Shown here: piece by piece, positions 1 through 64,000 of the stretch
How the letters are laid out: each line of letters begins with the position of its first letter
Position numbering within the stretch: position 1 is the first letter of the stretch
Assembly: GCF_002909235.1 (NCBI RefSeq)
Contig: NZ_PHQQ01000018.1
Coordinates: 1 to 64,000, forward strand
Length of the DNA stretch: 64,000 nt
DNA from: Arenibacter catalasegens
GTDB taxonomy: Bacteria; Bacteroidota; Bacteroidia; Flavobacteriales; Flavobacteriaceae
Direction of reading: 5' to 3'
Translations under genes and position numbers: made by a program
Notes under the pieces: generated by a model
What the model saw: only the letters and a program-made list of their open reading frames with translations
What the model was told of the DNA's origin: nothing
Database searches by the model: none

Positions 1-26
1 TTTTTACAAATAGAATCGACTTTCTT

Positions 27-122
27 AGTGGTTCACTTTCATCCGGCGAAGGTGGTTCACTTTCACCCGGCGAGGGTGGCTCACTTTAATCCGGCCAGGG
101 TGGTATACTATGACCGTTTTTT
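27..122. repeat. IS21-like terminal repeat array
   Basis: Three nearly identical 24-bp units stand head to tail at 27-50, 51-74 and 75-98, sharing the core GGTTCACTTTCATCCGGCGA. A degenerate fourth unit follows at 99-122. Arrays of transposase-binding repeats of this style are typical of the ends of IS21-family elements. No istA or istB gene is visible inside the window, so the element lies to the left of position 1 or only its end survives. The IS21 assignment rests on recalled similarity of the repeat sequence. Confidence 0.5.
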
Positions 123-736
123 GCAATAAATGTCACCACTCTTTTCTATTTTTTTTACGCTTAAGCTTGGGGCAACTTTAAAACGATAGGGGCAAAAATT
201 AAGGAGGGTAGGTTGTTTCATCGGGGACGGGGGGAAAATGCCCGTACAGATAAGTATTTGGTTCCAATTGGGAGACGTCCTTATTTAGGCTCCAAATAGG
301 GACATAATGGGGTAATGTGCCTTGTCATATATCTATCAATGCACGGGCAAGTAATAGGAACATAGATTTGCGGTCCATGTTTTCATTATGCTAGAACAAG
401 GACACGTCTTGATGATGTATTTTCTGCTATAAACTAATAATCGGTAGTTTTCAAAATTGTCAAAATTATGGCAGTGCGGATAAAGTGGAAGTTGGACAAT
501 TTGGAAAATTTCTAAGTTTGTATCAATTTAAATGATATGGACAGAGAAGGTTTAAGGGAGGTAAAATGTGTACTTCTTGAAGGGTAGGACGATGTGACAG
601 CAAGGATTAGCGGAGTTCGCGGGAATACTAGCTACTGGGATAAGGTAGTTGAAGATATTAGCTGGGGTTTCTATTAAAACCAGTAAAAGGCCAATTATTA
701 AAGGTGCTACTTTTTAAAGGTTAAAAAAAAAGAAAA
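123..736. other. Non-coding stretch beside mobile-element genes
   Basis: No open frame in these 600 bases has coding character on either strand, and no RNA gene was recognised. It lies between the IS21-like repeat array and the downstream end of the small integrase-associated genes. It is probably mobile-element backbone or decayed sequence. Confidence 0.4.
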
Positions 737-955
737 CTACTCGGTGATGAATGGAGGAATGAAACTGTCCCTTTGGATTCTTCTCATGAAAGCACCCGAA
801 CGCCTGTTGTAAACGTTTATGTACTGCCAAGTTGGATGGCTCTTTTTTAGGAACATTGAAAAGCCATTGAGTTTATGGACATAGTTCCATTTTTTGGGTT
901 TAATTCCTTTCTCAAAGAATACGATAACGGAGTAATCATTTTTCTTTTTTAGCAT
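737..955 (-). CDS. Small integrase-associated protein, unknown function
   Basis: This 72-residue basic protein is the last gene of a minus-strand set of four. Its start overlaps the end of the HTH gene by 7 bases, which implies translational coupling and supports it being real. It is rich in Lys, Arg and aromatic residues and has no membrane segment or known motif. Short proteins of this kind often sit beside excisionase-like genes in Bacteroidota mobile elements. The function is unknown. Confidence 0.55.
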   Translation of the reverse strand: MLKKKNDYSVIVFFEKGIKPKKWNYVHKLNGFSMFLKKSHPTWQYINVYNRRSGAFMRRIQRDSFIPPFITE

Positions 956-1251
956 TTTGGCCCCCTTCCATTTTTGGATGTTTGAATCATGTTCAAAGCA
1001 CCGTTCACCTCTTCCAGTTTATAGAGAACTCTGTTCCCTATTCTGTGGGCTTTGACTATTCCTGTTTTTGTCCAATCGTGAAGAGTAGGTAAGGAGATAC
1101 AGAGAAGTTTGGCCGTATCTTTTCTTGATAAGAGTTTTAGCCCTTCCTTTTCAGGTTGTGGGTTAAAGTTCTTTAACTTGTTTTCAATAACTTCCTCAAC
1201 TATTTTTTTGATGTCGGAAAGTTCCAAAGTACTCAACATTAATTTTGCCAT
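949..1251 (-). CDS. Excisionase-like helix-turn-helix protein
   Basis: This 100-residue protein has a C-terminal winged helix-turn-helix of the HTH_17/MerR-excisionase type. The segment LLSRKDTAKLLCISLPTLHD followed by WTKTGIVKAHRIGNRVLY (about residues 40-78) is the hallmark. Such proteins bind DNA near attachment sites and direct integrase toward excision, or repress their own element. It lies downstream of the integrase and the 243-residue gene on the same strand, as is common in Bacteroidota integrative elements. The N-terminal 35 residues look helical. The role in excision is inferred from family and position. Confidence 0.75.
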   Translation of the reverse strand: MAKLMLSTLELSDIKKIVEEVIENKLKNFNPQPEKEGLKLLSRKDTAKLLCISLPTLHDWTKTGIVKAHRIGNRVLYKLEEVNGALNMIQTSKNGRGPKC

Positions 1252-1324
1252 TATTTAATTTCATTTGATTAATAATGGAGCAAATATGAATTACGATGGA
1301 TGCAAATTTTTGATTGTGGTAACC

Positions 1325-2056
1325 TCAATCAGGTACCCCAAATTTTTCAAGGTCGTTATTTATTTTCAATTTTATGTTTGTATAAACCTTGTTATCAAAC
1401 ACTTCCAGCATTTTAAGAAGATTTTCATTTGATTTTATTTTGTTCTCGTTTTTAGCGGATAACAGTTCATTTATAGCAGTTCTTGTGTTGGAATCGTTTT
1501 TATCAATGACTAAACTCAATACGTCTCCCAAGGCCGTTTGATTGTATTTGTTGAAATCCAAACCCAAATAATGAAGGACAAGGATTCTTTGTTTTAATGA
1601 TAAATCCGATTTACTAATTGATGCTTTTAGAGTAGGACCAATCTTCAATTCTTTTAACCAAATAGTATATTTAGCGAGTTCAAATGCTTGTAATCTTACA
1701 GGTTTCAAACCTTCTAAATAACTGTCTATTTCTTCCTGGGTATTATTGTTGGTTGCTTTGCCATCTGAAAGTTGATGTTCTATTTCTTCATATAAATATC
1801 CTTCATAATAGTATTTGAAATAAGGAAAATAACCAGTGGGTGGGTAAATCCAATGTGTATTGAATACAGTATTAGGGACAATATCATTATTAGTTAAAAA
1901 GTCAACTATATCAGGTCTATAAATATTTTTTCCTTCTGTTTTAAAAAATTCATCAATCTGTTTTAGTTCATCTTCAATTAAGAGACTCTTATTCTTGATT
2001 TTCTCATATCTAATATTGAAGATTTCCTGTAATTCTTGGAGCGTTCGTGCTTTCAT
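1325..2056 (-). CDS. Integrase-associated hypothetical protein
   Basis: This 243-residue cytoplasmic protein has no signal peptide or membrane segment. Its start codon overlaps the stop codon of the integrase by one base (TAATG), so the two are probably co-translated. The C-terminal part (about residues 150-235) has a helical pattern around LSLKQRILVLHYLGL, a layout I associate with proteins encoded next to tyrosine recombinases in Flavobacteriia. No catalytic motif was seen. It may be an accessory DNA-binding factor, but this is a guess from context. Confidence 0.6.
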   Translation of the reverse strand: MKARTLQELQEIFNIRYEKIKNKSLLIEDELKQIDEFFKTEGKNIYRPDIVDFLTNNDIVPNTVFNTHWIYPPTGYFPYFKYYYEGYLYEEIEHQLSDGKATNNNTQEEIDSYLEGLKPVRLQAFELAKYTIWLKELKIGPTLKASISKSDLSLKQRILVLHYLGLDFNKYNQTALGDVLSLVIDKNDSNTRTAINELLSAKNENKIKSNENLLKMLEVFDNKVYTNIKLKINNDLEKFGVPD

Positions 2057-3291
2057 TAATTGAAAAATGGATGGTTTAATAATTTATCTGCGTTTTGTTC
2101 CTGCGTTACCCGGATATATTGCATAAAAGAACGTTCTGTTTTATGTCCTGTTATCTTCATTATAGAAATCGCGGGGATATCTGCCAAAAATAAATTGGTA
2201 GCAAAACTTCTTCTTGCCGTATGTGTTGTAACTAAATTGAATTTTTTGACAGCCTCTTTTTTCATGGCACCCCCTTTAGTTATGGTTGTTTCTACTTCAC
2301 TCTTTAATTGTGCTAAACTTGCGACATCTTTAATATATCTGTTCATAACCTGATTAGTATACGCACTAGGAAGAATATTATTGTATTTCTTCAGGATGTT
2401 TTTTACAGTTGGATGTAGTGGAATAGAAACCCTTTCTCCTGTTTTTTGTGTTCTTATTTGAAGCATGGATTTATCGGAAACAATATTTTCAGGTTTAATC
2501 TGTGTAAAGTCAGAAAACCTTAATCCTGTATAACATCCAATTAAAAATAAATCCCTTACTTTTTCTAGTCTTGGGCTAGAGGATAAACCTATTTTTTCCA
2601 TTGCTTTTAATTCATCAATGTTTAAATAAATAGTGTCCGCTTCTTCCCTTAAGGTCTTAAATTTTCGCTTCTTAAATTCTAGGTTTACATTATAACCTCT
2701 TTCAGTAGCTTCGTTCATAAAGGATTTAATTGTCTTTATATGTTTGCCAACGGTATTGGCCGAAAGATTGGAATCAACAGCCAAATATGCTGTATACTGA
2801 TTATAAAACTCCAATGTGATAGATTCAAAATCTACACTCTTGTTTATTTTTGTAGCATATTCTTTTAGATACTTGAAAGTTGTATTGTAGACTTTGATTG
2901 TACCTGACTTCTTATTTAATTTACTCTCTTCAATATAGCCCTTAATAAATTCAAAAAAGGTCATTTTATTGGCCTGTAAAATATTGCCTGATAATTCTGC
3001 TTCCAGAGCTTTTTTTATAATATCATTGTTGGGCTGTATCCCATCGTTAAGTAATCTTCGAAAGGCATTATTTATGCCATTTTCTAATTTGTCCAAACGA
3101 GAGTTAAATTCGGGATATTCTTTAAACTGTTTTGATTCTTTTGCCCTTTGTGCTTTTGGATTCCAAAATTTGGGATTTATCTTCTCCCCTGTCGAATATT
3201 TAAACCTCTTGTATTGATAATTATAAAACATATAGACCAATGTTTCTATTTTTGAGGTAGGTTCTTTGAGTATAAATTTTGCTTTTGCCAT
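2056..3291 (-). CDS. Tyrosine recombinase / integrase
   Basis: This 411-residue site-specific recombinase has an N-terminal Arm-type DNA-binding region (about 1-100), a SAM-like core-binding domain (about 110-205) and a C-terminal catalytic domain. The catalytic residues are present: Arg258 in TGLRFSDF, His357 and Arg360 in HTARRSF, His383 in GHKTERSF, and the nucleophile Tyr392. It should integrate and excise the element to which it belongs. The gene reads away from the palindromic module at 3461-3710, so the element body probably extends leftward out of the window. It appears intact. Confidence 0.93.
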   Translation of the reverse strand: MAKAKFILKEPTSKIETLVYMFYNYQYKRFKYSTGEKINPKFWNPKAQRAKESKQFKEYPEFNSRLDKLENGINNAFRRLLNDGIQPNNDIIKKALEAELSGNILQANKMTFFEFIKGYIEESKLNKKSGTIKVYNTTFKYLKEYATKINKSVDFESITLEFYNQYTAYLAVDSNLSANTVGKHIKTIKSFMNEATERGYNVNLEFKKRKFKTLREEADTIYLNIDELKAMEKIGLSSSPRLEKVRDLFLIGCYTGLRFSDFTQIKPENIVSDKSMLQIRTQKTGERVSIPLHPTVKNILKKYNNILPSAYTNQVMNRYIKDVASLAQLKSEVETTITKGGAMKKEAVKKFNLVTTHTARRSFATNLFLADIPAISIMKITGHKTERSFMQYIRVTQEQNADKLLNHPFFN

Positions 3292-3320
3292 GAAACAAAT
3301 ATATGTAAAAAATTATAATA

Positions 3321-3342
3321 GGGGACGAATGCGGGGACGAAT
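3321..3342. repeat. Tandem decamer upstream of integrase
   Basis: The decamer GGGGACGAAT occurs twice in a row (3321-3330 and 3333-3342) with a 2-bp spacer, 30 bases upstream of the integrase start. Directly repeated sites in this position could be arm-type binding sites for the recombinase or an operator for its expression. That role is inferred from position only. Confidence 0.45.
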
Positions 3343-3483
3343 AATTTTAATTTGGTTTGATTTTAGCTTGTTTCGGCTTGTTGCAAAACCTCCTATTTAT
3401 AGGGCTTAAAAGGCTAATATATAATAAAATAGAGTAAAATAGAATCAAATTATCGGGGGTCCAGGTGGGACCACATCAAGCAG

Positions 3484-3511
3484 AAAACCCACGCCCAAAG
3501 CGTGGGTTTTT
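3484..3511. terminator. Bidirectional hairpin terminator
   Basis: A perfect stem AAAACCCACGC/GCGTGGGTTTT with a 5-base loop has A- and T-rich flanks on both sides. The structure would terminate transcription in either direction. No obvious gene ends here, so it belongs to the palindromic module. Confidence 0.6.
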
Positions 3512-3666
3512 CATTTCCGGGAAGAAAGCTGGGCTTGCCCGAGCTTTCAACAGGAAATGAAAAAATTGGTTCGCGCCAGCGAAGTGTGGTTTTCAATTTG
3601 CAGTAGGGGGCATTCCTGGTCCACGAGCACTGCGAGCTAACCCAGGTGGGACCACAAAGTGGAAAC

Positions 3667-3699
3667 AAAAAGTCCTAGCGAAAGCTAGGACTTTTTTTG
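3667..3699. terminator. Strong hairpin terminator
   Basis: The stem AAAGTCCTAGC/GCTAGGACTTT closes a GAAA tetraloop and is followed by a run of seven T. It is a textbook intrinsic terminator on the plus strand, with As on the other side for the minus strand. A near-identical hairpin recurs at 7121-7151. Confidence 0.65.
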
Positions 3700-3848
3700 T
3701 GGAACAAAATCTGGGAGAGAAGTCTATGCCGCAGAAGGCGGTAAGCTATGGGGGACTACAAATACAATTCGTAGATATCTGTTAATCAGTAATATACGGA
3801 TTTTTTGTTTTCAAAAGAGACAACATTGAGGACAACGTATCTACGAAA

Positions 3849-4067
3849 TTAAGATTTAAGATTTACGTCCAGTCCAAAAAGCAAAAGGAAAACTCCTTTC
3901 ATTTTACCGTCAAGGGATTTGCGCAAAGTGGTAAAAGCCTAGGTAATATGGCCCTCAACAGATTTCTCAGAAATATTTAAGTACTCTGCGATTTCTATAT
4001 TGGTAAGGCCTTCTTGTTTGCTCAATATGAAGGCTTGTTTGCTTTTGGTAGGGAGATTCCCGAGATG
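3849..4067 (-). pseudogene. ECF sigma factor fragment (region 4)
   Basis: Reading the minus strand from 4067 gives HLGNLPTKSKQAFILSKQ, then GLTNIEIAEYLNISEKSVEG. This is the sigma-70 region 4 helix-turn-helix of FecI-type ECF factors. An in-frame TAG follows about 40 residues in, and the frame then continues with a plausible C-terminal tail ending at TAA (3849-3851). The N-terminal half (region 2) is absent. It is therefore a truncated remnant with a premature stop. FecI-type factors usually precede a FecR anti-sigma gene, and none remains here. Confidence 0.7.
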
Positions 4068-4072
4068 ATAAT

Positions 4073-4243
4073 ATGTTTAAAAGAAATACGGCTTCGGACG
4101 GCAGTCCTTACTTTAACCTAAAAGCTTCTAATGGACAAGTAATCGGAACAAGTGAAATGTACTCAGCCACTTCCGCCATGGAGACAGGAATAGCTTCGGT
4201 AAAGGCCAACGCTGCAAGTGCAATTATCGAAGACAACTCTTGA
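4073..4243 (+). CDS. YegP-family (DUF1508) half-length protein
   Basis: A 56-codon frame from ATG 4073 encodes one YegP/DUF1508 repeat: PYFNLKASNGQVIGTSEMYS followed by SAMETGIASVKANA. Family members usually carry two such repeats in about 110 residues. This copy begins inside the first strand of one repeat and directly abuts the sigma-factor remnant on the other strand. It may be a single-domain gene or the surviving half of a truncated two-repeat gene. The sequence match is clear; expression is uncertain. Confidence 0.55.
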   Translation: MFKRNTASDGSPYFNLKASNGQVIGTSEMYSATSAMETGIASVKANAASAIIEDNS

Positions 4244-4297
4244 ATCCATTAATTATGCCCATATTTTTTTGACTATTTGAAGTCTGGCCAAGGTGGG

Positions 4298-6274
4298 TCA
4301 ACTTTTCGATGAAGTAAGTTTTTCTTTGAAATCGTTGATGACCCCACCTTTCAATAATAACGCTATTTGCCGATCGCTCAAGCTATGTTTTGTTAATATA
4401 CTTGTTTCATGATTTTTATTTTTGACCTTTAGCTCAATCGGGCGGTTATTTACTATGTTTTCCCTCAAGTTCTTGAATTCAACGAGCGCACCCTGTTCGA
4501 TAAGCATGTAGTCGTCTGGATTTGCAAATTCCAGTGGAAGAATTCCGAAATTAATAAGATTTTGCCATGCGATTCGGGCATAATCCTTGGCTATGACAGC
4601 TATTTGCCCCAAATACTTAGGGGCGATTGCAGCATGTTCCCTGCTACTTCCCTGTGCATAATTCTCTCCTGCTACTACTATATGGCCACCATATTTTTCT
4701 TTGGCATCCAAGGCCCTATCATAAAAATTTTCATCTATTACGGAATAGGAGAACTTACTTATTTCGGGAATATTACTTCGAAATGGCAGTACTTCCGCAC
4801 CGGCCTTCAATATCTCGTCGGTTGAAACATTATCTCCCATTTTTAAAAGTACGGGGACTGTATATTCAGATTTCAACTTTTCCATTACGGGCAACGATTT
4901 TATATTAGGACCTTTTTTGAGTTTAACCTCGGCATTGTCCTTGGTTGGCGGTACTAGCATATCAATATTGATGATTTCCAAATCAGGGGATTCGTATTTT
5001 GGATATTTCATTCCGAACATTTTTTCAAGATTTCTTGGATCAGTAATTTTTCCGGTCAACGCTGAAGCAGCGGCGGTCTCAGGACTACATAGGTAAACCT
5101 GATCGTCCTTTGTTCCCGAACGGTCGGGGAAATTACGTGGCATGGTACGCAGACTGATCGTATTACTTGCCGGAGCTTGGCCCATTCCAATACAACCCAT
5201 GCATCCAGATTGATGAAATCGAGCGCCTGCTTTGATCAGGTTAGCAAATGTTTTATTCTTGATCATGTTCTGGATAATCTGTCTTGAAGTGGGATTGACA
5301 TCAAAGGATACCTCAGGATGGATAGACCTATCTTTAACAATAGCTCCTACCATCCAAAAATCCCGAAGTCCAGGATTGGCAGAAGAACCAATAACGACTT
5401 GACTAATTTTTTTGCCTTCTACTTCTGATACGGGAACTACATTTCCGGGGCTGGTTGGTAAAGCGATCAAGGGTACGATTTCGTCAAGCACTATCTCATG
5501 CTCTAGATCGTAGGAACACCCTTCATCAGCAATGATTTCCATCCAATCATTTTCCCTTCCTTGTGATTTCAGAAAACGCAATGTTTCTTGGTCACTTGGA
5601 AAGACCGTTGTCGTAGCCCCAAGCTCAGCTCCCATATTCGCGATTACGTGCCTGTCCATAGCACTTAAATTTTTCAATCCGTCACCATAATACTCAATAA
5701 TCTTGCCTTTTCCCCCTTTTACATCAAATCGGCGCAGCATTTCTAATATGATATCCTTTGCACTTACCCAATCTTGAAGTTTTCCAACTAGTTTGACACC
5801 CATAATCTTTGGCATCTTAACAAAATAAGGCTGCCCGGCTATGGCAGCCGCCACATCCAATCCCCCTGTGCCGATGGCCAGCATTCCAAGAGATCCCGCT
5901 GCACAGCTATGGCTATCGGAACCTACTAGGGTCTTTCCGGGAACTCCAAAACGTTCCATATGCACTGGATGACTTACGCCATTGCCCGGTCTACTATACC
6001 ATAGTCCAAATTTCTGTGCAGCTGAATACAGAAAAAGGTGGTCGTCCGCATTCTTAAAATCGGTTTGTAAGAGATTGTGATCAACATATTGAACCGCTAC
6101 CTCAGTTTTGGCTCGATCAAGTCCCATCGCCTCCAATTCCAACTGTACCAATGTTCCTGTAGCGTCCTGCAACAGTGCCTGGTCAATTTTTAAACCAATT
6201 TCCGAACCTGGAGTCATCTTTCCAACTACAAGATGGGAGCTAATAAGTTTTTGTGCAACATTCAGTGGTTTCAT
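4298..6274 (-). CDS. Aconitate hydratase, Aquifex-type
   Basis: This 658-residue protein would interconvert citrate and isocitrate in the TCA cycle. Recognisable motifs are DHN (65-67), GSDSHSCAAGSLGM (118-131), GCMGCIGMGQAP (357-368) and a C-terminal swivel domain with GENYAQGSSREHAA. Its length and pattern fit the shorter 'Aquifex-type' putative aconitases rather than the roughly 750-residue enzyme typical of Bacteroidota. The usual GSCTN motif, which supplies one cluster cysteine, reads GSSANP here, so only the CxxC pair (358 and 361) is evident. The gene stands alone, with pseudogenes on one side and a long intergenic region on the other. A related homoaconitase-like specificity cannot be excluded. 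Confidence 0.85.
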   Translation of the reverse strand: MKPLNVAQKLISSHLVVGKMTPGSEIGLKIDQALLQDATGTLVQLELEAMGLDRAKTEVAVQYVDHNLLQTDFKNADDHLFLYSAAQKFGLWYSRPGNGVSHPVHMERFGVPGKTLVGSDSHSCAAGSLGMLAIGTGGLDVAAAIAGQPYFVKMPKIMGVKLVGKLQDWVSAKDIILEMLRRFDVKGGKGKIIEYYGDGLKNLSAMDRHVIANMGAELGATTTVFPSDQETLRFLKSQGRENDWMEIIADEGCSYDLEHEIVLDEIVPLIALPTSPGNVVPVSEVEGKKISQVVIGSSANPGLRDFWMVGAIVKDRSIHPEVSFDVNPTSRQIIQNMIKNKTFANLIKAGARFHQSGCMGCIGMGQAPASNTISLRTMPRNFPDRSGTKDDQVYLCSPETAAASALTGKITDPRNLEKMFGMKYPKYESPDLEIINIDMLVPPTKDNAEVKLKKGPNIKSLPVMEKLKSEYTVPVLLKMGDNVSTDEILKAGAEVLPFRSNIPEISKFSYSVIDENFYDRALDAKEKYGGHIVVAGENYAQGSSREHAAIAPKYLGQIAVIAKDYARIAWQNLINFGILPLEFANPDDYMLIEQGALVEFKNLRENIVNNRPIELKVKNKNHETSILTKHSLSDRQIALLLKGGVINDFKEKLTSSKS

Positions 6275-6391
6275 TTAATGATATTTTAAATTAATGGGAT
6301 ATACTTTACAATTAAATCGGACAAGGGGAGACTAGGATGAGGACAAATGCTATAAGGCAAAAGATCTATAGCATATTTTTGATATAAAACA

Positions 6392-6412
6392 ATCTTATCT
6401 ATAAGATATAGA
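6392..6412. promoter_or_regulatory. Overlapping palindromes upstream of aconitase
   Basis: A 16-bp palindrome ATCTTAT-CT-ATAAGAT (6392-6407) overlaps a second one, TCTATA-AGA-TATAGA (6398-6412). They lie about 120 bases upstream of the aconitase start. This could be an operator for a dimeric regulator. The region is AT-rich, so chance is possible. Confidence 0.3.
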
Positions 6413-6604
6413 ATTTAAATTGAAAAAAATCAATTAGGGCTTATTTTATTTGGTTTGTTCAATAGAATACGGGGAGGAAGTTTCAATGCTGTCTAGGAGT
6501 GATAAATATCTTAAAATAAACGATTTAACAAAGGTTTAGCTGTATTAATTAGATATTCGAAGGCCTAGCCATTACATTGAATATGAACCTTAAAAACAAA
6601 AATT

Positions 6605-6748
6605 ATGGGAGTTACACAGGATAAAAGAAAATTTAATAGAAAAGTAGAACAATCAAACCCCACTAATCCAACTGGTGGTACCAGTGTCAAGAATAAGACT
6701 TTTGATATTGACAAAAAAACTATAGATGAAAATCAAAGTAAAAAATAG
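6605..6748 (+). CDS. Possible 47-residue hydrophilic protein
   Basis: An ATG at 6605 behind an A-rich leader opens a 47-codon frame rich in Lys, Asn, Thr and Gln. The protein would be soluble and probably disordered. No family was recognised. It lies alone in the gap after the aconitase promoter and is followed at 6882 by a hairpin terminator, which would suit a short transcript. The evidence is limited to frame, start context and terminator. Confidence 0.35.
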   Translation: MGVTQDKRKFNRKVEQSNPTNPTGGTSVKNKTFDIDKKTIDENQSKK

Positions 6749-6881
6749 TATTAAAAATATGATATTGTCAAAACAATAGAATTGACGTTAATCTGTCATA
6801 GGAGCGGGAAAGATAGATGCAGTCAAACTGCCTTAGTTTTAAAAGGGACTATCCCGCCAACTGTGTAAGTTAAAAATAACA

Positions 6882-6916
6882 GGGGTTGGACTTTTATCTA
6901 AAGTCTGACCCTTTTT
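6882..6916 (+). terminator. Intrinsic terminator
   Basis: The stem GGGTTGGACTTT/AAAGTCTGACCC has one internal mismatch region and a 5-base loop. It is followed by six T. It stands 134 bases after the small frame at 6605-6748. Confidence 0.65.
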
Positions 6917-6920
6917 TCAT

Positions 6921-6943
6921 ACCCGCCTGACTGGACGGGCAGG
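6921..6943. repeat. Dispersed CCCGCCTGA...CGGGCAGG repeat
   Basis: A GC-rich imperfect palindrome, CCCGCCTGAC-TGG-ACGGGCAGG, sits in AT-rich intergenic DNA. A related copy lies at 62948-62974 with a longer centre. Its base composition differs strongly from the surroundings, as expected of a small dispersed intergenic repeat. Confidence 0.45.
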
Positions 6944-7029
6944 GATTCTAAGGAACTGATTTAGTATGATGACTCAGTTCCAAGGACTATCTCATAAATG
7001 GCTACTTAAAGTAATAACGCTGAGGCCTC

Positions 7030-7160
7030 GTCCAAAGCGTGGGTTTCTATTTGCCTTAGGGGCAATTCCTGGTCCACGAGCACTGCGAGATAACCCAGGT
7101 GGTTCCACGAAGTGGTATCGAAAAGTCTTAGCGAAAGCTAGGACTTTTTTTGTGGAACAA
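7030..7160. repeat. Modular palindromic repeat, copy 2 (partial)
   Basis: This region repeats the module at 3461-3710 in shortened form. It keeps 'ccaaagcgtgggttt', the block reading TTCCTGGTCCACGAGCACTG, a diverged CCAGGTGGTTCCACGA, and the terminator-like hairpin at 7121-7151. The cruciform part is missing. The two copies bracket the aconitase gene and the sigma/YegP remnants. Confidence 0.55.
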
Positions 7161-7350
7161 ATTCCTATTGAAGAACAGGAAATAGTTCAATTAGGGAAGG
7201 CTACAATTTAAGAAGGACAAAGATTTTTAGAAACTAAAGCGAGATGAATTAAGGCGTTTAGTTTAAACTACACTCTGACAAACTAGCTATAATAAATACC
7301 GTTTGAAAAATGCTAAACCATATTGTTTTTCATAAATTCCTACAGTTTAC

Positions 7351-7923
7351 TTAAACCTTGATGAATTTATTCCTCTTGTACATATACCAAATAAGAATCA
7401 GTAATGTATTTAATATTAAATATGCAAAAGAGGCATTATATGGGTTGAACACTGAAGTATGAACCTCATTAAACAACCATTCTTTGGGACTAATTTTACC
7501 ACTATTAAATGAAATAAATTGATTTCTGGTTATTAACTGACCAAAAATACCTGCCACAAAATAAGCTGTCAAAGCATTGGTGCCAAAAGCAATAAAAGGT
7601 TTTATTCCCTTTGGATATTTTTGAACATCTAGAAACCAAAAGGAGGTAGCAAAACAAATTACAGCTATACCGGAAGTAAATAACACGTAGGATGATATCC
7701 ACAATCTTGTTATCATTGGAAATTCATAGCTAAATGCCCAACCTAGCATGAGAAATGTACATGCAATTATAAACATCCAAATGAGTTTCACTTCAATTTC
7801 AATATCTTTTCTTTCTAGCATATGGCCTATTAAAATACCCATTAATCCAGAAGCTATGGCAGGAATTGTTGTGAAAATCCCTGTTGAATCATATTGTCCA
7901 TGACTTCCTATATATCCTTCCAA
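7351..7923 (-). pseudogene. Acyltransferase C-terminal fragment (DUF5009/HGSNAT-like)
   Basis: This 190-residue frame has five or six hydrophobic segments. It resembles the C-terminal half of the heparan-alpha-glucosaminide N-acetyltransferase-like membrane proteins (DUF5009/DUF1624), beginning at a GQYDSTGIFTTIPAIASGLM-like segment. Family members have about 370 residues, so the N-terminal half, including the catalytic His region, is missing. Just upstream the sequence switches to a replication-protein fragment, which shows that the gene was cut by a rearrangement. The remaining frame has an ATG but is unlikely to be functional. Confidence 0.6.
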
Positions 7924-8240
7924 TATTTATTGGAAACGATATGGAAATGAATATTGCCCTCAAATTCTGTGTTTTTTGTTTGTCTTTCCGCTACCCACAC
8001 ATATTCAAATTTATTGTCACGTTTTTTTACGTTGTCCAAGAATTTCCGGAGTACGTCAATACCCTGTTTGTCTTCAACTTTGTTCAGAAAAGTCAGGGTT
8101 ACAAAACTCATTTTCTTATGGCATTGGGTAAAGCAATTAATTTTCTTCTTTATTTTTTGCTTTGAACGCCTAGAGAGGGAACGTAGTTTTATTTTTCCAT
8201 CATCCTTTTTTGATTTTGGTTTGGGCTTATCCTTATCGGG
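7908..8240 (-). pseudogene. HUH replication initiator fragment
   Basis: An open stretch read from 8240 to the stop at 7908 carries a basic N-terminus, then CFTQCHKKMSFVTLTFLN, YVWVAERQTKN and GNIHFHIVSNKYW. The HFH signature is the metal-binding HUH motif of rolling-circle replication initiators found on Flavobacteriia mobile elements. The catalytic Tyr region and the whole C-terminal half are lost at the junction with the acyltransferase fragment. It is a remnant of an integrated plasmid or phage-like replicon. Confidence 0.6.
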
Positions 8241-8309
8241 TTATTTTTTCTTGCGTTGAAGCGCGGAGCCTGAAAATTCATCTTTGGGAACTGCCCCGAA
8301 CTGTCTGGT

Positions 8310-8910
8310 GGAAAAAGCTACGCTTGAAGTGCCCAGATCCGAGCGTACCATTTTTTGGACACAAACCGATAATTTTATGAAAAATTGATTAAAACCTCGG
8401 GAAGAACGATACGAAATGGTACGGTCCGTATACAAGGATGCAAAACAACTTCTTATGGCGTCAACAGCATTTCTCCACCTCAAATGTTCAGATAAGTGGA
8501 TTGCCGTCCTGCAAAGGAAGCGTCCGGTAGACCCCTTGCTGTGGCCGAGGAATGCACGACTATATCCGTAGCTTTTTGATCGTAATCCTCGGACAGGACA
8601 TAATAGGATTCCAAGATCAACTTCTCAACCGAAACAGGAAATTTGCCATTGGAAATCAATTTTCTAATGTTGGACCCCATTTTACGAAGTTGAATAATAT
8701 CCGTGGTATACCAACCATCCAATGCCGCATTGATTTTCCCTTCAAATTGTTTTCGTCAATGAAAGCATCGTAGGCATCTACTGTCACTGCAAAACAGTTG
8801 GGAACTTTGGTGTTTTGCGCGGTTAAATTTTGAATTATTTCACCTATTGAAGCGTTCTAACCACTAAATCTGGGTAAGTCTTCAATGCCAACTTCGCTCA
8901 GTTTTAGTAT
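8310..8910 (-). pseudogene. Phosphoenolpyruvate synthase N-terminal fragment
   Basis: Minus-strand translation in several frames reconstructs the ATP-binding PPDK_N domain of PEP synthase. LSEVGIEDLPRFSG is followed by TAG (8857-8859) where the family has the Lys of GGKNAS. IIQNLTAQNTKVPNCFAVTV comes next, then, after frame changes, [20 protein letters not shown] and [10 protein letters not shown]. At least two frameshifts and one in-frame stop are visible, and the His-domain and PEP-binding domain are absent. The functional gene would make phosphoenolpyruvate from pyruvate; this copy is dead. Confidence 0.75.
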
Positions 8911-9254
8911 AAGTGTTTAAGAGTATTGTTTAAATGTGAAACCAAAATACCTTGAGAAGTAACAATAATATGGTTCTTCATAATCCCGGAAATATTATCC
9001 TTATACTGCTTAGTTTTTTCTAAAAAAAAAGGTTTCTAGTGAACAAACCCATCGCATTCCTTTTTGCCAGTACTTTGTTGGAATAGTTACTTTAATTTTG
9101 ATGTTGTTGTTAAGCTGGGTTGGAGCATATTGCCAGGAAGATAAAAAAAAACTTCCCATTCATAGTGTAAAGTATAAATTTGTATTGTTATAATTAACTA
9201 TAGCCAACCAAAGGATGAATTCCGATATACTAATTCTTGATTTGAACCAAGGGT
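8911..9254. other. Gap before the HTCS regulator gene
   Basis: No intact gene is visible. On the plus strand, 9072-9178 reads as a hydrophobic segment ending WVGAYCQEDKKKLPIHSVKY and then stops. This looks like a decayed signal peptide from a truncated secreted-protein gene. The HTCS promoter should lie here, but no convincing TANNTTTG box was found. Confidence 0.35.
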
Positions 9255-12200
9255 ATGAAAGGATATAGAAAACAAAGAGTTATGCTTAATTTTTTGGGAA
9301 TCGTAGTTCTGACACTTACGGCCCAATTCTCCTTGTATTCCCAAAAGTTTGAAAGATTTTCCAATAAAGAAGGATTTAACCAAAATACAATCAATGCCAT
9401 TGAACAAGATCGGTACGGATTTTTATGGTATGGCACCCCAAATGGACTAATTAGGTATGATGGTTACGACTTTAAAACCTATACTACCCAAACCAACATC
9501 AACGGAAATATCCTTAGCAATGACATTAAGAAATTATTCAATGATGATCAGGGATTATTATGGATCGGCACCAATGTAGGGCTTAATGTTTATATTCCAA
9601 CACTCGAAAAATTCCTGACGGTTCCACTAAATCGAAAGATCAGTATTAGTAAGATCGGTTCTGGACGCGATGGCAAAATCTGGTTTTCCGGTGAAAATCA
9701 ACTATTTGTTTGCGAACTTACTGATTTGGATAATGGAGTTTTCAAGGTTTCCGATAATATCCTAAAATCCCAAAGGGACATTCCGAACATAAACGATTTT
9801 AGTTTTAGGGATAATAATTTAATGGTTTTGGCTACCTCCATGGGTTTGTGGAATTTATCGCTAAGAGGTAAGTCGTTAGGCGATGATCTGGAAATGAAAT
9901 CCTTGACTCAATTTAAGGCTTTGGAAAACGAGGCTATTACATCCCTTATAAATAGAAATAATATCTTTTGGATCGGAACTGAAAGAGGGTTGTCTAAGGC
10001 CACCCTGGACGGGGATAAAGCTCATATTATATCTAGTTTTAATATTGATAAAAAAATAAACCCCACCAGCTCCGCCATCATTGTAGACGTTATATATGAA
10101 GACCATTCTGGTAGTGTTTGGATTGGTACAACGGATAACGGCCTCTTTAAATATTTAGAAGATGAAGGCAGTTTTCAACACTTTTCCTACGACCCCCTCA
10201 ACACTTTTGGTTTAAGCAGTCAAAATATCAATGCCCTTTTTCAAGATGATTTCAATGTGTTGTGGGTGGGTACGGCACAAGGTGGAATAAATAAGTTAGA
10301 TCTTACTCAGAAACAATTTATAAGTTACTCCAACAACCCCTATGACAAGCAGTCCTTGGCAGATAATTTATTAACGGCGATACTTGAAGATACAAAGGGA
10401 AGATTATGGTTGTCCGGTTACAACAACCCACTTTTCAGAAGTACCACTACCGTAAATGATCAAACCTTCAATTCGCTTCAGTTTGAAAACTTGGAAAATA
10501 GATTTCCTATTTCAGATTTGGATATTGTCCGTAGCATTTATGAGGATAATAAAGGATATTTTTGGTTTGGCACGGACAATTCACTAGTTGTTTATAATCC
10601 TTCAAATGACCAATTTAAAAAAGTAACATTGGCCAAGGATGGCATCCAACTTTTCAATAAGGAGATTCGAAATATCTGTCAAGTGGGAGAAAATGATGTT
10701 CTTCTAGTGGGAAGTCAGTTGACAGTTGTTAAAAACCCATGGCCTATAATTGATAGTTACAAAAACCCAAATATCGAGGTAAAGTCAGTTATTTCCCTGG
10801 AAAATGGAGTTGGCCATACGCTTTTAAAGAGGGGCGATGGTTCATTATGGATCGGAACCAAAAAAGGGTTGATATATGCGAGTTATGATGGTAACGAAAT
10901 TGAAATCCTCCGAACTTTTTCAGATGACAAGAATAACGAATTAAGATTGAGTTATGAAAATGTTTTCTCCCTATATGATGATAACAATGGAAATATCTGG
11001 GTAGGTACATTTGGTGGCGGACTGAACAAAATAACTATAGATAGTTCAGGGAAACCTTCTAAGATAGAGTTTTACCGTAAAAATGACGTGCTCCCAGATG
11101 ATGCCATCTACGGTATTTTGCCAGAGGGGAACAACTATTTATGGTTAAGTTCTGATATGGGATTATTGAGATTTGATCCCAAAGACAGCACCATTGATGT
11201 ATTTGACGTACGTGATGGCCTCCCCCATAATAATTTTAGACAAGGGGCTTTTTTTAAGGGCAATTCGGGATATTTTTATTTTGGCGGATTAAATGGGCTA
11301 ACGATTTTTAGGCCCGAAGACATTAAACTGAACGATCAACCTCCCAAGGTTTTGATTACAGACCTTTTAGTAAACAATGAGCGGGTAAGAATTGGGGAAA
11401 AACTAAATAATAGGGTAATTCTAGAGAAATCCATTTCAGAGACGACAAGCATAGAAGTAAGCCAAAAGGAACAATTTGTTGCTTTTGATCTGGCCGTGGA
11501 GCACACATCTACTCCTTCCAAAAATAAGGTTGCGTATAAACTTGAGGGTTTTAATGAGGATTGGGTAACCGTCAACGAAGGCAAAACCACCGTTACCTAT
11601 ACAAATTTGCCCGCCAGGAGTTATGTGTTCATGGTAAGGTCGGCCAACGGCGATGGAATTTGGAGTACCGAGACCAAAACGTTGAACCTTAAAATATTGC
11701 CCCCTTGGTACCTGACATGGTGGAGTTATCTGCTTTTTTCATTGCTTACAGTGGGTATCGGTATCGGGATAGTTTTCTATTTTTCGCGACATGAGAAATT
11801 AAAACAACGGTTGAAATTTGAAGAATTGGACAAAGAAAGGGTGCACACCATCAATCAGGGAAAATTTCAGTATTTCACCAATATGTCCCATGAATTTAGA
11901 ACGCCACTTACATTGATTGCTGGTCCTTTGGAGCGATTGGTCACAAAAAACACAGATCCCGAAAACAACAAATATTTAGCGTTGATCCAGAAAAACACCA
12001 AAAGACTTTTAAGCTTGGCAGACCAATTGATTACGTTTCAACAAGCGGAACAAGGGAGACTGAAATTAAATTTAAGGAAAGACACTTTAGGCGCATTTAT
12101 TAACCCTACTATTGAGGCATTCGAAAATTACGCCATTGAAAAGGATATCAATTTTAGTCATAAAATAAGCTCCCCTGACGAAGAAGTTATTATCGATGTA

Positions 12201-13415
12201 GAAAAAACTGAACGTATTATCTTCAATCTACTTTCTAACTCCTTTAAGAATACACCACCCTTTGGCACTATTGGCATCGAATCAAAAATAGAATACGAGT
12301 CAGGGCAAAAAATGATATATATTGATGTGGTAGATAGTGGCAAGGGAATACCTGAAGAAGATTTAGAAAATATCTTCGAAAGGTTTTATCAATTGGGAAA
12401 TAGGACCGATAAAGTAAGCGGCGGTGGAATCGGTCTGTCATTTTGCAAATCGTTGGTCAATCTACTCGATGGTAAGATTTCTGCAAAGAGCAACCCTGGG
12501 GTAGAAACCCGCTTTTCGGTTTTACTACCTTCCCAATCGATAAAGGGATACGATGAGGAAGAAATTGATTCTTCCAAAAAGTCCTTTGTGGATGACTGGA
12601 TTCCCCTGTCCTCTAATATTACTGATGCAAACATTACCCTGCCAACGGATAATAGCACCAAAAAGAAATATTCAATTTTACTAGTAGAGAACGAAGTGGA
12701 TGTACAGACCTTTTTAAAGGGCACTTTGTCGGAAAAATATAATATTGAAGTGGCTAACAATGGGATTGAAGGGTTGGAAAAAATAAAAGGCAACGAACCC
12801 GACCTGGTCATTAGCGATGTAATGATGCCCGAGATGGACGGCTTCGAAATGTGCGAGAAAATAAAATCCGATCCCGATCTAAGCCATATTCACGTGTTGC
12901 TCTTAACGGCATTGAACGAGCACGAAGATATGATCAAGGGACTCGAATTCGGTGCCGATGAGTACATAGGCAAACCCTTTTCATTAAGACATCTAGAGCT
13001 AAGGATCGAAAAATTGATTCAGACCAAAGAACGTTTAAGGGAATATTTTTCAAAGAATAGCAAGCTTCCCAAGGATGCCATCGGAATTTCAACCAGGGAC
13101 AAGGAATTTTTGAGTGGTACCATTGTCATAATGGAAAAGAATATTTCGGATTCCAATTTTGGCGTTGAAGAGCTCGCCCTGGAAATAGGACTTAGTACCT
13201 CGCACTTTTACCGTCGTCTTAAACAACTTACGGGACAGGCTCCAAATGGCTATTTAAGAAATTTTAGATTGCAAAGGGCAGCAGAACTCCTAAGCCTTAA
13301 TGAAGGCTATAACGTAGCCGAGGTAATGTATCAAATTGGTATCGAATCCAATTCCTATTTTTCCACAGCTTTTAAAAAACTACATGGGGTCTCTCCCTCT
13401 GAATTTTCAAAATAA
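9255..13415 (+). CDS. Hybrid two-component system sensor/regulator (HTCS)
   Basis: This 1386-residue protein senses a glycan fragment in the periplasm and switches on the adjacent PUL. A signal sequence is followed by a two-propeller array of Reg_prop repeats (about 30-720, many of the form LWIGT..GL) and a Y_Y_Y domain (about 740-805). A single membrane span lies at 818-842. The cytoplasmic part has HisKA with phospho-acceptor His879 in MSHEFRTPL, HATPase_c (N box near 990, DSGKGIPEED near 1027), a receiver domain with Asp1188 in ISDVMMPEMDGF, and a C-terminal AraC-type double helix-turn-helix (about 1280-1386). All catalytic residues are present. Its place directly before susCD is the classic HTCS arrangement. 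Confidence 0.95.
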   Translation: MKGYRKQRVMLNFLGIVVLTLTAQFSLYSQKFERFSNKEGFNQNTINAIEQDRYGFLWYGTPNGLIRYDGYDFKTYTTQTNINGNILSNDIKKLFNDDQGLLWIGTNVGLNVYIPTLEKFLTVPLNRKISISKIGSGRDGKIWFSGENQLFVCELTDLDNGVFKVSDNILKSQRDIPNINDFSFRDNNLMVLATSMGLWNLSLRGKSLGDDLEMKSLTQFKALENEAITSLINRNNIFWIGTERGLSKATLDGDKAHIISSFNIDKKINPTSSAIIVDVIYEDHSGSVWIGTTDNGLFKYLEDEGSFQHFSYDPLNTFGLSSQNINALFQDDFNVLWVGTAQGGINKLDLTQKQFISYSNNPYDKQSLADNLLTAILEDTKGRLWLSGYNNPLFRSTTTVNDQTFNSLQFENLENRFPISDLDIVRSIYEDNKGYFWFGTDNSLVVYNPSNDQFKKVTLAKDGIQLFNKEIRNICQVGENDVLLVGSQLTVVKNPWPIIDSYKNPNIEVKSVISLENGVGHTLLKRGDGSLWIGTKKGLIYASYDGNEIEILRTFSDDKNNELRLSYENVFSLYDDNNGNIWVGTFGGGLNKITIDSSGKPSKIEFYRKNDVLPDDAIYGILPEGNNYLWLSSDMGLLRFDPKDSTIDVFDVRDGLPHNNFRQGAFFKGNSGYFYFGGLNGLTIFRPEDIKLNDQPPKVLITDLLVNNERVRIGEKLNNRVILEKSISETTSIEVSQKEQFVAFDLAVEHTSTPSKNKVAYKLEGFNEDWVTVNEGKTTVTYTNLPARSYVFMVRSANGDGIWSTETKTLNLKILPPWYLTWWSYLLFSLLTVGIGIGIVFYFSRHEKLKQRLKFEELDKERVHTINQGKFQYFTNMSHEFRTPLTLIAGPLERLVTKNTDPENNKYLALIQKNTKRLLSLADQLITFQQAEQGRLKLNLRKDTLGAFINPTIEAFENYAIEKDINFSHKISSPDEEVIIDVEKTERIIFNLLSNSFKNTPPFGTIGIESKIEYESGQKMIYIDVVDSGKGIPEEDLENIFERFYQLGNRTDKVSGGGIGLSFCKSLVNLLDGKISAKSNPGVETRFSVLLPSQSIKGYDEEEIDSSKKSFVDDWIPLSSNITDANITLPTDNSTKKKYSILLVENEVDVQTFLKGTLSEKYNIEVANNGIEGLEKIKGNEPDLVISDVMMPEMDGFEMCEKIKSDPDLSHIHVLLLTALNEHEDMIKGLEFGADEYIGKPFSLRHLELRIEKLIQTKERLREYFSKNSKLPKDAIGISTRDKEFLSGTIVIMEKNISDSNFGVEELALEIGLSTSHFYRRLKQLTGQAPNGYLRNFRLQRAAELLSLNEGYNVAEVMYQIGIESNSYFSTAFKKLHGVSPSEFSK

Positions 13416-13886
13416 AAAATTGGACCTAATTAGTTTACAAGGTTTTGGAAATTCTGTGATTCTAAAACTCTTGAAAGCTGCCCCCTACAAAAATCTATGC
13501 CATTAAACGGAGTCATAGTAGTCCTTTCCGAGCAGGTTATTATAGCCTAAATAGGGTCAATTCTCAATGCTAATCTCATCTAAATGAAGAAATTATTGCC
13601 TTTTCGACAGGATATATAAGCGATAATATATTTATAAATGTCTTGAAATCAATAATTTAAATCTTGTTGTTCTGTAATGCAAGTTTTGAGCAAATGATTG
13701 GTCGATATGAGCAAGATGTACGGCAAGCTAGTTAGGTATATTTGGTTAAACTCAGACGATGACCTCGGTTGGTTTATTTAAAAATTCATGGAGCAATTAA
13801 AGATTCCATTGACTTATAAAACAACAACTATGGTCACGGAAAAGTTAAAACCAACAAGATTTCTTGAATAACTAAAAAAACTTAAA
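13416..13886 (+). promoter_or_regulatory. susC upstream region with possible -7 box
   Basis: This 470-base gap between the regulator and susC must contain the main PUL promoter and the HTCS binding site. TATATTTG at 13737-13744 fits the Bacteroidota -7 consensus TANNTTTG, which would give a leader of about 135 bases. No good TTTG -33 element stands at the usual distance, so the assignment is weak. No ORF or RNA gene was recognised. Confidence 0.3.
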
Positions 13887-16800
13887 ATGAAAAGAAAAAA
13901 TGAACCAGTGTGTGGTTTTAAACCCGCGCAAAAGGTACTATGGACCACCTTTGTATGTTCCATGGTCATGTTCCTTGCTAATGCCAAAACGGATGTAAAT
14001 AGGTTTTTTGTGCCTGCAGATTCAATTATAATTGGCATTGAACAGCAAACACAGATAAATGGTAACATAACGGATGCAGATGGTGTTCCCTTGCCAGGGG
14101 CCAACATCGTTGAAAAAGGTACCACGAATGGTGTTACGGCCGATTTTGATGGTAATTTCTCAATTGAGGTAGCCGATAATAATGGGACATTGGTAATTTC
14201 CTATATTGGATATGCCACCAAAGAAATTCCCCTGAATGGACAAACTACTATTTCTGTTAAGCTGGAAGAAAGTGCTGCAGGATTGGACGAAGTTGTGCTT
14301 ATAGGGTACGGAACACAAAAGAAAAGCGACCTGACGGGTGCTGTGGGTTCGGTTTCCGCTGAAGAACTTCAGGAACGCCCAGCTGCTTCGCTTACACAAT
14401 CCTTATCGGGTAAAATGCCAGGAGTAAGCGTTTCGATCAATTCCGGTAGACCAGGAGGGAAGTCGAACATAAGAATCCGTGGAAACTCCTCTGTAAGTTT
14501 GGCGAACGACCCATTGTACGTAGTAGACGGAGTCATTCTGGTTTCCACCGGTCTGGCAGACAACAGCACCCCTATAGATTATATTAACCCTAATGATATT
14601 GCTTCTGTTGAAGTGCTAAAAGATGCATCGGCCACAGCTATTTATGGCTCGAGGGGAGCCAATGGTGTTGTTTTGGTTACCACCAAGAGAGGAAGTAAAT
14701 CAGGCGGTAGTATCTCATATGACACCTACTATAGTTTGGGCACACTCTCTAAAAAAGTCGGTGTACTTAATTCAGAAGAATTTTTAATGATCGAGGAGGT
14801 TGCCTACCAGAACGCAGAAAAATATGATGCCGTAGGCTTTGCAAACGGTAAATATACCGATCCCGCACTAAAAAGGAACGATCCAAGATTGTTCGATTCT
14901 AATGGTGATCCAATTTACGATACGGACTGGCAGGATGAAGTTACCAGGCCGGCCTTTACGCAGAATCACCAACTGTCCTTTACAGGAGGAAACGAGAACG
15001 GCAGTTATGGAGCCTTTCTAGGCTATATGAACGAAGAGGGAATTATGAAGGATTCGTGGCTTAAACGATATTCCGGACGTTTTGTGTTCGACTCCAACAT
15101 TAGAGATTGGTTAAAAGTTGGTGGTAGTCTTAGTTATAATAATCAAACCGAAAGAGTTATTCACGGTTCTTGGGTCGGGAGAAATATGATAGAAAATATT
15201 CCTATCATTCCAGTAAAATATCCCGATGGAACTTGGGCAAGCAATGCAGATTACCCCGGCATGGAAGGAGGTCCCAACCCGGTAAGGGTCGCAGAGGATT
15301 ATAAGAGATACCTGAAAACCAATACCGTCCTCGGAAATATATTCGCCAATGTTACTTTGGCCAAAGGATTGGATCTAAGAACTTCTTTAGGGATTAATAG
15401 TATCGACCAAAAAGTTAATGAATATGCCGGTCGAGAACTAAGTTTTATTGGTACAAACACAAATGGATATGCCACCAGATCATTGAACGAGTATTTGTCA
15501 TGGCAATTTGAAAATTATTTGACCTACCAGAAGAATATAGGCGAAATTCATTCCTTCACTGGTCTATTGGGTATTTCATGGCAACATGTTAACAGTTCCA
15601 ATTTCAGTGCTGGTTCTCAAAATTTTTCGGATGATTTTTTCAGCTTCGACAATTTAGGTGCAGGCTCTGTGGTTAGGACTCCTAGTTCCAGCGCTTTTGC
15701 GTATGGTTTAAATTCTTATTTCGGAAGAATCAACTATGGCCTACTTAATAAATATCTACTTACGGTTACTGGCCGTGTTGATGGATCCTCAAAGTTTGGG
15801 GCCACTAATAAATATGCCTTCTTTCCTTCTGCGGCATTGGCCTGGAAGGTTTCCGAGGAAGATTTTATCAAGGATTCCCCAGTAATTTCCAATCTTAAAT
15901 TGCGTACAAGCTACGGGGTTACAGGTAACTCAGAAATTCCGGCCTATGGGTCACTTTCAGGACTTGGGAACTATGCTTATGTAGTTAATGATGCCATTGT
16001 AAATGGGATAGGAATAGACAGGTTGGCCAACCCAAACCTGCAATGGGAGAAGACAGGGCAGGTAGATGCTGGAGTTGAGTTAGGTCTTTTTAATGGAAGA
16101 GTTTCCATGGAGGCCGATGTCTACCGAAAATTGACCACCGACATGCTTTTGAATTCTCCGGTGCCGACCAGTAGTGGTTATGCTTCCGTATTCCGCAACA
16201 TAGGCAGTATGGAAAATAAGGGATTTGAATTTTCTTTGAATACAAAGAATATAATGAACACGGATTTCTCATGGGAAACCGATTTTAATATCGCCATGAA
16301 TAGAAATAAAGTTGTGGCCCTTTCTGGAGGTAGTGATATATTTTCCAGTAGGACTATAATCAGGGAAGGTGAACCTGTGGGTTCATTCTTTGGATTGGTT
16401 CACTTGGGTACCTGGGGTACGGATGAAGAGGCAGAAGCCGCAAAATATTTCAGATTGCCGGGAGACGTGAAAATAGAGGATAGGAATAATGACGGCGTAA
16501 TCAATCAGGCGGACCGAACAATTATTGGAAAAGGTATACCGGATGGATACGGTAGTTTGATCAATACGTTCCGTTATAAGAATTTTGAATTATTGATCGA
16601 TTTACAATTCCAATACGGTAACGACATTATGTACATTACTACAAGACCACAAGAAAACCGTCAAGGGATTGCAAATAGCTTATCCACGGTTTTGAACGGT
16701 TGGACACCAGATAATCAAGATACGCCAATAGCCCAGTGGAGACCAGTATCGGCCGGCTATGATAACTTGGACACTTCCCACATGATTCAGGATGGGTCTT

Positions 16801-17039
16801 TCATTCGGGGCAGAAACCTTTTGTTAGGTTACAATTTCTCCTCTGAAATTGTGGAAAAATTGCGATTGAGCAGGCTGAAGATATACACTTCAGCACAAAA
16901 CTTCTTCGTGAGCACAAAATATCAAGGTTATGATCCTGAGGTGCAAACAAGTGACAATACTTTTGGACAAGGAGAGGTTAATTTTGATCAATACCCCAAG
17001 CCTAGAGTTTTTATGATTGGGTTGAATGCAACATTCTAA
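13887..17039 (+). CDS. SusC/RagA-family TonB-dependent glycan transporter
   Basis: This 1050-residue outer-membrane protein imports oligosaccharides across the outer membrane using TonB energy. It has an N-terminal export signal, a carboxypeptidase-regulatory-like beta-sandwich (about 55-140), a plug domain (about 145-265, with GTQKKSDLTGAVGSV and RIRGNSSV) and a long beta-barrel ending in an aromatic residue (NATF). Length and order are typical. The partner SusD gene begins 7 bases downstream, so the two are co-translated as the uptake complex. Expression is presumably controlled by the HTCS encoded upstream. Confidence 0.96.
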   Translation: MKRKNEPVCGFKPAQKVLWTTFVCSMVMFLANAKTDVNRFFVPADSIIIGIEQQTQINGNITDADGVPLPGANIVEKGTTNGVTADFDGNFSIEVADNNGTLVISYIGYATKEIPLNGQTTISVKLEESAAGLDEVVLIGYGTQKKSDLTGAVGSVSAEELQERPAASLTQSLSGKMPGVSVSINSGRPGGKSNIRIRGNSSVSLANDPLYVVDGVILVSTGLADNSTPIDYINPNDIASVEVLKDASATAIYGSRGANGVVLVTTKRGSKSGGSISYDTYYSLGTLSKKVGVLNSEEFLMIEEVAYQNAEKYDAVGFANGKYTDPALKRNDPRLFDSNGDPIYDTDWQDEVTRPAFTQNHQLSFTGGNENGSYGAFLGYMNEEGIMKDSWLKRYSGRFVFDSNIRDWLKVGGSLSYNNQTERVIHGSWVGRNMIENIPIIPVKYPDGTWASNADYPGMEGGPNPVRVAEDYKRYLKTNTVLGNIFANVTLAKGLDLRTSLGINSIDQKVNEYAGRELSFIGTNTNGYATRSLNEYLSWQFENYLTYQKNIGEIHSFTGLLGISWQHVNSSNFSAGSQNFSDDFFSFDNLGAGSVVRTPSSSAFAYGLNSYFGRINYGLLNKYLLTVTGRVDGSSKFGATNKYAFFPSAALAWKVSEEDFIKDSPVISNLKLRTSYGVTGNSEIPAYGSLSGLGNYAYVVNDAIVNGIGIDRLANPNLQWEKTGQVDAGVELGLFNGRVSMEADVYRKLTTDMLLNSPVPTSSGYASVFRNIGSMENKGFEFSLNTKNIMNTDFSWETDFNIAMNRNKVVALSGGSDIFSSRTIIREGEPVGSFFGLVHLGTWGTDEEAEAAKYFRLPGDVKIEDRNNDGVINQADRTIIGKGIPDGYGSLINTFRYKNFELLIDLQFQYGNDIMYITTRPQENRQGIANSLSTVLNGWTPDNQDTPIAQWRPVSAGYDNLDTSHMIQDGSFIRGRNLLLGYNFSSEIVEKLRLSRLKIYTSAQNFFVSTKYQGYDPEVQTSDNTFGQGEVNFDQYPKPRVFMIGLNATF

Positions 17040-17046
17040 TTAAAAA

Positions 17047-18561
17047 ATGACAAAAATGAAAAATATTATAAAATCTAGAATTGGGTTAATGCTAACAGCA
17101 ATTTCACTTTTCATCACTATAAGTTGTTCCGATTTTCTTGAGGAAACAGATCCATCCAATATTACGGCCGAAAGCTATTTTAAGACAGCAGAGCATGCGG
17201 AGACTGCTATATTTTCTATCTATTCCAGTTTAAGGTCTGTAAGGGGTGGATCATATGGCGGTAGTCCATGGCTGATGTTGGAATTTGCAACCGGACTTGC
17301 CGATAGTGATTTGGGCCAGGCCGATAACAGCAATATTATTCGAAATTTGACCAATACCTCAGATAATGGTTACGGCAAAGTGTATTGGGATAGTAGTTAT
17401 AAAGGAATTGCCAATGCTAATTTGGCGATTGCAAACATTCCGGAAATTGCTATGGATGAAGTAAAGAAAAATAAACTATTGGGTGAGGCAAGGTTTTTAA
17501 GGGCTTATTTTTACTATAACTTAGTCAGAATTTTCGGGGAGGTTCCTTTAATTACAGATCCTATTGATCTAGGCTCAGAAAATCTTTATGCCTCACCAGA
17601 ATCTGTTGAGAATATCTATGCTTTAATTGAAGATGATCTAACCTTGGCAGAGTCTTCGGGATTACCTTTTAATGACACCTCGGGAAAAGTTACTATGGGT
17701 GCCATTAAGTCCCTATTGTCAAGCGTTTACCTTACCATGGCAGGTTATCCTTTACAAAAAGGAACTGAATATCATAAAAAGGCAGCAGATAAATCCAAGG
17801 AAGTAATCGATTCAGAACAATACAGTTTATTTCCATCATATGCAGATCTTCACGATTCCTCAAAGAATAATATTGGGGAGAATATTTTTATGGTACAATA
17901 TGAAGCTTTTGTGGATCCCTCGGATTGGCAGCCATTAATAATCCCGTACAATATGAATATTTCCGCATATTCGGCCCAAACTGGTGCAATTTATGCAAAT
18001 CAGGATTTTGTTCAATCCTATGAGGCCGGTGATAAAAGGGTTGAAGAAAAGGAATATTATTACACGACCTATACCTCAAAATTTGATAGGAACGAAACCA
18101 TCGTCTTGGGAGGTTACTTTTTATATAAACATTTTGATATTGTAGCCAACCTTGAAACGGCCAGCAGTGACCTTAATTGGGATTTAATTCGTTATGCCGA
18201 GGTACTCTTGATTTATGCCGAAGCCCAGAATGAGATTTCCGGACCAACAGCTGATACCGAAGAGGCATTGAACAAAATTAGAAGGAGAGCCGAACTTCTT
18301 GAATATTCAGGACTAAGCAAAGAACAATTCAGGGAAGCCGTTTGGAAAGAGAAATGGCATGAATTAAGCTTCGAAAATGTAACATGGTTCGACATGGTCC
18401 GTTTAAGAAAGGCTTTGAATGTGGCGACGGGCAACTTTGAGGATTTTGTTGGACATACATTTGCTTATGGACCACAGCTGACCGAGCGAGAGTTATTATT
18501 TCCAATTCCTACGGATGAATTGCGTAATAATGAAAATCTTGTTCAAAATCCGGGGTATTAA
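17047..18561 (+). CDS. SusD/RagB-family glycan-binding lipoprotein
   Basis: This 504-residue surface lipoprotein forms the lid of the SusCD complex and binds glycan. A lipobox ends in Cys (FITISC) about residue 28. The N-terminal SusD-like segment DFLEETDPSNIT, helical TPR-like repeats and the C-terminal YAEVLLIYAEAQNE and NPGY motifs are all visible. An internal ATG at 17056 gives an equally good lipoprotein signal and may be the true start. It follows susC closely and is intact. Confidence 0.95.
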   Translation: MTKMKNIIKSRIGLMLTAISLFITISCSDFLEETDPSNITAESYFKTAEHAETAIFSIYSSLRSVRGGSYGGSPWLMLEFATGLADSDLGQADNSNIIRNLTNTSDNGYGKVYWDSSYKGIANANLAIANIPEIAMDEVKKNKLLGEARFLRAYFYYNLVRIFGEVPLITDPIDLGSENLYASPESVENIYALIEDDLTLAESSGLPFNDTSGKVTMGAIKSLLSSVYLTMAGYPLQKGTEYHKKAADKSKEVIDSEQYSLFPSYADLHDSSKNNIGENIFMVQYEAFVDPSDWQPLIIPYNMNISAYSAQTGAIYANQDFVQSYEAGDKRVEEKEYYYTTYTSKFDRNETIVLGGYFLYKHFDIVANLETASSDLNWDLIRYAEVLLIYAEAQNEISGPTADTEEALNKIRRRAELLEYSGLSKEQFREAVWKEKWHELSFENVTWFDMVRLRKALNVATGNFEDFVGHTFAYGPQLTERELLFPIPTDELRNNENLVQNPGY

Positions 18562-18691
18562 AATATTCCACAATTCAAATGTGAATAATACAAACCCTTA
18601 GGGCTCTTTAAATCTCTGTTCTGGTAATCCAATGGCTTGCCAGGATAGGGATAAAAGGTATACATAGGAAATAAATTAAAATAATTAAGAA

Positions 18692-20551
18692 ATGAATTTG
18701 AAACTATTCAGAAAGGGAATAATTGATGTTAGCCAAGGGGATATTCCCCAAATACATACCCATAATTCCCTAAAATTTGGTTTACGATTAGGGTTGTTAT
18801 TTTTGTTTACCTCCTCTTTGGCTTTAAATGCCCAAAGTTTGGTAAAGAAAAAACCCAATGTAATCATTGTTATTACCGATGACCAGGGGATGGGGGATTT
18901 AGGTTGTTACGGAAATCCTTACATAAAAACTCCCAATATTGATGAGTTTTATAAGGAGTCGGTCCGATTTACCAACTTTCATGTATCCACCACCTGTGCC
19001 CCCACCCGTGGGGCCATCATGACCGGAAGACATACCAATAGGATAAATGTATTTCACACTATAACTGGCCGGTCCCTGCTTTTTGAGGATGAGGTAATTT
19101 TACCGCAAGTATTGGCTCAAAATGGATACACAAATGGTATGTTCGGAAAATGGCATTTAGGTGATAATTATCCGTACCGTCCGGAAGATAGGGGGTTTCA
19201 TGAAGTTGTTCGACATGGTGGTGGTGGAATCACCCAAGGCCCGGATTATTGGGGGAACGATTATTTTGACGATACCTACTGGCACAATGGACAAACTCAA
19301 AAATACAAGGGTTACTGTACAGACGTCTTCTTTTCCGAAGCCATGGATTTTATAGAAGAAAACAAGAACGACCCTTTTTTCTGTTATATCGCTACCAACG
19401 CGCCACATGGACCATTGAATCTCCCAAAGGAATACTTGGATATGTATAAGAATGTCAAGGGCCTTGAGGAGCAGTATCAACGGTTTTACGGGATGATAAC
19501 CAATATCGACGACAATTTTAAGTTGTTGCAAAAGAAATTGGACGAATTGAAGATAGCGGACAATACCATTTTGATCTTTATGACAGATAATGGTACCGCA
19601 GGAGGGAACAAGGTTTACGATGCAGGATTAAGGGGTTCAAAAGGAAGTGAATATGAAGGTGGCCATAGAGTGCCCCTCTTTATACGCTGGCCAGATGGTC
19701 AACTTACCGGTGGTAAGGACATAGACAAATTGGCCGCAGCCTATGATTTGCTGCCAACTTTTGTAGACGTATTGGGACTGGATTTTAATCCTGTGAAACC
19801 TTTGGATGGAACAAGTCTAAAACCCTTGCTTTATGGCAATGACGAAAACTGGGCCAGTAGAACACTGTATATAGATACCCAAAGACTGCAAAACTTGGTC
19901 AAATACAGAAAATACTCTGTGATGGATGACAATTGGAGGTTTGTAAACGGAACTGAACTATATAATATGAACAATGATCGGAGTCAGACTAAAAATGTTA
20001 TCGATCAACATCCCGAAGTAGTTGAAAAACTGGCCTTGGGTTATGAAAAATGGTGGCAATCCTTTATGGATGAAGGTGTTAATGAAAAATATGCCTATAT
20101 AAAAGTGGGATCTCCACAAGAAAACCCTAGTCGTATTTCTGCACACGATATGCTTACAGGAAAATTTAATGGCATGTGGCATCAATACGGGGCCGCAAGT
20201 GCAGTCCAGGCTACCGGAAGATGGAAAGTGCAATTCGTAGAAGATGGGGAATATAAAATTAGCCTCTGCCGATTTCCAAGGGAAAGCGGATTGGCAATTA
20301 ACGCAACTTTCCCGGCACAGAAAAAAATAGTGGAGCTGGATAGGACTATGCCGGCCAGCGTAAAATCAGATTTTGAAAGTGCTTATTTGTATGTTGCCGA
20401 CTTGGAGAAATTGGAGAAAATTGAAAACGGGCAGAAAGAAGTAACCTTTACTGGTAAGATTCCGGCGGGTAAATACGATATGGAAGCGCAACTTATAGAT
20501 AAAGACAACAAAGTACATCCTGCGTATTATGTCTATATAGAGAAATTGTAA
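18692..20551 (+). CDS. Sulfatase (S1 family), FGly type
   Basis: This 619-residue secreted type I sulfatase hydrolyses sulfate esters on the glycan. The formylglycine motif is C102-A-P-T-R, preceded by metal-binding ITDDQG (62-66) and followed by GKWHLG and TDNGTAGG. The N-terminus has about 28 residues before the hydrophobic segment LGLLFLFTSSLALNAQ, so export relies on a long signal sequence. The C-terminal 150 residues form an extra domain with an arylsulfatase-A-like layout. It follows susD after 130 bases. The position of the sulfate removed cannot be told from sequence. Confidence 0.92.
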   Translation: MNLKLFRKGIIDVSQGDIPQIHTHNSLKFGLRLGLLFLFTSSLALNAQSLVKKKPNVIIVITDDQGMGDLGCYGNPYIKTPNIDEFYKESVRFTNFHVSTTCAPTRGAIMTGRHTNRINVFHTITGRSLLFEDEVILPQVLAQNGYTNGMFGKWHLGDNYPYRPEDRGFHEVVRHGGGGITQGPDYWGNDYFDDTYWHNGQTQKYKGYCTDVFFSEAMDFIEENKNDPFFCYIATNAPHGPLNLPKEYLDMYKNVKGLEEQYQRFYGMITNIDDNFKLLQKKLDELKIADNTILIFMTDNGTAGGNKVYDAGLRGSKGSEYEGGHRVPLFIRWPDGQLTGGKDIDKLAAAYDLLPTFVDVLGLDFNPVKPLDGTSLKPLLYGNDENWASRTLYIDTQRLQNLVKYRKYSVMDDNWRFVNGTELYNMNNDRSQTKNVIDQHPEVVEKLALGYEKWWQSFMDEGVNEKYAYIKVGSPQENPSRISAHDMLTGKFNGMWHQYGAASAVQATGRWKVQFVEDGEYKISLCRFPRESGLAINATFPAQKKIVELDRTMPASVKSDFESAYLYVADLEKLEKIENGQKEVTFTGKIPAGKYDMEAQLIDKDNKVHPAYYVYIEKL

Positions 20552-20612
20552 AAGGGAATTTATATTGGGTAAACCTTGATTGTAATCGATGTTTTCCATT
20601 AGTCAAAAGTTA

Positions 20613-20645
20613 TTGTGGCACCCTCATTGTCTTGGGTGCCTCAAT
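20613..20645. other. Stem-loop between sulfatase and fucosidase genes
   Basis: ATTG-T-GGCACCC and GGGTGCC-T-CAAT form a strong stem around a 10-base loop. No T-run follows, so it is not a typical terminator. In a polycistronic PUL transcript it could block exonucleases or tune expression of downstream genes. Confidence 0.4.
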
Positions 20646-20857
20646 CTCAAATCACAGGAATTAACACTTCAGAACCAAAAATTTTTACACAGGATATTAC
20701 CGTTCGTTGCTTTCACGTATTAAAGAAAAAGGAACAACTTGATCTATGGTCAAATTTGTTTTCTATGGATTGGTATGGCTAAGTTCAAAAAAATAATCCT
20801 TGACATGATAGGCCTTGGTAACCTGCATTATTATAAATATTACCATCTATTATTAAA

Positions 20858-22642
20858 ATGAAAAAAATTGTATTTGTACTAAGTTTGGTGGCTTCACACC
20901 TTATACATGCACAGCATGACAAAACCAAATCAATGGACGAAATGTGGGGCGAACAGAATACACTGGGCGCAGATGCCCCCGCTTCCCGAACAGCCCTATT
21001 TGATGATGGCAATTATGCCATGTTTATCCATTGGGGTATTTACTCCAACATTGCCAACAAATGGAAAGATAGCACCTATTATGGGATTAGCGAATGGATC
21101 ATGAATCCTAGAAGGGCCAATATTCCAGTTGACGAATATATGGCGGAGGCAAAAAACTTCGATCCAGTAAATTTTGATGCCAAGGCAATTGCCCAATTGG
21201 CTAAAGATGCCGGAATGAAATATATTGTCGTTACCAGTAAACACCATGATGGTTTTGCCATGTACGACTCCAAAAGCAATGATTTCAATATTGTAAAGGC
21301 CACTCCCTTTGCCAGAGACCCTATGAAAGAACTGGCAAGAGCCTGTAAAGAACTTGGGCTTGGATTTGGATTTTACTATTCGCACAATCAGGACTGGACC
21401 TTTCCGGGGGGTAATGGCGGTCCCAAGGTCAATAAAAAAGGCAAAGAGGTGGACTTCGACTATTATTTCAAAAATAAGTGCCTTCCCCAGGTTAAGGAAA
21501 TAGTTACGGAATATGGGGATATTGCCATGGTTTGGTTTGATACTCCGGGTAATATGGAGAAGAAATATGTAGCAGAATTGGTCGATGTGGTGCGCAAGCA
21601 TCAACCCAATGCTATGATTTCTGGTAGGGCAGGCCACGGATTAGGAGATTATAAATCCTTGGGCGATATGAATATTCCCGTTAAAAATATTGGGGGTCTA
21701 TGGGAAACGGTAGATGTTACCAATGACTCTTGGGGATATGCCTGGTACGATCATAATTGGAAGAGCCCTAAACGCATTTTGAAGAGTATAATCTCTACAC
21801 TGGCCCGGGGGGGCACCTATATGTTGAATGTTGGGCCCGCACCTGATGGCAGTATTCCGTCAGAGGCGCAGGAATCGTTAAGAGCTTCGGGAGAGTGGAT
21901 CGGTAGATATCCTCAGGTAATTTATAAGACTGCTGCTTCGCCATGGGGGCGAAAGTTGCCCTGGGGAGATGTTACCATATCTTCCAACGGCAAATTGAAC
22001 CTCTGCGTTTATGAATGGCCTATAGATGGTAAATTGTGGCTTCCTGGCCTAAAGAATAATATTACCTCCGCAAAGCTTTGGGTAAACGGAGAACAGCTAA
22101 AATTGGAGACCAGCAGGGATGGGGATTGGGCCGCATTAATTCTTCCGGCCAAACGTCCAGAAAGCTTGATTTCCATTATAGAGGTTGAGGTAGATGGCCG
22201 TCCTGAGGTAGATACCAGCTCCAGTCTAGACCCCATTTTTGCAACGGTACTTCCTGTGGATTTCGCCACAGCGGAAGGTGCTGCCATCACAGAAAAAAGG
22301 TGGATGGAAAAATTTGGGGAGTGGAAGCATATTGAACAAGCCCAAGATTGGACAGATAAGGGTAAAGTGACTTGGAAGGTAGTGGTGAAAGAGCCCGGTT
22401 ACTACCAAATAGAACTCAATTATGCAGGATCTGGCCGCTTGGTATGGAATATTACTTCGGACGAGGGAAATGTTGTTCAGAACCAGCAAAACTCTTCAGA
22501 GGTCTACAATTATTATGAAATGGGACTTTTGAAATTTGAAAAGGCTGGAGAGCATACCATAACCGTGTCTTTGGTAGATGGAAATAGGAAAGGTGCCAGT
22601 CTCAAAGAAATACGATTGACTCCTGAGGGAAGTATGGAATAA
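20858..22642 (+). CDS. Alpha-L-fucosidase, GH29
   Basis: This 594-residue secreted enzyme removes alpha-linked L-fucose with a retaining mechanism. It has a signal peptide (about 1-18) and a TIM barrel with the family landmarks FIHWGIYS (56-63), SKHHDGFAMY (127-136) and the nucleophile Asp228 in VWFDTPG. GGTYMLNVGP and DGSIP follow near residues 315-330. The last 150 residues form beta-sandwich domains that may bind carbohydrate. Its position between sulfatase and esterase genes points to a sulfated fucose-containing substrate. Confidence 0.93.
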   Translation: MKKIVFVLSLVASHLIHAQHDKTKSMDEMWGEQNTLGADAPASRTALFDDGNYAMFIHWGIYSNIANKWKDSTYYGISEWIMNPRRANIPVDEYMAEAKNFDPVNFDAKAIAQLAKDAGMKYIVVTSKHHDGFAMYDSKSNDFNIVKATPFARDPMKELARACKELGLGFGFYYSHNQDWTFPGGNGGPKVNKKGKEVDFDYYFKNKCLPQVKEIVTEYGDIAMVWFDTPGNMEKKYVAELVDVVRKHQPNAMISGRAGHGLGDYKSLGDMNIPVKNIGGLWETVDVTNDSWGYAWYDHNWKSPKRILKSIISTLARGGTYMLNVGPAPDGSIPSEAQESLRASGEWIGRYPQVIYKTAASPWGRKLPWGDVTISSNGKLNLCVYEWPIDGKLWLPGLKNNITSAKLWVNGEQLKLETSRDGDWAALILPAKRPESLISIIEVEVDGRPEVDTSSSLDPIFATVLPVDFATAEGAAITEKRWMEKFGEWKHIEQAQDWTDKGKVTWKVVVKEPGYYQIELNYAGSGRLVWNITSDEGNVVQNQQNSSEVYNYYEMGLLKFEKAGEHTITVSLVDGNRKGASLKEIRLTPEGSME

Positions 22643-22660
22643 AACCAATAATTTAGTAGA

Positions 22661-24199
22661 ATGACGAAAAAGCCATACATCTTAGTACAACTTGTTTTTC
22701 TATTATTTTCTATATCAATTGCACGTTCGCAGGAATTAGAACCATCCAGTTTATTCTGCAATAACATGGTATTGCAGCGTGGCACGGAGGTCCCTGTATG
22801 GGGAGTTGCAGCGCCAAAGGAAAGGATAACGGTAAAATTTGCCGGTCAGACCTCCTCAACAAAAGCAGGGAAAGATGGTAAATGGATGGTTGAATTAGGT
22901 CCCTTGCAAGGTTCGAAAATTCCTCGGGAAATGACTATTAGTGGAAATACGGAAATAGTTTTGTCCAATGTGGTAGTGGGTGAAGTTTGGGTATGCTCTG
23001 GACAGTCAAACATGCAATTTTCTGTAGACAATGTTCTTGAAACAAAAGCACTGTTGGCTTCTTCAAAAAACATTAGAAGTTTTGAGGTGAAGAGAACCGT
23101 TTCCTACAAAGAAGAAGACAATGTTATTGGAAAATGGGCAGATGTACCCCCAACAAGTGCAGTTGCATTTGGTTTTGCATACTTTCTTGAAAAAGCTGAA
23201 GACATTCCTATTGGAATAATACATGCCTCTTGGGGAAGTTCTTCCCTTGAAGCATGGATGCCTCGGGACATGGGTAAAGAGTTGCCTTATTTTAAAGATA
23301 TTATGGAGGCTTTTGATGCCGATACGGTAACTAGAGCTAAAATCATCTCATCAATTTCTTCTCCTAACGGCTGGTCTAACGAAGAGGATATTTTTATGCG
23401 TAGGCAACCCAATATTCTTTATAATGCCATGATGAAGCCATTGGCTCCTTATGCCTGTAGAGGCTTGGTTTGGTACCAAGGGGAACGGAATACGCGTTAC
23501 TTTTTCGGGGTACCAGAAGTAACAGAGGACAATTGGTACCACAGGGTTATAGGAATGCACGAATATGGAGATGTTCTTAAATCATGGATCAAGCGTTATA
23601 GAAAAGAATGGAAAAATAATAAGATGCACTTCTCCATAGTAATGCTTCCAGGTTATGGTAAAGGCACTAACAACAACCCGGATATCGACCCTAAAAGTCC
23701 TACCGCCATGTCTTGGGCATGGATGCGTGAATCGCAATTAAAAGTATTGGATCTTCCTAATACCAATGTTGTCAACACCATTGATCTTGGCGATGAAAAA
23801 AACGTGCATCCCAAGGACAAGCTCCCTATTGGAATTAGATTGGCACTACTCGCTGAAAAACATACCCTTAATAAGGATGTGGTTTCAGAAGGCCCCATTC
23901 TAAAGGTTGTTAAGGCACAAAATAATACACTGATAATTCATTTTAAGAATGCACAAGGTTTGAAAACTATCGATGGAAAAGCACCTCTAGACTTTTGGAT
24001 TGCAGATGAATTATTGCACTGGCAAGTGGCGGATTCAAAGTTGGATGGAGAAACAGTAGTGCTGTACAATGATAAAATTAAGAAGCCCATATATGTGCGA
24101 TATGCCTTTGCTGGAAAACCTGACGTAAACTTGGTCAATGGCGCAGACTTGCCGGCATATCCCTTTAGAACGGATAATGATGTTCCTAAGGATGATTAA
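22661..24199 (+). CDS. SGNH sialate-O-acetylesterase-like carbohydrate esterase
   Basis: This 512-residue secreted esterase probably removes acetyl groups from the polysaccharide. Block I is GQSNM with nucleophile Ser116, and the C-terminal dyad is likely Asp378/His383 or a nearby pair in LGDEKNVHP. The usual WYQGESN motif reads WYQGERN. A beta-sandwich precedes the SGNH fold. It starts 18 bases after the fucosidase gene, so they form one operon. Such proteins are often annotated sialate O-acetylesterase, but in PULs they act on many acetylated sugars (CE20 and relatives). Confidence 0.85.
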   Translation: MTKKPYILVQLVFLLFSISIARSQELEPSSLFCNNMVLQRGTEVPVWGVAAPKERITVKFAGQTSSTKAGKDGKWMVELGPLQGSKIPREMTISGNTEIVLSNVVVGEVWVCSGQSNMQFSVDNVLETKALLASSKNIRSFEVKRTVSYKEEDNVIGKWADVPPTSAVAFGFAYFLEKAEDIPIGIIHASWGSSSLEAWMPRDMGKELPYFKDIMEAFDADTVTRAKIISSISSPNGWSNEEDIFMRRQPNILYNAMMKPLAPYACRGLVWYQGERNTRYFFGVPEVTEDNWYHRVIGMHEYGDVLKSWIKRYRKEWKNNKMHFSIVMLPGYGKGTNNNPDIDPKSPTAMSWAWMRESQLKVLDLPNTNVVNTIDLGDEKNVHPKDKLPIGIRLALLAEKHTLNKDVVSEGPILKVVKAQNNTLIIHFKNAQGLKTIDGKAPLDFWIADELLHWQVADSKLDGETVVLYNDKIKKPIYVRYAFAGKPDVNLVNGADLPAYPFRTDNDVPKDD

Positions 24200-24347
24200 A
24201 TTTAAATTGGAATTTTGCTTTTGGTTGCAAAAACGATAACTGTTATAAGCTTACAATCAAAAAAGAACAAAAAATAGTAGATTTGAGTTTTGGCCAAGGA
24301 TGAAAATAGGTGAAGTTAGGATAGATAAATATCATTATAAAGATAAT

Positions 24348-25847
24348 ATGGGCAAATTAAAAAAAGTTAGTTTAAAGGCGGGCTGGTTTATTCTTCAGTT
24401 ATTTCTAATAGCGATACCAGTGAATGCTCAAGATGCACCCGATCCTTACGCCGAAACTGCAAACAATAGCATTAAAAAAGAAATTGACCCAATAATAATC
24501 AAGGGGGATGAGATTAACTTGCTTTCAGGTGGTCTCGCCGAAAAAGGTTCCAATTTAAAAACTACGGATCTAAATTTTATGTTCCAATGGATTGAGTCCG
24601 AGGCTGCGGGGCCATACATCATAAAATGGAATTTGGAATCATCCAAAGAGGAAAGTTATGATGTCGTTGCTAGAATCCTTGGCGAAAATGTAGAGGGAAT
24701 ATTATCCTGCAATGGACAAAGTCATAAGTTTTCCTTCAATGAAAAAGAGTGGTCCGAAATTAATCTTGGGACTGTTAAATTAAAAAAAGGACTCAATAGG
24801 CTGCAGTTGGAAATAGAATCGGATAAAGTGTTTAAACTATCTGCGTTGGAATTAATTGAACCTACTTATGGCAGGGAAATAGATCAAGAAGCTCTCAAAT
24901 TGAGGCAAAAAGCAGACTGGTTCAAAGGTTCCGGTTACGGCTTAATGTTTCAGTGGACCAATAGGGCAACTCCGGAAAAAGGTGATACGATCAGGGCATG
25001 GGAAGATAAAGTCAATGATTTTGATGTTGAAGAATTTGTGAATATGGTGGAGGAATCCGGGGCGGAATATGTCATCTGGTCAATGACGTGGGGGCAACAG
25101 TATATTTCCGCACCTATTGCATCCTTGGATAAGGTATTAAAAGGACGAACAACTAAACGGGATCTTTTGGGCGAAATGGCGGATCGACTTTATGCAAAAG
25201 GAATCAAATTAATATTCTACTATCATTATGGCTATGATTGCTATCATTCAATAGACGCTACTTGGATGGAGGCGTCAGGGGGCTATAAGGCCGATAAAAC
25301 GGAATTGTACGGCAACATTAAGAACATCGTGGCGGAGGTTGGTAATAGATATGGGAACAAATTGGACGGATGGTTTTTTGATGGGGCACAACGCTATTAC
25401 GACACACATTTTGATGGCAGTTTCGGAGGTGTTTCCACAGCGAATTTTAGGGAGATAAGTAGCGCCGCCAAAACAAATAACGCTCAACGGATAATTGCCT
25501 ATAATTCTTGGATTTTGCCCATGGTAACGGAATATCAGGATTATTATGCCGGAGAGGGTCTAAAACAATTTGCTGGACTTGAGGACGGTGTATTTCCTGA
25601 AGGAAATTATAAGGGCTTACAGGCACATACCTGTTTCACTTTAGAAAAAAGATGGGGACACATCGATAAGAATACCACCATTGCCAGCCCGGGCCATTCA
25701 CTTGAGGAACTTATTGGCAGAATTGAACATGCGCAAAAAAATCGATATCCACTTTCCATAAATCTTGAAATGTATGAGGACGGTTCGGTTTCGCCAGAGT
25801 CAAGGGCATTATTGCGAAAAGTTCGTCAGGGTATACGTGGGAAATAG
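24348..25847 (+). CDS. GH29-like putative glycoside hydrolase
   Basis: This protein of about 499 residues has an N-terminal signal (ending VNAQ near residue 28), a beta-sandwich (about 35-180) and a TIM-barrel-like domain. The barrel segment LDGWFFDGAQRYYD places an acidic residue (Asp345) where GH29 fucosidases have their nucleophile, and YHYGYDCYH and SMTWGQQY recall the same clan. Overall similarity to GH29 is weak. I start it at ATG 24348 rather than 24300 because this gives a clean signal peptide. Neighbours are a fucosidase-esterase pair and two sulfatases, so a fucosidase or galactosidase role is plausible but not established. Confidence 0.6.
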   Translation: MGKLKKVSLKAGWFILQLFLIAIPVNAQDAPDPYAETANNSIKKEIDPIIIKGDEINLLSGGLAEKGSNLKTTDLNFMFQWIESEAAGPYIIKWNLESSKEESYDVVARILGENVEGILSCNGQSHKFSFNEKEWSEINLGTVKLKKGLNRLQLEIESDKVFKLSALELIEPTYGREIDQEALKLRQKADWFKGSGYGLMFQWTNRATPEKGDTIRAWEDKVNDFDVEEFVNMVEESGAEYVIWSMTWGQQYISAPIASLDKVLKGRTTKRDLLGEMADRLYAKGIKLIFYYHYGYDCYHSIDATWMEASGGYKADKTELYGNIKNIVAEVGNRYGNKLDGWFFDGAQRYYDTHFDGSFGGVSTANFREISSAAKTNNAQRIIAYNSWILPMVTEYQDYYAGEGLKQFAGLEDGVFPEGNYKGLQAHTCFTLEKRWGHIDKNTTIASPGHSLEELIGRIEHAQKNRYPLSINLEMYEDGSVSPESRALLRKVRQGIRGK

Positions 25848-25875
25848 ATTTATAAAAATTAATTTAAAGGAAATC

Positions 25876-27459
25876 ATGCATTTATTCAAAAAGGGCCTTA
25901 GTGTTTTATTGCTATTATTTTCAATAACAACTGGGGCGCAAAATTTACAGAAACCAAATATAATCATCATTTACACCGATGACCAAGGTTATGGTGATGT
26001 TGGAGCACTAAATCCGGAGGCTAAATTTAGGACCCCAAATATGGATAAATTGGCCAATGAGGGAGTCATTTTTACGGACGGCCATAGTAGTGATGCAGTC
26101 TGCACCCCCTCTAGATATTCCTTGTTAACAGGGCGATACAGTTGGAGGACATCTCTAAAAAAAGGGGTTCTTGGTGCGGATGGCCCCTGTTTGATAGAAA
26201 AGGATAGGATGACCATTGCCTCCTTACTGAGGGATAATGGCTATAATACCGCTATGGTAGGGAAATGGCATCTACAAATGGAGTTTGAAGGAAGTTTGGG
26301 CAAGGATCGTGACTGGTCAAAACCCTTTACCGATGGTCCTATTGAGAAGGGGTTTGACTATTTTTTCGGGATTCCCGCTTCCATGAATTATGGTATTCTT
26401 ACCTATTTGGAAAATGATAGGGTTTTGGATCCTCCAGTGTTATGGATTAAAAAGAAAGATGATGAAAAGGCAAGGTCTTACGGGAACCGGATAAACCCGG
26501 CAGCCTACAGAATGACACCCCCATATGAAAAAGAGGGAGGTAAAGGCTGGGTAGAAGCAGCACCATCTTTTAATGATGAGTTGGTACTTGAAACTCTGGC
26601 CAACAAGGCAGTGGAGTATATTGATGAATCTTCCAAGGATGCAAAAAATGGCAAGCCTTTCTTTTTGTACTTGCCATTGACAAGTCCACATTTGCCACAT
26701 AGTACTCACCCCGATTTTCAAGGTCGTAGCAACTGTGGTAATTATGGAGATTTTATGGAAGAAACAGATCATAGGGTGGGACAAGTACTGAATGCCTTGA
26801 AAGCTAATGGTATTGAAGACAATACTTTAGTGATTTTTTCTTCGGATAATGGCGCGGAAACCAATTACGTTATTCAACGGGATGACTATAACCATTTTAG
26901 CAGTCTAAATTTTAAGGGTGGCAAACGCGACATTTATGAAGGGGGTCATCGGGTACCTTTCTTAATGCGTTGGCCAAATGCAATAAAGGCAGGGACAAAG
27001 GTAGATGTCCCTGTATGTCAGACCGATTATCTTGCGACTATTGCCGATATCATTGGAGTAAAGCTGCCGGATAATGCAGGTGAGGATAGTTATAGCCTGT
27101 TGCCGATTTTAAAAGGGGAGACCTACAATAAAAAAATTAGAGGGCCGGTAATCCATCATTCCGTAACGGGTGACTTTGCCATACGCGATGGGAAATGGAA
27201 ATTGAACATGCTGCGTGGTTCAGGGGGTTCCTTGGAACCTAGATTTATTCAACCCAAAGTTGGGGAAGCGGTATTTGAGCTTTATAATATGGAGGAAGAC
27301 CCTGGTGAAACCACCAACCTTTATTTTGAACATCCTGATGTGGTGAAAAGACTAAGAAAAAATATAATAAAGATCATTAAGGACGGTAGAACAACAGCCG
27401 GGAAACCTCAGGCTTATGTAAAAGAGAATTGGGAGTTGCCCAATTGGATCAAATCGTAG
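25876..27459 (+). CDS. Sulfatase (S1 family), FGly type
   Basis: This 527-residue secreted arylsulfatase-A-like enzyme has a signal peptide ending TTGAQ. It has metal-binding YTDDQGYGD (33-41), the formylglycine motif C76-T-P-S-R followed by YSLLTGRYSWR, and FSSDNGAETN later in the chain. The start at 25876 gives a proper signal sequence; a longer frame from 25765 would overlap the upstream gene. It is separated from the GH29-like gene by 28 bases. It would desulfate the oligosaccharide before or after fucose removal. Confidence 0.92.
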   Translation: MHLFKKGLSVLLLLFSITTGAQNLQKPNIIIIYTDDQGYGDVGALNPEAKFRTPNMDKLANEGVIFTDGHSSDAVCTPSRYSLLTGRYSWRTSLKKGVLGADGPCLIEKDRMTIASLLRDNGYNTAMVGKWHLQMEFEGSLGKDRDWSKPFTDGPIEKGFDYFFGIPASMNYGILTYLENDRVLDPPVLWIKKKDDEKARSYGNRINPAAYRMTPPYEKEGGKGWVEAAPSFNDELVLETLANKAVEYIDESSKDAKNGKPFFLYLPLTSPHLPHSTHPDFQGRSNCGNYGDFMEETDHRVGQVLNALKANGIEDNTLVIFSSDNGAETNYVIQRDDYNHFSSLNFKGGKRDIYEGGHRVPFLMRWPNAIKAGTKVDVPVCQTDYLATIADIIGVKLPDNAGEDSYSLLPILKGETYNKKIRGPVIHHSVTGDFAIRDGKWKLNMLRGSGGSLEPRFIQPKVGEAVFELYNMEEDPGETTNLYFEHPDVVKRLRKNIIKIIKDGRTTAGKPQAYVKENWELPNWIKS

Positions 27460-27630
27460 GTCTAATCCCAACGAAATGTAGCAATAATTCAATTCCCTCC
27501 TTATTGATCGAAATGAGCAAAAGAAAGGGCGAACTGAGAAATCCTATTTTAAGCGCAACCCTTAGGTTTGCTATATGCCTAATTTCCTTTTACCCATTTA
27601 TAACCCATGCTTAAAAATAAAAATTAAGAA

Positions 27631-29040
27631 ATGAAAATAAGATCTATAATCTTGTTCATTAGTTCCCTACTGCTCCTATCATGTGGTGGCAAACAAGAAG
27701 CTAAAAAGGAGGTAGTTTCCAAGGAAGAAACCCCACCTAATATCATATTCATTTTCGCTGATGATTGGGGCTATGGCGATTTGGGAATTCACGGAAGCAG
27801 CTTTTGCAAGACACCTAATCTAGATAAAATGGCGGCCGAAGGTATCGATTTTCAGAACTTCTCTGTTGTAAATCCTGTTTGTTCCCCAAGCAGGGTGGCT
27901 GTAATGACAGGTCAATACCCTGCACGACAAAGTGTTCATGGGCATTTTGCTTCCGTAGAATCACATATTCAAAGAAATATGCCGGATTGGTTGAATCCCC
28001 AGGCTCCCTTACTTCCCAAAATGTTAAAGGAAGCTGGATATTCCACGGCCCATTTTGGTAAATGGCATTTGTCCAATACCCATGTTGAAGATGCACCTTC
28101 TCCCTTGGAGTATGGATACGATGAGTATGGCGCATTTAATTTACCGAGCAACTTACATCAAATGCAGGCCGATTCTACTATATATAAAACTATTGATTTT
28201 GTGAAGCGCAATAAGGATAAGCCATTTTTTGTAAATGCCTGGATCCATGCAACGCATACTCCGCATTACCCTAAGGAGGAGTACATGCAACAATTTGCAC
28301 ATTTAGATGAACAGGAACAGGTTTATGCCGCTGTTGTGGCCGAGTATGATGCGCGTATTGGAAAACTGTTTGCCGCTCTAAAAACTTTGGGAATCGATGA
28401 GAATACTTTGGTTGTCTTCTCTTCTGATAATGGGCCCGAAATAACTGGTAAAAATAAAATAACGGAGGATAATTCTACAGGACCAGGTTTGGGAACTTAT
28501 TATTCGGTAGGGGAAACTGGTGGACTAAAAGGTCGTAAGCGTTCCCTTTTTGCAGGCGGTGTGCGTATACCGTTTGTGGTGCGCTGGCCCGGTAAAGTGC
28601 CAGCTGGAAGGATTGATAATACTACCGAAATGGCCACCATAGATTTACTGCCAACATTTTTGAATCTGGCAGGGGCAAGCTATACAGAGAATTACCAACC
28701 TGATGGCGAGAGTATAGTATCTGCTATTATGGGTAACGCTTTTAACCGACAAAAACCTATCTTTTGGGACTGGCGTTTTTCCAATGACCGAACAGATTTT
28801 TGGCCAAGTGCCGCTGTGCAAGAAGATAACTGGAAGCTATTGACGAATGATAAATTAGAAAGGACAGAACTATATAATATTGGTTTGGATTGGGCGGAGC
28901 AGAAGGATGTGTCTGCTGAAAATCCTGAAAAACTTAAGGAATTAAAGGGAAAGCTAAAAACTTTTAAAGAAACCCTACCTAAATCGGCCCCAGAAAATAG
29001 TTTTTCAAAAGCAAGAACGCCCCTTAATCCTATAGAATAG
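27631..29040 (+). CDS. Sulfatase lipoprotein (S1 family), FGly type
   Basis: This 469-residue sulfatase carries a lipobox LLLLSC18 and so is membrane-anchored. FADDWGYGDLG (42-52), the formylglycine motif C84-S-P-S-R, GKWHLSN and FSSDNGPE mark the active site. The lipid anchor suggests a periplasmic or surface place distinct from the two soluble sulfatases of this operon. It is the last plus-strand gene of this block and converges with the DUF6250 gene. Confidence 0.92.
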   Translation: MKIRSIILFISSLLLLSCGGKQEAKKEVVSKEETPPNIIFIFADDWGYGDLGIHGSSFCKTPNLDKMAAEGIDFQNFSVVNPVCSPSRVAVMTGQYPARQSVHGHFASVESHIQRNMPDWLNPQAPLLPKMLKEAGYSTAHFGKWHLSNTHVEDAPSPLEYGYDEYGAFNLPSNLHQMQADSTIYKTIDFVKRNKDKPFFVNAWIHATHTPHYPKEEYMQQFAHLDEQEQVYAAVVAEYDARIGKLFAALKTLGIDENTLVVFSSDNGPEITGKNKITEDNSTGPGLGTYYSVGETGGLKGRKRSLFAGGVRIPFVVRWPGKVPAGRIDNTTEMATIDLLPTFLNLAGASYTENYQPDGESIVSAIMGNAFNRQKPIFWDWRFSNDRTDFWPSAAVQEDNWKLLTNDKLERTELYNIGLDWAEQKDVSAENPEKLKELKGKLKTFKETLPKSAPENSFSKARTPLNPIE

Positions 29041-29143
29041 ATGAGGATTACCAATCACGGAAGAAGACAAGACATTTTAAAAAGTGATGGGCTGAATTTA
29101 CACCAAGGATTTTTCGTTATGATATTTTTTCGGGGATCAGGTC

Positions 29144-29890
29144 CTATTCTGCAGCCCCTAATCGGAATACTTGAAAATTGTCTATGGTCATATGGTTGTT
29201 TACCGTTCTAAGGCCAAAGTATCCACTTGTGTACGGTGAGGGGTCATAAAATTCAATGATGCATTGGCCATCGCGGTAATATTGAATAATTCCGTTGTAC
29301 GCTATGATCTTGATCTTTGTTACCTTATTCGGCACTATCAGAAATTTTGGTTCCGAAAGGTCATGCTCTGGTAATAGGGGCCTATCCCCGGTTCCCGTAT
29401 AGCGTCTGAAACGGGTTTTGGTATTGTCGTGTCCGCCAACACCCATATAATAAAGCCGCAGACTGTCATAATTGCTGAATTTACCTCCGCGTTTTTTTGA
29501 ATTTGCAAAAAGATTATCAGGATTCTCAGGGTCTTTGGCCATCCAAAAACAATTAAGATCGGAAACACGGTCTTGAGATCCCCCTTGGGCTATTACATAG
29601 GCATCATATTGGATCATAATAGGGCCTTCCAATAGCTTATTGAACCAAATAGTACAACCAGTCACATCGGTAATTTCCAATTTTCCGTCAGTATTTAAAA
29701 CTGTACCCCCGGGCATCTGCTCCACTTTCCAATTATCGAGTCCGTTTTTGAAATTATCTTTGTGGAACAATGTTGCTTTCGCGATAAGGGTATCGTTAAT
29801 CACCACATCCTTTACTTTTTGGGAAAGGGCCTCCGAGAGCAACATAATTAAAAAAAATGATAGAATGGTTTGTTTCATAAACATAAGCAT
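29144..29890 (-). CDS. DUF6250-like secreted protein
   Basis: This 248-residue protein has a signal peptide (SFFLIMLLSEALSQ) and a beta-sandwich of the concanavalin-like type. The segment GGSQDRVSDLNCFWMAKDPE and the RLYYMGVGGHDNTKTRFRRY stretch match my memory of DUF6250 domains found in polysaccharide-degrading loci. Its start overlaps the stop of the GH141-like gene by one base, so the two are coupled. It may bind or cleave a glycan; no catalytic residue is proven. Confidence 0.7.
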   Translation of the reverse strand: MLMFMKQTILSFFLIMLLSEALSQKVKDVVINDTLIAKATLFHKDNFKNGLDNWKVEQMPGGTVLNTDGKLEITDVTGCTIWFNKLLEGPIMIQYDAYVIAQGGSQDRVSDLNCFWMAKDPENPDNLFANSKKRGGKFSNYDSLRLYYMGVGGHDNTKTRFRRYTGTGDRPLLPEHDLSEPKFLIVPNKVTKIKIIAYNGIIQYYRDGQCIIEFYDPSPYTSGYFGLRTVNNHMTIDNFQVFRLGAAE

Positions 29891-32685
29891 TATGGAAATT
29901 TGACCTTAAACGTTTTGGACTTATAGTCTCTCACAGCGGTTAGGCGCACGGTTTGGCCTTGGTACTTTGTAAGACTTTTTTGCAGATCCCCTATATTTTG
30001 AATCCGATCTTTATTCACTTGTTGAATTACCCAATCTTTATCCAATTTGGCCTCCAACCACATTGTAGCCTTTTCTTTGTTCAGCAATTTTATATAACAT
30101 CCGTGGTTGTATCCTCCCGTTGCATCTATGAGGTCCGGGTCATCGGCAATATTTACCAGTAAGGCACCTTGTATCTCCATTTCCAGCGCTTTAATAGCGG
30201 GACTTCCAGTACTTTTTAAATATTTGCCAGAAATTAAAGTGCTTAACCAGCTGGGGTAAGTAAGCTCTTCAACTTTTTGGAAATTGGCTTCGGTGCTAAA
30301 GCCAATAGGAATGCCGTTCTCATTAAAAGTGCTGACTTTTAGCAAAGTGGATTTTTGCAATTTAATGGCTTCTTTATATGCTTGGGAGTTTACAGTTGGT
30401 TCTGTGCCGTCTAAGGTAAAATGAATTTTAGCATCCTTTGCAGCACGATTATCCGCCAATAACTCAACAGTAGTTTCCTCGGTGAATTCACCCCCAAAAG
30501 GGATAATACGGGTCATTTGATGCCCAAACTCATCCATAGGGAAATTCTTAAATCCCAATTTTAAGGCAGGAGATTTTTCACTTACCTGATAATTTCCCTT
30601 GATTGGATCCACAAAGCTGGGATCCGCTACCACAGAATTCAAATCATACCCTTCCTTTTGCCAGGCTTCCCAATTTTTATTTTCTGTCATGAGGAAATCA
30701 TCCGGTTGGTTGATGTTCCAATACAGATTACTGTCATAGTGGTTGCTCCATTTGGTTTCTGTTGGTAAGGCTACAGGTCGGATAAAATTATCCGTAGGGT
30801 TCTCTTTGCCAGGTACGGCACCGGAAATAACGAAGATGTTTTGGTAGATTTCATCTTCAGATTCCTTTGGCCAAACATGCCATCCCAATGGTACAGAGCT
30901 TACGGTAATGTTATTGTAAACTTTGCGGGCCATACCATCGCGCAGCTTGATAGTGGATCCCAAGTTGAGGTTATTGTAGATTTCAAAATAGCTGGAACCA
31001 TCATCAAGATCAATGGTCCAGTTTCCGGCACTGATAGATTTGCGATAATTGGCGATACGATTATTCCTTAGAATTACGGGATCGATAGCATCAAGCTTGG
31101 TAAGTTCTTTTATGAAATGCTCGTCTGTACCCCTTGACCCTTTCCATTGTCTTTCCCTTCCCCAAGAGTTAAATGGGCCGTGTTCGCCCGTCTCCCTTAC
31201 TGTTTCCCAAATATCATTGTGCTCAATGATATGTCCGCCCCAAGTACCATCATTAATGCATATACCGGCTCGTGGGCAATTATAGATGGTATTATGTGAA
31301 GCTTTAATCTTATGGCTCATGGAGATATAAACGCCGGCAACTTGCTTTCCGACATCACCAAAATCGTGCATGATGGAGTTTTCTACACTACAGTTTTTAG
31401 GGTAATCAGGGGTTTTAGGGCCTGGTTCCATATCCATATGTTCACGCATTTTATTCCAGTCTTTCCCATGTATTTCACTGTCATCCCAAGTCTGGTAAAA
31501 ACGCACGGCCGAAGGAGAGCCAACAAAACAGACTGCGCTTTCGCCAGTATGTACAAATTTGCAGGCCTGTACCGTATTGTTACGGTTGTAATTACTCATA
31601 AATACTCCGTTACCTCCTATGTACTCAAAGCTGCAGTCTGCTACTAGGCAATTTTCGGCACCTTCCATAAAAACGGCCCCGCCCCTATGAATGGCCCAAT
31701 CGCCACGGGCCACGGGTTCATACCTCTCCATAAAGGTGAACGTAGAATGCGTGAAATGAAATCCCTTTAATTGAATTTGTTGTACTGGGGATTCCTTACT
31801 ACCTTTTAGTTGTATGAGATCTTTTAGAACAGGAACCTCAAAGGTGGCCTCTGTCAACATTAGACCTGGGCTAGGATAATAATATAAAAGATTGGCCTTG
31901 GTATCCAAAAACCATTCATTCGGCATATCCAGTTCCTCAAATATGTTCTCTATAAAAAACCAGGACGCCTTATTTTCCTTGCCGCCAATGCCATGGATTC
32001 GTTGCAATTGCCATCCTCCTTCCCCTAGATGGACTTTATTTTCTTCCCTGTCAACTTCTTTGATCCGGTATTGCATATTTCCCCAATTATGGCTTTGGTA
32101 GGCATGAACAATACCCGTTTCTGGATTGTTCCAGATATTGGTCGAAAAATGCTGTGGATCGTAGGAGAACCAACTGTCATAACGATGATCCGTTCCTCCG
32201 GTAACTTGTTGGTAACCCTTTCCGCCCCTTAGGGGGTTTTCATAATCGTAGTTTGGAAATCTTGCCCTTACTTGACGATCATTGTTAATGAACAGTTGAT
32301 CAAATGTTAGCCCCTCTGGTACTGTCGTAACCCATATTCCGTCCTTGTACTCGCGCCAATCCAAATTTTCCAATCGCTTGGAACCTTTAATGGTAACCTT
32401 GGCTCCGGGAAGGGCCGAGAAAATAACGGGATTTTTTGAAGTGCCCGAGTGTTCACTGCCTAGGACCATAGTTTGGTCCAAATAGTAGTTCCCTTCATTA
32501 AACCATACGTTGACCGTTTCTGTTCCAGCAAACTTCTTTACTTCTGTCAGTGCCCTTGAAAAGGTTGCAAACGGACTTTCTTGGGTACCTTCCCCAAGGT
32601 CGTTCCCAGATGGGGAAACAAATATTTCTTTGGCTAGAAGTTGACCGACCAGTAACAAAAAAAGGATTGCAAATTTAAATCTCAT
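29890..32685 (-). CDS. GH141-like beta-helix protein with PDZ domain
   Basis: This 931-residue secreted protein starts with a signal peptide and IFVSPSGNDLGEGTQESPFA, the usual opening of right-handed parallel beta-helix enzymes. The motif region GGHIIEHNDIWETV followed by TGEHGPFNSWGR resembles GH141 (known fucosidase and xylanase activities). A chitobiase C-terminal-like domain (HFTLDGTEPTVNS, about 735-800) and a PDZ-like domain (about 830-931) follow. It lies between a sulfatase gene and the DUF6250 gene in one operon. The fold is clear; the GH141 assignment is probable, and the bond cleaved is unknown. Confidence 0.7.
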   Translation of the reverse strand: MRFKFAILFLLLVGQLLAKEIFVSPSGNDLGEGTQESPFATFSRALTEVKKFAGTETVNVWFNEGNYYLDQTMVLGSEHSGTSKNPVIFSALPGAKVTIKGSKRLENLDWREYKDGIWVTTVPEGLTFDQLFINNDRQVRARFPNYDYENPLRGGKGYQQVTGGTDHRYDSWFSYDPQHFSTNIWNNPETGIVHAYQSHNWGNMQYRIKEVDREENKVHLGEGGWQLQRIHGIGGKENKASWFFIENIFEELDMPNEWFLDTKANLLYYYPSPGLMLTEATFEVPVLKDLIQLKGSKESPVQQIQLKGFHFTHSTFTFMERYEPVARGDWAIHRGGAVFMEGAENCLVADCSFEYIGGNGVFMSNYNRNNTVQACKFVHTGESAVCFVGSPSAVRFYQTWDDSEIHGKDWNKMREHMDMEPGPKTPDYPKNCSVENSIMHDFGDVGKQVAGVYISMSHKIKASHNTIYNCPRAGICINDGTWGGHIIEHNDIWETVRETGEHGPFNSWGRERQWKGSRGTDEHFIKELTKLDAIDPVILRNNRIANYRKSISAGNWTIDLDDGSSYFEIYNNLNLGSTIKLRDGMARKVYNNITVSSVPLGWHVWPKESEDEIYQNIFVISGAVPGKENPTDNFIRPVALPTETKWSNHYDSNLYWNINQPDDFLMTENKNWEAWQKEGYDLNSVVADPSFVDPIKGNYQVSEKSPALKLGFKNFPMDEFGHQMTRIIPFGGEFTEETTVELLADNRAAKDAKIHFTLDGTEPTVNSQAYKEAIKLQKSTLLKVSTFNENGIPIGFSTEANFQKVEELTYPSWLSTLISGKYLKSTGSPAIKALEMEIQGALLVNIADDPDLIDATGGYNHGCYIKLLNKEKATMWLEAKLDKDWVIQQVNKDRIQNIGDLQKSLTKYQGQTVRLTAVRDYKSKTFKVKFP

Positions 32686-32700
32686 AATAAGCTTATTGTT

Positions 32701-34173
32701 CTAATTGGATTCTTGATCCCACAGTCTATACGGATCGTCATGGGCCACCATTTGTTCTAGCAGTAGTGCCTCCATTTCCCCTAATTTATCACTGTATTTG
32801 GGATTATGCGCCAGATTGGTTTGCATTTCGACAGGTTTATTATGCTCTGGTAAATATTCATTGGGGTTTTCAGCCAGATTAAAAAGTTGGGTTTTCCTAA
32901 CTGCCCCGTCCATAACATCGTACTTTATTAATTTCCAGTCTCCTTTTTTCACCGTACGCATACCCGGTTTGGTACCTCCTGCGTAAACCCCGTACATAAC
33001 CTCCCTAACCACCTCTTTTTCGCCCTTTAGGACTGGAACAAAGCTTTTTCCTTCCACCGTAGCAGGGGTCTGTATTCCGGCCAGTTCACAAAGTGTTGGT
33101 AATACATCCAAAAGATAAATATTTCCTTTAACGCGTTTGCCAGCTTCCAGTCCGGGGCCTTTAACAATAAAGGGTACTCGCCATGTGTGCTCGTATAAAT
33201 TTTGCTTTCCCATTAAACCATGGCGACCAATAGACATGCCATGGTCTGAAGTGTAAATAATGTAGGTATTGTCCAGCTCACCTGAAGCCTCAAGTTTAGC
33301 GAGCACTTTATTCAATTGAATATCTATATTTTCGGAACAGGCATATTCACGACCCAATTCATTGCGGACGGTCTGTTCATCCCTATTTTTCCATACACCA
33401 CTTACACGTTCCTCATCCCTGAGTTCCGGGTGGCCATGAAAGAAAGGATGTGCGTTTAGGTAGTTTTCCTGTAATTGGGGCTGTTTTGGGTTGGCAGGAG
33501 GAAGACTATTTTGATCGGTATGGTTTGTTGCTCCGTATTTTTCCAGAAGTTCGGGGGTACCGTCGCGCGTATCATGCGGATGCGAAAAACCAAAGTATAT
33601 GAAAAAGGGATCCTTCTCCTGGGTTTCCTCCCTATCGCTTAGATAGTTTAATACTTGCTCTGCATGCCAGGCACTTCCTGATTCTTCCGTGCCTCCACGT
33701 TTGGTGGCATCATGCACTACAGTAAACTGCTTATTGGCCGCGGCATAGGAGTTCCCTTTTTTACAGGTACGCATGGTGTTGTACCCGGCCCTATTAAAAA
33801 CTGCAGCTATAGATTGCTGTTCTAAACTATCGGGAGCCACACTTTCTTTATATCCCGCACTTTTAGGCAAATGCCATAAGGTTCTACCGGTCATGATCAT
33901 ATGCCTTGAAGGCGTACATACCGCACCTAATGCTGCACCCATGTGACGGGCACTTTCAAAAACAACACCTTGTTTGGCCAATTCGTTTATAGTTGGGGTT
34001 TCCAGAATGGAATTGGGGTCATACGTCTGTAGGTCAAAGGGCGATTGGTCATCCACCAAGACGAATAGGAAGTTGGGTTTTTTTTGGGTCTTGTCTTTTT
34101 TTTGGGCACAGCCCACAAAAAGAATCGAGACCATGGCTACCACACAGGCGGTATATAATAGTTTTCTATTCAT
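32701..34173 (-). CDS. Sulfatase lipoprotein (S1 family), FGly type
   Basis: This 490-residue sulfatase has a lipobox (ILFVGC22), metal-binding LVDDQS (39-44) and the formylglycine motif C86-T-P-S-R followed by HMIMTGRT. YTSDHGMSIGRHGLMGKQ is typical of choline-sulfatase or iduronate-sulfatase-like subfamilies. It differs clearly in sequence from the three plus-strand sulfatases, so it probably attacks another position or sugar. It is the second gene of the GH88 operon, 26 bases downstream. Confidence 0.92.
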   Translation of the reverse strand: MNRKLLYTACVVAMVSILFVGCAQKKDKTQKKPNFLFVLVDDQSPFDLQTYDPNSILETPTINELAKQGVVFESARHMGAALGAVCTPSRHMIMTGRTLWHLPKSAGYKESVAPDSLEQQSIAAVFNRAGYNTMRTCKKGNSYAAANKQFTVVHDATKRGGTEESGSAWHAEQVLNYLSDREETQEKDPFFIYFGFSHPHDTRDGTPELLEKYGATNHTDQNSLPPANPKQPQLQENYLNAHPFFHGHPELRDEERVSGVWKNRDEQTVRNELGREYACSENIDIQLNKVLAKLEASGELDNTYIIYTSDHGMSIGRHGLMGKQNLYEHTWRVPFIVKGPGLEAGKRVKGNIYLLDVLPTLCELAGIQTPATVEGKSFVPVLKGEKEVVREVMYGVYAGGTKPGMRTVKKGDWKLIKYDVMDGAVRKTQLFNLAENPNEYLPEHNKPVEMQTNLAHNPKYSDKLGEMEALLLEQMVAHDDPYRLWDQESN

Positions 34174-34199
34174 AATTATTGGATTGGATTATAATTTTC

Positions 34200-35450
34200 T
34201 TATTTGGTTTTGGTTACTATGGATGCGGTTAAAGGAATGCCGGATTTGAGTTTTTTCAACCTTAGAAGTGCCTCCACATAATAATAATCTGCGTAATTAA
34301 TGGAATAGTCAATTTCGCTGCCATTGGGTTTATGGCCTGTGGAATGCAGTAAAAATGCTGAATTTTTATCTTTGCTTTGGTAGTTGTTGGATAGCTCTAC
34401 AAGCATTTTTTCGGCTTTGTCCAAATAATTTTTGGCAAGAATTGAATCTTTGGTGAAGGTAGAAAGTTCCAAAAGCGCTGATGAAACCAAGGCCGCTGCC
34501 GAGGCATCCCTTGGTTCATTGGGGATGTTGGGCGCATTAAAATCCCAATAGGGAATTAGATCATTAGGTAGGCGTTCCAGATATACTTTGGCAGTCTTTT
34601 GTGCAAGATCTAGATACTTGGCATCACCCGTTTCCCTAAATACCATGGTATAACCATAAATGGCCCATCCCTGTCCACGGGCCCACATACTATCATCGGC
34701 ATATCCTTGATGGGTAACCCCTTTAATTTTATCCCCAGTTTCCCTGTCGTAGACCACTACATGGTATGAAGTGTAATCTGGTCTAAAATGATTTTTCATT
34801 GTTACATCGGCATGGCTTACCGCGATGTCATATAGGGATTTGTCACCTCCATTTTTTGAAGCCCAGAACAAAAGTTCCAAGTTGATCATGTTATCCATAA
34901 TGGTATTGTGCTGGGGCCATTCCATATTGGGTACTTCGCGGGGCCAAGAAAGGATGGTACCTACTTTTGGATTGAACAAAGTAGCCAAAGTGTCCGCGGT
35001 TTTAAGTATAATTTCCTTGTATTCAGGGTTTCCAGTTAGCCTATATCCATTTCCAAAACTGTTGAAGACCTGGAAGCCTAGATCATGGTCCAGGGCAGGA
35101 GTAACCGAAAGAGGGGTGAGATACCTACTGAAGGCATCGGCTTGTTCTTTCCATTTTAGGTCATTGGTGTTTTCATATAGATACCACAGGGTTCCAGGCC
35201 AAAATCCGCTTGTCCAATCCGTGTAGTTTATAAAACGCCATTCCTGACTATCTGGGGCAATATTTCTCGGAATACTTTTGTTATCGTTGGGAATAAGAGT
35301 TAGGGTCTGGGAGGCTTGGTGCTCACAATATGCTAGTTGTCTTTCTATATCAAAGGTTGAGGTATTGCTTTTTTGAGTTTTTTTATTGCCGCAACTAATC
35401 GCCAAGCATAGCAAAACAAAGGAAGCTAAAATTTGTAATTTATTTGTCAT
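34200..35450 (-). CDS. Unsaturated glucuronyl hydrolase, GH88
   Basis: This 416-residue lipoprotein (lipobox LAISC20) has the (alpha/alpha)6 barrel of GH88. Asp123 in DHDLGF and Asp186 in TIMDNMIN correspond to the two catalytic aspartates. The enzyme hydrates and splits 4,5-unsaturated uronic acids at the non-reducing end of lyase products. Its presence implies a uronate-containing substrate and a polysaccharide lyase, which is not in this window. It is the first gene of the minus-strand operon. Confidence 0.92.
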   Translation of the reverse strand: MTNKLQILASFVLLCLAISCGNKKTQKSNTSTFDIERQLAYCEHQASQTLTLIPNDNKSIPRNIAPDSQEWRFINYTDWTSGFWPGTLWYLYENTNDLKWKEQADAFSRYLTPLSVTPALDHDLGFQVFNSFGNGYRLTGNPEYKEIILKTADTLATLFNPKVGTILSWPREVPNMEWPQHNTIMDNMINLELLFWASKNGGDKSLYDIAVSHADVTMKNHFRPDYTSYHVVVYDRETGDKIKGVTHQGYADDSMWARGQGWAIYGYTMVFRETGDAKYLDLAQKTAKVYLERLPNDLIPYWDFNAPNIPNEPRDASAAALVSSALLELSTFTKDSILAKNYLDKAEKMLVELSNNYQSKDKNSAFLLHSTGHKPNGSEIDYSINYADYYYVEALLRLKKLKSGIPLTASIVTKTK

Positions 35451-35600
35451 TATTTAATGGTTGGTCATTTGTGAGGTTCAGGTTATAATAGGCCATAATA
35501 ATTGCACATATGCGTATGATCATTGCTTCCAATTTGTGTTTTAAAAAACTATTGATTAAGCCTATAAATTCATGAAATTTTTATTGTAATAACTTGGAAG

Positions 35601-35776
35601 TTGCAATAAGCTCTTATGTGCACAATATAAGCACAAAAAAATAAAATTAATTAACTCTCTTGATATCAGTGTATACGAGGATTGATTAAGCTAATGGGTT
35701 AAAAAGCTTTACTAAATTTTTGTGGTTAAAATATTAACGAGCCGTGGGGTATGGTAAACAAAAGAGCTTATTGCAA
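35601..35776. repeat. Long-range 15-bp inverted repeat in divergent promoter
   Basis: TTGCAATAAGCTCTT at 35601-35615 recurs as its exact reverse complement at 35762-35776, 146 bases away. Both arms lie in the 634-base gap between the divergent GH88 and SMP-30 genes. Perfect 15-bp arms are unlikely by chance. They could be paired operator sites that loop DNA between the two promoters. The rest of the gap (35451-36084) is AT-rich and holds no recognisable gene. Confidence 0.5.
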
Positions 35777-36084
35777 GTAAACAATTTTTCATAAAAATTA
35801 TTGTTACCCATATCTGAATTCTATTATTACTTGGTGCCAATTTAGGAATAAACATGTACTCCATTTTAGTGAGTTTTAAGTCATTTTTTCCATGAAAATA
35901 TTCTGTTGTAGCTATCTAATTTTAATATGTATATTTAAAAGTGAAATTTCTCTTGATTATCGTTGGCCTTGCTTTCTGATAATTTGGAGAGAAATCCATG
36001 TGTCCATGGCAGCAGGTTTCCTCGATGAAATAAGATTCCAAATGGGTGGTTAAAATTAATTGTTAACAGTTTTCAATATCTCTA

Positions 36085-37056
36085 ATGAACATGATTTACA
36101 ACTTAAGTTCTTCTATTAAATACAAATTAATGGTCCTATGTTTAGTACTCTTAATTGCAGGATGTAAGGAAAAACAAGACAAGAACACGCATATTAATTC
36201 AGAGGAAATTGCCCACGAACAAAAACAGGGATTGTACCAAAGTAACGAATTTACCAAACTGTCTCTCTTTCCGTCCGGAATTGAGGGCCCTGCCGTGGAT
36301 GCCAAGGGAATCTTATATGCGGTTAATTTTGATAGTACAGGAACCATAGGCAAGGTGGATTCCAATGGAGAAGCTTCCCTATTTGTTAATTTGCCAGAGG
36401 GTAGTATTGGCAATGGAATTCGTTTCAATAGCAAGGGCGAAATGTTCATAGCAGATTATACCAAGCATAACATATTAAAGGTGGACATGGGTACCAAAGA
36501 GATCAGTGTATTTGCCCATAATGATAGTATGAACCAACCCAATGATATCGCAATAATGGACAACGATATACTTTTCGCCAGTGATCCAGATTGGAAAAAT
36601 TCAAAAGGACAAATTTGGCGGATAGATTCGGATGGAGCTTTTAGTCTGTTGGAAGGAGATATGGGAACTACTAATGGGATAGAGGTAAGTCCGGACAATA
36701 AAATACTTTATGTTAACGAATCGGTGCAGCGCAATGTATGGGCATACGACCTTTCACCTAAGGGGGAAATAAGTAATAAACGTCTGCTTATTAAATTTGA
36801 AGATTTTGGCATGGACGGCATGCGTACAGACATCAAAGGAAATTTATATATCACCCGCCACGGTAAGGGCACAGTAGTTAAAGTTTCACCTCAAGGCAAA
36901 ATATTAAAGGAAATAGAATTAAAGGGAAAAACTCCCTCGAACATCGCTTTTGGTGGAAATTATGGCACAACGGCCTTTATAACGCTTCAGGACAATGGTA
37001 ATTTTGAAACCTTTGAAACGGAAGACCCTGGAAGGGAATTTTCAATGAAAAAGTAG
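36085..37056 (+). CDS. SMP-30/gluconolactonase-like lipoprotein
   Basis: This 323-residue beta-propeller protein has a lipobox (LIAGC27). Metal- and substrate-binding residues of the SMP-30 family are in place: Glu67 (IEGPAVD), Asn197 (TNGIEVSPD) and Asp244 (GMDGMRTD). The family opens sugar lactones to aldonic acids. Being a lipoprotein, it acts outside the cytoplasm. It is the first gene of a plus-strand set that includes exported RidA, SelA-like and RraA-like proteins, which suggests handling of an oxidised sugar in the periplasm. Confidence 0.8.
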   Translation: MNMIYNLSSSIKYKLMVLCLVLLIAGCKEKQDKNTHINSEEIAHEQKQGLYQSNEFTKLSLFPSGIEGPAVDAKGILYAVNFDSTGTIGKVDSNGEASLFVNLPEGSIGNGIRFNSKGEMFIADYTKHNILKVDMGTKEISVFAHNDSMNQPNDIAIMDNDILFASDPDWKNSKGQIWRIDSDGAFSLLEGDMGTTNGIEVSPDNKILYVNESVQRNVWAYDLSPKGEISNKRLLIKFEDFGMDGMRTDIKGNLYITRHGKGTVVKVSPQGKILKEIELKGKTPSNIAFGGNYGTTAFITLQDNGNFETFETEDPGREFSMKK

Positions 37057-37301
37057 CTTTAAATATTTAGAACTAAGCTTACTGTAGTTGTTCAGCTATA
37101 TTGGAAGGGATTACTTAGTGCTTTAAAATTTTGGCTTCCTAGGACTCCTAAAACAATAATATGGGCGAATATTTCAAGATGGCGAAAATTTCATATATTC
37201 ATGATGTGGACAATATATAATTCAATAACAAGCTTTTGGAGCTTTTAGAGGATCATTAATCAATTTATTACATAAAACAAATAATCATAATTTAAATAGG
37301 C

Positions 37302-37778
37302 ATGGAAAACAAAACAACAAGAAGGGCATCTTTTAAGAAACTAGGAATGGGATTGGCAGCTATGTTTGGCCTAGGTGCCGCCGCCAAGGCTATGGACGAT
37401 GGATCAAAACCAAAAAAAGAAGTCGTTGGAGACATCGTTATGGATCAGGATATTCCATTATTTTCAGGAGGCGTAAAACACGGGAATACCCTTTATATTG
37501 CTGGGAAGGGCGCACATGTGGAACCCTATGAGATCAAGGCACATACCGAAATTGTATTGCAAGAGCTGGAAAAGGAGTTAAAAAAACATGGTTCTTCCAT
37601 GGAAAAAGTGCTAAAAGTGAATGTGTATTTGGCAGATTTGGCGGACTACAAAGGGATGAACGAAGTATTTAGGGGGCGTTTTGGACCAAACCCACCAGTA
37701 AGGACTACTGTGGCAACCTATGGCGGTGTTCCTGGGAATTCATTAGTGGAAATGGACTGTATAGCCGCCTTGGATTAA
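37302..37778 (+). CDS. RidA-family imine deaminase with Tat signal
   Basis: The 158-residue protein has a RidA/YjgF fold from about residue 40. Arg134 in PPVRTTV matches the Arg that RidA needs to hydrolyse 2-imino and enamino acids released by PLP enzymes. The N-terminus, TTRRASFKKLGMGLAAMFGL, looks like a twin-arginine signal, which is unusual for this normally cytoplasmic family. The next gene, four bases downstream, encodes a PLP enzyme that also has a Tat-type signal. Together they make a coherent pair. Confidence 0.85.
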   Translation: MENKTTRRASFKKLGMGLAAMFGLGAAAKAMDDGSKPKKEVVGDIVMDQDIPLFSGGVKHGNTLYIAGKGAHVEPYEIKAHTEIVLQELEKELKKHGSSMEKVLKVNVYLADLADYKGMNEVFRGRFGPNPPVRTTVATYGGVPGNSLVEMDCIAALD

Positions 37779-37782
37779 TAAT

Positions 37783-39015
37783 ATGATTTCAAGAAGGAAA
37801 TTATTAAAGAATTTATCGGCGCTGCCGGTAGTTGGCGGATTAATGGGAACTGGATTATTGTCTGCAAATGCACCGGGTAGACCGCTAACAAATCCACTGG
37901 AACTAGATCTTTTTAAGGAACTTGGAGTTACCCCTGTCATTAATGCTAATGTAACTATGACTTTTTTGTCGGGCTCTTTAATGAGACCGGAAGTCATGGA
38001 TGCCATTAATTCTACAGCGCATGATTTTGCGAATATGCACGAATTGCAGGATAAGATAGGGGACAAGATTGCGGAAATGTTGCAATGTGAAGCTGCTATG
38101 GTTACTTCCGGTGCCGCCTGCGCAATGGTTCTAGGAACCGCTGCAACAATTACGGGAACAGATGAAAACAAGAGAAAGCTATTGCCAAATCTTCCAGGTC
38201 CCCGTCCAGAGGTTATTATGCAGAAAAGCCATAGGTATGTATTTGACCAAGCGATTACCACAACTGGTGCCGTTATTGTTGAAGTTGATGGCCCAAGAGA
38301 AATGCAACAGGCTATTAATAGCAATACCGTAATGGCCCTATTCTTTAATGCAGCCGGTAAATCCAGTATTTCACATGAAGAGTTTGTAGCTATAGCTAAA
38401 CGTAATAAAATTCCATCTTTTATTGATGCAGCGGCAGACGTTCCCCCGGTAGAGAATCTCTTTAAATTTCAAAAGATGGGGTTCGATTTAATTACTTTTT
38501 CTGGCGGTAAGATGATCAGAGGACCACAAAGCACAGGATTGTTATTTGGAAGAAAAGATCTGATCGAGGCAGCCAAATTGAATCATAGTCCACATGAAGC
38601 TCCCATTGGTAGGCCAATGAAAGTAAATAAAGAGGAAATGTTCGGTATGTATGTAGCCTTAAAATCATACTTGGAAAGAGACCATGAGGCAGAATGGCAA
38701 GATTGGTTAAATCGTATAGAACGTATAAAATTGCAGTTGGAAACCATATCTAGCGTAAAAGGAGAAACCTATATTAGTTCTGGGCCTGCAAATGCTTTCC
38801 CAAGTATGTTGGTCAGTTGGGACCCAAGTAAAGTCAAGATAAGTCCAAGTGATGTTTACAACGAACTCAAAAATGGAACCCCCAGTATTGTTACAAATGT
38901 TAGAAAAGACGGGAAGAAAGAAAAGTTGACTGTTGGGGTGGTATTATTGAAACCCGAACAGGTTGATATTGTTGCAATTCGATTAAAGGAAATTTTAGAA
39001 AAAGCCTATATGTAA
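37783..39015 (+). CDS. Exported SelA-like PLP-dependent lyase/aminotransferase
   Basis: This 410-residue fold-type I PLP enzyme belongs to the SelA/D-glucosaminate-6-phosphate ammonia-lyase group. Lys243 in TFSGGKMIRGP should bind PLP and Asp215 in FIDAAAD should contact its ring. The N-terminus SRRKLLKNLSALPVVGG is a good twin-arginine signal, suiting export of a folded, cofactor-loaded enzyme. Likely chemistry is ammonia elimination from a 2-amino acid or amino sugar acid, whose enamine product RidA would hydrolyse. True SelA activity on seryl-tRNA is excluded by export. Confidence 0.8.
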   Translation: MISRRKLLKNLSALPVVGGLMGTGLLSANAPGRPLTNPLELDLFKELGVTPVINANVTMTFLSGSLMRPEVMDAINSTAHDFANMHELQDKIGDKIAEMLQCEAAMVTSGAACAMVLGTAATITGTDENKRKLLPNLPGPRPEVIMQKSHRYVFDQAITTTGAVIVEVDGPREMQQAINSNTVMALFFNAAGKSSISHEEFVAIAKRNKIPSFIDAAADVPPVENLFKFQKMGFDLITFSGGKMIRGPQSTGLLFGRKDLIEAAKLNHSPHEAPIGRPMKVNKEEMFGMYVALKSYLERDHEAEWQDWLNRIERIKLQLETISSVKGETYISSGPANAFPSMLVSWDPSKVKISPSDVYNELKNGTPSIVTNVRKDGKKEKLTVGVVLLKPEQVDIVAIRLKEILEKAYM

Positions 39016-39168
39016 GTGTTATTACTTAATTTATTTTACATATAATGGGTTACTTAATAGCGCAAAACGATACTGCTGAACACATATATTATTTGTTAAA
39101 TCCTAAAGAATAGATAGTATATGTATGTTTTATAAAAACGATCAATATTTTTTAAACCTTTTTACCTA

Positions 39169-40095
39169 ATGAAGTTCACTAGAATAGTACTATTTCTTTT
39201 CTTATTTACCCTCACTTTTAATGTCTTTGGACAGACCCTTCCCAAGGAGGAACTTATTTTTTTGACTTCCGAATGGAAAGGGGAACGGTTCGATGATGGT
39301 CGCCCAAAAATCCCTGACGATCTTTTGGAGCGGGCAAAAAAAATTGGTATCGATGATGCTTGGACCGTCCTTGAAAATGAAGGTTATAAGAATCAGTTCG
39401 AGGGCAATTGGAAAATGGTCCATAACGATGTTCCAGTTGTAGGCAGGGCACTTACCGCCCTATTCATGCCAAGCCGTCCCGATGTGGAGAAGAACATTAA
39501 GGAAAGGGGAATAAGTTCCCAGGGAAGGAAGGGCAACACAAATTCCTGGCCCATAGAGGTACTTACCAAGGGCGACGTATACGTGGCCGATAGTTTTGGC
39601 AAGATCGATGCGGGGACCCTTATGGGGGCTACCTTGGCAACCTCCATTTATAGCAAGTCCGGTAATGGCGTGGTCTTTAATGGCAGTGCAAGGGATCTGG
39701 AGAGTATTAGCCAGATGGAAGGATTCAACGCCTTTGTGCGGGATTTTCACCCGTCTTTTTTGGAGGAGGAAGTACTTATGGGGCTCAACACCCCAATACG
39801 GATAGGCCAGGTGATGGTATTGCCCGGTGATCTTGTTCTTGCCAAAAGGGAAGGCGTACTTTTTATTCCTGCGCATTTGGCCGAACAGGTAGTGGGCACT
39901 GCCGAGTTTGTGGCCCTTAAGGACCAATTTGGCTTTGAGATGGTCAGGACCAAGAAATATTCTACGGGAGAAATAGACAGCCAATGGACCGAACAGCTAA
40001 AAAAGGAATTTTTGGTGTGGTTGGACAAACATCCCGAATTGGTGAAGATGTCCAAGGAGACGTTAGATAAGGTATTAAGCAAAAGGACATGGTAA
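39169..40095 (+). CDS. Exported RraA-like aldolase
   Basis: This 308-residue protein has a Sec signal peptide (ending NVFGQ) and an RraA-like domain at about 75-260. Arg175-Asp176 in NGSARDLESI match the conserved G-x-x-R-D pair of 4-hydroxy-4-methyl-2-oxoglutarate and oxaloacetate-type aldolases. GDLVLAKREGVLFIPAHL is also typical. RraA-like enzymes cleave 2-keto acids to give pyruvate. Most are cytoplasmic, so export is notable. It sits 153 bases after the PLP enzyme gene, and its stop overlaps the next gene. Confidence 0.83.
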   Translation: MKFTRIVLFLFLFTLTFNVFGQTLPKEELIFLTSEWKGERFDDGRPKIPDDLLERAKKIGIDDAWTVLENEGYKNQFEGNWKMVHNDVPVVGRALTALFMPSRPDVEKNIKERGISSQGRKGNTNSWPIEVLTKGDVYVADSFGKIDAGTLMGATLATSIYSKSGNGVVFNGSARDLESISQMEGFNAFVRDFHPSFLEEEVLMGLNTPIRIGQVMVLPGDLVLAKREGVLFIPAHLAEQVVGTAEFVALKDQFGFEMVRTKKYSTGEIDSQWTEQLKKEFLVWLDKHPELVKMSKETLDKVLSKRTW

Positions 40096-40637
40096 TGGGA
40101 CAACATAAACTTATGAAAATGATAAACTTTAACGGCACCCGAACAATAAGCAGCGTTTGGATAGTTGCCATGTTGGCCCTGTTTGTTTTGATGGGGTGCA
40201 AACAAAATGAAAAGCAGGCAAAGTCTGAAACCCCGACCATTGCCATGGAGCAGGGACAAGACCCTCCCACGATCGATGAAGTCCAACAGGCGGTGTTGGC
40301 TTTTAATAAGGTCATGGTGGACCCTACCGCGGAACTAATGGAAAGGCTTTGCGCAGAGGAACTCACTTACGGCCATTCGAGCGGATTGATCCAGAACAAG
40401 GCCGAGTTTATAGATGATCTATTGAACGGGGCATTCGATTTTTTGTCTTTGGAAGCTCCTGATCAGACCATACATATTTCAGGGAACACGGCCATTGTCA
40501 GGCACATTTTTTTAGCCAAGGGCACCAATTCCGGAGAACCTGTGGATGTCCGTATCGGCAATATGCAGGTATACCAAAAAGATAAGGACGGCCAGCTCCG
40601 GCTTTTGGCCAGACAGGCCTATAAATTGCCCAACTAG
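40089..40637 (+). CDS. NTF2/SnoaL-like (DUF4440) lipoprotein
   Basis: This 182-residue protein has a lipobox (VLMGC) and an NTF2-like cone fold (about 60-180) of the DUF4440 type, with AEELTYGHSSGLIQNKAEF as landmark. Its ATG lies inside the end of the RraA-like gene; a start at 40113 would give a shorter signal. NTF2-like folds bind small molecules or act as isomerases or dehydratases, so a role on an intermediate of the neighbouring pathway is possible. The exact function is unknown. Confidence 0.72.
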   Translation: MVMGQHKLMKMINFNGTRTISSVWIVAMLALFVLMGCKQNEKQAKSETPTIAMEQGQDPPTIDEVQQAVLAFNKVMVDPTAELMERLCAEELTYGHSSGLIQNKAEFIDDLLNGAFDFLSLEAPDQTIHISGNTAIVRHIFLAKGTNSGEPVDVRIGNMQVYQKDKDGQLRLLARQAYKLPN

Positions 40638-40664
40638 AACCAAAATAACCTAAACCAAACTATT

Positions 40665-41753
40665 TTGAAAAAATTGAATATTTATTCCATTAGCCTTGGC
40701 ATGGCCGCCATATTGTTATTGTCCATCCTGGGGATGGTCTTTAGCGGTAACATTGAACATGCCGGCCTTTTGATTATGGCCTTTTTTGCACTTCTGGCCC
40801 TTGGCTTCAGTGGATACAAGTCCCTGAACAGTTATGTTTTTACAGCCTCCATATTTGCAGGGGTGGCCTTGGCGCTCTATTATCCCCAACATTTTTTGCA
40901 GATAGGCGATTTTAAGCTTACGGCCTTGATCATACCCTTGATCCAACTTATCATGTTCGGCATGGGAACCTCCATGAAACTTGGCGATTTTGCAGAAGTC
41001 ATCAAGGCGCCCAAAGGGGTCTTGGTCGGGGTTACGGCACAGTTGGGTATAATGCCCCTTATGGGCTTTGCTTTGGCTAAATTCAGTAATTTTCCACCGG
41101 AGATTGCGGCAGGGATCGTTTTGATCGGTTGTTCTCCAAGTGGTGTAGCCTCCAATGTAATGGCCTATTTGGCGAAGGCCAATCTAGCACTTTCCATCAC
41201 AATTACCTCTATCTCCACCATTCTAGCACCCTTTATAACACCACTTTTAATGAAGTTGTTGGCGGGGGAATTTATAGAAATAGATGTTTTGGTCATGATG
41301 TGGAGCATAGTCAAGATGATTATTTTGCCGCTTGGAGTTGGACTGCTCATTAACCAATTGAGGGGAGACAAGGGGAAATGGTTGGATAAGGCACTTCCTG
41401 TAATTTCCATGTTGGGTATCGGACTTATCATTGTAGTAATTACGGCTGCAGGTAGGGATAGCCTTTTGGATATTGGCGGAATCTTGATGTTATTGGTGTT
41501 GATCCACAATTTATTTGGCTATATGCTTGGGTATTGGTACGCACGCCTATTGAAATTAAATGAACAGGATGCACGTACTATTGCACTGGAAGTGGGGATG
41601 CAGAATGGCGGCCTCGCATCGGGCATTGCAAACTCATTGGGCAAAATAGCTACCATGGGTCTGGCACCTGCAGTCTTTGGACCCCTGATGAACATTACCG
41701 GGTCCATACTCGCTTCCTATTGGCACAAAAGACCTCCTAAAGAAAGTAATTGA
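40665..41753 (+). CDS. BASS-family (SBF) sodium:organic acid symporter
   Basis: This 362-residue inner-membrane protein has about ten hydrophobic segments. It matches the bile acid:sodium symporter superfamily: GTSMKLGDF, GCSPSGVASNVMAYLAKAN and EVGMQNGGLA are diagnostic. The start codon is TTG, preceded by an A-rich leader; the next ATG lies 12 residues in. BASS proteins import bile acids, pyruvate, pantothenate or other organic acids with sodium. Placed after exported PLP and aldolase genes, it likely brings in the keto acid they release. Confidence 0.85.
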   Translation: MKKLNIYSISLGMAAILLLSILGMVFSGNIEHAGLLIMAFFALLALGFSGYKSLNSYVFTASIFAGVALALYYPQHFLQIGDFKLTALIIPLIQLIMFGMGTSMKLGDFAEVIKAPKGVLVGVTAQLGIMPLMGFALAKFSNFPPEIAAGIVLIGCSPSGVASNVMAYLAKANLALSITITSISTILAPFITPLLMKLLAGEFIEIDVLVMMWSIVKMIILPLGVGLLINQLRGDKGKWLDKALPVISMLGIGLIIVVITAAGRDSLLDIGGILMLLVLIHNLFGYMLGYWYARLLKLNEQDARTIALEVGMQNGGLASGIANSLGKIATMGLAPAVFGPLMNITGSILASYWHKRPPKESN

Positions 41754-41804
41754 TACTCATTTAAAAGTTAAATTTGATCAAACTAAAAACAATTAAATAG
41801 TAAT

Positions 41805-44030
41805 ATGTTGATTTTAAATAAATTAAGAGTGGCCCTGCTTCTTGTGGTCATTGTAAGTTGTGGAAAAAAGGAATACAAAGATAAAATATACGAAAAACCA
41901 GAAATTGTAAAGGAAGCTCCGTCGGACTTTCTTTCTCCTGAAGAAAGTCTAAAAAAGTTTTATCTACCCGAAGGATATAAGATAGAATTGGTAGCGAGTG
42001 AACCTATGGTAAATGAACCTGTAGCTATTGCGTGGGATGGCAATGGCAAGATGTATGTAGCTGAAATGAGTACCTATATGCAAAATGTGGATGGCCTTGG
42101 TGAAGACGAACCTACTAGTCAGATTAAACTCCTTATAGATTTGGATGGGGATGGTAAAATGGATAAGAGCACAGTGTTCATAGATAGTCTTTTACTTCCT
42201 AGGATGATTTTACCCTTGGATGACAGACTTATAGTGAATGAAACGTATTCCTATGATTTATGGAGCTATAGGGATACCGATAATGATGGTGTAGCTGATG
42301 AAAAAATCAGGATTTACGAAAATCCTAAAAGAAGGGGAGGTAATCTTGAACACCAACAAAGTGGTCTAATATGGAACTTGGACAATTGGGTTTATACCAC
42401 CTATAATCCATTGCGTTTCAGATTTAATAAGGATGGAATAAAAGTGGATTCCTTGGTAGATGGCTCTAGTGGACAATGGGGGCTAACCCAAGATGACTTG
42501 GGACATATGTATTATTCTTCTGCAGGTGGAGAAACTGCAGCATATGGTTTTCAAGTACCGGCAATCTATGGGGAAGTGGACCTAGAGGGACAAATTTCCG
42601 AGGGATTTATGGAGCCATGGCCTATTGTTGGTACCCCTGATGTACAGGGAGGTGCCGAATTAAGATTGAAGGAAGATGGCACCCTGAATAAATTCACCGG
42701 GGTTGCCGGACAAGAAATATTTAGGGGGGATAAATTACCTCCTTCTACTTATGGCGATCTATTTATTCCAGAACCTGTTGGAAGGTTGATCCGCAGGGCA
42801 AAAATAAAAAATGAGAACGGGAAAAAAGTGCTGTACAATGCCTACGATGAAGCCGAGTTTTTGGCATCTACCGATTTGAACTTTAGACCGGTCCAGGCAC
42901 AAACAGGACCTGATGGGAGTCTATATATTGTAGATATGTACCGCGGTATTATTCAGGAGGGTAACTGGACAAGGGAAGGAAGTCATTTAAGACCCGTTAT
43001 TCTTCGAAAAGGTTTGGACAATAACATTGGAAGAGGTAGGATTTATCGTATTATACATGAAGATATCAAACCGGATGGAAAACCCGACCTTTTGGATCGT
43101 TCCGCAGCCGAACTAGTGGATTATTTGGGACACCCCAACGGATGGTATAGAAATACGGCCCAAAAACTGATTATAATAAAAGGAGATATGGGCGTTGTGC
43201 CCAAACTGAAGGAAATAGCATTGAATAATGAGTCTTTTTGGACGAATAACTTTGGAAATAAGGACTATCCCCTTGAAAGGGTACATGCCCTATGGACATT
43301 AGAAGGGTTAGGTGTTGTGGATAAGTCACTTGTTCTTGAAAAGCTGAACGATCCAGACCCCAGGGTCCGTATTACGGCTATCAGGTTAAGTGAGGAATTT
43401 TTGAAGAAAGAGGATCAAGATATAATGCGGGCCTTGGCCATATTGCAAACAGATGGCGACATTAACGTAGTTAACCAATTGGTATTGAGTTTACGTTATT
43501 CCAAAAGTACTGAAGGCTCAGATCTCTTGAATGCTATCTCAGAAGAATACGGCGAAAATGAGCTGGTAGCTGCTTCCGTGGCATTAGGTTTAAAAGCTAA
43601 GGATTCAGATTTGCTAAAATTGAAGCATGGGTTGGCCAGTAAAAGTAATGGTCATAAATGGAGGGCTTTGGAAGGTTATGATATTTATAAACAGACCTGT
43701 GTTACCTGCCATGGTCCAGATTTAAAGGGGGTTCCCAATGGGGAAAATTCCCTGATCGCACCTTCTTTAATTGGTTCGCCAAGAGTTATGGGCGATCAGG
43801 AAGTGCTTGTAAAAATTCTTTTAAATGGACTTACTGGTCCAATAGACGGAACGGAATATGGTATTATGCTCCCAATGGGATCCAATGACGATGATTGGAT
43901 TGGTCATGTGGCCACTTACATTCGTTCTATGAACGATACTACCATGGTCCATGAAAATGAGGTGAGGGATATTCGTGCCAAAGACCCTGACAGGAAAAGC
44001 TACTGGACTTTAAAGGAACTGTTGAAGTAA
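41805..44030 (+). CDS. PVC-type dehydrogenase/cytochrome c lipoprotein
   Basis: The 741-residue lipoprotein has a lipobox (VIVSC) followed by a six-bladed beta-propeller of the 'membrane-bound dehydrogenase' type (about 40-400; LPEGYKIELVASEP is the usual opening). HEAT-like repeats lie at about 430-620 and a C-terminal cytochrome c domain has the heme motif CVTCH near residue 630. The family is best known from Planctomycetes and Bacteroidota, and its substrates are largely unproven. It likely oxidises a sugar or sugar acid in the periplasm and hands electrons to the respiratory chain. Confidence 0.8.
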   Translation: MLILNKLRVALLLVVIVSCGKKEYKDKIYEKPEIVKEAPSDFLSPEESLKKFYLPEGYKIELVASEPMVNEPVAIAWDGNGKMYVAEMSTYMQNVDGLGEDEPTSQIKLLIDLDGDGKMDKSTVFIDSLLLPRMILPLDDRLIVNETYSYDLWSYRDTDNDGVADEKIRIYENPKRRGGNLEHQQSGLIWNLDNWVYTTYNPLRFRFNKDGIKVDSLVDGSSGQWGLTQDDLGHMYYSSAGGETAAYGFQVPAIYGEVDLEGQISEGFMEPWPIVGTPDVQGGAELRLKEDGTLNKFTGVAGQEIFRGDKLPPSTYGDLFIPEPVGRLIRRAKIKNENGKKVLYNAYDEAEFLASTDLNFRPVQAQTGPDGSLYIVDMYRGIIQEGNWTREGSHLRPVILRKGLDNNIGRGRIYRIIHEDIKPDGKPDLLDRSAAELVDYLGHPNGWYRNTAQKLIIIKGDMGVVPKLKEIALNNESFWTNNFGNKDYPLERVHALWTLEGLGVVDKSLVLEKLNDPDPRVRITAIRLSEEFLKKEDQDIMRALAILQTDGDINVVNQLVLSLRYSKSTEGSDLLNAISEEYGENELVAASVALGLKAKDSDLLKLKHGLASKSNGHKWRALEGYDIYKQTCVTCHGPDLKGVPNGENSLIAPSLIGSPRVMGDQEVLVKILLNGLTGPIDGTEYGIMLPMGSNDDDWIGHVATYIRSMNDTTMVHENEVRDIRAKDPDRKSYWTLKELLK

Positions 44031-44036
44031 TGTAAA

Positions 44037-44074
44037 AAAGGGGACCGAATTACAGACGTATTCGTTGCCCCTTT
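44037..44074. terminator. Bidirectional terminator between convergent genes
   Basis: AAAGGGG (44037-44043) pairs with CCCCTTT (44068-44074) around a 24-base loop, between the cytochrome gene and the end of the Gfo/Idh gene. A- and T-rich flanks suit termination from both sides. Confidence 0.45.
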
Positions 44075-45042
44075 AAATTGCTTTCTTCTAACTTTTCAAT
44101 AACAATCATGTTCTTAACGGCATCCTCCAAGGGAGTGGGCACAGGGGTATTATTTTTTATGGCCAAGGCAAAAAGGTCGGCCTGGATTGTGTATTGATTA
44201 CAGATATCAAATTCAATGGTTTGGCACTCCTCGTCTATTGTGACCCATATTTTTGCTGGCCTATCTATCGGAGGGTTAAAGGGCAGTTCAAATCTTATAT
44301 TTCCCTTGGTTCCGAAAATTTGTGCCTGTTGATTGTACGCCAATTGTGTTGCACTGAAGAATACAGAAGTCCCGGTTTCAAACTCCAATATTCCTGAGGC
44401 TAAAATATCTACCTTGAAATCTGGGTGATAGTCTATTACTGCGGAAATACTTTTAGGTTCCGAATTGAATATATAACGGGAAAGGGAAATAGAATAACAG
44501 CCAATATCCATTAGACTTCCGCCACCAAAATCTTTTTTATTTACGATGCTATTGGGATCGTCTTCATAAAATGAGAAGGAAGATTGTATCGTTTTAATTT
44601 CACCAATTACCTTTTGGTCCACAAGTTCCTTGGCTTTTATCCATTGTGGATGATGTCTGTACATAAAGGCCTCCATAACCTTTAGATGGGGATATTTTTG
44701 GGAGGCCTTCAACAACTTTTCAGCCTCCTTACTGGATAGTCCAACTGGTTTTTCAACCAGTACGTGCTTGTCCGCTTCCAGGGCTTTTATGGCCCAGGCA
44801 ACGTGAAGATGATTGGGCAGGGGAATATAGACGGCGTCTACCTCCTTATCTGCTAGTATTTCTTCGTAAGAACCGTAGAATTTCGGAATTTTAAATCGCT
44901 CGGATATATCCTTCGCCTTGTCCAAATTCCTTGAGGCAATAGCATGAACATCACCATGTAGGCAGTTGAGCATTGCCGGAATTACCTGTTCCGTTGCAAT
45001 ATGGGCAGTGCCCAAAACACCCCATTTTAGTTTTTTGTTCAT
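44050..45042 (-). CDS. Gfo/Idh/MocA-family NAD(P)-dependent oxidoreductase
   Basis: This 330-residue cytoplasmic dehydrogenase has an N-terminal Rossmann fold (GVLGTAHIA, residues 9-17), the EKPVGLSSKEAEKLL motif around residue 97, and the C-terminal GFO_IDH_MocA domain with GGSLMDIGCY. It oxidises or reduces a sugar or inositol-like compound. It is the last gene of the minus-strand operon, 8 bases after the DapA-like gene, so its substrate is probably linked to the aldolase reaction. Confidence 0.9.
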   Translation of the reverse strand: MNKKLKWGVLGTAHIATEQVIPAMLNCLHGDVHAIASRNLDKAKDISERFKIPKFYGSYEEILADKEVDAVYIPLPNHLHVAWAIKALEADKHVLVEKPVGLSSKEAEKLLKASQKYPHLKVMEAFMYRHHPQWIKAKELVDQKVIGEIKTIQSSFSFYEDDPNSIVNKKDFGGGSLMDIGCYSISLSRYIFNSEPKSISAVIDYHPDFKVDILASGILEFETGTSVFFSATQLAYNQQAQIFGTKGNIRFELPFNPPIDRPAKIWVTIDEECQTIEFDICNQYTIQADLFALAIKNNTPVPTPLEDAVKNMIVIEKLEESNLKGQRIRL

Positions 45043-45050
45043 TATTATAT

Positions 45051-45962
45051 TTAAATGACCTTTAATTCTTCAAACTGGTCTAAAAATTGTTTTACTTTCT
45101 GACGTTCCGTATTTTCAAATTTTCGTAACGGTAGTGCCATATTGTCCTCACAAATGTCCATTACGGATAAGGCGCATTTTATACCCTTGGTAATTCTGGA
45201 GGAATTCTTACCTACACAATAAATTGTGCTGTTTACAAAGGCAACCTTGTTACGCAGTACTTTTATATCCTCTAAATTGTTATCTACCGAGGCGTTGTAA
45301 AGATCAACAAATAACTCTGGCAAGAAATTTGCCCCACCAGCAACTGCCCCATGACCACCATGTAGTATAGTCTCTGGTAAAAACATTTCCGTCCCTACAA
45401 TAATGGAAAATTCTGGGCTCTCTTTAAATGCTTCAATAAGTGAGTAGAAATAGGACATATCCCCAGAGCTGTCCTTAATGCCTATGGCTCCTAATTCCTT
45501 GGCCCTTTTTACGGTTTCCAAAGAAAGGTGCAGTTTAGTACAGCTTGGCATATTGTACATCATAACGGGTAAGGACAATTGTGGAATTAAGCGCTCCAAA
45601 TAGTCGATCATTTCTTCTTGGGAAATGGGAAGATAATAAGGAGGGGCTACAACAACTGCTGTGGCACCAGCCTCTTTTGAGTGGGCCGCAATTTCCAAAG
45701 AACCATTAAAGGAGGTATCGGTTATACCCACTAAGACAGGAACTCTTCCTCGGATCATTGCACAAGCCTTGGTAATTAGTTCCTTTCGCAGCGCATAGGT
45801 AAGGCTCGGTGCTTCCCCATTAGTGCCTAATAGGAAAATACCGTGTACGCCACCAGTAATTAGATGCTCTATCAGTTTTTCCAAACCTTTTTCATCCAAA
45901 CCACCGTCTGCGGTAAGGGGGGTAACCATTGGGGGAATAATCCCTTTTAATTCTAATGTCAT
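45051..45962 (-). CDS. DapA/NanA-family aldolase, canonical active site
   Basis: This 303-residue class I aldolase of the dihydrodipicolinate synthase/N-acetylneuraminate lyase family keeps all landmarks: GTNGE (46-50), Tyr136 in MMYNMPS and the Schiff-base Lys163 in GIKDSSGD. In a PUL it most likely cleaves or dehydrates a 2-keto-3-deoxy sugar acid to pyruvate. The enzyme is cytoplasmic. The gene lies 8 bases before the Gfo/Idh gene and 154 bases after a second, diverged member of the same family. Confidence 0.88.
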   Translation of the reverse strand: MTLELKGIIPPMVTPLTADGGLDEKGLEKLIEHLITGGVHGIFLLGTNGEAPSLTYALRKELITKACAMIRGRVPVLVGITDTSFNGSLEIAAHSKEAGATAVVVAPPYYLPISQEEMIDYLERLIPQLSLPVMMYNMPSCTKLHLSLETVKRAKELGAIGIKDSSGDMSYFYSLIEAFKESPEFSIIVGTEMFLPETILHGGHGAVAGGANFLPELFVDLYNASVDNNLEDIKVLRNKVAFVNSTIYCVGKNSSRITKGIKCALSVMDICEDNMALPLRKFENTERQKVKQFLDQFEELKVI

Positions 45963-46116
45963 ATATTTTCTTTTGTTAAGAACAAAGTAAATTTAAAAGA
46001 TAGGGGTGCACCACAACTATATTATTTAAAACAGATAATATATTGCCTATTGTGTCTTTTATCCCACAGATTTGTAAGAACCTGAGATAAGATTGCCTGT
46101 GGGGTACTCTGCAATG

Positions 46117-47049
46117 TCAGTATTTATCTGCCCTTTGGGCCTTCAGTTGGTTTTCAAGCAGCAGTATTCTGTCTATATGTTTGTCAGCCAATTTTTCATG
46201 CATGGCATCAAAGGGTATAATGGGATTGCGTACGTTGGGGGTTTTATAAATACCTTGTCGATACAATAACCGTTTAAAAAAATGTATGGATATGTCCAGA
46301 TGTTGATTAGAAAAGGCCAATACAGGAATTATTTTCTCAAACAAGGCTTCTGCCTCTGCAATCCTCCCTGCTTCAAACAGACGGTGTATTTCGGTGTAAA
46401 TGACATGCATCCCTGTTGGCATAAAAGCGTGTACTCCTCTTTGAAGCCCCTCTATCATTTGTGTAACGGCCCAACCACCACTTAGGTTCAATTTGCCTTG
46501 TGTCAGTTCCAAAATACGGGAATATTTTGGGCCGGCCGGAACGGTTTCGATTTTTAAACAGCGAAATGCGGGTACTTTTTCGAATAAATCGCATATAATT
46601 TCATCCGATAGACCATATCCAGTTGCATCCCAATCTTGTAACATGATCATTTCCGGATCAAGTGACGCCAGTTCCATAAAATGATTTTGAAATTGGCATT
46701 CGTCAACATAGGGAATTTGAAACAATACGTTTTTACAACCTAAATCCATATAGGCTTTTAGGATTTCTTTGCTTTTTGATAAATCCTGTTCCCCTGCACC
46801 ACCTATAACGGGAACCTTGTCACCTACTGTTTCCAAGACTAGGCCCAGCATCTTGAGTCGCTCCGTTTTGGATAATTTATATACCTCCGCAGCCATAGCG
46901 GGCACCAAAATGCCAGCGACACCAGCCTCCACAGCCTGCAATACATTGTTTTTTAATGCCACTAGGTCTATGGTATCCGCTGTAGTAAAAGGAGTGTTGA
47001 GTACGGTAACAATTCCTTTTAGGGGATAGAGTTCTTTTTCGGCCCACAT
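46117..47049 (-). CDS. Diverged DapA-family aldolase
   Basis: This protein of about 310 residues has the DapA/NanA barrel with Schiff-base Lys in CLKIETVPAG. However, the usual catalytic Tyr motif (YN.P) reads MLQDWD and the GTTGE loop reads PAMAAEVY. It is therefore not a standard dihydrodipicolinate synthase. I start it at 47049, directly after the stop of the upstream glycosidase gene; an alternative ATG at 47076 would overlap that gene. Pairing with a canonical member in one operon suggests successive steps on related keto acids. Confidence 0.75.
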   Translation of the reverse strand: MWAEKELYPLKGIVTVLNTPFTTADTIDLVALKNNVLQAVEAGVAGILVPAMAAEVYKLSKTERLKMLGLVLETVGDKVPVIGGAGEQDLSKSKEILKAYMDLGCKNVLFQIPYVDECQFQNHFMELASLDPEMIMLQDWDATGYGLSDEIICDLFEKVPAFRCLKIETVPAGPKYSRILELTQGKLNLSGGWAVTQMIEGLQRGVHAFMPTGMHVIYTEIHRLFEAGRIAEAEALFEKIIPVLAFSNQHLDISIHFFKRLLYRQGIYKTPNVRNPIIPFDAMHEKLADKHIDRILLLENQLKAQRADKY

Positions 47050-47050
47050 A

Positions 47051-49393
47051 TTATGGTTGTTTAATAAGCCAAACATCGGTTACCCGGGATTGCTTTCTCC
47101 AATTCAGGTGTTCCTCATCGGGTTTGTCAAAGGTGATATTAAGTTTACCGTCCTTGATCAGATCCTTCGGAAGGGGAAATTCTTTAAATTCCTCAAAGCC
47201 TTTTTCATATTTGCTAGGTTTTAACCTTTCACCATTCGCCCTTAAAAGTGCTTCGCCATAACCTGAAACACGAATCAGGTAATTGGCATTGACATCCAAC
47301 TCAGTGTACTCCAAAGTGGGACTGAACTGGAACAATTGGGTAGTGAGTCGTTTCCTACTTAAGCCGTTATTTTCCCATAAGAAGTCAATGGCATCATCTG
47401 TTTTGGAAGTTTCATGAATGGCATCATGACTGGAAATATTGTCATAAAAACTACCATCCCCAGGGAATTCATAATTTCTAATAAATTCCAATCGTTCTAA
47501 TTTTTCGGCCTCGGATTTAAAAGCTTTAATTTTTTTGAACTCGTCCTCCAACCACCATCTATTATTTAAAGGATAATCTATAAAATCCAAAACTGCACCT
47601 CTTTCTGCGCCGCTTGCATTATACTTTTCCACACTGGTCTGCGCACCTATGGATTGAAATAGCTTTTCACCATAGTCAAAAACCCTTTCCTTCAGGTCTT
47701 GAGAAACCAATTCGGTATCTGCTTTATTAATGTGTTGCAGGGCATCGTTCATAGCCTTATCCGCCCCAATGGCCTTGGCCTTGGCCAGTATTTCATAAGC
47801 TTCAGCTTCCAGACCTTTTTCGTAGGACAGACGGTCTTGTATATAAGCGTCGTAATAGGCGCGCATAATTAATTGCTGCCATCTCCAATTATCTACCAGA
47901 TCAGGATTGTTGGCCTCCAATTTTTTCCAAAGGGCCAAGGTTTCTTTGATCGACTTGTTCTCCAAAATGGGTCCGTCCCAGTTCTTTTCCAAGTCAAATA
48001 TGCCTTTGGCCGCTTCTTCTGCCACCTCTGGACCAAAGAAAAATTGTGTGTATTCATGGATTATGGTTTTGGGATCTTTCTTGGAATCCCAACCTAATTG
48101 GCTCCATAGAATCTTATTTACATCATCATGAGTACCATCAGAATAGGTAATAAAGCCATCCGTGTATTTGCTGTCCCTATTAAAAAGCTTGGTGTACATG
48201 AGTGGCTGTGGGTTAGTGGGTTCCCTGCCCAAGGTCAATGCATATGCCTGATCCCATTTGTCCACGGGATAATGGCATCTAACGGTATGGGTTATATCTG
48301 GATAAAATCGGTGCATGTATTTTTTTGGCAACATTTCGCGCTCCAGGGCAATTGGGGGGCTACTTGGTCCGTAAACAATGCCTTTAAGCCAATCTGGACT
48401 CTCTTTGTCTAGGTAATCAAAAAAATAATCTACTTTTTCCTTATTAAAACCTTGTAAGGAAACCCAAATACTGGCATTTGGATGGTATTTGTGCAATATT
48501 TCCGACAGGTCATTTAAATAGGGTATTAGCTGGGCGGGATGGTTTTCCCCTGGGTCGCCACCTGGAACAAATACACCATCCAATCTAGGACATTTTGCAT
48601 AAAAGGCCTCTTGCTCCACAAGTCCTTCTTGATGGGCATTTTTTATGGTCAGGTCATGTGGTGCCGGTGTCCAGACCCAATACTCAGCATCGTATTTTTC
48701 ACATATTTTGCTCAATTCCACTTCCATAACTTGTGGGTCTACTTTAAAGTGGGGACTTGAAGTGGCTTCCTGAAATGGAATGTTTTCAAAACTATTGGCA
48801 CCAAAAAGTACCTGTTCCCTAAAATGCTGATCAAACTGTTCCACGGTCCAGGAGTCCCAGGAGTTGGCTGTATTCCTATACCCAAACTGATGTCCGCGAA
48901 GAGCGTACTCCGGAGCTTCGGAAAAATCAAAATTGGGAATAAGTGTTATTAGGTTCTTACTCATTTGAGCGGTTCGCAATAGTTTACCAATCCCATAGAG
49001 GATTCCTCTTTCATCTGCCCCAATGATCCATATGGTGTTTTTATGGCCTTTAGTCTCATGAAAAATACGATAGCCTTCTTTTTTAAACTCATTCCGATCC
49101 TCACCATCTCTGGCAGGAACCTTTTCCCCAAAGAGTTCCTTTTCATTGGCCAAGGTAAGGGCAATGGTGGTTTCGGAATCCCAATTATTTTGTAATCCTA
49201 GTCGTAGATCGGTGCGTTTTGCAATCTCTTCCACAAGTATGTTAACGGCTGTTTCCTGCACGGGCGATTTAAGCTGTGTAGATATCATAATATTTGCCTT
49301 AGAAAGATCCAAGGTTTTTTGAGCTTGCTCTGTACAGGACAGCAGGGTGCCCGAAATAATAAATGCCAGCCAAATTTTTAGTTTTGTTTTCAT
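47051..49393 (-). CDS. Unclassified glycosidase with GH67/GH20-type N-terminus
   Basis: The 780-residue lipoprotein (lipobox LLSC) has an alpha/beta N-terminal domain (about 30-145, IIGADERGILYGIGKLL) like those before GH20 and GH67 barrels. A putative TIM barrel follows (about 155-450), with YWVWTPAPHD, FVPGGDPGENHP and GFITYSDGTHDDVNK. A helical segment and a C-terminal beta domain complete it. Acidic residues in GGDPGE and the DGTHDD segment are candidate catalytic groups. It matches no family I can name with confidence; alpha-glucuronidase-like or hexosaminidase-like activity is possible. Confidence 0.6.
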   Translation of the reverse strand: MKTKLKIWLAFIISGTLLSCTEQAQKTLDLSKANIMISTQLKSPVQETAVNILVEEIAKRTDLRLGLQNNWDSETTIALTLANEKELFGEKVPARDGEDRNEFKKEGYRIFHETKGHKNTIWIIGADERGILYGIGKLLRTAQMSKNLITLIPNFDFSEAPEYALRGHQFGYRNTANSWDSWTVEQFDQHFREQVLFGANSFENIPFQEATSSPHFKVDPQVMEVELSKICEKYDAEYWVWTPAPHDLTIKNAHQEGLVEQEAFYAKCPRLDGVFVPGGDPGENHPAQLIPYLNDLSEILHKYHPNASIWVSLQGFNKEKVDYFFDYLDKESPDWLKGIVYGPSSPPIALEREMLPKKYMHRFYPDITHTVRCHYPVDKWDQAYALTLGREPTNPQPLMYTKLFNRDSKYTDGFITYSDGTHDDVNKILWSQLGWDSKKDPKTIIHEYTQFFFGPEVAEEAAKGIFDLEKNWDGPILENKSIKETLALWKKLEANNPDLVDNWRWQQLIMRAYYDAYIQDRLSYEKGLEAEAYEILAKAKAIGADKAMNDALQHINKADTELVSQDLKERVFDYGEKLFQSIGAQTSVEKYNASGAERGAVLDFIDYPLNNRWWLEDEFKKIKAFKSEAEKLERLEFIRNYEFPGDGSFYDNISSHDAIHETSKTDDAIDFLWENNGLSRKRLTTQLFQFSPTLEYTELDVNANYLIRVSGYGEALLRANGERLKPSKYEKGFEEFKEFPLPKDLIKDGKLNITFDKPDEEHLNWRKQSRVTDVWLIKQP

Positions 49394-49441
49394 CTTGTGT
49401 AACTTATTTACGTAATATCATTTTTGTTAATGGGAAATTTT

Positions 49442-50146
49442 CTAATCTAAGTCCTTTACACAGCGTATTCCTACGGGGTAGACGTGTATTTTTTCGGGCA
49501 ACACATAATATCGCTGTGAGGTACGGATAAAGGAGTGGTTATTAAAATTGGATCCCCCGCGCATTACCTTATAGGTTTCGCCGTATTGTTCCATGGGAAT
49601 TTTATTGCCGGGGTAAGGTTTATACCAATCTGCTGTCCACTCCCAAACACTGCCCGCCATATCATAGCAGCCATAGGGACTTGCAGGTTTGGCAATGGAA
49701 GTTCCTCTGGTTTCTTTTTGGTCCCAAACTACATAAGTGTTGTCATAGGTATTCCCCCATGGAAATACCCGGCCATCGATTCCCCTGGCTGCTTTTTCCC
49801 ATTCTTTTTCTGTGGGCAATCTTTTACCGGCCCATTGCGCATAAGCGTTGGCTTTTGACCAAATGACAATTACGGCATTGTTCTTTTTTTCCGGAGGAAA
49901 TTTAAAAGTGGGATCAAATTTGGCAAATTCTGCATTGCTTACTTCGTACTTATCTATAAAGAATGCCTTTGTGCTTGAAATTTGCTGAGGTCGCTCATCC
50001 GGGTCACCATAAGTGCTGCCCATGATGAATTCTCCGGCAGGAACATAAACCATTCCTTCAGGGGGCATTGGCTTTTCTTGCCCAACAGCATAGTGCAAGT
50101 TAATTATTATAGTTAGGAGACATAAAAAGGTTTTCATAGGTTTCAT
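49442..50146 (-). CDS. Secreted SUMF1/FGE-like protein without catalytic cysteines
   Basis: This protein of about 234 residues has a signal peptide (FLCLLTIIINLHYAVGQ) and a full formylglycine-generating-enzyme-type (FGE-sulfatase/PF03781) domain: GEFIMGS, RLPTEKEWEKAARG, GSVWEWTADWY and VMRGGS. The two redox cysteines that true FGE uses to oxidise sulfatase Cys are absent; the region reads RGGSNFNNHSFIRTSQR. It is therefore probably a binding or other SUMF1-fold protein, not the sulfatase maturase. The start at 50146 gives a clean signal; 50164 is possible and would overlap the upstream gene. Confidence 0.82.
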   Translation of the reverse strand: MKPMKTFLCLLTIIINLHYAVGQEKPMPPEGMVYVPAGEFIMGSTYGDPDERPQQISSTKAFFIDKYEVSNAEFAKFDPTFKFPPEKKNNAVIVIWSKANAYAQWAGKRLPTEKEWEKAARGIDGRVFPWGNTYDNTYVVWDQKETRGTSIAKPASPYGCYDMAGSVWEWTADWYKPYPGNKIPMEQYGETYKVMRGGSNFNNHSFIRTSQRYYVLPEKIHVYPVGIRCVKDLD

Positions 50147-50157
50147 ATTATTTGTGA

Positions 50158-51387
50158 TTACCATTTTTCATCAATTATACCGTAATACCTCCCAAACCAG
50201 TAATTTCGGATCATGGCCGCTGCAGTGCGTTCTTCCTCCGAGCGTACCATTTTAAAACTACCATCTTTTTGCGGGATTTTAAATTCTTTGGTTTTACGTT
50301 CAAATCCCCACATGTCTTTTATACCTTGCTTTTTCTCTTCTGTAAAAATGTCCTCCCCCGTAAGTACCTTATAAACCATTAGAAACCAAATATTACTTTC
50401 CCAAGTAAATTTGATATCCTTCCAATCATACCAATGTCGATTTAAATTCATTCGGTATTTATTTAGTAGGCTAGGATCTTTCTCTAGGCGCATAATCATA
50501 TAAAGTGAACGTGCTGCGTGGTAGTCATCTCCAACGTTACGCCAGTCTTCTGGAAAAAGAATTTTGGAATTAATTTGATGGTCGTCATAATGATAACGGT
50601 CTATAAGCATGTGGTAGGCGACATTGTAGCGTTCCTTACCTGTAATATGGTGGGTTACCTTAAGCGCAGCTAACACTTCTAATGAATTAAGTTCTTGATG
50701 TGGAAGGTCTGGACAAAAATTGCCCCATAAGGTCATTTTACCATCAAGGTCGGTAAGTTTAAAATTATCGTCCACAACCCGCCCAATAAAGCGGTCGAGA
50801 AGGCCAGAAGCCTTCTCTTTGTATTCGGCATCTGCACATAATTCCCAGAAAGTACCCACGCCGTAGAAAATGGAAGTGAATTTATCGGCACTTAAATCTC
50901 CTAGCCACCTGTAACCTGGCATGGAAGACGATTGGTGCCATTCATGGTACCACATTACCTCTTCGTGCCACAACGGTTCGTTGGTTCTGTTAAAACTGCG
51001 AGCTACCAGTCCTTCAACGCCCGTTACTTTTTCCAATTTTAAAATGGCTTCAAATATTTCATTGGCTATTTTTCTATCCTTGGAATCTTGTGTAATGGCA
51101 TACTTATGCGAATAGGCGGCCAACATTTCAGAGGTGGGGTCAAGGCAATCGGCCTGGGATCCTACAATAGGTTGCTCCAAGCCAGCAGGGGGAAAAATTA
51201 CATGTTGCATAATGGCCCCTTCGTTCCAATGGTTGCCAAGCATCAATGCATCAAACATTTCCACCTTTTTATATAGAGGGTCTGTTTTTTTGGGAAACTC
51301 ATTCACTTTTTGGGCAAATATGTTCGGGATTGCAAAAAATATGCAAACGGCAACCAAGGTCAATAAATAATATTTATGCATGGCCAT
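50158..51387 (-). CDS. Secreted alpha-helical protein of unknown function
   Basis: The 409-residue protein has a signal peptide (ending NIFAQ). The mature part is rich in Trp, Tyr and His and in regular helices, such as ILKLEKVTGVEGLVARSFN, MWYHEWHQSS and DDYHAARSLYMIMRL. This suggests an (alpha/alpha) toroid like that of several glycosidases, lyases and epimerases. No family was recognised. It is the first gene of the six-gene minus-strand operon. A role on the glycan or its fragments is inferred from context. Confidence 0.65.
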   Translation of the reverse strand: MAMHKYYLLTLVAVCIFFAIPNIFAQKVNEFPKKTDPLYKKVEMFDALMLGNHWNEGAIMQHVIFPPAGLEQPIVGSQADCLDPTSEMLAAYSHKYAITQDSKDRKIANEIFEAILKLEKVTGVEGLVARSFNRTNEPLWHEEVMWYHEWHQSSSMPGYRWLGDLSADKFTSIFYGVGTFWELCADAEYKEKASGLLDRFIGRVVDDNFKLTDLDGKMTLWGNFCPDLPHQELNSLEVLAALKVTHHITGKERYNVAYHMLIDRYHYDDHQINSKILFPEDWRNVGDDYHAARSLYMIMRLEKDPSLLNKYRMNLNRHWYDWKDIKFTWESNIWFLMVYKVLTGEDIFTEEKKQGIKDMWGFERKTKEFKIPQKDGSFKMVRSEEERTAAAMIRNYWFGRYYGIIDEKW

Positions 51388-51895
51388 TTCCTGTTTGTTA
51401 GCAATTAAAAAAAGGGTTCAATATTCTTTCTGGTTTTACCCACATTCTTTATAGTACAATAATATTAACTCATTTTAATCAATAAAACCAATTGAATATT
51501 TGTTTGGGTTAACATATAATGCACATTAAGTAATATATATTATGTAGTTATTATTAGGGGTGGTTCCTGTAGAGGTCTGTCAACTGTGGTATAGGGATTT
51601 CTAACTTTTTCTGATTTTAAAAATTGGTATTTTAAGGGGTATATGAAGGTAGTGCAGCCATTAAAGCGCTTTATAACTTTTTCTGACTTTAAAGGTCTTT
51701 AAAAGTGGGGAAATTAACGCTCCACTTTTTTTAAATAAAATGCGATGTGTAACAAAAGTTGCTGTGGACAATAAATGCCTAGCTTATCTTTACAGTATAA
51801 AGGTTTTGGTTGGTTGTATTAGGAAACGGTCATTGTAAAAGATGGCAGTTTCCTTTTTTCAACATTCACCTATTATAAATTCAAAATAGAATAAT
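51388..51895. other. Divergent intergenic region
   Basis: This AT-rich 508-base gap separates the divergent unknown-protein gene and the rhodanese gene. It should carry both promoters. A near-repeated stretch TAACTTTTTCTGA(T/C)TTTAAA occurs at about 51603 and 51674. No ORF, RNA gene or strong hairpin was recognised. Confidence 0.4.
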
Positions 51896-52240
51896 ATGTC
51901 GTTTTTTAGTACACTTTTTGGAACAAGTAAAAAGAAATCCGATAAAATAGAAATATTGGATCAGGCGGTATTTTCAGAGGCGATAACTGGCAAAAAGGTC
52001 CTTTTGGTAGATGTTCGTTCCGCTAATGAATATGGGAGTGGTCATATAAAAAATTCCATTAATATTGATTTTTTTAATTCAGGAAACTTTGAGAAATCTT
52101 TTGAAAAATTGCCCAAAGATAAGCCGGTATATCTGTATTGCCGATCAGGGGCAAGAAGTCAGAGAGCTGCCCATAAATTGATAGGGATGGGTTTTGAAAA
52201 AGTATATGACCTCAGAGGGGGATATATGTGTTGGAGATGA
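51896..52240 (+). CDS. Rhodanese-like sulfurtransferase
   Basis: This 114-residue single-domain rhodanese has Asp and Arg of LVDVRSANEY, the active-site loop YCRSGARS with Cys82, and a terminal LRGGYMCW motif. It carries sulfane sulfur as a cysteine persulfide. No export signal is clear, so it is probably cytoplasmic. It stands apart from the PUL, 134 bases before a cytochrome gene, in an independent promoter region. Confidence 0.9.
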   Translation: MSFFSTLFGTSKKKSDKIEILDQAVFSEAITGKKVLLVDVRSANEYGSGHIKNSINIDFFNSGNFEKSFEKLPKDKPVYLYCRSGARSQRAAHKLIGMGFEKVYDLRGGYMCWR

Positions 52241-52373
52241 TTTATTCATTTTTATCGGGAGTGTAAAATTGGCCTTAAATTACACGTTGAAAGACATTAT
52301 TAAGTTCTCAGAGTATAAAGTGTTTGGGTTTTGCCAAAACTTTTCTGAGTTGTTTAAGTGCGAAGCTTAATGA

Positions 52374-53405
52374 GTGAATAAATTCAAAAAAATAAGCCTT
52401 ATGAATTATCTATCATTGCTGACAATCTTTTTTTTGGCCTTAGGGAGCTGTAAGGACGCTAAAAAAACGGAATATAAACCGGTTGAAACGACTTCTGAAA
52501 AAGGGAGTGTTGATCAAGCAGAGATACATTCAGGTAAAAAGATAATTGAGACAGAGTGCTACTTATGTCACAACCCCAAAGCATCCGAGGCCAGTATGAT
52601 TGCTCCTCCCATGGTGGCCATTAAGAAACACTACATTGAACCTTCAACGACCAAGGAACAGTTTACAGAAGCTATAGTGAGTTGGATTAACGACCCACAG
52701 GAGGAAAAATCCAAAATGCCTGGTGCGCTAAATCGATTTGGTATAATGCCATACCAACCCTATCCCGAAGAAACCATAAGCTTGATAGCGGAATATATGT
52801 ATGATAATGAAATTTCCCAACCCGATTGGTTTGATGCCCATTTTCAAAGGGAACATGGTAAGAGAACGAGTAAAGGTATGGGCAAGGGAATGGGTTACAG
52901 ACAGGGGTCTCAAACCAACTATGGCGATATTGGCCTGGGTTATGCCTTGGCCACCAAAGCGGCATTGGGAAAAAATTTAATGAAAGCAATTCAGGAAAAA
53001 GGTCCGGATGGGGCGGTAGAATTTTGTAACCTGAAAGCCATAAAGTTAACAGATAGTATTTCTGTTATGAATAATGCCCAGATCAAACGGGTTTCCGACA
53101 AACCTAGAAATCCTGGAAATAAGGCAAATAAAGAGGAATTGGGATATATAGCTTCCTTTAAGGAGCAGTTGGCTTCCGGTATGGAAGTGGAACCTCTGGT
53201 TATTCCGGGAAACGAAGAAGTAACGGTTTATTATCCAATAACTACGAATACCATGTGCCTTCAATGCCATGGAAAACCCAACGAACAGATCAAACCTACT
53301 ACCTTGGCTGCCTTAAGAAAATTATATCCAGAGGATAAGGCTGTTGGTTATGATGTAAATGAGGTTCGCGGAATTTGGAGTGTAGTTTTTGATAAAAATA
53401 AGTAG
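52374..53405 (+). CDS. Cytochrome c / DUF3365 (Tll0287-like) lipoprotein
   Basis: The 343-residue protein joins an N-terminal cytochrome c domain (heme motif C62-Y-L-C-H, likely Met ligand near 115) to a C-terminal DUF3365 domain with a second heme motif, C295-L-Q-C-H. I choose the GTG start at 52374 because it supplies the basic residues of a lipoprotein signal (lipobox LALGSC26); ATG 52401 would leave an uncharged signal. DUF3365 domains have a PAS-like fold and sense redox state or gas ligands. It is likely a periplasmic redox sensor or carrier. Confidence 0.82.
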   Translation: MNKFKKISLMNYLSLLTIFFLALGSCKDAKKTEYKPVETTSEKGSVDQAEIHSGKKIIETECYLCHNPKASEASMIAPPMVAIKKHYIEPSTTKEQFTEAIVSWINDPQEEKSKMPGALNRFGIMPYQPYPEETISLIAEYMYDNEISQPDWFDAHFQREHGKRTSKGMGKGMGYRQGSQTNYGDIGLGYALATKAALGKNLMKAIQEKGPDGAVEFCNLKAIKLTDSISVMNNAQIKRVSDKPRNPGNKANKEELGYIASFKEQLASGMEVEPLVIPGNEEVTVYYPITTNTMCLQCHGKPNEQIKPTTLAALRKLYPEDKAVGYDVNEVRGIWSVVFDKNK

Positions 53406-53510
53406 GCCAATCTCCAATCCTTTAATCTCAATTGTCAAAGGGTCCAATACTCCTTGGAATAAAGGTTTCAAACCATAAGGTTTGTTTGATAAAAAAAATT
53501 TGTACATTTA

Positions 53511-53537
53511 TTAACCATTTGGTTAAACTATTTAGTT
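53511..53537. promoter_or_regulatory. Tandem palindromic operator of the TetR gene
   Basis: Two palindromes lie directly before the TetR start: TTAACCA-TT-TGGTTAA (53511-53526) and AACTA-TT-TAGTT (53526-53537). Their centres are 13 bp apart. Inverted repeats of this length immediately before a TetR-type gene are the usual autoregulatory operator, and binding here would control the whole exporter operon. Confidence 0.6.
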
Positions 53538-53538
53538 A

Positions 53539-54141
53539 ATGAAGGATCAGAGTACGGAAGAAAACATATTGAATGCCGCAATAAGCGTATTTCAAAAGAA
53601 AGGTATGGCAGGCGCGCGTATGCAGGAAATTGCCGATGAAGCAAAAATTAATAAAGCCATGTTGCACTACTACTACAAGAGCAAGCAAAAATTGTTCGAG
53701 GCGGTCTTTAGGCAGGCCTTTGAGAAATTTGCCCCCCATATCAACGAGGTCTTCAATTCCGAGAAAACCGTATTTGAAAAAATAACAAAATTTACGGATA
53801 GCTATATTTCCTTTGTCATGGAGAATCCATACCTACCCAACTTTTTGATTCAGGAAATTAATAACAACCCGGAGTTTGCCAATTTATTTTTTGGATCCGA
53901 AATAGCCCCCAACCCCTTACGTTTTGAAAAACAGATAGAAGAGGAAATAGAGATGGGAATTATAAAACCCATGGACCCTAAACAATTGTTGTTAAACCTT
54001 TTTTCCTTAACCGCATTTTCTTTTGTAGGGACTGGCTTGGTTAGTGGAATATTGAATTTGGATGAAAAAACCTTTAAAACCATGATGCAGGAACGTAAGA
54101 TTTTGATTCCCGAGCTTTTAATTAATTCTATTAGAAAATGA
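53539..54141 (+). CDS. TetR-family transcriptional regulator
   Basis: This 200-residue regulator has an N-terminal helix-turn-helix (about 8-50; KGMAGARMQEIADEAKINKA then MLHYYYKSKQKLFEAVF) and a helical ligand domain. It heads the exporter operon and its stop overlaps the TolC start by four bases. It probably represses its own operon through the palindromes just upstream and is released by an exported toxic compound. The layout resembles CecR next to YbhGFSR in E. coli. Confidence 0.92.
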   Translation: MKDQSTEENILNAAISVFQKKGMAGARMQEIADEAKINKAMLHYYYKSKQKLFEAVFRQAFEKFAPHINEVFNSEKTVFEKITKFTDSYISFVMENPYLPNFLIQEINNNPEFANLFFGSEIAPNPLRFEKQIEEEIEMGIIKPMDPKQLLLNLFSLTAFSFVGTGLVSGILNLDEKTFKTMMQERKILIPELLINSIRK

Positions 54142-55424
54142 AAAGACTTTTTTTAATATTAATATTCTCTATACCCCTAACCACTGTGGCCCAACAGACC
54201 CTTAGGTTGGAGGAATGTTTTGATCTTCTTACCGATAATTATCCCTTGGCGAAACAATCTGGTTTATTGGAAGATCAAGTACAACTCGACATTGAGGCCC
54301 TTAGAACGGGGTATTTACCCAAACTGGATTTGAATGCCCAGGCCACCTACCAGTCAGACGTAACCAGTTTACCGATCCAACTTCCCAATGTAAGCTTAGA
54401 ACCACCCAATAAGGATCAATATCGTGCCACACTGGATGTAAACCAATTGATCTACAATGGAGGTATGATCAATGCCACATCAAGGGTAAAGGAGGCAGCC
54501 TCAAAGGTAAACCAACAACAGTTGGAAGTAAGCCTTTACGGATTAAAAAGCCAGGTTAATTCCATCTACCTAACGGTCTTATTGCTTCAGGAAAACAGTG
54601 ATTTGCTCCAGGCTAAAGAGGAGCAAATAAAAGCGCGTATTGAAGACGTTAAGGCCGGTGTAAAATATGGCACCTTATTGGTGTCTTCAGAGAAGACACT
54701 GGAAGCGGAACTCCTGAAATTAAAACAACAATTTACAGAGTTGAAGTATAATAAAAGGGATTTGTTACAACGCTTGTCACTTCTCATTGGTAGGGAGTTA
54801 TCTTCAGAAGTAAACCTTGTACGACCAGAGGTTTTTATACCAGAGGTGAATTCCCAACGACCCGAAATTCAGCTTTTCAACCTTCAAAAAGAACAGATCG
54901 ATTTCTCCTCAAAACTGATTTCTAAATCAAATCTCCCTAAAATAAATGCCTTTGCCCAAGGTGGTTATGGCAATCCAGGGCTGAATATGTTGGACAACTC
55001 TTTTAAGACATTCTATATGGCAGGTTTAAAACTGAATTTGAACATTTTTGACTGGAACAAAACCAAGACCGAGAAACAATCCCTTGAAATCAACAAAGCA
55101 ATAATCGATACCCAAAAAGAGACTTTTGAATTAAACAATAATTTGGAATTGGTGAACCTCAAGTCCGAAATTGATAAGATAGATGCTTTGATTTCAACGG
55201 ACAATGATATTATTCTTCTTCGGGAAGATATCCTTAAAACAGCGGAATCACAATTGAACAACGGTGTAATTACGGCATCGGCCTATATCACCGAATTCAC
55301 CAATTTATATGAAGCTAAAAGCAATCTGAATCTACACGAAACACAATTGCTGTTGCACAAAATTCAATTTGAAATTACGAATGGAAGCTATAACAATAAC
55401 GCATTTAAAACTGGACCTAATTAA
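54138..55424 (+). CDS. TolC-family outer-membrane efflux protein
   Basis: The 428-residue protein has a signal peptide (ending TVAQ) and the two-fold helical repeat of TolC-type channels: long coiled helices with TYQSDVTSLPIQLP and LNLNIFDWNKTKTEKQS. It forms the outer-membrane duct of the ABC exporter encoded downstream. Overlap with the TetR stop and a one-base gap to the adaptor gene indicate tight translational coupling. Confidence 0.9.
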   Translation: MKRLFLILIFSIPLTTVAQQTLRLEECFDLLTDNYPLAKQSGLLEDQVQLDIEALRTGYLPKLDLNAQATYQSDVTSLPIQLPNVSLEPPNKDQYRATLDVNQLIYNGGMINATSRVKEAASKVNQQQLEVSLYGLKSQVNSIYLTVLLLQENSDLLQAKEEQIKARIEDVKAGVKYGTLLVSSEKTLEAELLKLKQQFTELKYNKRDLLQRLSLLIGRELSSEVNLVRPEVFIPEVNSQRPEIQLFNLQKEQIDFSSKLISKSNLPKINAFAQGGYGNPGLNMLDNSFKTFYMAGLKLNLNIFDWNKTKTEKQSLEINKAIIDTQKETFELNNNLELVNLKSEIDKIDALISTDNDIILLREDILKTAESQLNNGVITASAYITEFTNLYEAKSNLNLHETQLLLHKIQFEITNGSYNNNAFKTGPN

Positions 55425-55425
55425 A

Positions 55426-56328
55426 ATGAAAAATCTTCAAATAATATTAGTAAGCTTTCTAGTAATTCTTTTGGGGTCCTGTACCGGCAATGGGGTTAAG
55501 GCCGATGGTTATGGTAATTTTGAAGCTACCGAAATAACTATTTCGGCAGAGGCTAATGGTAAAATTTTATTCTTGGATGCGGAAGAAGGTAGCCTACTTG
55601 ACAGAAATAAGATTGTTGGGGTTATAGACACCATTCAGCTCTCCTTAAAGCGAGATCAACTATTGGCTTCAAAGAACACCATTTTCTCAAAATCCAGAAA
55701 CGTGCTATCGCAGAGGGAAGTTCTTAAGGAGCAATTAAAAGTAGCCCAAAATGACCAAAACAGGATTGATAATCTAGTAAAGGCAAATGCCGCAACTACT
55801 AAACAATTGGACGATATAAACGGACAAATAGGAATAATCAAAGAACAGATTAAAAGTGTGGAAACTCAAAATTCACCCATAATCAACGACGTGAAAAGTA
55901 TAGAAATTCAGATAAGGCAAATGGAGGACCAGATAAACAAAAGCATTGTTCAAAATCCTTTGAAGGGTACGGTCTTGGTGAAGTATGCCGAACCCAACGA
56001 GGTAACGGCTTTTGGGAAACCCTTGTATAAAATTGCGGATCTGGAACATATGATCCTTAGAGTCTATATCAGTGAAAATCAGTTGGCAAACATAAACCTT
56101 GGACAGGAAGTAAGTGTAAAAATCGATGCAGGTGACGATATGAAATCATACCCAGGAGAGGTTACCTGGATTTCTGAAAGCGCCGAATTTACCCCTAAAA
56201 TTATTCAAACCAAGGAAGAACGTGTAAACCTAGTTTATGCGGTCAAGGTAAGTGTTAAAAATGATGGCAGTTTAAAAATCGGGATGCCTGCTGAAATGTG
56301 GATCGATACAAATACCAATGACAAATGA
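55426..56328 (+). CDS. HlyD-type periplasmic adaptor lipoprotein
   Basis: This adaptor of about 300 residues has a lipobox (LVILLGSC19), a biotinyl-lipoyl-like hairpin, a coiled-coil rich in Lys, Gln and Asn (about 75-190) and a beta-barrel domain (VRVYISENQLA-type). I start at 55426, directly after the TolC stop, because this gives the lipoprotein signal; an upstream start would overlap the TolC gene. It links the inner-membrane ABC proteins to TolC, like YbhG. Confidence 0.88.
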   Translation: MKNLQIILVSFLVILLGSCTGNGVKADGYGNFEATEITISAEANGKILFLDAEEGSLLDRNKIVGVIDTIQLSLKRDQLLASKNTIFSKSRNVLSQREVLKEQLKVAQNDQNRIDNLVKANAATTKQLDDINGQIGIIKEQIKSVETQNSPIINDVKSIEIQIRQMEDQINKSIVQNPLKGTVLVKYAEPNEVTAFGKPLYKIADLEHMILRVYISENQLANINLGQEVSVKIDAGDDMKSYPGEVTWISESAEFTPKIIQTKEERVNLVYAVKVSVKNDGSLKIGMPAEMWIDTNTNDK

Positions 56329-56708
56329 AAATAACTTTGATCATCGCGACAATTCTAGCCATCTTGATTGGGGTCTTATCCATAATCTCAGGCTCCATGG
56401 TCCTTCTAGGGATACGATCAGTGGATTATACGGTATTGACCTGGTTGGTTGTCTACAACGTGACCCTAGGAGTCATTTCTATAATGGTAGCCTATCAAAT
56501 GGGCAAACAACATAGAAAGTCTAAAACAATGATAATGTCCATCCTCATATTGCACTCATTGGTATTGGGCTATTTGTACTTTTTTAATGAAAGCGTAGCG
56601 GTAGAGAGTATCAAGGCAATGTCTTTTAGGGTAAGCATATGGGTAGCAATTCTCCTTTTGACCCTCGTCAAAAATCCAAAAAGAGTACATAACAATATTA
56701 AAAAGTGA
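56325..56708 (+). CDS. Four-helix membrane protein, unknown function
   Basis: The 127-residue protein has four hydrophobic segments (about 3-25, 37-57, 68-88 and 100-116) and a basic C-terminus. Its ATG overlaps the adaptor stop (ATGA), so it is translated with the exporter. No family was recognised. Homologous exporters such as YbhGFSR have no such partner; it may be a small accessory subunit in the inner membrane. Confidence 0.7.
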   Translation: MKITLIIATILAILIGVLSIISGSMVLLGIRSVDYTVLTWLVVYNVTLGVISIMVAYQMGKQHRKSKTMIMSILILHSLVLGYLYFFNESVAVESIKAMSFRVSIWVAILLLTLVKNPKRVHNNIKK

Positions 56709-56711
56709 GCT

Positions 56712-57188
56712 ATGAAAACGAAAATCATCCTTTTTGCCATCCTCTCCTTAGGCTATTTAAGTTGCAAACAGGCGATAAAGGAGGACGCAACTTCAAAGGA
56801 GACCTATATTACAAACGGGGAGACAGAAAAAGTTCCGCATTTGAATAATGATTGGGTTGCGGAAATGGCCTTAAACAATGGCATAAAATGGGAGGCAAAT
56901 CTAGAAACTACTTCCGGGATAGCCGCCATGTCTAAAATGATTGCGGAAACCAAAACCCTATCTCTTGAAGACTACAGAAATTTGGGAAACACTTTTAACG
57001 AGGTTAAAAACACCATTGTTAAGGAATGCACCATGACAGGAGCATCGCACGATAATCTGCATGTTTTTCTACATCCGTTGATCCAAAAGATTGAAATCCT
57101 GCAAAATACTACTAGCACAGACGAAGGCGCTAAAATCAAGGAAAGTATAAAAGGGCAATTAAAAAGCTATTACACCTATTTTGACTAA
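56712..57188 (+). CDS. Small lipoprotein with Cys-His metal-site-like motif
   Basis: This 158-residue lipoprotein (lipobox LGYLSC18) is helical. It holds one striking cluster: C106, H113, H117 and H121 in CTMTGASHDNLHVFLHP. The spacing puts the histidines on one face of a helix, as in metal- or heme-binding four-helix bundles. It lies between the membrane protein and the ABC genes of the exporter, so it may sense or deliver a metal or cargo. The function is not known. Confidence 0.7.
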   Translation: MKTKIILFAILSLGYLSCKQAIKEDATSKETYITNGETEKVPHLNNDWVAEMALNNGIKWEANLETTSGIAAMSKMIAETKTLSLEDYRNLGNTFNEVKNTIVKECTMTGASHDNLHVFLHPLIQKIEILQNTTSTDEGAKIKESIKGQLKSYYTYFD

Positions 57189-57223
57189 GATATAACGGAT
57201 AATTTTTATTCAACGGTAAAAAA

Positions 57224-58159
57224 ATGAGCATCATTCTAAACAATATCAGCAAATCTTACGGTAAAGTAAAAGCTTTGGACGATATTTCCTTTGAGGTAAA
57301 ACCAGGGGAACTGTTTGGTCTGATCGGGCCGGACGGTGCTGGAAAGACTACCCTCTTTCGAATATTGACCACATTGCTCATTCAGGATGAGGGAAACGCT
57401 TCAGTAGCGGGCTACGATGTACTAAGACAATATAAGGACATTAGGCATCATGTGGGTTATATGCCGGGTAGGTTTTCTTTGTATCAAGACCTTACGGTGG
57501 AAGAAAATCTAAATTTTTTCGCAACCATTTTTGGTACGACCATAGCGGAGAACTATGATTTGATCAAGGATATATATGTCCAAATAGAACCCTTTAAAAA
57601 CCGTAGGGCTGGAAAGTTATCTGGTGGGATGAAACAAAAGTTGGCCCTTTGCTGTGCCTTGATACATAAACCTAAAGTATTGTTCTTGGACGAGCCCACC
57701 ACAGGGGTAGATCCCGTTTCTCGAAAGGAATTTTGGGAGATGTTAAAACGGTTACAGCAAAAGAGCATCACTATTTTAGTTTCCACACCGTATATGGATG
57801 AAGCTGAGCTTTGTGATAGGATTGCCTTGATCACAGATGGGAGAATACTGCAGATTAACACACCTGGAGAAATTATTGCTTCGTTTCCAAAGAAAATATA
57901 TAAGGTGCGTACCTCCAATACCTATCAATTAATCCAGGATTTAAGAATTTACCCAGATACCCATAGTGCCTATCCATTTGGGGAATACCTGCATTTTATA
58001 TCCAAAATGGCATCTTTTGGCCCAAAGGATTTGGAAGGCTATTTAGAAGAAAAGCAACACAGTAATATTGAGGTCATAGAGACCGTGGCAACTATTGAGG
58101 ATACTTTTATGGATTTGTCAAGGGCAAATAAATTGATCGGCAATCAGATTAATGGTTAG
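57224..58159 (+). CDS. ABC exporter ATPase 1 (degenerate H-loop)
   Basis: The 311-residue ATP-binding protein has Walker A GPDGAGKTT (35-43), signature LSGGMK (132-137) and Walker B VLFLDEP (152-158). The switch histidine is replaced: STPYMDEAE has Pro189 where STHYMDEAE is usual. The GPDGAGKTT variant and lost His recall the first ATPase half of YbhF. With the second ATPase it would form a heterodimer with one good and one poor ATP site. Confidence 0.9.
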   Translation: MSIILNNISKSYGKVKALDDISFEVKPGELFGLIGPDGAGKTTLFRILTTLLIQDEGNASVAGYDVLRQYKDIRHHVGYMPGRFSLYQDLTVEENLNFFATIFGTTIAENYDLIKDIYVQIEPFKNRRAGKLSGGMKQKLALCCALIHKPKVLFLDEPTTGVDPVSRKEFWEMLKRLQQKSITILVSTPYMDEAELCDRIALITDGRILQINTPGEIIASFPKKIYKVRTSNTYQLIQDLRIYPDTHSAYPFGEYLHFISKMASFGPKDLEGYLEEKQHSNIEVIETVATIEDTFMDLSRANKLIGNQING

Positions 58160-58195
58160 GCCGTTTTAATAAACTAAGTACTCCTTAGAAGAAAT

Positions 58196-58930
58196 ATGAA
58201 AATAGATAATGTAATTCAAGTTGAGAACTTGACTAAGACGTTTGGCGACTTCACCGCCGTCAACAACATCTCTTTTGAGGTGGGTAAGGGAGAGATTTTT
58301 GGATTTTTGGGAGCTAATGGCGCCGGGAAGACTACCGCTATGAAGATGTTGATCGGTATTTCCAAACCTACCTATGGTAAAGCCACAGTTGCTGGATATG
58401 ATGTACTTACACATACCGAGCAGGTAAAGATGAATATTGGCTATATGAGCCAACGCTTTTCCCTGTATAATGATTTAACCATAAAGGAAAACATCGTCTT
58501 TTTTGGGGGTATTTATGGCTTGACTTCAGCTACAATAAAAGAAAAATCCCAGGCCCTGATCAATGAGTTGGGATTGCATGATATGGCCGATTCCCTGGTT
58601 GGTTCCCTTCCCTTGGGATGGAAACAAAAAGTAGCTTTTTCCGTAGCACTGCTTCACAATCCAAAAATCATTTTTTTGGATGAGCCAACAGGAGGAGTCG
58701 ACCCCATTACCAGACGCCAATTTTGGGAAATGATCTATAGGGAGGCCAACAAAGGGGTCACCATTTTTGTGACCACCCACTATATGGACGAGGCCGAATA
58801 TTGTGATCGGGTATCCATTATGGTAGCGGGGAAAATTGAGGCTTTGGACACACCAAAGAACCTTAAAGGACAGTTTCAAGTGGATTCCATGAACAAGGTA
58901 TTCCTAAAATTAGCTAGGAACATAGAATAA
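58196..58930 (+). CDS. ABC exporter ATPase 2 (degenerate signature)
   Basis: This 244-residue ATPase has Walker A GANGAGKTT (39-47), Walker B IIFLDEP (158-164) and the switch His195 in TTHYMDEAE. Its signature motif reads LPLGWK (138-143) instead of LSGGQ. Its defects are thus complementary to those of ATPase 1: its own Walker and His residues would pair with the intact LSGGM of the partner. In E. coli YbhF the two halves are fused; here they are separate genes. Confidence 0.9.
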   Translation: MKIDNVIQVENLTKTFGDFTAVNNISFEVGKGEIFGFLGANGAGKTTAMKMLIGISKPTYGKATVAGYDVLTHTEQVKMNIGYMSQRFSLYNDLTIKENIVFFGGIYGLTSATIKEKSQALINELGLHDMADSLVGSLPLGWKQKVAFSVALLHNPKIIFLDEPTGGVDPITRRQFWEMIYREANKGVTIFVTTHYMDEAEYCDRVSIMVAGKIEALDTPKNLKGQFQVDSMNKVFLKLARNIE

Positions 58931-58940
58931 TTATGATGAA

Positions 58941-60047
58941 ATGAAGAGATTTATAGGATTCATCACAAAAGAATTTTACCACATTTTAAGGGACCGGCGT
59001 TCCCTGTTTATCTTGTTTGGGATGCCCATAGTTCAAGTGATGCTTTTTGGTTTTGCCATTACCAACGAAATCAATAATGTTGATATCGCCATTTTAGACC
59101 ATTCCAAGGACGTTAATACCAAAGAGATCATTAATAAAATAGCGACTTCAAAATATTTTAGTATTAAGGGGTTTATAAGCCATGAAGATGAGATCGAATC
59201 TACTTTTAAAAAAGGAAAAATAAAGGCGGTACTCAATTTTGAAAAGGATTTCAGCAAAAACTTGGTCGCCCAAAAAAAAGCCACCGTTCAAATTCTTACC
59301 GATGCTACCGACCCCAATACAGCGAATACCATAAGCAATTATGTAGGATCTATTTTACAGAATTACCAACAGGAATTAAATAAAGGTTTAAACATGCCTT
59401 ATCAAATAGTACCAAAAACAAGAATGGTATTTAATCCGGAACTAAAGAGTGTATATATGTTTGTGCCGGGGGTTATGACTATAATATTAATGTTGGTATC
59501 GGCCATGATGACCTCAATATCCATTACCAAGGAGAAAGAATTGGGAACTATGGAAATTTTGTTGGTGTCTCCCTTAAACCCAATTCAAGTTATTGTGGGC
59601 AAGGTGGTTCCTTATATTTTGTTATCCATCATAAACGCCGCAGTTATTATTCTTTTGAGCATTTTTGTTTTTAAAATGCCAGTGCAGGGCAGTTTGTTTT
59701 TATTGGGGGCGGAGAGTACCTTATTTATAGTAAATGCCCTGTCGCTCGGGATTCTAATTTCCACCATATCCTCCACACAACAAGCGGCTATGATGATTTC
59801 TTTAATGGGGCTTATGCTCCCTGTTATATTATTATCGGGATTTATTTTTCCCATCTCCAGTATGCCTTTGCCCTTGCAAATGATCAGTAATATAATCCCT
59901 GCAAAATGGTTTATAATAATCTTAAAAGGCATTATGCTCAAAGGAGTGGGATTGGCTTATGTTTGGAAAGAAACCTTAATATTAATTGGGATGACCATAT
60001 TTTTTATTGGTTTGAGCGTAAAAAAATATAAAATAAGATTGGAGTAA
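58941..60047 (+). CDS. ABC-2 type permease (YbhS/YbhR-like) 1
   Basis: The 368-residue permease has one N-terminal membrane span, a large periplasmic domain (about 45-165) and five C-terminal spans. MFVPGVMTIILMLVSAMMTS and KEKELGTMEILLVSPL are family hallmarks. It follows ATPase 2 by 10 bases and pairs with the second permease to form the membrane channel of the exporter. Confidence 0.9.
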   Translation: MKRFIGFITKEFYHILRDRRSLFILFGMPIVQVMLFGFAITNEINNVDIAILDHSKDVNTKEIINKIATSKYFSIKGFISHEDEIESTFKKGKIKAVLNFEKDFSKNLVAQKKATVQILTDATDPNTANTISNYVGSILQNYQQELNKGLNMPYQIVPKTRMVFNPELKSVYMFVPGVMTIILMLVSAMMTSISITKEKELGTMEILLVSPLNPIQVIVGKVVPYILLSIINAAVIILLSIFVFKMPVQGSLFLLGAESTLFIVNALSLGILISTISSTQQAAMMISLMGLMLPVILLSGFIFPISSMPLPLQMISNIIPAKWFIIILKGIMLKGVGLAYVWKETLILIGMTIFFIGLSVKKYKIRLE

Positions 60048-60130
60048 GCAGTTTGTAATGTGATGTCTTAGCCAGTTGTACGACAGAGCTTTATTTGAGA
60101 TTGATAAATAAGAAGGTATAAAGACAAAAA

Positions 60131-61252
60131 ATGAACATCATCCGCTATATCATACAAAAGGAGTTTAAACAGATCTTTAGAAATAAGGCGATGCTCCCTA
60201 TTATTTTTGTTCTGCCATTGATCCAGCTTATCATCTTATCCAATGCGGCCACTTTTGAAGTGAAAAATATAAAGTTTGCCTTTGTTGATAACGATAAAAC
60301 TTCCCTTTCAAGGGAACTAGTGGAAAAATTTGAAGCGTCCTCTTATTTTAATGTGATGACCGACTTTCCATCAGCTAAACTGGCCAGTAAGGCAATGCTG
60401 GAAGGGAAGGTGGATGTAATTTTAGAGATTCCATCTTATTTTGAAAGGCAACTGCTTAAAAATGAAAAAGCTGATCTGTCCGTTATAATCAATGCAATAG
60501 ATGGTGCCGCTGCGGGAGTAGAAAATGTATATATCAATCAAATTGTACAACAGTTCAATAAAAAAGCACAAGTAGCATTATTCCTATATAACAATATGGG
60601 AAACCAGCCGCAGCATATTGAGACTATCCCTTCCTTTTGGTATAATGAAACCTTAAATTATAAGACTTTTATGGTGCCCGGAATATTGGTTTTATTGGTG
60701 ACCATGATTACCCTTTTCCTTTCCGGGATGAACATTGTTAGGGAGAAGGAAATAGGCACATTGGAGCAAATAAATGTAACCCCAATAAAAAAGCACCAGT
60801 TTATTATTGGAAAATTATTTCCTTTTTTGGTTCTCGGAATGGTATTGTTGACTGTGGGTTTGATCATTTCTAAACTGCTGTTCCAGGTACCGATTGTTGG
60901 AAGCCTTACCTTAATGTATCTATATACCATTATCTATATTTTGGTGATTTTGGGGATGGGCCTTTTTATATCCAATTTTACGGATACCCAACAGCAGGCC
61001 ATGTTTATAGCCTGGTTTTTTATGGTTATTTTTATTTTAATGAGCGGTTTGTTTACTCCGATCGAAAGTATGCCCCAGTGGGCCCAGGTGTTAACAGAGT
61101 TTAATCCTATTAAATACTTTGTACAGGTCATGAGGATGGTGATGCTAAAGGGAGCTGGTATTTCGGATATTTACCCGCAATTTTTAAAAACATTGCTATT
61201 TGCCATTGCCATGAATGCTTTGGCGGTTATTAGTTATAAAAAAGTAAGTTGA
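60131..61252 (+). CDS. ABC-2 type permease (YbhS/YbhR-like) 2
   Basis: The 373-residue permease shows the same plan as its neighbour: one N-terminal span, a periplasmic domain and five C-terminal spans, with REKEIGTLEQINVTPI after the second span. It is the last gene of the exporter operon. The cargo is unknown; homologues move drugs, lipids or cations. Confidence 0.9.
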   Translation: MNIIRYIIQKEFKQIFRNKAMLPIIFVLPLIQLIILSNAATFEVKNIKFAFVDNDKTSLSRELVEKFEASSYFNVMTDFPSAKLASKAMLEGKVDVILEIPSYFERQLLKNEKADLSVIINAIDGAAAGVENVYINQIVQQFNKKAQVALFLYNNMGNQPQHIETIPSFWYNETLNYKTFMVPGILVLLVTMITLFLSGMNIVREKEIGTLEQINVTPIKKHQFIIGKLFPFLVLGMVLLTVGLIISKLLFQVPIVGSLTLMYLYTIIYILVILGMGLFISNFTDTQQQAMFIAWFFMVIFILMSGLFTPIESMPQWAQVLTEFNPIKYFVQVMRMVMLKGAGISDIYPQFLKTLLFAIAMNALAVISYKKVS

Positions 61253-61457
61253 TGTACGGCGTATAGGACCCAATTTCCGGTTATACTCCAATATCCGAAT
61301 TTCTATTCCAACTACTTAAGGGATTGGATGGTATCCACCCTTAACCTTCCACATACCCCTATTTATTATAACATGTGAATATAATAGAGATGGCAATAAT
61401 TTGTTTCAAAAAAGGGTGACTCAACAAAAAGGATCTCTTTTTTGTCGGTAACATTTG

Positions 61458-61491
61458 TTGCTGTGTAATCCTTTTTCTCCCCCTAATTTTG
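61458..61491 (+). promoter_or_regulatory. Candidate Bacteroidota promoter for the second TolC gene
   Basis: TTG at 61458-61460 and TAATTTTG at 61484-61491 are 23 bases apart, fitting the Flavobacteriia consensus TTG-N17-23-TANNTTTG. The TolC gene starts 18 bases downstream, giving a short leader. It would separate the RND-type operon from the ABC exporter operon. Confidence 0.5.
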
Positions 61492-61509
61492 TAATAAATA
61501 ATTAGAAGG

Positions 61510-62814
61510 ATGAAGAATATCATTTATATATTATCATTTTTAGGAACTATGTTCTTTGTACATGCTCAGGAAAGGGTGTTGATCAGCAAGGAGGAAGTGT
61601 TGACCAAAGTGAGGGAAAACAATAATACCCTTAAAATGTCCCAGCAGGATGTGTTGGCCGCTAGGGGTGATTTCAATAAGTCCAATGCGGTGATATTGCC
61701 CAATATAAGCATATCCCATACCGCAATAGCTACCACCAATCCCCTGATGGCCTTTGGTTCTAAATTGAACCAGGAAATTTTGACCCAGGCCGATTTTAAT
61801 CCCCTTTTATTGAACAATCCTAGTCAGATCGAAGATTATGCAACTCGTATTCAGGTGCTGCAACCTTTGGTAAATCTAGATGGTATTTTTCAGCGCAAGG
61901 CGGCAAAGGCCAAATTAAGTGCCATGGAGTTAAAAGCAGATAGGACCAAAGATTACATGGACTTGGAGGTAGAAAAGTCCTATATGCAATTACAATTGGC
62001 GTATAAGTCGGTAACTGTTCTGGAACAGGCAAAAAATGCGGCCATGGAAAATAAGCGTTTGGCGGATAATAGTTTTAAACAGGGGTATCTTCAAAAATCC
62101 GATGTACTAGAGGTAGAGGTCAGGGTGACCGAAATAGACAATCAACTACAGTATGCCAAGAGCAATGTACATAATGTGTCTAATTACCTGTCGGTTTTGA
62201 TGAACGATGATAACTATACCCTTCTACAGCCTACGGACTCCTTAACCCTTATGGTCAGTGATATGATTACGAAAGGATTACCCGAAAATAGAAGAGATCT
62301 AGAAGCTATGTCCTTGTCCAGTGATGCGTACCAACAAATGTACAGGGCAGACAAAATGAGTTTCCTTCCTAGCTTAAATGCTTTTGGGACCTATGAATTG
62401 CATGATGACCAAGTTTTTCAAGGAGATGCCAATGGATATTTGATCGGGGCCGAATTGAAGTGGAACATTTTTGAAGGCAGCAAACGTTTTGGAAAGGTTC
62501 AAAAAAGTAGGGCCGAATACGAGAAATCCAAATTGGAACTGCATCAATATAAGGCGGAGAGTCAGGTAGAGTTAAACAGGGCCATGAGGTTGCTTCAAGA
62601 TGCCAAAAACAATTTGGAACTTACCTCCCTAGCCTTGCAACAATCGGAAGAATCACTTCGGATACGAACTAATCGCTTTAAACAGGGTTTGGAAAAAACG
62701 ACCGACCTATTAAATACCGAAACACAATACGCTCAAAAGAGATTGGAATATTACGCCACCATTTTTAACTATAACTATTCCTTGGCCTATGTTAAGTTTT
62801 TAACCAAGGAATAA
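61510..62814 (+). CDS. TolC-family outer-membrane efflux protein (RND system)
   Basis: This 434-residue protein has a signal peptide (ending FVHAQ) and the paired helical repeats of TolC. FKQGYLQKSDVLEVEVRVTE and RFKQGLEKTTDLLNTETQ are the equivalent helices of the two halves. It has its own likely promoter and precedes an RND-type adaptor gene, so it serves a second tripartite pump whose inner-membrane subunit should lie beyond the window. Confidence 0.9.
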   Translation: MKNIIYILSFLGTMFFVHAQERVLISKEEVLTKVRENNNTLKMSQQDVLAARGDFNKSNAVILPNISISHTAIATTNPLMAFGSKLNQEILTQADFNPLLLNNPSQIEDYATRIQVLQPLVNLDGIFQRKAAKAKLSAMELKADRTKDYMDLEVEKSYMQLQLAYKSVTVLEQAKNAAMENKRLADNSFKQGYLQKSDVLEVEVRVTEIDNQLQYAKSNVHNVSNYLSVLMNDDNYTLLQPTDSLTLMVSDMITKGLPENRRDLEAMSLSSDAYQQMYRADKMSFLPSLNAFGTYELHDDQVFQGDANGYLIGAELKWNIFEGSKRFGKVQKSRAEYEKSKLELHQYKAESQVELNRAMRLLQDAKNNLELTSLALQQSEESLRIRTNRFKQGLEKTTDLLNTETQYAQKRLEYYATIFNYNYSLAYVKFLTKE

Positions 62815-62947
62815 TACGCCTAAGACAATAAATATGCGAGACCATAGCAAGGGAAATTTGTATTTATAACTAAGAATTAAAAGAAAAACATGAAATGAGC
62901 ATAACCGAAAACTGGTCGCAAATACGATTGATGATATGCGAATTACA

Positions 62948-62974
62948 CCCGCCTGAACGAAGAAGTCGGGCAGG
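62948..62974. repeat. Dispersed CCCGCCTGA...CGGGCAGG repeat, second copy
   Basis: CCCGCCTGA, a 10-base centre and CGGGCAGG form a GC-rich imperfect palindrome in the 190-base gap between the TolC and adaptor genes. It matches the copy at 6921-6943 in both arms. It lies inside the likely RND transcript and could form a hairpin there. Confidence 0.45.
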
Positions 62975-63006
62975 TCTGACCGTTGAAAAACAATAAATAT
63001 CTACAT

Positions 63007-64000
63007 ATGAAAACAAAATTATACATAGTACTACTCTTCACCCTAGTCATAGCTATTTCTAGTTGTGGGAACGATGACAAAAAAACTGTGCCGGATAATT
63101 CCCCCACTGTTACCGTTAAAGTGAGCACGGTTTCTGAACAGAGCGGTGGCACGTTCCTATCCGCCAGTGGAAAGATAGAGGCAGTAAACAGTGCCAACCT
63201 TAGTACCCGAATGATGGGGTATGTAGATAAAATTTATGTTCAGATGGGGGATAAAGTTAATAGTGGACAGCTATTGATAAGCATAAACAATGCTGATATA
63301 TCTGCTAAACTGGCCCAGGTAAATGCAAGTATTACCGAAGCGACCGCTGCTTTTAAAAATGCCGAAAAAGATTATAATAGGTTTACGGCCTTGTTTAATG
63401 ATAACAGTGCTTCCCAAAAGGAACTGGATGATATCACAGCCAACTACAACATGGCCAAGGCTCGCTTGGAAGGGGCCAAACAAATGAAGAACGAGGTAAA
63501 CGCACAATTTTCATATAGCAATATACGCGCCCCTTTTAATGGGGTAGTAACCAACAAATTTATAAAGGTTGGGGATATGGCAAATCCGGGAATGCCCTTA
63601 TTGGAAGTGGAAAGTCCTGGGGATTTTCAAGTATTGGCGATGATACCCGAATCCGAAATCCTTCAGATCAAGGCCGATTCGGAAGTTCTTGTCCTGATCA
63701 AGACCTTAAACGAATCTGTCAAGGGGAAAGTGGCGGAAGTAAGTACATCGGCAAAAAATACAGGAGGGCAATATATGGTTAAGGTGATGCTGGACAAATC
63801 CGAGTATAATTTGCTTTCCGGAATGTATGCTACTGTGCAATTTCCAACGGTAAAAAAGAAGAATACCAATAAAGTGCTTATTCCTTTGGATGCCGTGGTT
63901 CACAACGGTCAGTTATCCGGTGTATATACGGTAAGTGAAAGCAATACGGCAATTTTGCGCTGGTTGCGGTTGGGCAGGACTTTTGGCGACAGTGTTGAAG
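63007..64000 (+). CDS. RND efflux periplasmic adaptor, truncated by window end
   Basis: An ATG at 63007 opens a frame that runs off the end of the window after 331 codons. The protein is a lipoprotein (lipobox VIAISSC) of the AcrA/MexA-type membrane fusion family. It has a lipoyl-like domain split around a coiled-coil (DKIYVQMGDKVNSGQLL near 77, IRAPFNGVVTNKFIKVGD near 177) and a beta-barrel. It joins the TolC protein encoded upstream to an RND pump probably encoded next. Confidence 0.9.
   Translation, partial: MKTKLYIVLLFTLVIAISSCGNDDKKTVPDNSPTVTVKVSTVSEQSGGTFLSASGKIEAVNSANLSTRMMGYVDKIYVQMGDKVNSGQLLISINNADISAKLAQVNASITEATAAFKNAEKDYNRFTALFNDNSASQKELDDITANYNMAKARLEGAKQMKNEVNAQFSYSNIRAPFNGVVTNKFIKVGDMANPGMPLLEVESPGDFQVLAMIPESEILQIKADSEVLVLIKTLNESVKGKVAEVSTSAKNTGGQYMVKVMLDKSEYNLLSGMYATVQFPTVKKKNTNKVLIPLDAVVHNGQLSGVYTVSESNTAILRWLRLGRTFGDSVE

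Follow-up and report, generated by a model that had tools for sequence, protein, structure and literature searches.

A putative extracytoplasmic deacetylation and deamination route for amino-sugar acids in Arenibacter catalasegens

RidA and DgaE-family enzymes are commonly regarded as cytosolic. What, then, is the function of a gene cluster in Arenibacter catalasegens in which members of both families carry export-type leaders, next to a lactonase, an RraA-like protein and a BASS-family symporter? We addressed this question computationally, using the 64,000-nucleotide stretch that holds the cluster (contig NZ_PHQQ01000018.1, positions 1 to 64,000; hereafter the window) and related loci from other genomes.

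The cluster and its gene products

A first-pass annotation of the window had named five genes, for a lactonase, RidA, a PLP enzyme, an RraA-like protein and a BASS symporter, and all five lie where it had placed them, with the RidA and PLP genes four bases apart (Table 1). Its gene list was incomplete, however, having overlooked a sixth gene (DUF4440) and the gene of a DUF7133-cytochrome c protein, with which the plus-strand run ends. The flanking genes (34200-35450 and 44050-45042) are both on the minus strand. The cassette also adjoins sulfatase, GH88 and fucosidase genes.

Table 1. Genes of the window cluster and the matches supporting their assignment.
Gene product	Position	Strand	Evidence
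SMP-30/gluconolactonase-like (SGL) lipoprotein, candidate aldonolactonase	36085..37056	+	PF08450 135.3 bits, cut-off 26.3; lipobox Cys27
RidA, twin-arginine leader Arg7-Arg8, catalytic Arg134	37302..37778	+	PF01042 64 bits, cut-off 27.3
DgaE-like PLP enzyme, twin-arginine leader Arg4-Arg5, PLP lysine 243; putative non-phosphorylated amino-aldonate ammonia-lyase	37783..39015	+	TIGR01437 189.9 bits; profile match DGL 7lc0
RraA-like protein, hydrophobic leader; candidate 4-hydroxy-2-oxo-acid aldolase	39169..40095	+	PF03737 67.3 bits, cut-off 24.5
DUF4440 lipoprotein (lipobox), overlaps RraA end	40089..40637	+	PF14534 53.6 bits, cut-off 25.2
BASS-family symporter, TTG start; putative keto acid importer	40665..41753	+	PF01758 138.3 bits, cut-off 24.3
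DUF7133 + cytochrome c lipoprotein, CVTCH at residue 632	41805..44030	+	PF23500 319.8 bits; TIGR02604 161.4 bits, cut-off 122.2

The catalytic residues had been named correctly and are widely kept. RidA, which passes the Rid family test, has Arg134 in 69/69 aligned orthologs and the leader residues R7 and R8 in 68/69; Lys243 of the PLP enzyme is present in 59/59 aligned orthologs of its own subfamily, and R175 and D176 of the RraA-like protein are each found in 45 of 46. The latter protein passes its Pfam cut-off and falls below the aldolase equivalog cut-offs (PRK09262, 52 of 179 bits; LigK, 48.7 of 304.5 bits). The BASS protein scores 231.2 bits against the PanS model NF047939, below the cut-off of 400. 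As for the DUF7133-cytochrome c lipoprotein, it is possibly an electron-transfer or dehydrogenase partner; equating it with the GSDH-cytochrome c gene was unsupported, the BLAST match being confined to the cytochrome region (36% over 108) plus a piece of 31 residues.

The PLP enzyme had been described as SelA-like. A PLP enzyme with Lys243 it is, but it fits the DgaE ammonia-lyase model TIGR01437 better than the SelA model TIGR00474 (189.9 vs 49.7 bits), and by profile it matches DGL and SelA chains (DGL 7lc0, 1.2e-52). We nevertheless rejected its identification as a true DgaE: the TIGR01437 score lies below the cut-off of 385.3 bits, and among 127 exported PLP enzymes none keeps all three phosphate-binding arginines of DGL/DgaE and none keeps the His-His pair (His162-His163), H163 alone occurring once, in a subfamily C row. 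Another histidine is found in the loop in 16/58 subfamily-A rows besides the window and in 6/60 subfamily-B rows, so another proton donor is possible in some exported enzymes. Subfamilies A (that of the window enzyme) and B (its sister) share ~50% identity. In the membership test, the window protein scored 138.3 bits and the L048 paralog 165.1 bits; one feature of the test was scored in 127/127 exported enzymes.

A DGL His163 mutant gives off free enamine. Loss of His163 was rejected as the cause of the RidA partnership, since four proteobacterial homologs (L188, L194, L195, L196) keep His-His yet have RidA nearby. Two homologs on plasmids, L190 and L191, retain all three phosphate arginines; a six-frame search of the stretch around them found no RidA. 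The plasmid gene tables are incomplete.

Export-type leaders, a second cluster and related loci

Export was judged by motif conservation, excluding proteins truncated at the end of a locus or whose alignment started late, which retained 60/61 rows for PLP_A, 61/63 for PLP_B, 98/103 for the amidohydrolases, 54/56 for GSDH-cytochrome c and 19/20 for SGL; the longest ORFs were taken, and some of their starts are too early. A twin arginine with a hydrophobic stretch was present in 69/71 RidA proteins, 57/60 PLP enzymes of the own subfamily and 61/61 of the sister subfamily, vs 47/647 control neighbouring ORFs, which bears out the twin-arginine leaders first proposed for both proteins. The RR pair is invariant in the PLP alignment rows, the remaining leader sequence being variable, and R4, R5 and K243 are invariant in 13 aligned rows. 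TatC is encoded in the genome, such that RidA and the PLP enzyme combine a twin arginine ahead of a hydrophobic stretch with a Tat system in the same organism. None of the genome's three other RidA-family proteins has a twin arginine, and one passes the weak hydrophobicity mark. For Sec-type proteins this measure is weak, 414/647 controls passing it. SGL relatives have a hydrophobic leader in 19/19 cases, and the lipobox claimed for the SMP-30 protein, though present in the window protein, was found by pattern in just 6/19. Predicted export of RidA and the PLP enzyme, together with their putative role in deamination, is well supported in silico.

A search of the 5.45-Mb genome returned two DgaE-like, five RidA-family and two RraA-like genes. 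RidA lies within ~250 bases of both DgaE-like genes, and an RraA-like gene lies downstream of one of them; because the families have so few copies and yet adjoin, the association exceeds chance. The second PLP-RidA pair is found with a deacetylase ~55 kb further along the same contig, meaning that in this Arenibacter genome part of the set lies in the window (36-44 kb) and the rest at contig positions 94-99 kb. The genome's own amidohydrolase was labelled by BLAST; the L048 member, 74% identical, scores 444.3 bits against the NF006689 deacetylase model (cut-off 371). No dehydrogenase was found at the second cluster, and PqqE was not above cut-off in the genome.

Rather than being confined to one genome, the set recurs across Bacteroidota and also in Acidobacteriota, with export-type N-termini on the same set in one acidobacterium. 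All counts out of 80 refer to the best 80 of at least 501 relatives, which bear 43 taxon labels, assigned by us on the basis of record titles, unevenly (Mucilaginibacter 14 rows, one Balneolaceae MAG 6, Arenibacter 6); 57 of these loci exceed 18 kb, and short contigs make absences uncertain. RidA and an exported amidohydrolase/deacetylase each occur in 62/80, and both stand beside the PLP gene in 56/80 (by function class, not orthology); amidohydrolase without RidA and RidA without amidohydrolase were seen in 6/80 each, and a lone PLP gene in 7/80. A haem-linked sugar dehydrogenase is present in 39/80 (none seen in 41/80), RraA in 32/80 (without, 48/80) and BASS in 23/80 (without, 57/80, some contigs being short). 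Relatives of the SGL lipoprotein were counted in 13/80 and a lactonase in 15/80, with the dehydrogenase alongside in 13/15 lactonase loci; the complete set occurs in 5/80. L092 has an additional PQQ-type dehydrogenase. The idea that TRAP carriers stand in for RraA and BASS was not borne out: four of the 80 loci contain DctP, which is accompanied by RraA in one of them and by BASS in two. Gene content, linkage, conserved export-type leaders, retained catalytic residues and lost phosphate-binding arginines are thus in silico observations on these loci. The initial reading of an exported deamination cassette stands as far as export and deamination go, but had missed the amidohydrolase, the sugar dehydrogenase and the half of the set lying elsewhere in the genome.

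A candidate route and its alternatives

We lean, by a small degree, toward the cassette serving the extracytoplasmic catabolism of N-acetylated amino-sugar acids (2-acetamido-2-deoxy-aldonates, e.g., N-acetylglucosaminate or an epimer). The substrate, the step order and the roles of RraA and the carrier are what we infer here, aldonates being favored because the PLP enzyme is related to DGL. A dehydrogenase-cytochrome c protein would oxidize an N-acetylhexosamine at C1, the lactonase would open the lactone, and the exported amidohydrolase would take off acetate. The Tat-exported DgaE-like enzyme would then eliminate water and release an enamine or imine, which exported RidA would hydrolyze to ammonia and a 2-keto-3-deoxy acid. 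RraA, where present, would perhaps cleave this acid to pyruvate and a C3 aldehyde, and a BASS, TRAP or DUF5690 carrier would import the acid into the cell. The order lyase, RidA, aldolase, symporter, as originally put forward, is compatible with the gene content and the DGL relative, but its aldol step is the weakest part of the putative pathway, considering that RraA occurs in 32/80 loci and its scores fall below the cut-offs of curated aldolase models. More tentative, and in our judgment rather doubtful, is a complete non-phosphorylating, Entner-Doudoroff-like N-acetylhexosamine route outside the cytoplasm of Bacteroidota, running from C1 oxidation, with electrons passed to cytochrome c, through lactone opening, deacetylation, PLP elimination and imine hydrolysis by exported RidA to aldol cleavage, where just pyruvate and a C3 unit would be imported and acetate and ammonia shed outside.

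Could the same genes act on something else? Extracytoplasmic deacylation and deamination of N-acyl D-amino acids hydroxylated at position 3 (of the N-acetyl-D-serine or D-threonine type), with the dehydrogenase and lactonase as independent neighbors, would agree with the many best loci in which the dehydrogenase was not seen or RraA is missing, and with the acceptance of D-serine and D-threonine by the PLP deaminase OngC (PMC9537276). We consider it unlikely, as lactonase and dehydrogenase occur together in 13/15 loci, whole operons unite all steps, and an RraA-type aldolase would presumably have no use for a 2-keto acid lacking a 4-hydroxy group. The steps might alternatively be unchanged and the substrate be another amino-sugar acid released by neighboring polysaccharide utilization loci, such as an aminouronic acid or a glycan end that is oxidized and sulfated. 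The glycan-related genes adjoining the window cassette and SusC relatives in 26/80 best loci speak for this, and the divergence of the two PLP subfamilies suggests different substrates; yet sulfatase-like genes alone recur (9 loci), the window's other glycan neighbors not being labelled elsewhere, and the DGL relationship favors aldonates, which makes this reading quite improbable to us. That the leaders are non-functional, leaving RidA and the PLP enzyme to work in the cytoplasm, is very hard to credit given the twin-arginine counts against controls, TatC, and seven homologs from Pseudomonadota, Bacillota and haloarchaea that have no such leader.

If extracytoplasmic use of N-acetylated amino-sugar acids is true, an exported deacetylation-deamination module would revise the view of how communities use and share these acids, products of oxidative polysaccharide breakdown, with acetate, ammonia and keto acids appearing outside the inner membrane. 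It would likewise give a testable function to exported families labelled 'aminotransferase class V-fold', 'RidA family' and 'RraA family', and an example of RidA with a constant metabolic partner.

Comparison with known systems

A close functional likeness is the Ong pathway of Pseudoalteromonas prydzensis, a catabolic route for N-acetylglucosaminate (GlcNAc1A) in which RidA is needed for growth on GlcNAc1A. It too combines an amidohydrolase deacetylase, a PLP deaminase and RidA on one amino-sugar acid, without phosphorylation (PMC9537276). However, the deacetylase here belongs to the NF006689 family, whereas OngB is of the D-aminoacylase type; the PLP enzyme OngC has fold type III, unlike the DgaE-like enzyme matching DGL/SelA chains; OngB and OngC are predicted to be cytoplasmic, in contrast to the export-type leaders on their counterparts here; and an SSS carrier imports the substrate and KDG is phosphorylated. 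We rejected identity with the Ong pathway on the PLP family difference. The DGL/DgaE system has a homologous PLP lyase, after which an aldolase yields pyruvate, but is cytoplasmic and acts on a PTS-phosphorylated substrate, and its three phosphate arginines and His162-His163 are absent from the exported enzymes; for the two DgaE genes inspected, both on plasmids, no neighboring RidA was found.

Modules of the same three families, amidohydrolase/deacetylase, RidA and class V PLP enzyme, occur with ABC importers in the Alphaproteobacteria Sagittula and Aureimonas. In four loci, Rhizobium and Paraburkholderia among them, the RidA proteins of such modules share 44-53% identity with RidA_B, the second exported RidA. 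The members compared have no export leader, however, and their PLP enzyme retains the His-His pair along with two of the three phosphate arginines. A haloarchaeal PLP enzyme adjoins glucose dehydrogenase and Rid, and in the chitinotrophic archaeon Natrarchaeobius, a DGL homolog stands in chitinase clusters together with glucose dehydrogenase and a gene of the 'RutC' family; the archaeal GlcNAc route is a predicted one, with phosphorylation proposed and the RutC gene called a repressor (PMC12343721). Set beside these systems, the Arenibacter cassette, like its relatives in many Bacteroidota, looks like a route for removing acetyl and amino groups from amino-sugar acids outside the cytoplasm, steps otherwise described inside the cell.

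Gene run in the window and second cluster in the source genome

The cassette lies in a single plus-strand run of seven genes (36085-44030) with minus-strand neighbours at both ends. All five genes named in the first-pass annotation (SMP-30 lactonase, RidA, PLP enzyme, RraA-like protein and BASS symporter) were present, but the DUF4440 lipoprotein had been overlooked; the catalytic residues given for RidA, the PLP enzyme and RraA proved correct on residue check.

Genes of the run and of the second cluster
Feature	Location	Strand	Remark
SMP-30 lipoprotein	run 36085-44030, gene 1	+	
RidA	run 36085-44030, gene 2	+	
PLP enzyme	run 36085-44030, gene 3	+	
RraA-like protein	run 36085-44030, gene 4	+	
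DUF4440 lipoprotein	run 36085-44030, gene 5	+	
BASS symporter	run 36085-44030, gene 6	+	
DUF7133-cytochrome c lipoprotein	run 36085-44030, gene 7	+	
Exported amidohydrolase	contig 10, about 94065-95318		precedes second PLP gene
Second DgaE-like PLP gene	contig 10, 95411-96619		same contig as window
Lipoprotein-type RidA, then DUF5690 carrier	contig 10		after second PLP gene

Upstream of the cassette, window positions 9255-29040 encode a hybrid two-component regulator, two alpha-L-fucosidase-like proteins and one sulfatase, a content that suggests a sulfated-fucan-type utilization locus. After the cassette, on the minus strand (44050-49393), we observed a Gfo/Idh oxidoreductase, two DHDPS-family proteins and a fourth protein with weak N-terminal GH20 and GH67 matches, both below cut-off. 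A DHDPS-type keto-acid aldolase at this site would fit metabolism downstream of the cassette.

The window corresponds to bases 1-64000 of contig 10 in the source genome, and neighbours with 88-96% identity to named Arenibacter records suggest Arenibacter as its genus. A search of the 5.45-Mb source genome found two DgaE-like PLP genes, two RraA-like genes (one of them in the window cassette) and five RidA-family genes, two of which adjoin the two PLP genes. In all six named Arenibacter loci (L130, L133, L137, L140, L143 and L145), a GSDH-cytochrome c gene, i.e., a haem-linked sugar dehydrogenase, stands before the amidohydrolase. This gene is missing at the second cluster (L036:9379-10065; contig 10, about 93379-94065), where tblastn of the locus found no remnant; the nearest copy in the source genome is on contig 11, at about 48 kb, with 54% identity. 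The genome holds nine GSDH-family genes, eight of them above cut-off, and a whole-genome search returned no PqqE above its cut-off, so that PQQ would need to be scavenged, or the GSDH-family genes use another cofactor.

Partner genes and distribution

Neighbours of the PLP gene were counted over at most 10 kb of fetched sequence per side, at the best 80 loci of 501 relatives from a scan of named genomes. These 80 loci came from Flavobacteriaceae, Sphingobacteriaceae, Chitinophagaceae, Saprospiraceae, Cyclobacteriaceae, Bacteroidales, Balneolaceae and one Acidobacteriota MAG; the set recurs across Bacteroidota and in that MAG and is conserved beyond the source genome. Among these best 80, the amidohydrolase and any RidA were each found in 62 loci, GSDH-cytochrome c in 36, RraA in 32, BASS in 23 and SMP-30 in 13. 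Amidohydrolase and RidA occurred together in 56, with RraA in 31 and with BASS too in 19; five loci (L075, L079, L092, L107 and L108) held these four with dehydrogenase and lactonase, and the dehydrogenase was present in 13 of the 15 lactonase loci. Two further genes stand at L092: one is weakly mutarotase-like, and the other encodes a PQQ-type dehydrogenase similar to the glucose/quinate/shikimate family (453 bits, under the cut-off of 832.65). SusC relatives were found in 26 of the best 80 loci, and SusD-like, sigma-factor-like and anti-sigma-like genes recurred as neighbours, the latter two named by reading of the sequences. In 66 of 69 adjacent RidA-then-PLP pairs, taken from all fetched loci with duplicates kept, at most 100 bases separate the genes.

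Six of the 80 loci (L114, L116, L117, L123, L129 and L135) derive from the Balneolaceae MAG 471R1, and the PLP family has therefore multiplied in that MAG.

In the family sample, PLP matches were found in 25 of 299 genomes (24 strong, E < 1e-60, and one weak), and the window's own subfamily (at least 66% identity) in eight, source genome counted. In the phylum sample, 69 of 395 genomes gave matches at E <= 0.001, of which only eight, again counting the source genome, were strong; the remaining, short matches are probably other PLP enzymes. By these counts, the cassette is sporadic yet widespread.

Export-type leaders and PLP subfamilies

A twin arginine followed by a hydrophobic stretch was found in 69/71 RidA proteins of the window's type (RidA_A) and in PLP subfamilies A (the window's own, 57/60), B (its sister, 61/61) and C (7/8), versus 47 of 647 controls, which were unlabelled ORFs of at least 200 aa from the same loci. 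Both leader arginines were invariant in a 13-row alignment, the remainder of the leader being variable. A hydrophobic N-terminus, a weak mark that 414/647 controls pass, was present in the amidohydrolase (98/98), RraA (46/47), the second exported RidA type, RidA_B (40/40), SMP-30 (19/19) and GSDH-cytochrome c (54/54); pattern matching found a lipobox in 24/40 RidA_B and 6/19 SMP-30 proteins. There is a precedent for the export of a PLP enzyme in PvdN, which leaves the cytoplasm by the Tat route. Seven examined PLP homologs (Rhizobium, Sagittula, Paraburkholderia, Enterococcus, Lacticaseibacillus, Haladaptatus and Halorussus) lacked an export-type leader.

Granulicella groups RraA, PLP, RidA, second PLP, amidohydrolase and lactonase genes, and by visual inspection the N-termini of all six proteins are of the export type. 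In a 68-row tree, rooted for drawing only, the sampled A and B enzymes and Granulicella formed a single group (support 100/100); the position of Granulicella is unsure because of its long branch. Its second PLP protein (L186:8701-10299) is 42% identical to subfamily C, a third exported subfamily of about 550 aa (L040:1948-3573, L103, L104, L116, L123, L047, L051 and L052), in which the histidine of DGL position 112 is replaced in 8/8. We also observed a DGL-like PLP domain protein on Sinorhizobium meliloti pSymA (L189:5944-7548); the cluster around it is of the phosphonate/phospholipid type and includes aepX as well as genes for a cytidylyltransferase and a CDP-alcohol phosphatidyltransferase.

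Predicted chemistry and comparison with known systems

By A1 profile, the nearest solved enzyme is Salmonella DGL, a cytoplasmic DgaE-family lyase acting on a phosphorylated substrate. In its published description, docking puts the phosphate group of the substrate close to Arg301, Arg332 and Arg346, the H163A mutant is still active and releases enamine, and RidA is named as a remover of such enamines (PMC9529869). The PLP lysine is kept in 127/127 exported enzymes, whereas none of the 127 keeps all three arginines, and none keeps His162-His163; single arginines are left in a few (R301 in 1/59 A and 4/8 C rows, R332 in 1/59 A rows). This pattern fits a substrate that carries no phosphate, which is what one would expect outside the cell. 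Enamine release as the reason for the need of RidA was not established, as four proteobacterial homologs retain the histidines yet have RidA.

Judged from the encoded families, an amino-aldonate would suit every step, i.e., the dehydrogenase-lactonase pairing, deacetylase, lyase, RidA and RraA-type protein, and no other single substrate known to us would do so. Assays of cog3964 deacetylases exist with acetylated alpha-substituted acids, and plant BASS2 is a pyruvate carrier.

Several parts of this scheme have published counterparts. N-acetylglucosaminate is degraded by a deacetylase and a PLP deaminase, as shown by mutants and enzyme assays, with a RidA protein of unknown role essential in vivo (PMC9537276); the deacetylase is described in PMC12017989. 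In that pathway, however, deacetylase and deaminase are predicted to be cytoplasmic, whereas their counterparts in the cassette bear export-type leaders. Haloarchaea are predicted to have a glucosaminate route that includes a DGL homolog, and the RutC-family protein adjoining the homolog in Natrarchaeobius was called a transcriptional repressor (PMC12343721); next to a PLP lyase, a role as imine hydrolase seems no less likely. Acetic acid bacteria oxidise glucosamine, mannosamine and galactosamine to their acids (PMC9171043).

By title and abstract, we found no description in the open-access collection searched of an exported RidA, an exported DgaE-like enzyme or the whole cassette. Taken together, the chemistry of the cassette is already known, and its location and assembly look to be the new part.
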